Shown one piece after another: positions 1 to 26,353 of a stretch of 26,353 bases of DNA. The notes beneath the pieces were generated by a model, which was not told where the DNA came from, did no database searches, and saw only the letters and a list, made by a program, of their open reading frames with translations. Numbering within the stretch: position 1 is the first letter of the stretch; each line of letters opens with the position of its first letter. This stretch comes from a virus. A program made the position numbers and the translations under genes. The stretch lies in the IMG/VR virus record IMGVR_UViG_3300046328_001044, positions 1 through 26,353 of that record; one strand, 5' to 3'.

Positions 1-7
1 TAATTAA

Positions 8-29
8 ATAACCCCAATTTTTGGGTTAT
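8..29 (-). terminator. Terminator-like hairpin after the large terminase
   Basis: ATAACCC and GGGTTAT can pair around a short A-rich loop, extendable through CCCAA/TTGGG with one bulged G. On the minus strand the hairpin begins nine bases after the terminase stop codon and is followed by TTAATTA, a poor U-tract cut off by the window edge. It may end the late transcript, but the evidence is incomplete. Confidence 0.4.
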
Positions 30-37
30 CTGTGGCA

Positions 38-1486
38 CTATCTTAGATCGTAGAAGTGTTCTCCTACGTTGTTTGCATCACTATACTTCCAATAGTGTTT
101 AGCATCCATATAGTTGTCCATCGTATCACTTAGATGCGGGGCCCATTGCGGAGGGAATGATGGATCAGTCTCCATTGCTTTATCTTTCTGAAAGTCTCCT
201 TTAATCGGGACCATTTCAATGGACTTAATCAAGTCTTCTGCTGCGGTTGATTGTAGCCTTATCTTCGGTAGGTACCATTCCGATTCATTGAATACAGACT
301 CAAAGAAGAAATGCCTTTGCTTATGCTTCTTTGCTTGGGTACCAGGTATTACTTTGTCTTCGGCTACCCATCCACGGGCAAGGAAAGCCTTCGTGATGAT
401 CTTGTATAGATCATCATCGGCATATGGATTACTATCCTTACCGCGTGGCTCGCCCCAGAGCCTTATATATTTGAACTGATGATCCGCAAAGCGATTACAT
501 ATAGCCTCTACTACACCTATTACTTTGTTCTGGTTCTGTGTAGTAAAGAATGAACCTAAGCAGTATTCTGTATTAAGATGTTCCTGCCATACGCTTGCAC
601 AGTTGAAGTTCCCACCAAAGTCCCACGAAGCCTCCAGTAACTCATTACTCCTTACTTCATAGCCTTTGTTGTATCCATGCTTATCCCTATCAAATGTATG
701 ATAAAATGATCGAGGTAGTTTTCTTATGCGTATATTCTCTACCTCTGACATGTACTCGCTTAGCCCCATTGTTGCTTTTGTTCGATCAAACCAAGCCTTA
801 CCTAAAACGACCTCGTTATCCTTTGCACTTGTCCAAAGAAATAGAACATCATCCGGGTTGGCGATGTGTTCATTCTCAAACTCCAGTATGTACTGGCCAT
901 CGGTAGTGGTAGGTTGGCTGGTGAGTAGGAATATAGAGTGGTGTAGCGTACTATCAAAACGATATAGGTTATCGCGAACCATAGGCACAATTATCCTTCT
1001 AAATGATGTCGCTTTCACGAACGCCGCTTCATCCACAATGGCCATATCATAACTGCCACCCCTTTTCCCTATTGGTTTTGCAGTAGAAATAAATACTATT
1101 GTAAAACCATTAAAAAAAGTCATGGTATTATCATAACTTTTTGGCGGTGAATAAGGATGGCAAATTGTTTGATCCCACCAATCCAATGGCTTTTTGCCAA
1201 TTACATAGTGTATGTTTTCAATAAAGCCCATCTCCTCCAATTTCGATAAAACTGGAGGAAGTGTGCTATTCATGATCTGCTCTAAAGTTGTGGAAGAAAA
1301 CAAGCATTTGCCTCTTGGCAATTCTTCAACCGCTCTCCTAATAATTAATGCTAATCCACTTGATTTGCCAGCACCACGACCACCCACCCAAACTTTTGTT
1401 TTTTGTGGCGCTATAGCAAACTTTATCTGCATTGGATTAAAATAAACCTCTTTCGGCTTATTCGCTATCTTCTTTCCTGGAGTCAT
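38..1486 (-). CDS. Phage terminase large subunit (ATPase and nuclease)
   Basis: DNA-packaging motor that cuts the concatemer and pumps DNA through the portal. The 482-residue protein has a Walker A motif GGRGAGKSS at about residues 35-43, a Walker B stretch MAIVDEA at 148-154 with the catalytic Glu at 153, and a coupling-type motif LLTSQPT at 187-193. The C-terminal half looks like an RNase H-fold nuclease: SWDFGG with Asp289 is a likely first metal ligand and the late HLSDTMD segment (Asp454/Asp457) a likely last one. Length is normal for the family. The ATG lies inside the end of the preceding gene (29-base overlap), suggesting translational coupling to the probable small subunit. It is the last complete gene in the transcription direction. 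Family assignment is firm; the packaging type cannot be read. Confidence 0.93.
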   Translation of the reverse strand: MTPGKKIANKPKEVYFNPMQIKFAIAPQKTKVWVGGRGAGKSSGLALIIRRAVEELPRGKCLFSSTTLEQIMNSTLPPVLSKLEEMGFIENIHYVIGKKPLDWWDQTICHPYSPPKSYDNTMTFFNGFTIVFISTAKPIGKRGGSYDMAIVDEAAFVKATSFRRIIVPMVRDNLYRFDSTLHHSIFLLTSQPTTTDGQYILEFENEHIANPDDVLFLWTSAKDNEVVLGKAWFDRTKATMGLSEYMSEVENIRIRKLPRSFYHTFDRDKHGYNKGYEVRSNELLEASWDFGGNFNCASVWQEHLNTEYCLGSFFTTQNQNKVIGVVEAICNRFADHQFKYIRLWGEPRGKDSNPYADDDLYKIITKAFLARGWVAEDKVIPGTQAKKHKQRHFFFESVFNESEWYLPKIRLQSTAAEDLIKSIEMVPIKGDFQKDKAMETDPSFPPQWAPHLSDTMDNYMDAKHYWKYSDANNVGEHFYDLR

Positions 1487-2036
1487 AGAATACCTGTGGG
1501 TCTGATGATATAATTAACTTTGGGATAGTCAATTTACTAGGATCAAGTTTTTGGGTTTGATCATAAAACCCGTTTAATTTTGAAATATCGTCAAGCAATT
1601 TCCTTGTCATTTCCATGTATTTCATGTCGGTACCTTCCTGCTCTATTCCATCATCATCTTTATATTTATAAATTGCGTTTTGGTAAGCCTTATCTGCCAA
1701 AATTGCCAATCGTTCAACTATTTTCTGCTTATTCAGGAATTGATTCACTTGAATAAATGAACCAAACAGTTCCTGCGCTTCATCAAACAGTTGATTCGCA
1801 AAATTCAACGAAATACCCGGCTCTGTGGCTATAATTTTACTAACCGCCACTGCTCTTGATATTTCATTGACAGAAAGGTAAAAAGTGTTTTTAACCTTCT
1901 CGAAGTGATCCCAATCGCGTTGACTTAACTCAAATTTTTGCGGTTCAACTAAGTACATCCTTAGTCGCTCCAGTCGCTCGGCTTTGTCAAAGTCCTTATC
2001 CGTGTACGTTTTCAAGATCGTGCTTCTTGACCTCAT
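1458..2036 (-). CDS. Probable terminase small subunit
   Basis: Protein of 192 residues lying between a coiled-coil protein and the large terminase, overlapping both (41 and 29 bases). It is mostly helical and charged. A basic N-terminal section (residues 1-30) is followed by long helices, with a KLDPSKLTIPKLIISSDP-like tail near residues 162-182. No helix-turn-helix motif is obvious to me. The small-subunit call rests on position directly before the large subunit, size and helical content. It would bind the packaging start site and recruit the large subunit. It could instead be another packaging accessory protein. Confidence 0.5.
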   Translation of the reverse strand: MRSRSTILKTYTDKDFDKAERLERLRMYLVEPQKFELSQRDWDHFEKVKNTFYLSVNEISRAVAVSKIIATEPGISLNFANQLFDEAQELFGSFIQVNQFLNKQKIVERLAILADKAYQNAIYKYKDDDGIEQEGTDMKYMEMTRKLLDDISKLNGFYDQTQKLDPSKLTIPKLIISSDPQVFYDSRKEDSE

Positions 2037-2655
2037 TTTCTAACATTTTTTTGTAAACCTCCAATTTTTTGAGGTTTTTGTCATGTTTATCCAGTTGCTT
2101 CTTTTGATCTTCGGTTTTGGTTTCAATATGGTATAATTCAGTTATTTTCTTAGTCGTAATCGATATATTCGCTCTTACGGAATTCAACTTTTTTACCAGT
2201 TTAACCGGATCAACAGGTATTTGGAATTCATCATCATCATCGTGCATTTTTCCGTTCTTTTTGTATGCAGACATTCGTTGTAAATGTGCCTCAATTTGCA
2301 CCTGAATTGCAACTATTTTTTCTACAACTTTTGCCCTTTGCTGATCGGTCTCACATTCGTGCAGTTCGTTACTATGCTTCGCCCTTATTACAAAAAGATT
2401 GCTCTTTTGTATGTACATTTTCTTTAGCACTTCATCGTCGGTATCTGAAGGGGTTAATTGCTCCTCCAGATCATCTTCATCATCTTCATCTGTAATGGCT
2501 TCATCTTTTTCTAAGTCGTTAATTTGCTGGATTACAGTCAAAATACGCCTTTGATTCAGTAGGCTTGTGCCTTTCCGCAAAGTAGATAATAGCGGATGAT
2601 TTGGGTAATCATCCGCTATTCTTAGTAAAAATGCATCGTAGGTTTGGTTCGTCAT
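1996..2655 (-). CDS. Acidic coiled-coil protein between portal and terminase
   Basis: Protein of 219 residues, not recognised. It has an Asp/Glu-rich stretch at about residues 56-68 (EDDEDDLEEQ), a second acidic patch HDDDDEF near 139-145, and Lys/Glu-rich coiled-coil helices from about 155 to the end (IETKTEDQKKQLDKHDKNLKKLEVYKK). The start overlaps the portal stop as ATGA, so translation is probably coupled. Its place suggests a packaging or portal-assembly role, for example a portal-associated scaffold or part of a two-protein small terminase. Both are inferences from position only. Confidence 0.75.
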   Translation of the reverse strand: MTNQTYDAFLLRIADDYPNHPLLSTLRKGTSLLNQRRILTVIQQINDLEKDEAITDEDDEDDLEEQLTPSDTDDEVLKKMYIQKSNLFVIRAKHSNELHECETDQQRAKVVEKIVAIQVQIEAHLQRMSAYKKNGKMHDDDDEFQIPVDPVKLVKKLNSVRANISITTKKITELYHIETKTEDQKKQLDKHDKNLKKLEVYKKMLENEVKKHDLENVHG

Positions 2656-3959
2656 ATCGTAACGGGCTGTTGACCAACGGGGCTTTCATCAAGTGTAGTG
2701 AGTTCAATGTCCCTGAATCCTATTTTAATCCTAGGATCCCAACCATTTCTTTTCCGAGGAATATCAAAGAATTTGACAATGATCGACCTTGGTACAGGGG
2801 CCTTAATAGCAAGGAAAAGATTGAACGAGTTCCTTGTCTCTGATCCACTCCCTAATCGCCCAGGCGTTTGTATGCTGGCCAGTGCTGGAGGAATGCCTTG
2901 GCTGGAAATATTCGCATCATTTGACTTGTCAAACAACTTCAACAATGCCTCATCTTTGATATCGACTTGAAATGGAGTAATCTTGATACCGGGAAAATCT
3001 TTACCCAGTTGCCTGTTTAGTTCATAACTGGTAACGACCGCCCTACCTGCACCATCTTCTGCGGCTAGGAAGGAGTTGAGTTTCTTTATGAAATTTTCAC
3101 GCGCTAACGTTTCGGCCTTTTTGGACTTATCAACGTCTTCTGGAGTCTGTGCCGCCGATGACGTATTTTTGAAGTAATCCAAAGGTATTTCGATATGCCA
3201 GCGGATTAGATATCCATTGTCCAGGTTTCGGTTGTGGAAAATTGGCACCCGGTTCGATAAAGAGATCCAGTCTTTACCACCCCACCAGCGTGGCGTAAAG
3301 TAATAGTCATTGTGGAAAAGATCGTCTCCACTATGTACCATAAACTTAGGTTGTACCTGGTCTTTTTTATAAGCAGGTACTTTTTTTATGGTGACATTTT
3401 TGGCTCTAGTATCCTCCCATTTGCCGCAAATGAAATAATCATTTATCACTCCATCTTCATCCTGCTCTCCACATCGAGCATGACGGCACTCAATGTTTTT
3501 CATTGAGGTGATACGCCCTCCTAATTCACCCACATATTCAGTAAATATATTTCCGTGTGTGATAAGGCTTTTGCATGCGCCTCTTACATACGCTTCCACG
3601 TCAATATCATCGAAAAAAGATTGAATTTCCGGAGGAGTATCTACAGGTATTTTCTTTATAACACCATCTACAATCTGCTCAACATAGCAATAAAGCCCTC
3701 CTGCGACATATATATCCCGCTTTGTTCCTAGTAGTTCCGGGATTATGTTGTTTTCTCCAATAAGTGCCTCGCGTTCCTGCGGCAATGTATTACGCGCTCC
3801 CCAATACATTATTTTTGCGGTGCTGCCATCCTCCAAAGTGACGGTATTTAATTTGCCTTTTTCAGGATGGATTTTACCATTTGCGGTGCTTCTAAAGGAG
3901 ACCATTACGCCAGTCCCTGCGGGCTTTAAAAGCCAAATATTATCTGATAGTTGTTCCAT
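2652..3959 (-). CDS. Probable phage portal protein
   Basis: Protein of 435 residues that would form the ring through which DNA enters the capsid and to which the tail joins. The call rests on size, on location two genes upstream of the large terminase, and on portal-like features: an N-terminal mixed region, a central SGDDLFHNDYYFTPRWWGGKDWISLSNRVP segment, a helical region with repeated Lys/Ala/Glu (about residues 265-300), and a late segment with ISSQGIPPALASIQTPGRLGSGSETRNSFNLF, similar in style to the tunnel-loop region of portals. No catalytic motif is expected. It follows a small gene by two bases and overlaps the next gene by four. Other head-tail proteins of this size are possible but less likely. 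Confidence 0.7.
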   Translation of the reverse strand: MEQLSDNIWLLKPAGTGVMVSFRSTANGKIHPEKGKLNTVTLEDGSTAKIMYWGARNTLPQEREALIGENNIIPELLGTKRDIYVAGGLYCYVEQIVDGVIKKIPVDTPPEIQSFFDDIDVEAYVRGACKSLITHGNIFTEYVGELGGRITSMKNIECRHARCGEQDEDGVINDYFICGKWEDTRAKNVTIKKVPAYKKDQVQPKFMVHSGDDLFHNDYYFTPRWWGGKDWISLSNRVPIFHNRNLDNGYLIRWHIEIPLDYFKNTSSAAQTPEDVDKSKKAETLARENFIKKLNSFLAAEDGAGRAVVTSYELNRQLGKDFPGIKITPFQVDIKDEALLKLFDKSNDANISSQGIPPALASIQTPGRLGSGSETRNSFNLFLAIKAPVPRSIIVKFFDIPRKRNGWDPRIKIGFRDIELTTLDESPVGQQPVTI

Positions 3960-3961
3960 TA

Positions 3962-4276
3962 CTAATGAATTACTTTGTATCCGTTAAATGATAAAATGCA
4001 CGCGATCAATGGCGTTAGGTATTCTCCATTGTCATAGTCCGAAATAGGAAGTGTGCCTTTCTCGATATGAAGGGCGCGTTTCCTTTGCGCATCTAGTTTA
4101 ATCGAAGGCATTTCCCCTGCTGTTTTGGAACGGCCATAGACGGCCTTACCGACCGTTTTTATAGTCCCTCTGGTTTTCCCAGTGATCCTTACAAATTGAA
4201 TAAAAAATGTCCGGCCAGAATGCTCCCTGATTTCGGCCAACACTTGTTGGATTGAAATCTGACCGTTTTGTGTCAT
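3962..4276 (-). CDS. Small uncharacterised protein before the portal
   Basis: The frame is open up to a TTG at 4333, but ATG codons at 4285 and 4276 are more likely starts. I chose 4276 because the protein then begins MTQNGQISIQQVLAEIRE, giving 104 residues. The middle holds a short beta-like region (RTFFIQFVRITGKTRGTIKTV) and the end reads YLTPLIACILSFNGYKVIH. My impression is that similar small proteins occur beside portal genes in other Bacteroidota prophages, but I cannot confirm it here. No function is assigned. It ends two bases before the portal ATG and follows a strong hairpin. Confidence 0.65.
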   Translation of the reverse strand: MTQNGQISIQQVLAEIREHSGRTFFIQFVRITGKTRGTIKTVGKAVYGRSKTAGEMPSIKLDAQRKRALHIEKGTLPISDYDNGEYLTPLIACILSFNGYKVIH

Positions 4277-4341
4277 TATTTGCATTTGCAAATGTGCCAG
4301 CCTTGTTATTCCTGTATTAGGACAACATAACAAAGTGCTTT

Positions 4342-4376
4342 AATCAGGCTGGATTTAATTAAAATCCAGCCTGATT
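4342..4376 (-). terminator. 15-bp perfect hairpin over the end of the tape-measure gene
   Basis: AATCAGGCTGGATTT at 4342-4356 pairs perfectly with 4362-4376 around a five-base loop. The upstream arm encodes the last codons of the tape-measure protein (NQAGF) and the TAA stop lies in the loop side. The minus strand continues with AAAGCACTTTG, so there is no U-tract. It is better read as an attenuator, RNA-processing site or mRNA-stabilising end between the tail and packaging genes than as a simple intrinsic terminator. Confidence 0.5.
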
Positions 4377-7187
4377 CGTAATTACATTTACTCTTTTCCC
4401 TGCGGTTTCGATGTCGCTGTAAACTATTGATACAGATAGTTTTTCCTGCCAATTATTCATATCCGAGCGAAGTGCGGAAACCTCGGAAATCAAGTGTTCT
4501 ATCATCCCGCCGTTTTCGGAAGTTGAGGCGTTGGGTAAATTCACCGATGGCGTTGTATTTATGTTTGTTAAGCCTCCTCTTGCGAAATAAGCATCACCAC
4601 GACCATTCATAGCATTGATATTGCTTAATTGGCGCAGCATCGGCGCATTGTGTCTGTTTATGATTGCAAATCCTTCATCTTTCTCTACCTCAAAGGAACT
4701 GCCATCACTCGCCACGACTTGTGTGCCACCATGCGCGTGGTATTTGCCACCAAAGAACCCGAATTTACCACGTGCGAACTTTGTCCCTTCTACCTTTTTG
4801 ATCGCAATCAAAGCCCTTGCCGTTGCAGCACCGGCTTGAATACCGGCAAGTATATTACCTGCGATTGGGCCTAGTAATTGAGCAACTGGAGACTTCTGTG
4901 CATTGGCGAAAATACTAGAGACCTCACTTACCAGGTTGATGGTAATGTTCGCTTTTTGAAGTTCTTTGATGGTTGCGGCGTGCTTCTTTTTGCTGGCTTC
5001 GTCCCTTCCTAGTATCTCCGCAGCGACTGTAAAAATATCTGAAGTAGTTTTTAATCCAGTCTGGAGTACTTCCGTCCTTAGTGCCTCCAATGCGCGCTCA
5101 TTTTCTAAACGCTGCTTCCCAATCGTTGCCTCAACCTTTAATTTTTCATCCTCGCGGCGTTTTATCTCATCAACCTGTGGATTAGTACCCTCTTTCAATA
5201 TGGCGATTTCCTGTGCAAGAAAATCGCGTTTCATCTGGAGCCGCTGCATTTCATACTGCTGCTCTACTGCGATGGTCTTTACTAACTTGTTTTTTACCGC
5301 ATCAATTTGAACCTGCTGGCCAATCTCATCAACTGCCAGTGCCTGTAACTTTTGATTGGTAGGGGCTTGGTCGCTTGTTACCGGGCCTAATTGCCTTTGC
5401 GCTAAAGGCGACAATACGGCTACTCCTTTTCGCGAATTATCGGCCTGCATTTGAGCCAATTCATTCTGCAACTTTAGAGCCTCAATGGACTGATCCTTCG
5501 CGTATTTTTTGTAAATTAAAAGGCTCTGCTCTAGTTGCTCCTTCTTGATGGCCACCAGTTCATTACCATACTGGACTTCATTCTTGGTGTTGGCCAATCT
5601 CTCGCCCTCCAGTATAGTTTCTTTCCGGAGCGTTGCGGCTTCTAAACCTTTCAGTTCTAATTCTAAAGCCTCCTTTGATTCTTTTTGAATTTGTTCCTTA
5701 GATTTCTTTGAGTTGGCCTTGATGATAGCAAATTGTGCATCATAGCCGCCACCGAACGCAGATGCAAGCCCTTTGCCTTCTCCGGTTGCCGCAGCCTTGT
5801 CAGCAGGGGCAATTTCGGGCTGTGGGCTTTTTACGCTTTTCCAGCCATCCACAACGCCTTGGGCTAAGTTAATGCCCACTCCAACCGGGTTAAGGTTTTC
5901 AAAAGCCGATCCAAAAGAAGATGCCGCCTTTGAAAATTCGCCACTGAAAAGGTTTACAAATCCATCGGCTACCGCACCAATCCCTTTGACTACGCCGCTG
6001 ATCGCGCTGGCAACCCCGCCAAACGCGGCTGAAACGACCGCTCTAAAGTTCTCCGCTCCCTGTATCAAATTGTAAATAGATGTGCCAAAGTTGACGATCC
6101 ATTCTACCACAGGAATGATGGCTCCCAATACTTTATTAAAGACAGGAATCATTCCAGTGCCAAGGCCATCCACGATTTCGGAAATACGAGCGCGGAGACG
6201 TGCCTTTTTCTCTTGCAAATCATCTACGCCTTTACTGAAGGCGTTATTCGCATTCGATGATTGCTTGGTGATCTGCTCGAGCGTGATCAAGGCTTCGGCT
6301 TGTCGACGTTCATCTCCAGTAAGTTTTTCCAAGCCCTTGCGCTTTAATTCTGCCTGAATGATGCTGTCTTTTACATCAATACCCAGTGAATTTAGCGCGT
6401 CGCGTTCACCTAGCAATGCCTTATTAAGGATTTCAGTGGCGGTTTTAGTGTCCACTTTCCCTTTAGTCCATCGAGACAACACACCTGCCTGGTTCACCAA
6501 CTCAATACTGAGTTCAGCCGCCGTTTTTTGGGTGAAACCCATTGGTGTTAAAAGATCGGCTACGTCGGTGGCCAGCCCTCTATATTCCCTGCGGCTTAGT
6601 CCAATTGCTGCGGAATTCTTTTCTGCAAAATCATTTACAATAGAAATACTTTCGCCAAATACAGCAGCCATTTTTGTTTTCAAGGCTTCTGCATCCACAC
6701 CAATGTCAAATACTTTTTTTAGCCCCTCCAGCAAACTACTTAATCCTACTACGGCTAATGCAATAGGCCCCAACGCTGACAGAAAACCTTTCGCTCCAGT
6801 ACTCATGGCCTCCCAAACTCCTTTCGCGTCGCTAAGCCCTCTGTTTTCAGAACGAATTGCCGAAATTTGAGCATTAACGGCTTTCAATTCTTGGGATAGA
6901 ATTTTATACTGAGGAGCCGATTGAGGTATAAGCCGAATAGTCTGCTCTAACTGTTTGGCTCGTTCGTTCAGTTGCGCTGGAGCCACCTTGGTTAAGTCGA
7001 TTTTACCTAATCCTGCGGCGGAATTAACGATCTTATTGATTGATCCAGAAAGATCATCACCTTTCTTCTTTGCCTCATTTAACTCTTTGATAAACTGCTT
7101 GTTTTGAGTCACCAGTTTAGCATACTCACGACTTTCGTCCGTTAAAAAAGCAATGCTTATTTGTACTTTATCCTTTGATACTGACAT
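4359..7187 (-). CDS. Tail tape-measure protein
   Basis: Protein of 942 residues that sets tail length and is ejected with DNA. The N-terminus (1-120) is helical and charged. Hydrophobic segments at about 131-160 (FLSALGPIALAVVGLSSLLEGL) and about 343-372 (VFNKVLGAIIPVVEWIVNFGTSIYNLI) fit membrane-active regions of tape measures. Long Gln/Lys/Glu coiled-coil helices run from about 490 to 720. A late Ala-rich hydrophobic region is followed by a Gly-rich FARGKFGFFGGKYHAHGG segment and FARGG near the C-terminus, often seen in this family. The ATG lies 20 bases inside the previous gene. It is the longest gene in the window, as expected. The hydrophobic regions could in principle belong to another minor tail protein, but length and context make that unlikely. 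Confidence 0.92.
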   Translation of the reverse strand: MSVSKDKVQISIAFLTDESREYAKLVTQNKQFIKELNEAKKKGDDLSGSINKIVNSAAGLGKIDLTKVAPAQLNERAKQLEQTIRLIPQSAPQYKILSQELKAVNAQISAIRSENRGLSDAKGVWEAMSTGAKGFLSALGPIALAVVGLSSLLEGLKKVFDIGVDAEALKTKMAAVFGESISIVNDFAEKNSAAIGLSRREYRGLATDVADLLTPMGFTQKTAAELSIELVNQAGVLSRWTKGKVDTKTATEILNKALLGERDALNSLGIDVKDSIIQAELKRKGLEKLTGDERRQAEALITLEQITKQSSNANNAFSKGVDDLQEKKARLRARISEIVDGLGTGMIPVFNKVLGAIIPVVEWIVNFGTSIYNLIQGAENFRAVVSAAFGGVASAISGVVKGIGAVADGFVNLFSGEFSKAASSFGSAFENLNPVGVGINLAQGVVDGWKSVKSPQPEIAPADKAAATGEGKGLASAFGGGYDAQFAIIKANSKKSKEQIQKESKEALELELKGLEAATLRKETILEGERLANTKNEVQYGNELVAIKKEQLEQSLLIYKKYAKDQSIEALKLQNELAQMQADNSRKGVAVLSPLAQRQLGPVTSDQAPTNQKLQALAVDEIGQQVQIDAVKNKLVKTIAVEQQYEMQRLQMKRDFLAQEIAILKEGTNPQVDEIKRREDEKLKVEATIGKQRLENERALEALRTEVLQTGLKTTSDIFTVAAEILGRDEASKKKHAATIKELQKANITINLVSEVSSIFANAQKSPVAQLLGPIAGNILAGIQAGAATARALIAIKKVEGTKFARGKFGFFGGKYHAHGGTQVVASDGSSFEVEKDEGFAIINRHNAPMLRQLSNINAMNGRGDAYFARGGLTNINTTPSVNLPNASTSENGGMIEHLISEVSALRSDMNNWQEKLSVSIVYSDIETAGKRVNVITNQAGF

Positions 7188-7710
7188 CGAACTGTTTTTT
7201 TATTTGTTCAGTAATTTTTTCTGGTATAGCACCTACAACCCGGTTAAATAAATCGTTTATCGCGCCTGTTTTTGCCTTATTCCACCACGCCTTGCGCCTG
7301 TTTTTACCGTTTGATCGTTTGCGCGATATGCCCCAAGCGATATAAACCAAAGCCTTTTCTGGCACTTTTGTCAATCCCCTTTTTGACATATAGTTATCCG
7401 TGAACTTCCCCTCCAGCCCTTTCTTTTTTATCCAATCTACTATGTCTTGTATGTACTCGGCACCACCTTCTGCACTATTCAATCTTTTCATATCAAGGTA
7501 TCGGCCATGATCCGAAAAGAATATAAGCACCTCCACGGCCTCTGCTCGTGCCTGAGCATTCATTTCTGCATCTAGCGAGTTGATTAAGTTACCCGATGAT
7601 TCCGCTTTCCGCTTACGCAAAAAGGCTACTCGATTAGCGATAAACTCAGTCGCCCAAGCCTGCATTTCATCGTGTATTAAATCATTGAGTTCTTTTTGTT
7701 GCTCGATCAT
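7168..7710 (-). CDS. Possible neck/tail-completion protein (HK97 gp10-like)
   Basis: Protein of 180 residues directly before the tape measure. It contains a helical N-terminus with LINSLDAEM, a DHGRYLDMKRL segment near residue 72, and a basic tract RKRSNGKNRRKAWWNKAK near 130-147. The pattern of helix, short beta segments and a basic region resembles head-tail joining proteins of the HK97 gp10 type, but this is by eye and position only. It starts in an ATGA overlap with the previous gene and overlaps the tape measure by 20 bases, so all three are probably translated as a unit. Confidence 0.7.
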   Translation of the reverse strand: MIEQQKELNDLIHDEMQAWATEFIANRVAFLRKRKAESSGNLINSLDAEMNAQARAEAVEVLIFFSDHGRYLDMKRLNSAEGGAEYIQDIVDWIKKKGLEGKFTDNYMSKRGLTKVPEKALVYIAWGISRKRSNGKNRRKAWWNKAKTGAINDLFNRVVGAIPEKITEQIKKQFDVSIKG

Positions 7711-8153
7711 AAGCAGTCGGGGCTTTTGATGGTGTTACCGATCAATTTGAATTCCATAAACCAACCCCATAGATCATCGGCGGTATTTTTTGTTTTTGCG
7801 AACGAGACTACATCTTCAGCATCGAACAAAAAAGTTTTGGCAAGGTGAGCCGCTGTCATCTTCGTCACGATACGCTCCACTTTCGCTTCTAAATCGTTGA
7901 GTATTGTATCCTGCTCATCAATATCATCAATAGGGCTGTCTTGTAAAACACAAATCCATCCGTCAAATAGTTTGGATAAAGAGCCATTATCGACCCTTCT
8001 TATTTCGGGAATTCCTAGCCATAGCACCGGATATTTAATATCCATATTTTGGCGGTTAAGTACTCGGTCGATGCCGCCAAATACGAAATCAAGCCCCTCA
8101 TCCTGTGCGAGTGTCTTGAAATAGTCTTTGTATTGATTGAGTGTCTGTATCAT
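7707..8153 (-). CDS. Possible tail terminator or neck protein
   Basis: Protein of 148 residues, mixed alpha/beta, with YPVLWLGIPE near residues 41-50, a strand WICVLQDSP near 67-75, an acidic IDDIDEQDTILNDLEAKVE helix and a closing FMEFKLIGN strand. This helix-strand arrangement and size fit tail terminator or connector proteins, which usually sit between the capsid and tape-measure genes as here. Both ends are ATGA-coupled to neighbours. No diagnostic motif is visible, so the specific role is an inference. Confidence 0.7.
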   Translation of the reverse strand: MIQTLNQYKDYFKTLAQDEGLDFVFGGIDRVLNRQNMDIKYPVLWLGIPEIRRVDNGSLSKLFDGWICVLQDSPIDDIDEQDTILNDLEAKVERIVTKMTAAHLAKTFLFDAEDVVSFAKTKNTADDLWGWFMEFKLIGNTIKSPDCL

Positions 8154-8998
8154 TTTAAACCCCAGTTTGGTGAACTCATTTTTATTCTCATTTCCTCGTC
8201 AATGGCTTCCTTTCGCTGCTTTACGAGGAACATGCAAATGGTGTGGAAATTAGTTTTGTATATTTTGTCCAGGTTGGTAATGTTTCCGGCAAGTTCAAAG
8301 TACTTGCCCCACCACCCGAACATGGTACCTTCTTTGGCCTGTTGCTGTGATTCGGATTCTTCATCGTTGTCAAAAAGATATTTGCCATATACCCTGTTAA
8401 TCAATTCTTTGACCCCGATGAAATAGTAAGCGACAAGCAACATTATCTCCGGCTCTAATTTTTTGAGTTTTAAAGCCCTTGCCTCTGCTTCACTCCTCGA
8501 ATTGAGCAGAGTGCGAACGTCACCAGTTTTTGTGATCTCCTCACTATTCTTATTTTGTTCGCGGCAAAGCGTTGCAACCAGTTTTGTGAGTTCTGTTTCG
8601 CTACCGGTATTAATCCACTTTTTACAGTAGTCATCTGCTAGGGCAAACTCCAGAGCAGATCCGTTGCCAAAATTATCTGAAGGGAGAAAATAGTACTGGC
8701 CATTGACCTCGAATGATGAGATTGGCTGGATCGCAGTAGTGGTGATCTTTGCCCAGTTCAGTTTTTGCGATATGGCCGATAAATCATCTAGGCTCATGCC
8801 CGCCAGTACTGATGGCGGCACATCTAAAAAATACTGAAGCACAGCGATCTTCCGCAATTCTTCATCGTCTCCAGCCGCCAATATGATTTGTATTAAATGC
8901 AACAGGCGCGCATGCTGCACCTCTCTGAAAGAGGAGGGCAATGCGCGCCTGTAGATTCGGCCAAACCATCTTCCTGTAGTGATGGTAATTTCTATCAT
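8150..8998 (-). CDS. Uncharacterised tail-assembly region protein
   Basis: Protein of 282 residues, soluble and mostly helical. The N-terminus (residues 1-95) has LIQIILAAGDDEELRKIAVLQYFLDVPPSVLAGMSLDDL. The centre includes a Glu/Lys-rich helix (about 165-185). The end reads GTMFGWWGKYFELAGN...NFHTICMFLVKQRKEAIDEEMRIKM. I do not recognise a named domain. Tail-assembly chaperones usually sit a short distance upstream of the tape measure, so this could be the chaperone equivalent. I found no slippery-sequence frameshift product that would support that. It ends in an ATGA overlap with the next gene. Confidence 0.75.
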   Translation of the reverse strand: MIEITITTGRWFGRIYRRALPSSFREVQHARLLHLIQIILAAGDDEELRKIAVLQYFLDVPPSVLAGMSLDDLSAISQKLNWAKITTTAIQPISSFEVNGQYYFLPSDNFGNGSALEFALADDYCKKWINTGSETELTKLVATLCREQNKNSEEITKTGDVRTLLNSRSEAEARALKLKKLEPEIMLLVAYYFIGVKELINRVYGKYLFDNDEESESQQQAKEGTMFGWWGKYFELAGNITNLDKIYKTNFHTICMFLVKQRKEAIDEEMRIKMSSPNWGLK

Positions 8999-9000
8999 TG

Positions 9001-9543
9001 CTACGTTGCGGAGGCTGGTGCCGTAGGTGGTTTCTTTTTAATCAAACCTACGATCATTTTAAACAAATTATAGACTATGCCTGAATAAGCAACGCCGGGC
9101 AATACAAACCCCATAATTGTTGAAAAGAAATGTTCCGTTAGTGCCTCGCCCTTAAACAAAAGAAGTGTAATAAGGGCTAATGAACCTACGACGGCTGATG
9201 TGAATGCCTTGCCTCCTTTTTTCGCAGCAATATTTCGCAGTCCGGGAATGAATGCCCCTAATGCGGAGATCAGTGCAAGTAGCGCAGCCTTGAGTGCTCC
9301 AATAAAACCTTCAGTAAAAAAACTATCGGGGCTGGAGTAGTCAACGGTTACAGCCGGACTGGATTCTAAAACAACCGTGTTGGGCGTTGGATCAACAGGC
9401 TGTACCTGTACCAATGCGTGCTGTGGGACGGCTGGAGTCTCAACCTTAGTGGCACCAGTTCGTGCTTTTACATCCTGAGCATAAGTATCGTTGCTAAAGC
9501 AAGCGAACAATGCGAGGAGCATGAGGATAAAGTAATTCTTCAT
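9001..9543 (-). CDS. Membrane protein with Sec signal peptide, unknown role
   Basis: Protein of 180 residues. Residues 1-22 form a Sec signal peptide (Lys, then a Leu/Phe-rich core) with a likely cut at YAQDV. A Pro/Val-rich linker follows (about 30-68). Three hydrophobic segments then occur at about 78-98, 115-132 and 143-168, ending in a basic KKKPPTAP tail. It sits in the head-tail gene block between the tail-tube candidate and neck proteins, an odd place for a secreted membrane protein. A holin-like or superinfection-exclusion role would fit the topology. Neither is shown by the sequence. Confidence 0.8.
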   Translation of the reverse strand: MKNYFILMLLALFACFSNDTYAQDVKARTGATKVETPAVPQHALVQVQPVDPTPNTVVLESSPAVTVDYSSPDSFFTEGFIGALKAALLALISALGAFIPGLRNIAAKKGGKAFTSAVVGSLALITLLLFKGEALTEHFFSTIMGFVLPGVAYSGIVYNLFKMIVGLIKKKPPTAPASAT

Positions 9544-9573
9544 TGTTATTACGAAATTAAAATGAGTGACAAA

Positions 9574-9735
9574 CTATGCGTGTTGTAAAACCTTTTTACG
9601 AACCCGCGTTGATTCTTTTTGTACAACCGTTTGAAGGATTGGCTCTTGTTCAGGTTTTACTTTCGGTTGTAAACCTTTTTGGCCAAAATTGGCAATTTTA
9701 TCTACTAATTCCTTGCGGATATTATCCTTATTCAT
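9574..9735 (-). CDS. Small basic protein, 53 residues
   Basis: A 54-codon reading frame begins with ATG at 9735, nine bases after the previous gene, and ends with TAG at 9574. It translates as MNKDNIRKELVDKI... with a helical N-terminus (1-20), a Pro/Gln/Lys/Glu middle (PKVKPEQEPIL) and a very basic end TRVRKKVLQHA. The upstream TAAATAAAAATAACC is A-rich like other starts here. The tight fit between neighbours and a sensible composition support a real gene. No function can be assigned; it is not a membrane protein. Confidence 0.65.
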   Translation of the reverse strand: MNKDNIRKELVDKIANFGQKGLQPKVKPEQEPILQTVVQKESTRVRKKVLQHA

Positions 9736-9743
9736 GGTTATTT

Positions 9744-9956
9744 TTATTTAAAAAGGTGATCGCTAATTTTTTCGAGACCTTCACTTACCCCATACAGTGC
9801 CTTTATGTTGTCTTCATTCATTGCTATTACCTTTTTAAAAAGGTACACTACAGCACCAGACAGGGCTATAACTGCCGAGATGATAGCAAAAATAAGTAGG
9901 CGAAGAATAGGGTTATTTATTGCCTCGTATGTATTATCAATGAGATCAGGTTGCAT
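9744..9956 (-). CDS. Small single-span membrane protein, 70 residues
   Basis: The frame can be read from a TTG at 10001, but that would overlap the previous gene by 44 bases. The ATG at 9956 comes directly after the previous stop (TAATATG) and is the better start, giving 70 residues. Residues 17-42 are hydrophobic (ILRLLIFAIISAVIALSGAVVYLF) followed by KK, so an N-out or N-in single span is likely, with a charged amphipathic C-terminal helix. Size and topology resemble class III holins or small phage membrane proteins, but position within the tail genes gives no support for lysis. Confidence 0.7.
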   Translation of the reverse strand: MQPDLIDNTYEAINNPILRLLIFAIISAVIALSGAVVYLFKKVIAMNEDNIKALYGVSEGLEKISDHLFK

Positions 9957-9957
9957 A

Positions 9958-10164
9958 TTAAGGATTATTTTGAGTGGGTATCTCTTCCCACCAGTCAACA
10001 AATTGTGGATGCTGTTTTAAAAAGGCAGCCCGTTCTTTATCATTGTATAATTTGGGGAAGTAAAAAACAGAATGGATTTTAATCCCATTTTTATAATCGG
10101 GGCCTATGTATCGAAATTTGGGAGCAGTAGTCTTTACTGCTCCCTTTTTTGATGTATCCTTCAT
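9958..10164 (-). CDS. Small basic protein, 68 residues
   Basis: The frame opens at a GTG at 10194, but the ATG at 10164 starts two bases after the previous stop and is preferred. The protein begins with a Lys-rich MKDTSKKGAVKTTAPKF stretch followed by IGPDYKNGIKIHSVFYFPKLYNDKERAAFLKQHPQFVDWWEEI. It looks soluble and folded only in its second half. It lies between the probable tail-tube gene and a small membrane protein gene. I do not recognise it; a structural accessory role is possible. Confidence 0.65.
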   Translation of the reverse strand: MKDTSKKGAVKTTAPKFRYIGPDYKNGIKIHSVFYFPKLYNDKERAAFLKQHPQFVDWWEEIPTQNNP

Positions 10165-10166
10165 CG

Positions 10167-10694
10167 TTAATTTACGATTGCGCCAGTATACCACAATGGA
10201 GGATTCTTAGAGGCCCACTTGATTGTGACTTCGTAGCCGTTTTTTGGGCTAGTGGTTTCTTTTACCATCACTTCGCAACCATTCACCTTATCGCCAACGA
10301 TTCGGTTAGCCTCTCCATTAAAGTCTTCAACCAACGCAATGTAATTATTGCCATTGATGCCCGACATGGTGTGAGAAGTACTTGCTTTCAGTTTCTCTAC
10401 AAAACCCTTAATCTCGGTATTCCAAAGGCCGTTTTCATCCTTTTCAGAAGTGAAAGCGTTCTCTTTCATTGTGATTGGCCACTGTCGGAAACGACCTGCT
10501 GGTATTGCGGGTGGCCCCGTTACTGCGGTGCGCATCGTGATATTGGTTGACACCTGCAAACTTCCTGTTGTCGGAGCAGGAATGGCATCAACCTCATCAA
10601 TGCAGGTAATATTGATGAGCGGCGTAAGGCCCGGTGCGTTGGTTTCCCCACCGCAAAGGCGTTCTATGTCGTCGATTGTGCAAATGCAATCCAT
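10167..10694 (-). CDS. Probable major tail tube protein
   Basis: Protein of 175 residues with beta-rich composition. The N-terminus carries CICTIDDIERLCGG and then CIDEVDAIPAPTTG. The body has alternating strands (STNITMRTAVTGPPAIPAGRFRQWPITMKENAF, NNYIALVEDFNGEANRIVGD) and ends EVTIKWASKNPPLWY. Beta-rich proteins of this size between the major capsid protein and the tape measure are usually the tail tube, which would polymerise around the tape measure. The four Cys residues at the N-terminus (C4, C6, C14, C31) are unusual for a tube protein. A minor head decoration protein is the main alternative. Confidence 0.6.
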   Translation of the reverse strand: MDCICTIDDIERLCGGETNAPGLTPLINITCIDEVDAIPAPTTGSLQVSTNITMRTAVTGPPAIPAGRFRQWPITMKENAFTSEKDENGLWNTEIKGFVEKLKASTSHTMSGINGNNYIALVEDFNGEANRIVGDKVNGCEVMVKETTSPKNGYEVTIKWASKNPPLWYTGAIVN

Positions 10695-10729
10695 TTTTAT
10701 AAAAAAAAAATAAGTGGTTAAAAAATAAA

Positions 10730-11104
10730 TTACTTCTCTACGAGCAGTTTAGAGCCTTCTTTAGCCAACTTGGTAAGAAGTTCTTTGTCTGCCAATAGGG
10801 ATTCCTCATTGTACTCAACGCCTTCGTAAGAGAAGGATGGGAATTTGAGGGTGTAGGTTTTGCCCGCAACTTTAAATTCCGTGCCTTTCAGCCTTTCAGG
10901 TTGTGTTGCAGGGGACTTTGCCTTTTCTTCTTTTGCCGCAATCATCTCCTCCAGTACGGCTTCTAGGCTTTCTATGCGTGCGGCTTGATCAGCCAATAGG
11001 TCCTGCAATTGGTTTAGACCTGCACCCAATTCCGTTAGTCCTGGTACTTGTGGAGTATCCTGATCTTGATTGGGGCTTTCAGGCAATGCTTCCTTACCTT
11101 TCAT
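10730..11104 (-). CDS. Small coiled-coil protein following the capsid gene
   Basis: Protein of 124 residues with a Pro/Gln/Asp-rich N-terminus (1-20), a coiled coil at about 25-62 (LGAGLNQLQDLLADQAARIESLEAVLEEMIAAKEEK) and a small C-terminal domain (about 72-124) starting FKVAGKTYTLKFPSFSYEGVEYN. The place directly after the major capsid gene is typical for head-completion or decoration proteins. Nothing diagnostic is seen, so function stays open. Confidence 0.7.
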   Translation of the reverse strand: MKGKEALPESPNQDQDTPQVPGLTELGAGLNQLQDLLADQAARIESLEAVLEEMIAAKEEKAKSPATQPERLKGTEFKVAGKTYTLKFPSFSYEGVEYNEESLLADKELLTKLAKEGSKLLVEK

Positions 11105-11171
11105 TGTATTGATTGAATTAGTATTTGATAAAATAAGATTAGCATGCTGCTGCTCATGCCAATCCAGTTAA

Positions 11172-12161
11172 TTACAGTTGATCGTTGACCAACAAGAAGC
11201 CCGGCTTTTTGAGCAGGATTTGTACGCCTACAGGGAACTTGTTGAGCATGTGCGTAAACCATCCCTGATCCTGCATCTTCCATTCGCCCATTTCACCTTC
11301 AACGTTGAAGCCAAAGGCTAAGAACTCAGGACGTGTGCCGATAAGGGCATCATCGTCACCGAATCCGGCAACTGCGACAAGGAATGTCTTTTTGCCACCA
11401 AGCGTGATCGGAATGCCGGAGAACGTGTACTGAGCACGCTGTACATCCTGTAGTGGAATTTCGCGGCCTTGATGCGTTGCTGCATAGTTTTCGAGGTAAT
11501 CCTCAAAGAGCGTATAAGAGCAATAGATGTTAAAGCCCATCTGCTTCATTGTCTTGTCGGCTGCGCGGTAGAACTGGTTCACCTTGGCTACCGCATTTGA
11601 TACGGTAATCGCTCCCGTTGCTACTACGGTGGCCTTACCTGCAACACCTGCATCCAAGGCAATCTTACGGTATCCGTCGAAGCGTGCTGCAAATTTGCGC
11701 AAACCGATATTCGCTGGAGTGGTATCTTCCACAGCTTGCCATACACCGTCTTCAAGTTCCGACATCATTTTTTTGATCGCCGGATCATTGAGGTATTCAA
11801 GGAAGTGCATGTCGTCCATGGACAGACCTGCGCCTTTCAAGTATGCTTTATAGGCTTTTACTTTGCGTGCGTTCAGTTCGCAACGCAACTCTACTTTGAA
11901 GTCGTAGGTTTTGATGCGTACATCGGTGATGTCGATTGCGTCATCGGTAGCTGTGAAGTTCAGGGTGGGATTGTACTCATAGATCAAGTCTTTGATTACG
12001 TCCATCTGAGCGAGAACCATTGTTTCGTCGATACCCGGAAACTTGGTTACATGCCCTGCGGTCTCAAAACCGAGGAACATTTTTTCGATAACTTCGCGAC
12101 CTTGTTTGGTGAGAAACTCATCCACCAGTGCCGAAGGTGATACGTTTAATACGTCTGACAT
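11172..12161 (-). CDS. Major capsid protein
   Basis: Protein of 329 residues that would build the icosahedral head. It follows a protease gene and a coiled-coil scaffold candidate, the standard protease-scaffold-capsid order. The sequence has features seen in HK97-fold capsid proteins: a charged helical N-terminus, a spine-like region about residues 95-140, a middle domain with YRKIALDAGVAGKATVVATGAITVSNAVAKVNQFYRAA, and a C-terminal beta part ending WFTHMLNKFPVGVQILLKKPGFLLVND. No fold-specific signature can be proved by eye, so the assignment rests mostly on order and size. Adenine/thymine-rich bases (TTAAAAA) precede the ATG. Confidence 0.8.
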   Translation of the reverse strand: MSDVLNVSPSALVDEFLTKQGREVIEKMFLGFETAGHVTKFPGIDETMVLAQMDVIKDLIYEYNPTLNFTATDDAIDITDVRIKTYDFKVELRCELNARKVKAYKAYLKGAGLSMDDMHFLEYLNDPAIKKMMSELEDGVWQAVEDTTPANIGLRKFAARFDGYRKIALDAGVAGKATVVATGAITVSNAVAKVNQFYRAADKTMKQMGFNIYCSYTLFEDYLENYAATHQGREIPLQDVQRAQYTFSGIPITLGGKKTFLVAVAGFGDDDALIGTRPEFLAFGFNVEGEMGEWKMQDQGWFTHMLNKFPVGVQILLKKPGFLLVNDQL

Positions 12162-12195
12162 TTTTTAATAGTAATTATTGATAGTGAATAAGTGA

Positions 12196-12603
12196 TTATA
12201 GGTTATTAGCCTCCTCTTTAAATTTCTCCCAGATTGGCATGTCAGTAGTTTTTTTGCCTTCTTGACCACCTTCGCCGCTTTTAATCTTTGTATGCTCTGC
12301 CTTCATTTTTTCCAACTCGTTAATACGGTTTTGCGCTTCAGTATTCTTTTTCTGCTCTGCATCTAAAGCCGATTTATTACTTTGCAAATCAGCAGTCAGT
12401 TTGTCAAACTGAGACTGGAGTGCTTCGATAGTGGCTTTGTTTTCGGATTCGAGTTGGTTTTTAATCTCCGATCGTACATTTTCTCTGTACGCATTGAGAT
12501 CGGTTACCTTCTCCATTTCTGCATGGATTTCGCTTTCGGTTGCTTCCTCGTTAAGTGAGAACCAGCCGCGAAGGGTGTTAAGGATTTGATCAGTCCATTT
12601 CAT
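12196..12603 (-). CDS. Probable scaffold protein
   Basis: Protein of 135 residues, strongly helical, with a long coiled coil at about 40-105 rich in Glu, Lys, Gln and Asn (SEIKNQLESENKATIEALQSQFDKLTADLQ) and a Gly-rich break (SGEGGQEGKK) before a short C-terminal helix WEKFKEEANN. Such coiled-coil proteins between the head protease and the capsid gene are usually scaffolds that guide capsid assembly and are then cleaved. The C-terminal helix would be the capsid-binding part by analogy. Confidence 0.7.
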   Translation of the reverse strand: MKWTDQILNTLRGWFSLNEEATESEIHAEMEKVTDLNAYRENVRSEIKNQLESENKATIEALQSQFDKLTADLQSNKSALDAEQKKNTEAQNRINELEKMKAEHTKIKSGEGGQEGKKTTDMPIWEKFKEEANNL

Positions 12604-12623
12604 TGATAAAAATGATTTGTTTG

Positions 12624-13526
12624 TTATGAATTATTGCGGCGTTTGATATTCGCCTCTAATCGAGACATTGCATATCCTAGCGTGCCAACGCCGTCTATAA
12701 GGCCCCGTTTCTTTGCATCTTGAGCAAAGAACATTCCTCCTCGAAGGGTAGTCTCTTTGTCGTAGTTTAAGGGCCGGTATTTCGTTACTTCCTGCTGGAA
12801 GAGTTTTGCATTCTGCGTTACAATCGTTTGTAGCGGTTTAGTATCGCCCTTCAAATAAGCACGCCACTCTGCATTCTTATCATCGCTTACTTCGGAGTAA
12901 ATATCATCGACGTTTTCACTGTACCACTTTGCGATTTCTTTGTCCACCGATACATAAGTGCCAATGGATCCTACGCGGGTGGCTTGGCCGCTCGCGATAA
13001 TTTCGTCGCTGGCCAGTGTGCCGTGGATGCCCGCACTGGCTAATGTGTCGGCGTAAACCACTACCGCTTTTTTACTCTCTTTGATTGCGTTGTGAAGTAT
13101 TTGTCCGGCTAGGCTTTCTCCTCCTCCAGTATTTGCCCGGATAAAAATGCCTGAGATATTCGGGTGGCCATTGGCCATCATAATGGCTTGTTCAAACTCA
13201 TCCATGCCCCATGTACACATATCTCCGTTGGCCATCATAGGCCCCAAGAGATTGAGTTGCAAAATTGAATTGGGAGGGATATTTCCGCTGTTTCGAGGAT
13301 TCATTACTTCCCATACGCCTACTGTTGCGCCTTTCATATCCAGAACAACAGGCCCATTTATAGACTTTAATCGTTCAAATACTGCTACGGTAGATGGCGA
13401 AGATGAAGCAATTTCTATGTTAGACAAGTACTTGTTGAGGTACTGTGTCGCGAATCCTTGCTCTATGTGCCAGCGTAAAGGATCGCCCGAAAGGATGTTA
13501 TCTATATGTGCATTCCGCTTAAACAT
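12624..13526 (-). CDS. Prohead protease, S49/SppA-like
   Basis: Protein of 300 residues with a ClpP/crotonase-type serine protease core. The motif IRANTGGGESLAG (about 129-141) is the usual oxyanion-side segment, LASAGIHG carries the likely nucleophile Ser164, and VGSIGTYVS (185-193) matches the S49 signature following it. Lys217, 53 residues after Ser164, sits where the S49 family places its general base, so a Ser-Lys dyad is likely. It would mature the prohead by cutting scaffold and capsid N-termini. The ATG lies four bases after a CAATTTTG box and just downstream of a terminator, so this gene starts a new transcript. Confidence 0.87.
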   Translation of the reverse strand: MFKRNAHIDNILSGDPLRWHIEQGFATQYLNKYLSNIEIASSSPSTVAVFERLKSINGPVVLDMKGATVGVWEVMNPRNSGNIPPNSILQLNLLGPMMANGDMCTWGMDEFEQAIMMANGHPNISGIFIRANTGGGESLAGQILHNAIKESKKAVVVYADTLASAGIHGTLASDEIIASGQATRVGSIGTYVSVDKEIAKWYSENVDDIYSEVSDDKNAEWRAYLKGDTKPLQTIVTQNAKLFQQEVTKYRPLNYDKETTLRGGMFFAQDAKKRGLIDGVGTLGYAMSRLEANIKRRNNS

Positions 13527-13530
13527 TGGG

Positions 13531-13567
13531 CAAAATTGTAGGCGTGTGTAACGTACATATAGGACAA
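13531..13567 (-). promoter_or_regulatory. Putative promoter for the head module
   Basis: On the minus strand TTGTCCTATATG is followed by 17 bases and CAATTTTG, which ends four bases before the protease ATG. The element fits the Bacteroidota -33/-7 layout (-7 consensus TAnnTTTG) with C for T at the first -7 position. The same layout recurs upstream of the genes starting at 18510 and 23246. Confidence 0.5.
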
Positions 13568-13568
13568 T

Positions 13569-13603
13569 AAAAATGCCCGTAACGACTTACGTCATTACGG
13601 GCA
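13569..13603 (-). terminator. Intrinsic terminator between appendage and head modules
   Basis: TGCCCGTAA at 13574-13582 pairs with 13595-13603 (nine base pairs), with a further three-pair extension after one mismatch and a TTAC loop. On the minus strand the GC-rich stem runs straight into TTTTTATTG, a good U-tract. It lies 17 bases after the end of the membrane-protein gene at 13621 and just upstream of the protease promoter. Confidence 0.85.
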
Positions 13604-13620
13604 AAAACATGGGTAATTCT

Positions 13621-14214
13621 TTATACTGTGGAATAGATTACGCTCGCAATAATAGAAATGATTGCGAGCGTAAGTCGGATGTTGTGCGTTATCCGAGGTA
13701 TCTTTAATCCTAGAGATGGCAGACCGTAATATTTCCCCTCTGGATCATCGGTGCCTTCGTAGTTCCAATCCTGATTATTCAATAGGTTTATCATTGTTTT
13801 TTGTGCAATGACGGATGGATAAACGGCCAATACTGCGCAGACTAAAGAATCCAATCCGGCAATAATAAATGCCGATCCTAGTAATGATTGCTCCAGCAAT
13901 GTCCAGAGGTGTATATCCGTAGTGTATTTGTAATGCAGAAAACGAAACTTATAATTCAATGCTAGAAATACGCTTGCTATACATCCACAACTGGCCAGCA
14001 GAATACCATACTTCATCAGTTGATCCGGTATAAAATACCAGCCTTGTTGATCGAGTAGTATCCGCATGATAAATAAGGTAATGGCTGACATGCCTAAAGC
14101 AATGATGATAGGGTGTTCGCTTTCTACTTTATTGTTGTACATCATGCCGTTTCGGACACCGCTTAGGAAGCGGTGTAGGATGAAGTAGATGAATAGGATT
14201 GAAAATGTTGGCAT
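13621..14214 (-). CDS. Multi-pass membrane protein, unknown role
   Basis: A GTG at 14238 could start the frame inside the previous gene, but the ATG at 14214 lies five bases after that gene and is preferred, giving 197 residues. Hydrophobic segments appear at about residues 1-17, 35-52, 65-87, 104-130 and 175-195 (LTLAIISIIASVIY), so about five spans. A loop with NNQDWNYEGTDDPEGKYYG lies at about 143-160. No family is recognised. It is the last gene before the terminator, following secreted proteins, and may act at the inner membrane with them. Confidence 0.75.
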   Translation of the reverse strand: MPTFSILFIYFILHRFLSGVRNGMMYNNKVESEHPIIIALGMSAITLFIMRILLDQQGWYFIPDQLMKYGILLASCGCIASVFLALNYKFRFLHYKYTTDIHLWTLLEQSLLGSAFIIAGLDSLVCAVLAVYPSVIAQKTMINLLNNQDWNYEGTDDPEGKYYGLPSLGLKIPRITHNIRLTLAIISIIASVIYSTV

Positions 14215-14219
14215 GGGTG

Positions 14220-14951
14220 TTATTTGCTTTGTTCCCACTTTTTCTTGCGAGAGTTGTACTTCATTATTGTGCCGGAGATGGTTACTGTGCCGTCAGGGTT
14301 TAGTTTCGGTGGTAGCATTTCTTCGGATTCTGTAGGGGGTGGAGCAATCGAATTCCGGCTACTACTATTATCGCTTACTGGTCGCAATTCATATTGATTA
14401 TTTATATTCCGATAACGCTGATTGTTGCCTGTTTTAAACAGATCGGTTGTGTATCCGTTCAGGTTATTCAGTCGAATAACACTTCTTAGATAAGTCATTT
14501 CACGCCACGTTGCAGAAGTATCTGCACGGTATTGGAAATTAGAAGCAGTTCGTCGGAAGCGGATTGGAGTTCCGTTTAGTTGCCAGTACCCTGTTAGATA
14601 TAAAGTTGGGTCTTTTTTAGCAAAACTGTCTAATGGATTTCTTCCTATTACGTTTTGTATATTTCGGTAATAGCGTGCCATTTCAGTAATACGCTTACGG
14701 AGTTGGCTGGCGGATTCTGCTAACGCTGCATATTGTAATGCCTCCGCTTCGGCTTTAGCACTTAATACTTGCATAGATATTGTTGTATCGCCTATTTTGT
14801 AAGTCGTAATCGTTTCCATGCCGTTGCCGAAAACTTGCAAACGAGACTCGTAAAAAAGCCCCGCGCGGTTGAATATCCAACTACTGTCTATTTCCTGTGC
14901 CGAAGCCGTAAAAAAGGCAAAAAAGGCAATTAAAAAAAGTATATTTTTCAT
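14220..14951 (-). CDS. Secreted protein with Sec signal peptide, unknown
   Basis: Protein of 243 residues. Residues 1-18 form a Sec signal peptide (MKNILFLIAFFAFFTASA) with a cut before Gln, typical of Bacteroidota. The mature part begins with a beta-like region (about 20-58), then an Ala/Glu/Arg helix (about 62-100), then a mixed region with YLTGYWQLNGTPIRFRRTASNFQYRADTSATWREM, a Ser/Pro-rich linker (about 193-208), and an end KLNPDGTVTISGTIMKYNSRKKKWEQ. It follows three other signal-peptide proteins, with its ATG one base after the preceding gene. It could be an appendage component or a periplasmic partner of the fibre-like proteins. Confidence 0.8.
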   Translation of the reverse strand: MKNILFLIAFFAFFTASAQEIDSSWIFNRAGLFYESRLQVFGNGMETITTYKIGDTTISMQVLSAKAEAEALQYAALAESASQLRKRITEMARYYRNIQNVIGRNPLDSFAKKDPTLYLTGYWQLNGTPIRFRRTASNFQYRADTSATWREMTYLRSVIRLNNLNGYTTDLFKTGNNQRYRNINNQYELRPVSDNSSSRNSIAPPPTESEEMLPPKLNPDGTVTISGTIMKYNSRKKKWEQSK

Positions 14952-14952
14952 A

Positions 14953-16290
14953 TTATTTTATATTTATCACTGTGCCGATTCTTTGTATGAGATAAATTTT
15001 GGCTGGAGCAGCAATACCGCTACCACCTGCGCCGCTGACTAATGTCGTAGGATTAAGAGCCGTATCCGTGTCTATCCCTAACGTGTACCCGCTTGCGGCT
15101 GAGAACGTTATTGCGTTAGTTGAGTTTCTTGTACATCTAACTAAATAAGGTTTCCCTTCTACTAGCGATGCGCCTAACGTAATTGTAAATGCGCCTGCAT
15201 TAGCATCGCACCTAATATTATAGTTCTCCCCGCCCGGAGTTGTATTAGAGGTAAGCAATAATAAAGCGTTTACGGGCTTATCTGTTAATATTTTAACCGT
15301 ATTTGCGGCTCCCGCATCCTCTTGAAAAAAGAGGGCTTGGGAGTTAGATGAATAAAAAATACTGCCTGCTGGTGGCGTAGAAGGTGGCCCCGTGGGTGTA
15401 TCATCTAATTGGATATAACCAGTATTGTTGATAGTTATGCCGTAGGAATTTGCCTTGATGCGCATTGTATTCGCATCGTTCGTCCCTAATATAGCGGCGG
15501 CGGCGAAGGAATTGCCGCCTTGCACAAACGTATTGGTTGCAGGGGTTACTGATAAGACTCCAGACGACATGGATAAGTTTGCCCCTAATGTGACGTTCGT
15601 TATATTGTTAGAGACATCTCTTCCTGTAATCGTTGTTGCGGTTGACCCGCTCGCATCGACTCGAGCAAGACCATTCACATGAAACGTGCTAAGAGGGTTT
15701 GATGTATTTACGCCAAGGTTTCCGCTACCATCGCTACCTTTTACAAAGATTGCAGGGGCGGTATTCCCACCCGTTTTAAAGATAATGTTTCCGCTTGCAG
15801 CGTTTGCGGATCCAGCAATGTTTGTGTTGAAAATTATCCCGGTAGTTGATCCTAATGTATTAGTTACAAGATAATCAGCAATTGAGGAATTTGCATAGTT
15901 AGGAGCAAAGTAATCTACGTTACCAACACCAGACCCCACAGCATTTATGAAAGAAAGTCCATTTATTGCGAAAGAACCTGAATTTGTGTTTTGAATAATT
16001 AATCCCCTAGAGAACAGGTTATCATTGTACGTTAATTTTAACTGTTGCGATGTATTAGTTAAAATACTATTTACTAAATTTTTACTAGAAGAAAATTTTG
16101 GAATAGCATCAACCGATCCAGTGCCTGTAATATCGCCGAGATTGCTCGGCACATATTCGGTACCATTCCAAATTAAACCCTGCCCTGTTGTCGCGCCAAA
16201 TTGCCCTATTTGCCCCGGATGTATCTTCGGCTCTACCACCTGCCCAAAAACCAAAACAGGCAGCAACAAAAATAAAAGTAAACTCCTCAT
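14953..16290 (-). CDS. Fibre-like secreted protein with Sec signal peptide
   Basis: Protein of 445 residues. Residues 1-16 are a Leu-rich signal peptide with a cut at FG-Q, and the mature N-terminus QVVEPKIHPGQIG resembles that of the next upstream protein. A WNGTEYVPS motif lies at 41-49 and GTGSVDAIPKFSSSKNLVNSIL near 56-77, both common in Bacteroidota fibre and adhesin proteins. The rest is Gly/Ser/Thr/Asn-rich and beta-like, as in phage tail fibres and repeat adhesins, with a C-terminal domain from about 330. ATG and the previous stop overlap as TAATG. A receptor-binding role is likely by composition and place; the signal peptide is unexpected for a virion protein. Confidence 0.8.
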   Translation of the reverse strand: MRSLLLFLLLPVLVFGQVVEPKIHPGQIGQFGATTGQGLIWNGTEYVPSNLGDITGTGSVDAIPKFSSSKNLVNSILTNTSQQLKLTYNDNLFSRGLIIQNTNSGSFAINGLSFINAVGSGVGNVDYFAPNYANSSIADYLVTNTLGSTTGIIFNTNIAGSANAASGNIIFKTGGNTAPAIFVKGSDGSGNLGVNTSNPLSTFHVNGLARVDASGSTATTITGRDVSNNITNVTLGANLSMSSGVLSVTPATNTFVQGGNSFAAAAILGTNDANTMRIKANSYGITINNTGYIQLDDTPTGPPSTPPAGSIFYSSNSQALFFQEDAGAANTVKILTDKPVNALLLLTSNTTPGGENYNIRCDANAGAFTITLGASLVEGKPYLVRCTRNSTNAITFSAASGYTLGIDTDTALNPTTLVSGAGGSGIAAPAKIYLIQRIGTVINIK

Positions 16291-17177
16291 TACTGTAATG
16301 GATATTTAAAGGTTACAACTTCGCCCGTCGCTAAAACCCGAGGGAAAGTAAGTGTGCCGCCTGATCGAGTAACATTACAACCCGAACACCCGCCCGCGCC
16401 GACAACGTGCCTTACCCCATTTCTATACACCCAAATCTTGCTGTTTTCTGCTGGTAATGTCCCCGACATTGTAGCAGTTGTTTGCCCTGAGGTAAACGTA
16501 GCAGTCGCTTCTACAAATAAATCTTCTACATTAACAGTACCACCCGATAGCGAAAGTGTAACGACGTTATTTGTCGCGACGTTTCGGCTTACTGATTGTA
16601 TTTCGTTTGTTGTAGATCCGTCCACCTCTGTCCCGGTTATAGTTATTGTTGTACCGGAGGTTGTCGGTACATTTATGCCGCCACCTGCGATAGTGAATGC
16701 ACCACCACCGTTCGATAGCGTTACGGTGTTCGTTGCGGTTGCAATCGTTTGTAGTTCATTAGTATTACTTAGATCGCCCGTGTTAGAAATAGTTACACCC
16801 GTTATATCTATGCCCGTTCCTGCGGTGTAAGTCGTTCCTGCATCGGGCTGTAAAGACCAGGCTGTGCCGTTCCATTTATATACTTGCCCGGCTGATGTAC
16901 CATTCGCGATCATCGCTGGTGTAACAACTCCATTTGCGATGACGGTTGCATTTGCCGCACCCGTAACGTTGCCCGAAAGGGTGATGTTCGGAACTAATGC
17001 CGCAGCAAGCGCGGCGCGAGTGATGTGCGTGTGAATAGTTGCGCCCGTTGCAACGGTAGGAATATCACCCACGCCTGCGCCATACGCGCCGATGGTTGCG
17101 ACGGGAATAAGCGGCTCAACGGGCTGTGCCAAAAGAGCCAAAGGCAACATTAAAATAATCGAAATTAAGAATCTCAT
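16290..17177 (-). CDS. Fibre-like secreted protein with CxxC C-terminal domain
   Basis: Protein of 295 residues with a signal peptide (1-17, cut at LA-Q) and mature N-terminus QPVEPLIPVATIG. The body is Thr/Ala/Gly/Asn-rich and repetitive, with KWNGTAW at 101-107 and paired SNTNELQTIATATN and GSTTNEIQSVSRNVATNN units. The last 50 residues (IWVYRNGVRHVVG...FPRVLATGEVVTFKY) form a small beta domain of a kind seen at fibre ends, but with CSGC at 264-267. The upstream neighbour ends in a similar domain with CSDC. The start overlaps that neighbour as ATGA. Likely an appendage or adhesin; the disulphide idea is inference. Confidence 0.8.
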   Translation of the reverse strand: MRFLISIILMLPLALLAQPVEPLIPVATIGAYGAGVGDIPTVATGATIHTHITRAALAAALVPNITLSGNVTGAANATVIANGVVTPAMIANGTSAGQVYKWNGTAWSLQPDAGTTYTAGTGIDITGVTISNTGDLSNTNELQTIATATNTVTLSNGGGAFTIAGGGINVPTTSGTTITITGTEVDGSTTNEIQSVSRNVATNNVVTLSLSGGTVNVEDLFVEATATFTSGQTTATMSGTLPAENSKIWVYRNGVRHVVGAGGCSGCNVTRSGGTLTFPRVLATGEVVTFKYPLQ

Positions 17178-17713
17178 TGTATGATTTGTAATTGAATTGT
17201 TTCCTGCGCGATAACCGCGCGGGAAAGGGTGAAAATTTGTGTTGTACTATTATATGAAACCTGACAATCAGAGCAGTTTGAAAGCCCTACTTTGTAAAGT
17301 TGTCCATTTCTTGTTACTCTCATATTGTCAATTGAAATACCTGTAAGCGAACCGAATGCGGTAAAATTTGCGCTTCCGATTGTTGTTGTAACCGTTCTGT
17401 ATTGCCATGCTCCAGCGTCGGTTGATGGTACCCAATTTGTTCCATTCCATTTTATTGTTTGCCCGGTGGTTGGAGTGCCTGTAACACTAATATATCCCTG
17501 TGCTATAATGAAATCATATACGGCCTTTGCTGTAGTGCCTTGACGATGCGTGGCAGCATTGGTGATTATAGTAGCAATCGTTGTCCAATATTTTGATGTA
17601 TCAACGCCTACACGAAGCCGCTTAAGCGCAATAATGTGATCCTGCTGCGTTACCGTTTGCGCACAAACGACCTGTGCAAATAATAAAAAGAAAAGTGTTC
17701 TTACAAAAGACAT
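17174..17713 (-). CDS. Short fibre-like secreted protein with CxxC C-terminal domain
   Basis: Protein of 179 residues with a signal peptide (1-18, cut at CA-Q). A helical segment follows (about 24-72, HIIALKRLRVGVDTSKYWTTIATIITNAA...AVYDFIIAQGYI), then TGQTIKWNGTNWVPSTDAG at about 83-101, and a C-terminal domain (about 128-179) with MRVTRNGQLYKVG, CSDC at 147-150, and ALIAQET-like ending. This is the shortest of three consecutive related proteins. The ATG lies 13 bases inside the previous gene. The fibre-type composition suggests a tail-appendage part, with the same unexplained Sec signal. Confidence 0.8.
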   Translation of the reverse strand: MSFVRTLFFLLFAQVVCAQTVTQQDHIIALKRLRVGVDTSKYWTTIATIITNAATHRQGTTAKAVYDFIIAQGYISVTGTPTTGQTIKWNGTNWVPSTDAGAWQYRTVTTTIGSANFTAFGSLTGISIDNMRVTRNGQLYKVGLSNCSDCQVSYNSTTQIFTLSRAVIAQETIQLQIIQ

Positions 17714-18510
17714 ATTTGTATTGAATTTGTACCCTGTAGGTCTGCGAAATAGATATTTGTATCAACAGAGGGTATTATAAAGTTGTCGCCAAATTTTGCC
17801 TTTACTCCCGCATACATCTCGAAAGGCCCGGCCAGATCTGAACCTCCAGCACTATAACCAATCCGGATGTATTGATCAGCAGTGGATACCACAAAAATGG
17901 CAACCAGCAGGCGACCTGCTGGCACATTGTAAATAAAGAAGTTATTGGTAGTAACCAGTTCAATCACTTCACCACCAGCACCACCGCTGCCACCACCCGG
18001 GTCAGTGGGTGGTACATACGGTGGGCCAATGATATTCAGAGTCTCACTCAAAAAAGGCGCAGGTTTTAACAACCTTACCGATCCGGTGAATGTATTGCCT
18101 CTTCTGGTGCTGGAGTCGCCGGAATCACCAGAGGGCGTAAATTTCATCAAAGGAATAAGCCGCTGCTTGTCATCCATGTATTTTGCCACTACATGGACTC
18201 TTCTGTTTCTCATTTTGGCCTTCATGTATTCGGCCTCTGGAGTAGTTCCCCCAGCAAAAAGAGAAATAGAGTATTCAAATATTTGCCCGGCTGGTGAATC
18301 AATTACTTTATCCGAGATTCGTGCTGTGCCAAATCGGTAGCCGACAAAAAATGCGGCCTTGCCGGAGTTAAAGATAAGTTGATCCAAAGTTGGTTCATGG
18401 CCCCACCGTGGCGATATGGATAAATCCTGAGGATCGACGAACGAAACCTGTGATAATCCGGAGACAAGCCCAGCAGCGCAAGCCTCTTCTATTGCATGCA
18501 GTGAAATCAT
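17701..18510 (-). CDS. Probable tail-tip or fibre-attachment protein
   Basis: Protein of 269 residues without signal peptide. The N-terminal domain (1-165) is mixed alpha/beta and includes YMDDKQRLIPLMKFTPSGDSGDSSTRRGNTFTGSVRL. A flexible PTDPGGGSGGAGG linker (about 168-180) joins a beta-rich C-terminal domain (about 182-269). Linker-separated two-domain proteins at this place often connect the tail tip with fibres. The whole 41-base gap upstream is occupied by a promoter-like element ending four bases before the ATG, so it probably starts the transcript that carries the secreted fibre-like genes. Confidence 0.7.
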   Translation of the reverse strand: MISLHAIEEACAAGLVSGLSQVSFVDPQDLSISPRWGHEPTLDQLIFNSGKAAFFVGYRFGTARISDKVIDSPAGQIFEYSISLFAGGTTPEAEYMKAKMRNRRVHVVAKYMDDKQRLIPLMKFTPSGDSGDSSTRRGNTFTGSVRLLKPAPFLSETLNIIGPPYVPPTDPGGGSGGAGGEVIELVTTNNFFIYNVPAGRLLVAIFVVSTADQYIRIGYSAGGSDLAGPFEMYAGVKAKFGDNFIIPSVDTNIYFADLQGTNSIQICLL

Positions 18511-18514
18511 AGAA

Positions 18515-18551
18515 CAAAGATGAATTATTCTACGGCACGCAATAAAGGATA
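18515..18551 (-). promoter_or_regulatory. Putative promoter for the appendage module
   Basis: On the minus strand TATCCTTTATTG, 17 bases, then CATCTTTG ends four bases before the ATG at 18510. The element fills the space between the stop codon of the upstream gene (18552) and that ATG. A -7 match of seven of eight to TAnnTTTG and a TTG at the -33 position support a Bacteroidota-type promoter, probably giving a leaderless mRNA. Confidence 0.55.
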
Positions 18552-19310
18552 TTAATTAAACCTACTGCTATAAAATGCCTCGTTTATGAGGGTTCGGATG
18601 TAAGTATCGGAGTTTATCCACGCTTCGATTGATTTCACAGCGCGGCTTACAGAGGTCTGGCTACAGCCCACAATGCAGGAAATGCGCCGCATTGAATAGT
18701 GAGCGCATTTGTATAACAAATAATATTGTAACTGTCTGGGGAAATACACTGGCACTTTGCCACGTGCGGCATTGAGTTGGTTGATTATTTCATTCATTTT
18801 AAGGTAGATCACGGTGTCGGATTCCCTGATCTCCACAGTTCGCTCCCGTTTTGCAGCATGCAAAGGTTCTGAAACCGATAAAGCCCTTTTTTCTTTTCGC
18901 TTTGCGGAATAATCCGTCCAGCGGCGATAGGCTGACTCGGAAGAGTAATCGTACTCGTCTATGCCGTGCTTTGCATAGAAACGACGGATGGCTTCGCGAG
19001 CAGGTACGTTCATGCTGACCATGACCTCAACAAACCGAAGCATTACTTCGCGGTGGTAATTGAAAAGGGCGATTCCTATGTTTGAGTTTTTAAGGCAAAC
19101 AAACCTTGCTAGGTCGTCGTGGACGGTGATGGTGATCGTTTCCGATAACCACTCCAGTGTGCGGGGCTGATACCCTCGTGAGTTAAAACGAATCGTGCGG
19201 AGTTGATCTTGAATCAATTCATTGCGATCAAAGCGGAGTGGCTCTTGGCCGTATTCGCTAAGGAGGATTCTTTTACTTAATGGTGTAATTCGAAACGTAA
19301 GTGTTGTCAT
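18552..19310 (-). CDS. DNA-binding protein with DnaA domain IV-like helix-turn-helix
   Basis: Protein of 252 residues. The C-terminal 55 residues (YYLLYKCAHYSMRRISCIVGCSQTSVSRAVKSIEAW, about 195-231) have the helix-turn-helix layout of DnaA domain IV and related regulators: an initial helix, a short loop with RRIS, a recognition helix SQTSVSRAVKSIE. The N-terminal 150 residues are basic and helical, with no AAA+ ATPase motifs, so it is not a full DnaA. It lies alone between tail-tip and fibre genes with its own upstream promoter-like element and a small inverted repeat. It could switch on the downstream late genes, or bind phage origin repeats. The family call is by pattern and not certain. 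Confidence 0.7.
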   Translation of the reverse strand: MTTLTFRITPLSKRILLSEYGQEPLRFDRNELIQDQLRTIRFNSRGYQPRTLEWLSETITITVHDDLARFVCLKNSNIGIALFNYHREVMLRFVEVMVSMNVPAREAIRRFYAKHGIDEYDYSSESAYRRWTDYSAKRKEKRALSVSEPLHAAKRERTVEIRESDTVIYLKMNEIINQLNAARGKVPVYFPRQLQYYLLYKCAHYSMRRISCIVGCSQTSVSRAVKSIEAWINSDTYIRTLINEAFYSSRFN

Positions 19311-19321
19311 ATTCTACAGTT

Positions 19322-19361
19322 GTGCAAATATGCACTGCAAATAGCACGCCAAAAAGTTATC
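19322..19361 (-). promoter_or_regulatory. Putative promoter with overlapping operator-like repeats
   Basis: On the minus strand GATAACTTTTTG is followed by 17 bases and CATATTTG, 14 bases before the ATG at 19310. Overlapping the -7 box is an inverted repeat GTGCA-AATA-TGCAC (19322-19335), and TGCAAATA is directly repeated at 19323 and 19336, 13 bases apart. The arrangement would suit autoregulation by the gene product, which carries a helix-turn-helix. The -33 part matches the other module promoters less well. Confidence 0.4.
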
Positions 19362-19397
19362 AATTGATATATCTTCGCTTTTGCTAATAGCGGACAA

Positions 19398-21104
19398 TTA
19401 CACTACCGATACCATACTTACATCGCAAGGCAAAAGCCCATTGCTTCCAACGTTTACTTTTATGGATTTAATGATGTAATCCATGTTGCCAATTCGCACC
19501 TTATGATCAAACTGGAATGAATTAAGATCGCTGGGTGAAAGGGTTATTCGCCTTGAAATATGCTTGCCATACAGCAACATATTGTGCCACCTGCGCCACC
19601 ACGTTGCATAGACTCCATTGTCGCCGTCCCAGTTGAGGCTGTATTGGCCTAACTCGTTGTTGATTGCATCGTAACGGATTGCGCAGCCCATCGGATAATT
19701 GTTACCTGCTCCATCTTCGTATATGCCCCTGTAGAAAGTAAAGCGTACTGGCATTTCGCTCCGCTGCTCTTTCCAAATATCTACATCGTCATCATCTTTA
19801 CCATCCTTGTATTCAACTGTACCAGGTTGATCGATACGTGGCAATTGGTTATAAGTATGTGGCGGCTTGATCGAGTAAGCAAATACATCAATTAAAGGTT
19901 GCATTTGCGTCTCCATCCGTGGCGGGTTGGTATCGGCTTGCCCTCTTTTCTTCGAAAATATTTCCTCGCTGGGAGCAATGCCCAATGATTTATACATCAT
20001 AAATGTACGCGCCCCTCGTTGCCAATACGATTCTAGGTTTTTTACATAGTAGTTTCCGCTTCCGGCAAACATCTCTGCGTAAGTATCTACGACTTGAAAC
20101 GTAGTTGGCGGCTGCAAACTATTGAGCCATGCAAACCTACTATCGCGGCTGTCTTCGGCATACGCAAAATCGGCTGGGACTTCGGCTAATTTGTGATCAA
20201 TAGTATAGCCGTGGTGTACCTTATTTGTCCAGTCGTGTTTTGCTGGTGCCGATAATACTTTTTGAAGCGGTATAAGCCGGATCACTTTAGTGGCCGTATC
20301 CAAAAATATACCTAAGCAAAAAGTACTGCTGATTCTTTTCAGATAATCGGTGCAGGTAATAGAGGGTACATGATCCCTTAGATTTATTGTAGATGCAATT
20401 CCATCTTTGCTATAAAGGGAGGTATTACTGTACATCACCAAATTGTCAAGTTCCTCATTCGTCTGGAATTCATTTTTAAAGACATAGCCAGTGCGAAGGA
20501 ATATCTTATCTAGCAAATACTTTATTTTTGGAAATGGTGTAAGTACTGGCTTTTCATCGTTGCACTCAAACAATTGGGTTACACTATCCCAATAGTTTTG
20601 AAACCAATAAAAGATTTTGCTGCTTAGATTTTCAATAAAACGCTGATTCAATACCGGAAAAAAAACATAATCAAAATCTTCGGGATTTTGAGCCGTTTCT
20701 TTTGCGTGTGCCAGCACCTCGGCATCGGTGCCAATTGTGCGATTGCCCCCCAAATCTAAATCCGTTAGTTTGGTATCCTTTAAATCACCGATTACTGAAA
20801 CAACTATGTAAATAGAAATGGCATAGTTACTAGCACTTTCGATCATTAATGTACCTGCAAATTCTACTCCTTCAAATCTTATTACTGCTTCTTTGGCCGT
20901 GACTTGGTTGGCTGCATTGATCTGGTTGGCATGATCTAGGATCCTGCGGTTCTTTTGAGTAGCAGGTACTTCAAATGGGAAAGAATAAGAACCGGGTAAT
21001 TGGCTCGTATCCGCAGTGGTAAAAATAGAATTATTGAGCGTATAAGACAAGGATGCACCCTCGCTAATATCCAAAGCCTCGTTGTTGACTAGTACTTCTA
21101 TCAT
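19398..21104 (-). CDS. Probable tail-tip/baseplate hub protein
   Basis: Protein of 568 residues, no signal peptide. The N-terminal 110 residues (MIEVLVNNEALDISEGASLSYTLN...GSYSFPFEVPAT) resemble beta-rich domains at the start of tail-tip proteins in Bacteroidota phages, as far as I can judge by eye. The rest is mixed, with many aromatic residues (YWFQNYWDSV, ATWWRRWHNMLLYG) and a closing beta region NMDYIIKSIKVNVGSNGLLPCDVSMVSVV. It starts in an ATGA overlap with the gene upstream, and both follow the endolysin. A hub or distal tail role is inferred from size, composition and neighbours. Confidence 0.7.
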   Translation of the reverse strand: MIEVLVNNEALDISEGASLSYTLNNSIFTTADTSQLPGSYSFPFEVPATQKNRRILDHANQINAANQVTAKEAVIRFEGVEFAGTLMIESASNYAISIYIVVSVIGDLKDTKLTDLDLGGNRTIGTDAEVLAHAKETAQNPEDFDYVFFPVLNQRFIENLSSKIFYWFQNYWDSVTQLFECNDEKPVLTPFPKIKYLLDKIFLRTGYVFKNEFQTNEELDNLVMYSNTSLYSKDGIASTINLRDHVPSITCTDYLKRISSTFCLGIFLDTATKVIRLIPLQKVLSAPAKHDWTNKVHHGYTIDHKLAEVPADFAYAEDSRDSRFAWLNSLQPPTTFQVVDTYAEMFAGSGNYYVKNLESYWQRGARTFMMYKSLGIAPSEEIFSKKRGQADTNPPRMETQMQPLIDVFAYSIKPPHTYNQLPRIDQPGTVEYKDGKDDDDVDIWKEQRSEMPVRFTFYRGIYEDGAGNNYPMGCAIRYDAINNELGQYSLNWDGDNGVYATWWRRWHNMLLYGKHISRRITLSPSDLNSFQFDHKVRIGNMDYIIKSIKVNVGSNGLLPCDVSMVSVV

Positions 21105-22648
21105 ACATTAAATGCGGTATTGATCCACGCCGATTTGATCTCCACGGTGATTTGAAAAACAGTATCATCCTCTACGATTTGCCCGAATTGTGTGTTTTCG
21201 ATAATCACACGAAGGAAGCGTTTATTTTGCTTATCAATGAGCCAGCATGCGCCGTGTAGTATCTGCTTTAGGTGGTTGAGATATACAAGATCGGAGTAGT
21301 ACCCAGTTGAGACTGTGATGACTTCGCGTGATTCCGAGAATAATACATCTATGTCGCCTACGGTTGCGGTATTATTTGTGGCTTTGCGCCATTTTTCATT
21401 GGTTACTTCTACGTTTACGGTAGGTGCTCCGTGTAGCCATACCGATTCCATACCGCCCACTCCATTTTCCATCAACAAGAATACTGTGCCGGCTGTGGGC
21501 AAGTGTTCTACTTGATACATCACTGAGCCAATGAGCGTAAGCCCCTGCTCCAGACGCACCTCATAGGAATCTATAAGGGCATCTGGGCTGGTGCCTGAAG
21601 GCGGGGCAATATTATGCAAAAACAATTGTCGGAAACCTGACTTTACCCAGTTTATCTTATTGGGGATAAAGGTTCTTTGTGTAGGGCCAAAAGGGTTATA
21701 TAGGCTTTCGGTACCGTCGCTCCACTCAATCCTTACTGTTAAAAGATATTGGTCTCCATCAAGCGTTTCCAATATGGGTAAGAAATACAGCCAATCAGGT
21801 TGATCGGGTGATAATGGCTTGCTAAACTGTGATCCCTGCGCTGTAATATAATTATGCCTGAGTATGTCATCAGCAGCAACATAAAGAGATGTCTTTGCGG
21901 TGCCACCTAATATGGCATACAATTGATCCGACTTTACCATTGCCTCTGCTACTGGAGGTGTACCAAATCGATCTGCGTACCTGAAATAATACGCCTGTAC
22001 GTGTGTTTCTGCTACTCCAGCCTGCCAAGTTGGCGTGGTGGGTTCTATTGTAGCAGACAAGGGCAATTCAGCCATTGAGTTGGTGAAACTAGGCGATATA
22101 TTGAGTTCACATTCACCTGTTAATTCATTGTATGTGGCGTGGTGTTTCATCAGCAATACATTATCTGAAGTATATACCGATACCAACGCCGCTAAATTAT
22201 CTGGAGTGGTAATAGTTGTTACGGAGGTGGCTGTAACGGCTACTCCAGAGAGCGTTTCGGTAACAACCAAAGCGCATACTCCAGACTGATTGCGGGTGAT
22301 TCTTATGACCTGATTACTAGCCGAAGGCGGTAAGAGGCTAATATTAAAATCATCGGTGAGTGGCTCGTATTGCCTTAGAAATTCTACGATTAACTCAGCG
22401 TATTCTGCCAGTGTGCCGCCGCTTTGGACTGGCCATGAGAGGCCATTGGCTGCGGTGGTGGCTGCTACGGTGAACGTTACTTCGCTACCGGGCCACTCTA
22501 GTTTGACGGTTTGGCCTGTGGTGGGTGATGCAGATATTTCGAGGTTAAAATAAGCCGTAGCATCATCTATTTTATCGGTACTTAAACCGACAATAATCCC
22601 ATCGTTGATGAACGAGAAGTTATTAGGCGTTTGGGTTAAGGTAGCCAT
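21101..22648 (-). CDS. Large beta-rich minor tail protein
   Basis: Protein of 515 residues, soluble, Thr/Ser/Val-rich and mostly beta-like. Residues 25-110 read as a repeated carbohydrate-binding or fibronectin-like region (FNLEISASPTTGQTVKLEWPGSEVTFTVAATT). The middle has DRFGTPPVAEAMVKSDQLYAIL and an acidic/aromatic section around 275-345; the end is SAWINTAFNV. No named domain is recognised. It overlaps the amidase by 26 bases and the next tail-tip gene by four, so all three are probably made together. A virion tail protein is the likely class. Confidence 0.7.
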   Translation of the reverse strand: MATLTQTPNNFSFINDGIIVGLSTDKIDDATAYFNLEISASPTTGQTVKLEWPGSEVTFTVAATTAANGLSWPVQSGGTLAEYAELIVEFLRQYEPLTDDFNISLLPPSASNQVIRITRNQSGVCALVVTETLSGVAVTATSVTTITTPDNLAALVSVYTSDNVLLMKHHATYNELTGECELNISPSFTNSMAELPLSATIEPTTPTWQAGVAETHVQAYYFRYADRFGTPPVAEAMVKSDQLYAILGGTAKTSLYVAADDILRHNYITAQGSQFSKPLSPDQPDWLYFLPILETLDGDQYLLTVRIEWSDGTESLYNPFGPTQRTFIPNKINWVKSGFRQLFLHNIAPPSGTSPDALIDSYEVRLEQGLTLIGSVMYQVEHLPTAGTVFLLMENGVGGMESVWLHGAPTVNVEVTNEKWRKATNNTATVGDIDVLFSESREVITVSTGYYSDLVYLNHLKQILHGACWLIDKQNKRFLRVIIENTQFGQIVEDDTVFQITVEIKSAWINTAFNV

Positions 22649-23246
22649 GGACTAGGGTTTTGAATTTTTCGTAAGGGAATCCCGGATGTGTATCCGTTTT
22701 ATCGGCGCGCACATTGTGGTGTGCATATACGGTAGATTGATGCGGTATTTTTATGTCAAACTTGCCGAATTCGGCAAAGGTGACAGGCATTTTATATTGC
22801 TGTATGAGCCTAGCAACCAACTGAGCACAGGCATCTACTTGCTCCTCCGGGTAAACTGGCCAATGCGATCCATTGCGCCAAGGTGCTTCGATGGTTTGAC
22901 CTGTAAAAATAGGGCCGTTGGGATGTAGCCAACGCTTCCCATCTTTTTGTGGAAATAGAAAACCCTCGTTGACCAATTCTATCCCAATGGAACGGCGATT
23001 AAAATCCAAATTGGATGGATGCCGAAGCCCCAAATGATGCGCCCAAAAACGGTTATCAAAACACTGGATAATAGTGCCATCTTTGGCGATGACGTATGCC
23101 GTGCCAATACGCTCAGGCTGCATTGACCACCATTTCAAGGGACTTTGCGCAGTACTACTCACCGTATGATGGAGTACTATATTTTTTTTAGGGAAAACCT
23201 GCCGGAAGTATTGCGTAGCGGCGAGGTGTTGTTCTACGATCTTCAT
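22623..23246 (-). CDS. N-acetylmuramoyl-L-alanine amidase endolysin (Amidase_2 type)
   Basis: Cleaves the amide bond between MurNAc and L-alanine in peptidoglycan. The 207-residue protein has LHHT with zinc ligand His26, a substrate-side GTAYVIAKDGTI (48-59), SIGIELVNEG with Glu90, and YAHHNVRADKTDTHPGF where His176/His177 and Asp185 complete the zinc site and Lys183 fits the catalytic Lys. No signal peptide is present, so it needs a holin or tail delivery to reach the wall; small membrane proteins elsewhere in the window are holin candidates. Its stop lies inside the next tail gene. The ATG follows CATTTTTG by four bases. Tail-linked use of the enzyme at infection is possible because it sits with tail-tip genes. 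Confidence 0.9.
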   Translation of the reverse strand: MKIVEQHLAATQYFRQVFPKKNIVLHHTVSSTAQSPLKWWSMQPERIGTAYVIAKDGTIIQCFDNRFWAHHLGLRHPSNLDFNRRSIGIELVNEGFLFPQKDGKRWLHPNGPIFTGQTIEAPWRNGSHWPVYPEEQVDACAQLVARLIQQYKMPVTFAEFGKFDIKIPHQSTVYAHHNVRADKTDTHPGFPYEKFKTLVHGYLNPNA

Positions 23247-23250
23247 AAGG

Positions 23251-23286
23251 CAAAAATGAGGCTACTATAAAGCCCACTAAAGGACA
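23251..23286 (-). promoter_or_regulatory. Putative promoter directly before the amidase
   Basis: TGTCCTTTAGTG, 16 bases, then CATTTTTG, ending four bases before the amidase ATG. Layout and sequence match the elements upstream of 18510 and 13526. It would provide a leaderless late mRNA independent of the longer leader transcript started at 23610-23640. Confidence 0.5.
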
Positions 23287-23309
23287 GCAAAAAGCCCCAT
23301 TCTGATTAC

Positions 23310-23435
23310 TCAAAACAGGGCCAATCCCAAAAAACCGAATGAAGTAAAAATGTGTACTCTATCTTTAAGCACCTCAACAAAATCAGTAAGCCTACCGAAT
23401 AGTCCCCCTCTCTTTAGGTTATTTACTTCGCCCAT
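23310..23435 (-). CDS. Possible small hydrophobic protein, 41 residues
   Basis: ATG at 23435 opens a 42-codon frame, MGEVNNLKRGGLFGRLTD..., ending with TGA at 23310. The N-terminus is basic and Gly-rich, the middle an amphipathic helix (FVEVLKDRVH) and the end hydrophobic (IFTSFGFLGLALF). It is the only gene-like frame in the 398-base leader and lies downstream of a canonical promoter. There is no Shine-Dalgarno, but that is usual here. It could be a leader peptide, a small membrane-active protein or chance. Confidence 0.35.
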   Translation of the reverse strand: MGEVNNLKRGGLFGRLTDFVEVLKDRVHIFTSFGFLGLALF

Positions 23436-23510
23436 ATCCCATGATACGAACTGGTAAATATGTCATACTGATTTGTTGCTGTACTATATATATTCTTTTG
23501 AGCAGAATCC

Positions 23511-23538
23511 GGAGGGATAGTTCGTTTACTACCCCTCC
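23511..23538 (-). ncRNA. Strong 11-bp hairpin in the amidase leader
   Basis: GGAGGGATAGT at 23511-23521 pairs with 23528-23538 over 11 positions with one G-U wobble in the RNA and a six-base loop. It sits about 65-95 bases after the predicted transcript start. No U-tract follows, so it is not an ordinary terminator. It may be part of a structured leader or small RNA. Confidence 0.4.
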
Positions 23539-23609
23539 TTCAACTATAATCTCATGATAAGTGGCATTTAAAATACCCCGAGCCAGCAGTAACCCAGGGC
23601 TTGTTGATA

Positions 23610-23640
23610 CAAAGGTATATCATTTGATAGACTTTGCAAA
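23610..23640 (-). promoter_or_regulatory. Bacteroidota primary-sigma promoter (TTTG-N19-TACCTTTG)
   Basis: On the minus strand TTTG at 23640-23637 is followed by 19 bases and TACCTTTG at 23617-23610. This is a full match to the -33 TTTG and -7 TAnnTTTG consensus known for Bacteroides and Flavobacterium. It begins five bases after the stop of the upstream gene. Transcription would start near 23604 and run through the leader into the amidase and tail genes. Confidence 0.75.
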
Positions 23641-23644
23641 ATAT

Positions 23645-24154
23645 TTATTTTGCATTAAAAACTCGTTTTGCGATTTCCACTGTTTGACCAGGAAACTCAT
23701 TAAAAGAGCCGTGCAATATATCGCATATTTTACTTAGTTCGTAGCAGTTTTTATTGCTGGTAAGGGCTTGACGGAAATCTTCATCAGATAAGTCGATCCA
23801 GTGTTGGAGTAATTCTTCCTTCCAAATTACGGTACAAGTAATTATTTCACCACAAGTCTTGCAAGGGCAAAATCCTTCATGCTCTTTGGTTTCCTCTATC
23901 TCTGACTCAAACCGAACAAAGTCATCGGGTCGTTCAGCAGTGTCATTTTCTTCCAAATCCGAGACTACTTTTTTAATACACGACTCACAGTAGTCATCAG
24001 TGGCGGTTGGGTCGTAAGTATTGACCCAACCTACCTGATCTATGTAGGTAACATAATTGCATGTTTTTTTAGGCGTATAAAGCCGTGCTTTAGATTGCAA
24101 TTTATCTACTGCAAAAGTGAGCATCTCTATGTTGTTGCGTAATGCCTTATTCAT
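23645..24154 (-). CDS. Cys-rich protein, possible zinc binder
   Basis: Protein of 169 residues, soluble. Two Cys clusters stand out: CESC at about residues 54-57 and CPCKTC at about 96-101, with extra Cys at about 31 and 107. Their spacing would suit a zinc ribbon. An acidic middle (SDLEENDTAERPDDFVRFESEIEETKEHEG) separates them, and the C-terminal third is helical (LLQHWIDLSDEDFRQALTSNKNCYELSKICD). Not recognised. It starts five bases after the upstream membrane-protein gene, so it belongs to that operon. A regulatory or partner-binding role is possible. Confidence 0.75.
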   Translation of the reverse strand: MNKALRNNIEMLTFAVDKLQSKARLYTPKKTCNYVTYIDQVGWVNTYDPTATDDYCESCIKKVVSDLEENDTAERPDDFVRFESEIEETKEHEGFCPCKTCGEIITCTVIWKEELLQHWIDLSDEDFRQALTSNKNCYELSKICDILHGSFNEFPGQTVEIAKRVFNAK

Positions 24155-24159
24155 CGTTT

Positions 24160-24783
24160 TTAGTTGAATGTGGTATCTCTACCATTTGATTTAATATAGA
24201 TGTTGTATTGTTCGATTGTTTGGCTTTGTGCTTTGGTTGTGGGTGTTGTTGGCTGTGGTTCATCTTGCTGATCCTCCTTGAGGAATGAATACAACACGAC
24301 TAAAGCGCCAAAACCGATGACTGCGCCAATAAAATAGCCCACCCATTCTCCTATGATAGTAAAAGCCGTAGTGAGGCCAGCAGCCACCCCGGTAAGGATG
24401 CTGCCAGCCGCCACTACTATCAACAAAACAACTACAACCAATCCTCCAGCACAAATCACGAATACAAACAAGGGACGGAACGCGGAAACAATATCGGCGG
24501 AAGAAACGATTTCTAATTCCGTGGCTTTCCGCGTAGGCTCTACTGGTGACGGAATGGAAAACCCCGCGAATGGCCCCGGCAAATATGTTCCGTCCACCCA
24601 CTCCGATCCACGCGGAATAGAACATACCTCGCGAAATAGTTCCTCGTTGTTTTCCGCCACCGCATTTCGAAGTATATGCCGCTGATGCGGAAAAACCTTG
24701 ACCGCTATGGCCAATGCTTCATCCTTTTTCCCTTGTGTGAATAGGGCATCAATGGTTGCCCTTCCTGTATCGTACTGATTCAT
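24160..24783 (-). CDS. Membrane protein with soluble N- and C-terminal parts
   Basis: Protein of 207 residues. Residues 1-60 are helical and resemble a tetratricopeptide-like helical hairpin (TIDALFTQGKKDEALAIAVKVF), followed by a Pro/Gly segment. Three hydrophobic spans occur at about 105-128 (LFVFVICAGGLVVVVLLIVVAA), 130-145 and 148-168, then a Gln/Pro/Thr-rich tail. No known family. Spacing of five bases to both neighbours supports co-transcription. Possible roles include host takeover, superinfection exclusion or lysis control, none shown directly. Confidence 0.78.
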   Translation of the reverse strand: MNQYDTGRATIDALFTQGKKDEALAIAVKVFPHQRHILRNAVAENNEELFREVCSIPRGSEWVDGTYLPGPFAGFSIPSPVEPTRKATELEIVSSADIVSAFRPLFVFVICAGGLVVVVLLIVVAAGSILTGVAAGLTTAFTIIGEWVGYFIGAVIGFGALVVLYSFLKEDQQDEPQPTTPTTKAQSQTIEQYNIYIKSNGRDTTFN

Positions 24784-24788
24784 TGTGC

Positions 24789-25274
24789 TTAATTATTTAT
24801 GTCAAAAATATAGGTGCGTTTCTTTGGGTCTTTTTGTCCATTGAATGCGCGGCGACCTTGTTGGTTAAGACCGATCTCGCCCTTGTCGGTTTTCATGGTG
24901 GTTTCCATGTTGGTTTCCCATGCGTTGACGCGCTTGCGGTGTTCGGATTCTACGAGATCAACCCAGTCTTGAAACTCGATAAACATAGTTGCATTCTGTG
25001 TGCGTGTACGGTATATCTCCAAGTGGATATCATCTGGAGTAATAAATATTTTACCTGCACGACGAATGTTTTCTTTTAGCCTGTAGTAGGCATCTTCGAC
25101 ATCGGGATCGCCGATATATCGGCTACGAATAAGAACGGGGCGTGTGTGCCTTGCAGCGGCTTCCAGTTCAGCTATTTCGGCTTCGCGGTCTTGGCGGTCG
25201 TTCCACCAGTTGGCCACGGGCGACCAGATGAATAAGCCAGCGGCTAAGATGAGTAATAGTGTGGTGAGAAACAT
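24789..25274 (-). CDS. Membrane-anchored protein, unknown
   Basis: Protein of 161 residues with one N-terminal hydrophobic helix (about residues 2-22, LTTLLLILAAGLFIWSPVANWW) and no clear signal-peptidase site, so it is probably an anchor. A charged helix follows (about 27-45), then a basic/acidic soluble domain with VLIRSRYIGDPDVEDAYYRLKENIRRAGKIF and IHLEIYRTRTQNATMFIEFQDWVDLVESEHRK. It is not recognised. The TTAGTG array lies directly upstream and may control this gene and those after it. Confidence 0.75.
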   Translation of the reverse strand: MFLTTLLLILAAGLFIWSPVANWWNDRQDREAEIAELEAAARHTRPVLIRSRYIGDPDVEDAYYRLKENIRRAGKIFITPDDIHLEIYRTRTQNATMFIEFQDWVDLVESEHRKRVNAWETNMETTMKTDKGEIGLNQQGRRAFNGQKDPKKRTYIFDINN

Positions 25275-25288
25275 GTTGTTGTTGTGTA

Positions 25289-25420
25289 TTTTAGTGTATA
25301 AATTAGTGTGTTTTAGTGCCTAAATTAGTGTATTAGACACTAACACTAAAAACTCGTAATGTGCTGATAATCAATATAAACACACACTAATTTTGTAGCA
25401 TTAGTGTCTTTTAGTGCCTA
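25289..25420. repeat. Iteron-like array of nine TTAGTG boxes
   Basis: TTAGTG occurs at 25291, 25303, 25313, 25325, 25401 and 25411, and as CACTAA at 25338, 25344 and 25385. Most centres are 10-13 bases apart, near one helical turn. A 22-base unit is tandemly duplicated (25289-25310 and 25311-25332, 19 of 22 identical), and its first 12 bases recur at 25409-25420. TTAGTGT/ACACTAA also forms inverted repeats with spacers of 5 and 10 bases. The array fills the only sizeable gap in the upstream operon and runs into the last codon of the gene above. It is likely a multi-site operator or an origin-type iteron set. Confidence 0.75.
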
Positions 25421-25909
25421 CGTACCACTTTCACCCCTCTCGCGCGATAGGGCAGCCCTGAATGCAGCCAATGACGTGGCTGCGTAGGACTTACTAAATC
25501 CGGTGATCATGGCCATTTCATCAGCGGTGGTATTGCCGTTCTTGGAATGGTATGTGGCTTTGAATACTTCGGCTGTTGCCTGTGGTACGGATGGCTTACG
25601 GCGTGCCAACTCTTCGAGGTCGAAACTGGTAAGATGGCTTACGACGTTGGCTTCTACAGCCTTACCCTTTGCGAATGCGCGTATTGTGCTGAACTCGGTA
25701 GAGTTATTGTCCTTGAAAGCCAGTGGCGTGGCTTTCATCACGTTTCCTGTAGGATTGTGTCCTACAAATTGCGTGTGCGGATCGCTTTTATCGCGTTCAG
25801 CCCTTGGTTGTGGCTTGCATTCTATCTGAATGAAGTACCGTTGGTGATCGGCTGGCACGTATTGTGGCCATAACCATTGCTGTATCGCGTCCAAAATACC
25901 ATTTTTCAT
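25418..25909 (-). CDS. Unknown protein with possible C-terminal helix-turn-helix
   Basis: Protein of 163 residues, soluble and basic. The N-terminal half (1-75) includes YFIQIECKPQPRAERDKSDPHTQFVGHNP. The C-terminal 50 residues (NGNTTADEMAMITGFSKSYAATSLAAFRAALSRE) read as two or three helices with a TADEMAMITGFSKSYAATSLAAF pattern compatible with a helix-turn-helix. Its stop codon touches the TTAGTG array, so it may bind that array, but this is a guess. The start is five bases after the upstream membrane-protein gene. Confidence 0.7.
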   Translation of the reverse strand: MKNGILDAIQQWLWPQYVPADHQRYFIQIECKPQPRAERDKSDPHTQFVGHNPTGNVMKATPLAFKDNNSTEFSTIRAFAKGKAVEANVVSHLTSFDLEELARRKPSVPQATAEVFKATYHSKNGNTTADEMAMITGFSKSYAATSLAAFRAALSRERGESGT

Positions 25910-25914
25910 TGTGT

Positions 25915-26353
25915 TTACGACTTTTTGATGATGTTGAGTAGTGAAATCTCAAATAAAAGAGCCAATACCGGTAATCCGATACCGAGCGACCAGGCAAAAG
26001 TGATATCGTTCATCGCTGTGGTATGGTTCACGTGATTGACAAAGTCCTGACTGGAGTGCTTATTAATGGCTACTGCATTACAGCATATTTCTATGATCAA
26101 GGTGATGGCCATTGTGGTATAGGCGAGCCATTTATCCACTTTGGCTCCAGCACTAAGCAGTAGTAATGGACTGCCACAAATCACCAAGGCGATAACATAC
26201 GACCAATAACCTGTTGGAGAGGATTCATTGATGACTTCGCCTACTGATATGACCGAAGCGATGATCAAAACTAATACTGCACCGGAATGGACAAGTGCGG
26301 AGGAATAGCGCCGCGCAAACGTTGGAGGAATTCCGCTTCCGCCAGTTGGAGGA
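25915..26353 (-). CDS. Four-span membrane protein, 5' end outside the window
   Basis: The frame is open to the right window edge, so the start is probably missing; a TTG at 26268 would be the first in-window start but falls inside the first hydrophobic helix and is unlikely. The visible 145 residues begin PPTGGSGIPPTFARRYSSAL and hold four hydrophobic segments: SGAVLVLIIASVISVGEV, WSYVIALVICGSPLLLLSAG, WLAYTTMAITLIIEICCNAVAI and FAWSLGIGLPVLALLFEISLLNII. A hydrophilic NKHSSQDFVNHVNHTTAMND loop separates the last two. No family recognised. The visible span layout would fit a holin or exclusion protein. Confidence 0.75.
   Translation of the reverse strand, partial: PPTGGSGIPPTFARRYSSALVHSGAVLVLIIASVISVGEVINESSPTGYWSYVIALVICGSPLLLLSAGAKVDKWLAYTTMAITLIIEICCNAVAINKHSSQDFVNHVNHTTAMNDITFAWSLGIGLPVLALLFEISLLNIIKKS

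Follow-up and report, generated by a model that had tools for sequence, protein, structure and literature searches.

Signal peptides on a run of fibre-like genes in a Bacteroidota phage suggest that some tail fibres are exported before joining the particle

Background

Tail fibres are taken to join the phage particle in the cytoplasm, where conventional tail fibres are assembled. The fibres of T4 (gp34-38) and lambda (J and stf) resemble those considered below in distal receptor binding (a presumed role in our case) and in the exchange of tips; they differ in having no signal peptides. Lambda does have a signal-bearing gene within its tail operon, lom, but the product is a host outer-membrane protein and not a fibre.

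Signal peptides of Bacteroidetes follow the Q-rule, with Gln at +1 in 71% on average (PMC5837995). Q-rule signals have already been published for Nixviridae phages of Porphyromonas gingivalis, on genes whose function is unknown; as in our case, these phage genes encode substrates of Sec and signal peptidase I, but their products were interpreted as proteins that may modify the host's outer membrane (PMC10367356). Bartlau et al. described signalling peptides on lyases of the phages Ingeline and Nekkels (PMC8776804). In the openly accessible literature we found no paper on exported virion fibres, or on such signals tied to MS/MS-supported virion fibres. Q-rule signals on phage genes are known; what would be new is tail fibres that travel through Sec.

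The nearest described systems are cultured Cellulophaga phages, in which we called signal peptides with a rule-based scorer built for this analysis (n-region charge, uncharged h-region, small residues at -3/-1). Their depositors mark certain products as "structural protein, annotation based on experimental MS/MS proteomics analysis", a label that covers presence in the virion and is silent on the cleavage state and on co-purified envelope. So marked are four genes that come after the tail proteins of phi19:1 (gp101-104; signals in 4/4, Gln at +1 in 3/4), gp091-094 of phi10:1 (signals in 4/4), gp085-087 of phi18:3, a member of another virus family (3/3), and gp08 of phiSM, which has a signal and adjoins a signal-bearing pectate lyase. 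None of the ten other MS/MS proteins of phi19:1 that were examined has a signal. The same layout is found in phi46:3, phi13:2, phi19:3, Nekkels and Ingeline; the structural label is by similarity in phi46:3, phi13:2 and phi19:3, and experimental in phi18:3 and phiSM. The PHROGs families of the signal-bearing Cellulophaga proteins are tail fiber protein, virion structural protein and pectate lyase. The signal of phi19:1 gp102 is 100% identical in five other phages, and in three the bodies are down to ~20% identity; since the signal stays constant while the bodies are swapped, it belongs to the constant attachment end.

The generalisation that all Bacteroidota phage fibres bear signals was rejected, considering that fibre-type genes of phi40:1, phi12:1, phi4:1 and phi14:2, as well as those of Danklef, Freya and B40-8, are without them. 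The scorer called no signals on MS/MS proteins of phi40:1, phi4:1 and the crAss-like phi14:2, or on lambda and T4 fibres, and it did pick up the signal of lambda lom. Signal-free fibres in these phages make the presence of signals a trait of some lineages.

Results

The window, i.e., the whole stretch of DNA that was analysed, is a virus record of 26,353 bases whose main genes all lie on the minus strand. It is a tailed phage of Bacteroidota; terminase, portal, head protease, tape measure and endolysin were identified in it with PHROGs. The features discussed are listed in Table 1. The run SP1-SP4 is sited between tail-region proteins and the head protease, on the same strand.

Table 1. Position of the signal-bearing run and of other genes discussed in the text
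Feature	Position	Strand	Remark
SP1, 179 aa fibre-like protein	17174..17713	-	signal 1-18, cut before Gln19
SP2, 295 aa fibre-like protein	16290..17177	-	signal 1-17, cut before Gln18
SP3, 445 aa fibre-like protein	14953..16290	-	signal 1-16, cut before Gln17
SP4, 243 aa non-repetitive secreted protein	14220..14951	-	signal 1-18, cut before Gln19
Four-TM inner-membrane protein	13621..14238	-	start overlaps SP4 end
Gene 9543, Q-rule signal and three further TM segments	9001..9543	-	separate from the run
269 aa protein without signal, putative tail/adaptor	17701..18510	-	directly upstream of the run; function from position only
Two large tail-region proteins without signals, 568 and 515 aa	19398..22648	-	conserved in L004

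An earlier note on this DNA had proposed Sec signal peptides on four consecutive genes (SP1-SP4, starting at 17713, 17177, 16290 and 14951) and on the gene at 9543. They are present at these starts, with an n/h/c organisation and small residues at -3/-1 in 5/5 and Gln at +1 in 5/5; with a slash at the cut site, they read MSFVRTLFFLLFAQVVCA/QTV (SP1), MRFLISIILMLPLALLA/QPV (SP2), MRSLLLFLLLPVLVFG/QVV (SP3), MKNILFLIAFFAFFTASA/QEI (SP4) and MKNYFILMLLALFACFSNDTYA/QDV (9543). The check by signal prediction that the note had suggested bears it out, as the scorer calls all five secretory and also calls the signals of the relatives in contigs L003 and L004 described below. A signal call together with Gln at +1 was obtained for only these 5 of the 32 window genes, four of them adjacent, and the sole other signal call fell on the multi-TM protein at 14238. 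In controls, the scorer made a Gln-type call in 21/9600 shuffled whole proteins and in 25/9600 sequences with the first 30 residues shuffled (~0.2-0.3% in both), and at internal positions in 0/4644. The start codon of SP2 falls within the 3' end of the SP1 gene, that of SP3 coincides with the last base of the preceding gene, and that of SP4 lies just past the preceding stop; the starts of SP1-SP4 are credible because adjoining genes overlap or abut there. The five segments are Sec/signal-peptidase-I signal peptides, above chance, and they follow the Bacteroidetes Q-rule. Export of SP1-SP4, as read from these N-termini, is well supported.

The note had also counted three fibre-type bodies. Low-charge bodies rich in G/N/S/T/A/V are indeed found in SP2 (66%) and SP3 (59%) and, more weakly, in SP1 (52%); SP4 (40%) is not fibre-like. 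As to the fifth gene, 9543, its Q-rule signal stands, but it lies outside the run and has the three further TM segments; it is probably a lysis-type or membrane protein, neither a fibre nor a part of the run. The C-terminal domains of SP1 and SP2 look alike, and their Cys pairs (NCSDC in SP1, GCSGC in SP2) are conserved, that of SP1 in its relatives. PHROG/Pfam matches of SP1-SP3 were only weak or unnamed, and SP4 had none; a search of solved structures gave no useful match, and the AlphaFold2 models of SP4 and SP2 are unusable (mean pLDDT 51 and 40).

The periplasm is the default fate of a protein that has a signal but neither a lipobox nor a type IX signal. The scorer called no lipobox Cys after the signals of SP1-SP4, and no NCBIfam model of a type IX C-terminal sorting domain matched at E up to 1; on the latter ground a type IX secreted adhesin was rejected.

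Relatives of the window were sought with the major capsid protein (MCP), SP4 and SP2/SP1. These searches returned only three close contigs in IMG/VR, namely 3300034013_000646 (L002), 3300042502_001517 (L003) and 3300042319_003448 (L004), and no relatives in bacterial genomes. SP4 matches three other viral contigs at 54-59% identity. L004 is related over the whole phage (MCP 68%), and its homologues of SP1-SP4 and of 9543 (the latter at 44%) all have a signal with Gln at +1. The head and tail proteins of L003 are for the most part unlike those of the window or only distantly related to them; SP1-SP4 and the four-TM protein are nevertheless present, so that the cassette seems to move between phages as a unit, as far as can be judged from these contigs. 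SP4 in L002 is accompanied by a row of further signal-bearing genes, and part of the cassette recurs at a greater distance, in a contig where signal-bearing genes form a run (L002/L005). Gln at +1 is kept in the relatives from L002, L003 and L004.

The signals have been kept under quite different degrees of divergence. In SP1 the last 67 aa are 93-94% identical in L003 and L004, and the signal is only 33% identical, with 5/19 and 9/20 letters in common with the relatives. Random replacement of the differing residues keeps a signal with Gln in 6% (L003) and 13% (L004) for SP1 and in 21% for 9543; for closer pairs this test is uninformative. SP2 is 93-95% identical in L003/L004 (93% in L003), with 90-99 synonymous and 16-21 non-synonymous codon differences; the change is mostly synonymous, as expected for a coding sequence in use. 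In SP3 the N-terminus with its QVVEP motif is constant and the body is exchanged: residues 1-30 (the signal and ~14 mature residues) are 81-86% identical in the relatives and the remainder ~30%, and the bodies in L003 and L004 end in an SO2946-like C-terminal domain (Pfam PF22237). The modularity of SP1 is the reverse, its C-terminus being conserved. Further afield, long fibre-type genes with signals adjoin phage genes in the IMG/VR contigs L010-L012, and a signal-bearing 207 aa protein of L010 is a distant relative of SP4 (34%).

As tblastn of SP1, SP2, SP4 and 9543 against named phage records gave no match, layouts were compared instead. The Assiduviridae phages phi19:1 and phi10:1 share with the window a run of four late genes after tail genes, all signal-bearing, with Gln at +1 in nearly all, fibre or spike bodies, and a constant N-terminus with an exchanged body. 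They differ in having no detectable homology to SP1, SP2 and SP4, which makes the likeness one of layout only, and in including pectate-lyase-like spikes; they are also cultured, and their products are in the virion by MS/MS. The same type of signal-bearing fibre/spike run is seen in phi18:3, phi46:3, phi13:2 and phi19:3 (Pachyviridae), Ingeline (Duneviridae) and phiSM, but these belong to different virus families and have fewer or more genes per run.

A cassette near-identical in three of four genes is common to phi19:1 (L024, 39017-45154) and phi19:3 (L025, 7900-14127), which infect the same strain; judging by these sequences, it is a fibre exchange between virus families.

Discussion

The analogy with the Cellulophaga phages suggests that some phages first send their host-binding fibres through the inner membrane and fit them to the particles later. 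We presume the following course. SP1-SP4 would be made late and directed by a classical signal peptide to the host Sec translocation; the host signal peptidase I would cut before the Gln, which the host would normally cyclise; and folding would take place in the periplasm, for some of the proteins probably with disulfides. Disulfides in the exported fibres are weakly supported, considering that mature SP4 and phi19:1 gp103 contain no cysteine. The mature fibres would be held as soluble periplasmic proteins, because they have neither a lipobox nor a type IX C-terminal signal. Particles, themselves assembled in the cytoplasm, would meet the fibres when the envelope gives way and bind them via the conserved mature N-terminus. 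Such a scheme would explain why the proteins have signals that obey the Q-rule and none for sorting to a membrane or the surface, why they are modular in the manner of fibres, and why MS/MS detects their analogues. To our knowledge, no route is established by which tailed phages store proteins in the periplasm and capture them later.

Membership of the window proteins in the virion is supported by analogy; that they are cut, kept in the periplasm and attached at or after lysis is our inference. On the whole, we lean towards exported receptor-binding fibres that pass through Sec, are cut at the Gln, form a periplasmic pool and are joined to virions at or after lysis. The fuller version, in which a group of tailed Bacteroidota phages completes its fibres outside the cytoplasm by Sec export, signal peptidase I and glutaminyl cyclase, periplasmic maturation and capture at lysis, we put forward tentatively. 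Of the options listed in the earlier note, assembly onto particles outside the cytoplasm is thereby favoured over display on the host and over adhesins in a late operon, owing to the Cellulophaga MS/MS data and the modularity of N-terminus and body. Its description of an unusual phage system is apt in comparison with the model phages; the system is not unique, being present in several viral contigs and four MS/MS-supported Cellulophaga phages.

The main rival is secretion with co-purification: the proteins would be exported but would act on or around the host (display, superinfection block, degradation of surrounding polysaccharide at release) and would enter virion preparations as contaminants. 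They have every feature of a protein that the host phylum ordinarily secretes (PMC5837995), several of the Cellulophaga relatives are pectate-lyase-like, and the study that described signalling peptides on lyases of Ingeline and Nekkels discusses escape of the progeny from the matrix as one role of phage lyases (PMC8776804). We nonetheless consider it rather unlikely: whole runs are MS/MS structural in three phages (4/4, 4/4 and 3/3), and a constant N-terminus with an exchanged distal body is the pattern of a virion-attached fibre.

It is improbable, in our opinion, that the N-termini are not used for export at all, the fibres being assembled in the cytoplasm and the N-terminus either ending up inside the tail or being removed by a phage protease. 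Some major capsid proteins do have signal-like N-termini, e.g., that of MZ447863, and the authors of the P. gingivalis phage study ascribed such N-termini of capsid proteins to processing by the prohead protease (PMC10367356); however, the near-universal predicted Gln at +1 and the normal n/h/c organisation in unrelated genes fit selection for the host signal peptidase I and not for a phage protease. Least credible of all is a lysogenic-conversion (moron) cluster of adhesins within the tail operon. Lambda lom, a signal-bearing outer-membrane protein encoded between the tail genes J and stf, is a precedent, and the cassette does move between phages; on the other hand, the four co-directional genes overlap or abut in one run with fibre modularity, the Cellulophaga analogues were deposited as virion proteins, and lom is not fibre-like.

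If Bacteroidota phage lineages do export their fibres before attaching them, virion maturation gains an extracytoplasmic step, in which fibres can use disulfides and the host glutaminyl cyclase. Particles could then acquire the fibres of another phage in the same lysing cell, with consequences for host range in nature. For annotation, signal-bearing phage genes should not be regarded as host-modifying morons by default. The idea is testable with existing Cellulophaga phages and archived spectra.

Several further observations concern the surroundings of the run. The four-TM protein that overlaps the SP4 end stays adjacent to SP4 in L003 and L004. Cellulophaga phages likewise have small proteins, with one or two TM segments, behind their signal-bearing run. 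The four-TM protein might have to do with lysis or work together with the exported fibres. A 252 aa protein of the tail region (18552-19310) has a weak DnaA-C/HTH-like similarity and is 35% identical in L004. The window fragment is without tRNA, and no integrase was noticed in it. The late gene order is unusual: the endolysin and the large tail proteins, then the fibres, the head genes and the tape measure, with the portal and terminase last.

The record MZ447863.1 (L016; regions 37136-37699 and 21041-22126), deposited as a Microcystis phage, has a Q-rule signal gene with TM segments, and its MCP starts with the signal-like segment mentioned above. Its terminase and tail proteins are among the closest to those of the window; considering these together with the Q-rule gene, its true host may be a Bacteroidota associate.

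Follow-up and report, generated by a model that had tools for sequence, protein, structure and literature searches.

Consecutive putative fibre genes of the exported type, two with a related C-terminal CxxC domain, in a probable Bacteroidota siphophage

Four consecutive genes (A, B, C, and D; Table 1) in the structural region of a tailed phage most likely form a cassette of exported fibre genes, as judged from their predicted signal peptides, with presence of the products in the virion proposed by analogy to Cellulophaga phages. The window (i.e., the whole stretch of 26,353 bases of a virus record that was analyzed here) is part of a siphophage, most likely of Bacteroidota, and its structural genes run leftward on the minus strand. 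Under our overall explanation, which we hold at a probability of approximately 0.5, A and B would open a run of four adjacent tail-fibre genes, and each product would carry a cleavable Sec signal peptide and be exported to the host periplasm, as suggested by sequence and by the MS/MS labels of similar genes. Each C-terminal β-sandwich may then be of the type by which fibres and tailspikes attach to the tail or to each other (a reading based on two shallow models), and the CxxC loop of this domain would form a local disulphide in the oxidising periplasm, by which the loop would be stiffened. The most economical scheme would be a relay, in which B is held at its N-terminus by the C-terminal domain of A, and C at its own N-terminus by that of B.

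Table 1. Positions of the fibre genes, their predicted parts, and other phage genes in the window.
Feature	Positions	Strand	Basis or remark
Large terminase	38–1486		family match
Portal-type protein	2652–3959		family match
Tape measure protein	4359–7187		family match
Head maturation protease, S49 kind	12624–13526		family match
Protein D, 243 aa	14220–14951	−	Q-rule signal peptide TASA/QEI; no cysteine
Fibre protein C, 445 aa	14953–16290	−	Q-rule signal peptide LVFG/QVV; no CxxC domain
C, mature N-terminal motif QVVEPKIHPGQIGQFGATTG	16183–16242	−
Putative inter-phage exchanged block, inside A through B to N-terminus of C	16201–17600	−	DNA identity
Fibre protein B, 295 aa	16290–17177	−	signal peptide, N-motif, KWNGT linker, repeat-like stretch of ~110 aa, C-terminal CxxC domain
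B, C-terminal domain, 71 aa	16293–16505	−	model pLDDT 68.8
B, CSGC, residues 264–267	16377–16388	−
B, linker GQVYKWNGTAWSLQPDAG	16836–16889	−
B, mature N-terminal motif QPVEPLIPVATIGAYGAGVG, common to protein C	17067–17126	−	0 of 2000 shuffles
B, signal peptide, predicted cleavage ALLA/QPV (Q-rule)	17127–17177	−	home-made scan
Fibre protein A, 179 aa	17174–17713	−	signal peptide, variable N-terminal part, KWNGT linker, C-terminal CxxC domain
A, C-terminal domain, 77 aa	17177–17407	−	model pLDDT 73.2, seven strands
A, CSDC, residues 147–150	17264–17275	−
A, linker GQTIKWNGTNWVPSTDAG, common fibre motif	17411–17464	−
A, signal peptide, predicted cleavage VVCA/QTV (Q-rule)	17660–17713	−	home-made scan
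Endolysin	22623–23246		family match

The terminase and the S49 protease of the window presented 22–30% identity to those of phages of Polaribacter, Flavobacterium, Cellulophaga, and some other hosts; given these matches to Bacteroidota phages, the host of the phage is most likely a member of Bacteroidota. The four genes A to D are flanked by the tail genes on one side and by the head protease on the other (i.e., they occupy the fibre slot). A and B overlap by the ATGA at 17174–17177, and B and C by 1 nt at 16290.

Signal peptidase I of Bacteroidota is described in PMC5837995 and PMC10653852 as exposing on most of its substrates an N-terminal glutamine, which is then cyclised; the word phage does not occur in PMC5837995. 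PMC6199706 states that phage DGR proteins are without signal peptides. We scanned for signal peptides of this type with a strict home-made rule, which is not SignalP and which calls for positive charge near the start, a hydrophobic stretch, and a small residue followed by Q (the Q-rule). The scan listed exactly four ORFs in the window, which are A, B, C, and D, consecutive in the fibre slot; its background was one of 5478 internal Met positions, and it listed no ORF in T7 and, in lambda, the Bor gene alone, whose annotation is that of an outer membrane protein. The homologue of A in one sister phage (L005, below) was not listed by the strict scan and has a signal-like N-terminus. A looser first heuristic, superseded by the strict scan, had been positive for 16 of 117 ORFs of the KWNGT type (a set with redundancy that includes the window's own loci), as compared to 45 of 440 ORFs of >200 aa. 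The original prediction that A and B are secreted thus agrees with their clean predicted signal peptides, each followed by Q, and both are of the exported type by sequence. Tailed-phage fibres normally assemble in the cytoplasm, which would fit a reading in which the hydrophobic N-termini serve fibre assembly or membrane targeting of intact cytoplasmic proteins, with the CxxC pair reduced as an inherited, neutral, or metal-binding loop. However, all four N-termini obey a host-specific rule, with Q at position +1, a pattern that is hard to explain except by selection for signal peptidase I, and we regard this reading as rather unlikely.

A link between such genes and virions comes from Cellulophaga phages, in which the stretches examined contain 17 CDS with the full experimental MS/MS label (eight in phi10:1, six in phi19:1, and three in phi18:3), a count that leaves out one phi19:1 tape-measure CDS cut by the edge of its stretch. 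Ten of the 17 presented Q-rule signal peptides (four in phi10:1, three in phi19:1, and three in phi18:3), and all ten are located in the fibre slot; the labels are those of the depositors, co-purified secreted proteins may be among the labelled products, and several of the ten are homologous to one another. One further MS/MS-labelled protein, gp104 of phi19:1, has a signal-like start without Q and was not listed by the strict scan; the other six labelled CDS, as well as four further CDS of phi10:1, showed no Q-rule signal peptide. Like the window, phi10:1 (gp091–094), phi19:1 (gp101–103), phi18:3 (gp085–087), and Cellulophaga phage Ingeline_1 (four genes at 24089–30497) have consecutive Q-rule fibre genes in the structural region. 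They differ from the window in that their fibre-slot proteins showed no convincing sequence match to A or B by tblastn and that the mature parts of these proteins are without CxxC. The MS/MS-labelled consecutive Q-rule genes lie at 11847–17391 of KC821618, 5117–9912 of KC821607, and 8794–14486 of KC821620. B40-8, P2559S, and the initial 30 kb of phiST gave no match to the Q-rule, and FCL-2 had one short ORF; not all Bacteroidota phages have Q-rule fibre genes.

Taken together, the Q-rule cassette of the window and its MS/MS-labelled counterparts make it most likely that A and B are parts of fibres and travel by way of the periplasm, a compartment in which a CxxC disulphide could form; our search of the literature, which had partial coverage, found no description of virion fibres with signal peptides in these phages. 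An alternative is that A to D are secreted or surface adhesins that alter the infected or lysogenic host and are not parts of the virion. The signal peptides on all four proteins would suit this alternative, as would five Q-rule genes reported in Porphyromonas gingivalis phages (PMC10367356), which are alike in being phage genes with Bacteroidota Q-rule signal peptides; that report gives their function as unknown and suggests that they act on the host envelope by modification of the outer membrane, and the likeness is by description only. Against it, genes A to D are embedded in the structural cluster, with tail genes on one side and head genes on the other, and Q-rule proteins in the same slot of three cultured phages are MS/MS-labelled as virion proteins, so that host-directed adhesins seem the less probable interpretation by some distance.

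The ORFs of A and B, the residue numbers of their CxxC pairs, and the motif around them were reproduced as originally predicted, all on the minus strand. The two pairs were also correctly placed at equivalent positions, since the RNG-x4-VG-x3-CSxC spacing is identical in A and B and the pair falls in the same loop of both structural models. A shared C-terminal domain of approximately 50 residues had been proposed; the sharing held, while the length is actually 71–77 residues. The domains of A and B present ~31% identity, and 22 columns are invariant over the six domains of three phages. Their local alignment score of 67 was reached by none of 2000 shuffles of one partner, and with the cysteines masked, the score of 47 was reached by two of 2000 shuffles; because the masked score holds, the homology of the two domains is independent of the cysteines. 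At the DNA level, the two copies are 42% identical with saturated synonymous sites and are therefore related by an old event, either a duplication or a shared module; the description of the domain as duplicated stands with regard to homology and falls with regard to a recent tandem copy.

Profile-guided scans of IMG/VR identified only two sister phages with these domains, 3300042319_003448 (L004) and 3300042502_001517 (L005), each of which has copies of both A and B with a cysteine pair in every copy. Absence of the pair from close homologues had been set beforehand as an outcome that would count against the original prediction; the pair is kept in four of four further domains from both sister phages, a weak check because these domains are 90–95% identical to those of the window. 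The pair is thus conserved in sequence wherever the domain is known (i.e., in three phages). A DNA scan for the exact spacing gave 29 matches in 27 stretches, of which four lie in the domain (two in each sister) and 25 are chance matches by frame. A domain search of bacterial genome contigs found no relative; tblastn with A and B against annotated phage records gave chance-level rows only and nothing convincing; a sequence search of the PDB returned one chance row; and a regular-expression search for Cys-free relatives among the ORFs of the collected loci retrieved known B domains only. Similarly, relatives of gene D and of gene 17701 were found in the sister contigs only, and no relative of gene D was found in bacterial genome contigs. 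For both domains, comparison of the window with either sister gave dN of 0.04–0.05 and dS of 0.52–0.73, while dS was saturated in the four other genes compared. This low dN relative to dS across the domain indicates that purifying selection acts over the whole domain and that the cysteines are not singled out. The cysteine pair itself is a narrow, lineage-specific detail; its occurrence in exported-looking fibre proteins is of more interest.

Both domains were modelled from one common set of six sequences from three phages, and the two models are not independent because they were built on the same six sequences. Each was predicted as a β protein, with pTM of 0.58 for A and 0.49 for B, and the CxxC is in a loop between the same two strands (strands 36–39 and 50–53 in A, with Cys 45 and 48; strands 31–36 and 45–48 in B, with Cys 40 and 43). 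No Foldseek match reached an E-value of <1e-3 (best 0.033 for A in the PDB, and 0.47 in the PDB and 0.18 in BFVD for B); many of the best 50 BFVD matches of B bear the names of tail fibres, tailspikes, or depolymerases. With VIA-align, the A model matched 22 chains at Z ≥ 5, rows 1–21 all having titles that point to a tail or a phage (in row 19, simply a tube tail protein), and the first row outside phage tails had Z 4.9. The best match was TSP4 of CBA120 (7rfo, residues 265–331; Z 7.7, rmsd 1.7, 64 aligned residues, 16% identity), and the N-terminus of T7 gp17 (7boz) scored lower (Z 6.0, rmsd 2.9, 68 aligned, 13% identity); every Z is <8, a level that can reflect a mere common arrangement, so these matches are leads. 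For the B model, phage tail entries again came first (best Z 5.2), with immunoglobulin-type rows close behind at approximately Z 4. Pfam PF03906 (Phage_T7_tail) had no match in the window at E-values up to 10.

The domains of TSP4 and the T7 gp17 N-terminus attach fibres or tailspikes to the tail or join them with one another, and from this resemblance we read the domain of A and B as a putative docking domain. The earlier description as fibre-tip-like is therefore retained for the fibre part and not for the tip, since in these models of low to middling confidence the best likenesses are to docking and tail-anchoring domains. The predicted β-sandwich of the window's domain may have an arrangement similar to that of the two known ones; the domain differs from them in being C-terminal, in carrying CxxC, and in belonging to a protein with a signal peptide. 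The combination of an N-terminal Sec signal peptide and a C-terminal β domain, in a phage with a probable Bacteroidota host, is also what would be expected of cargo of the type IX secretion system (T9SS), with the β-sandwich as a sorting domain and the product released or surface-anchored by the host. No sorting domain of the Por_Secre_tail or CHU_C type was matched in Pfam or NCBIfam at E-values up to 10, however, and the predicted fold resembles phage tail domains, leaving T9SS cargo as a highly improbable explanation. A thioredoxin-like CxxC oxidoreductase was rejected, as both models are β proteins with the CxxC in a loop and not at the N-terminus of a helix.

The only cysteines of mature A are 147 and 150, the remaining Cys17 being located inside the signal peptide, and 264 and 267 are the sole cysteines of mature B. 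When a protein crosses the inner membrane and has just two cysteines, three apart in a loop, they are by default expected to form a local disulphide, and we consider that the CxxC pair probably does so; most of the remaining probability goes to a pair with no special role. Cysteine parity gave weak support to a disulphide: of 38 exported-type ORFs of these phages, 29 had an even number of cysteines, against an expectation of 22.5 (simulated p 0.02), and among the 21 ORFs with any cysteine the number was even in 12. Some of the 38 are not fibre ORFs, and at least one, with 10 cysteines, is an antisense ORF that is probably spurious. Binding of a metal or cofactor had also been suggested; we found no supporting ligand pattern, and metal is less likely because each chain has one CxxC and no other Cys, unless a trimer pools three pairs. 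In such a trimer, six cysteines would surround a metal ion at the threefold axis or close to it, and metal along a fibre axis is reportedly present in T4 gp37; with no further ligand residues identified, we judge this arrangement very unlikely. Protein C, which is without the domain, has just two mature cysteines (residues 361 and 386), 25 apart near its C-terminus.

Comparison of the window with L004 at the DNA level revealed a sharply bounded block of 71–94% identity, flanked by ~35–60% identity on either side up to gene D; in the comparison with L005, a similar block starts at approximately 17500. The block begins inside A ahead of its C-terminal domain, spans all of B, and ends ~30 codons into C, and it therefore holds, in register, the C-terminal domains of A and B together with the N-terminal motifs of B and C. 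In L005, in which the upstream genes are different, the N-terminal half of A differs and the rest of A is kept. Which parts are shared and which are exchanged together suggests that each C-terminal domain may dock the N-terminus of the next fibre protein. Such a relay, with the N-terminus of A itself fitting a particular tail, would explain both the block and the L005 pattern; plain exchange between conserved stretches, with no docking function, would also explain both.

The usual view of dsDNA tailed phages places both synthesis and joining of their fibres in the cytoplasm. The ten MS/MS-labelled Q-rule proteins and the same arrangement in the window make periplasmic finishing of the host-recognition apparatus directly testable. 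If it occurs, oxidative folding would be available to phage adhesins, with the paired CxxC domain as a concrete case, and a run of Q-rule signal peptides would be a practical sign of receptor-binding genes in unannotated Bacteroidota phages. A broader and more speculative proposal, which we consider doubtful at present, is that some Bacteroidota tailed phages build their adhesion apparatus outside the cytoplasm, with Sec-secreted fibres that would be cut so as to leave an N-terminal (pyro)glutamate, undergo oxidation in the periplasm, be joined head to tail by C-terminal docking domains locked by CxxC disulphides, and meet the virion only when the cell lyses.

Two other ORFs of the window and one further phage presented features of their own. 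Between the tail and fibre genes, positions 18552–19310 encode a protein of 252 aa in which a weak similarity to a helix-turn-helix (DnaA C-terminal-like) was noted, and L004 has a protein of similar size at 3856–4620. Between the tail genes, the ORF at 9001–9543 starts like a signal peptide (TYA, then QDV) and continues as a protein with a hydrophobic segment; it was missed by the strict scan and may encode a membrane or holin-type protein. Microcystis phage Mea-Yong924-1 (MZ447863) matches the window in its terminase, S49 protease, and a tail protein (20–27%) and has one gene with a Q-rule signal peptide (37136–37699); its stated host is cyanobacterial, and its true host may be a Bacteroidota companion.
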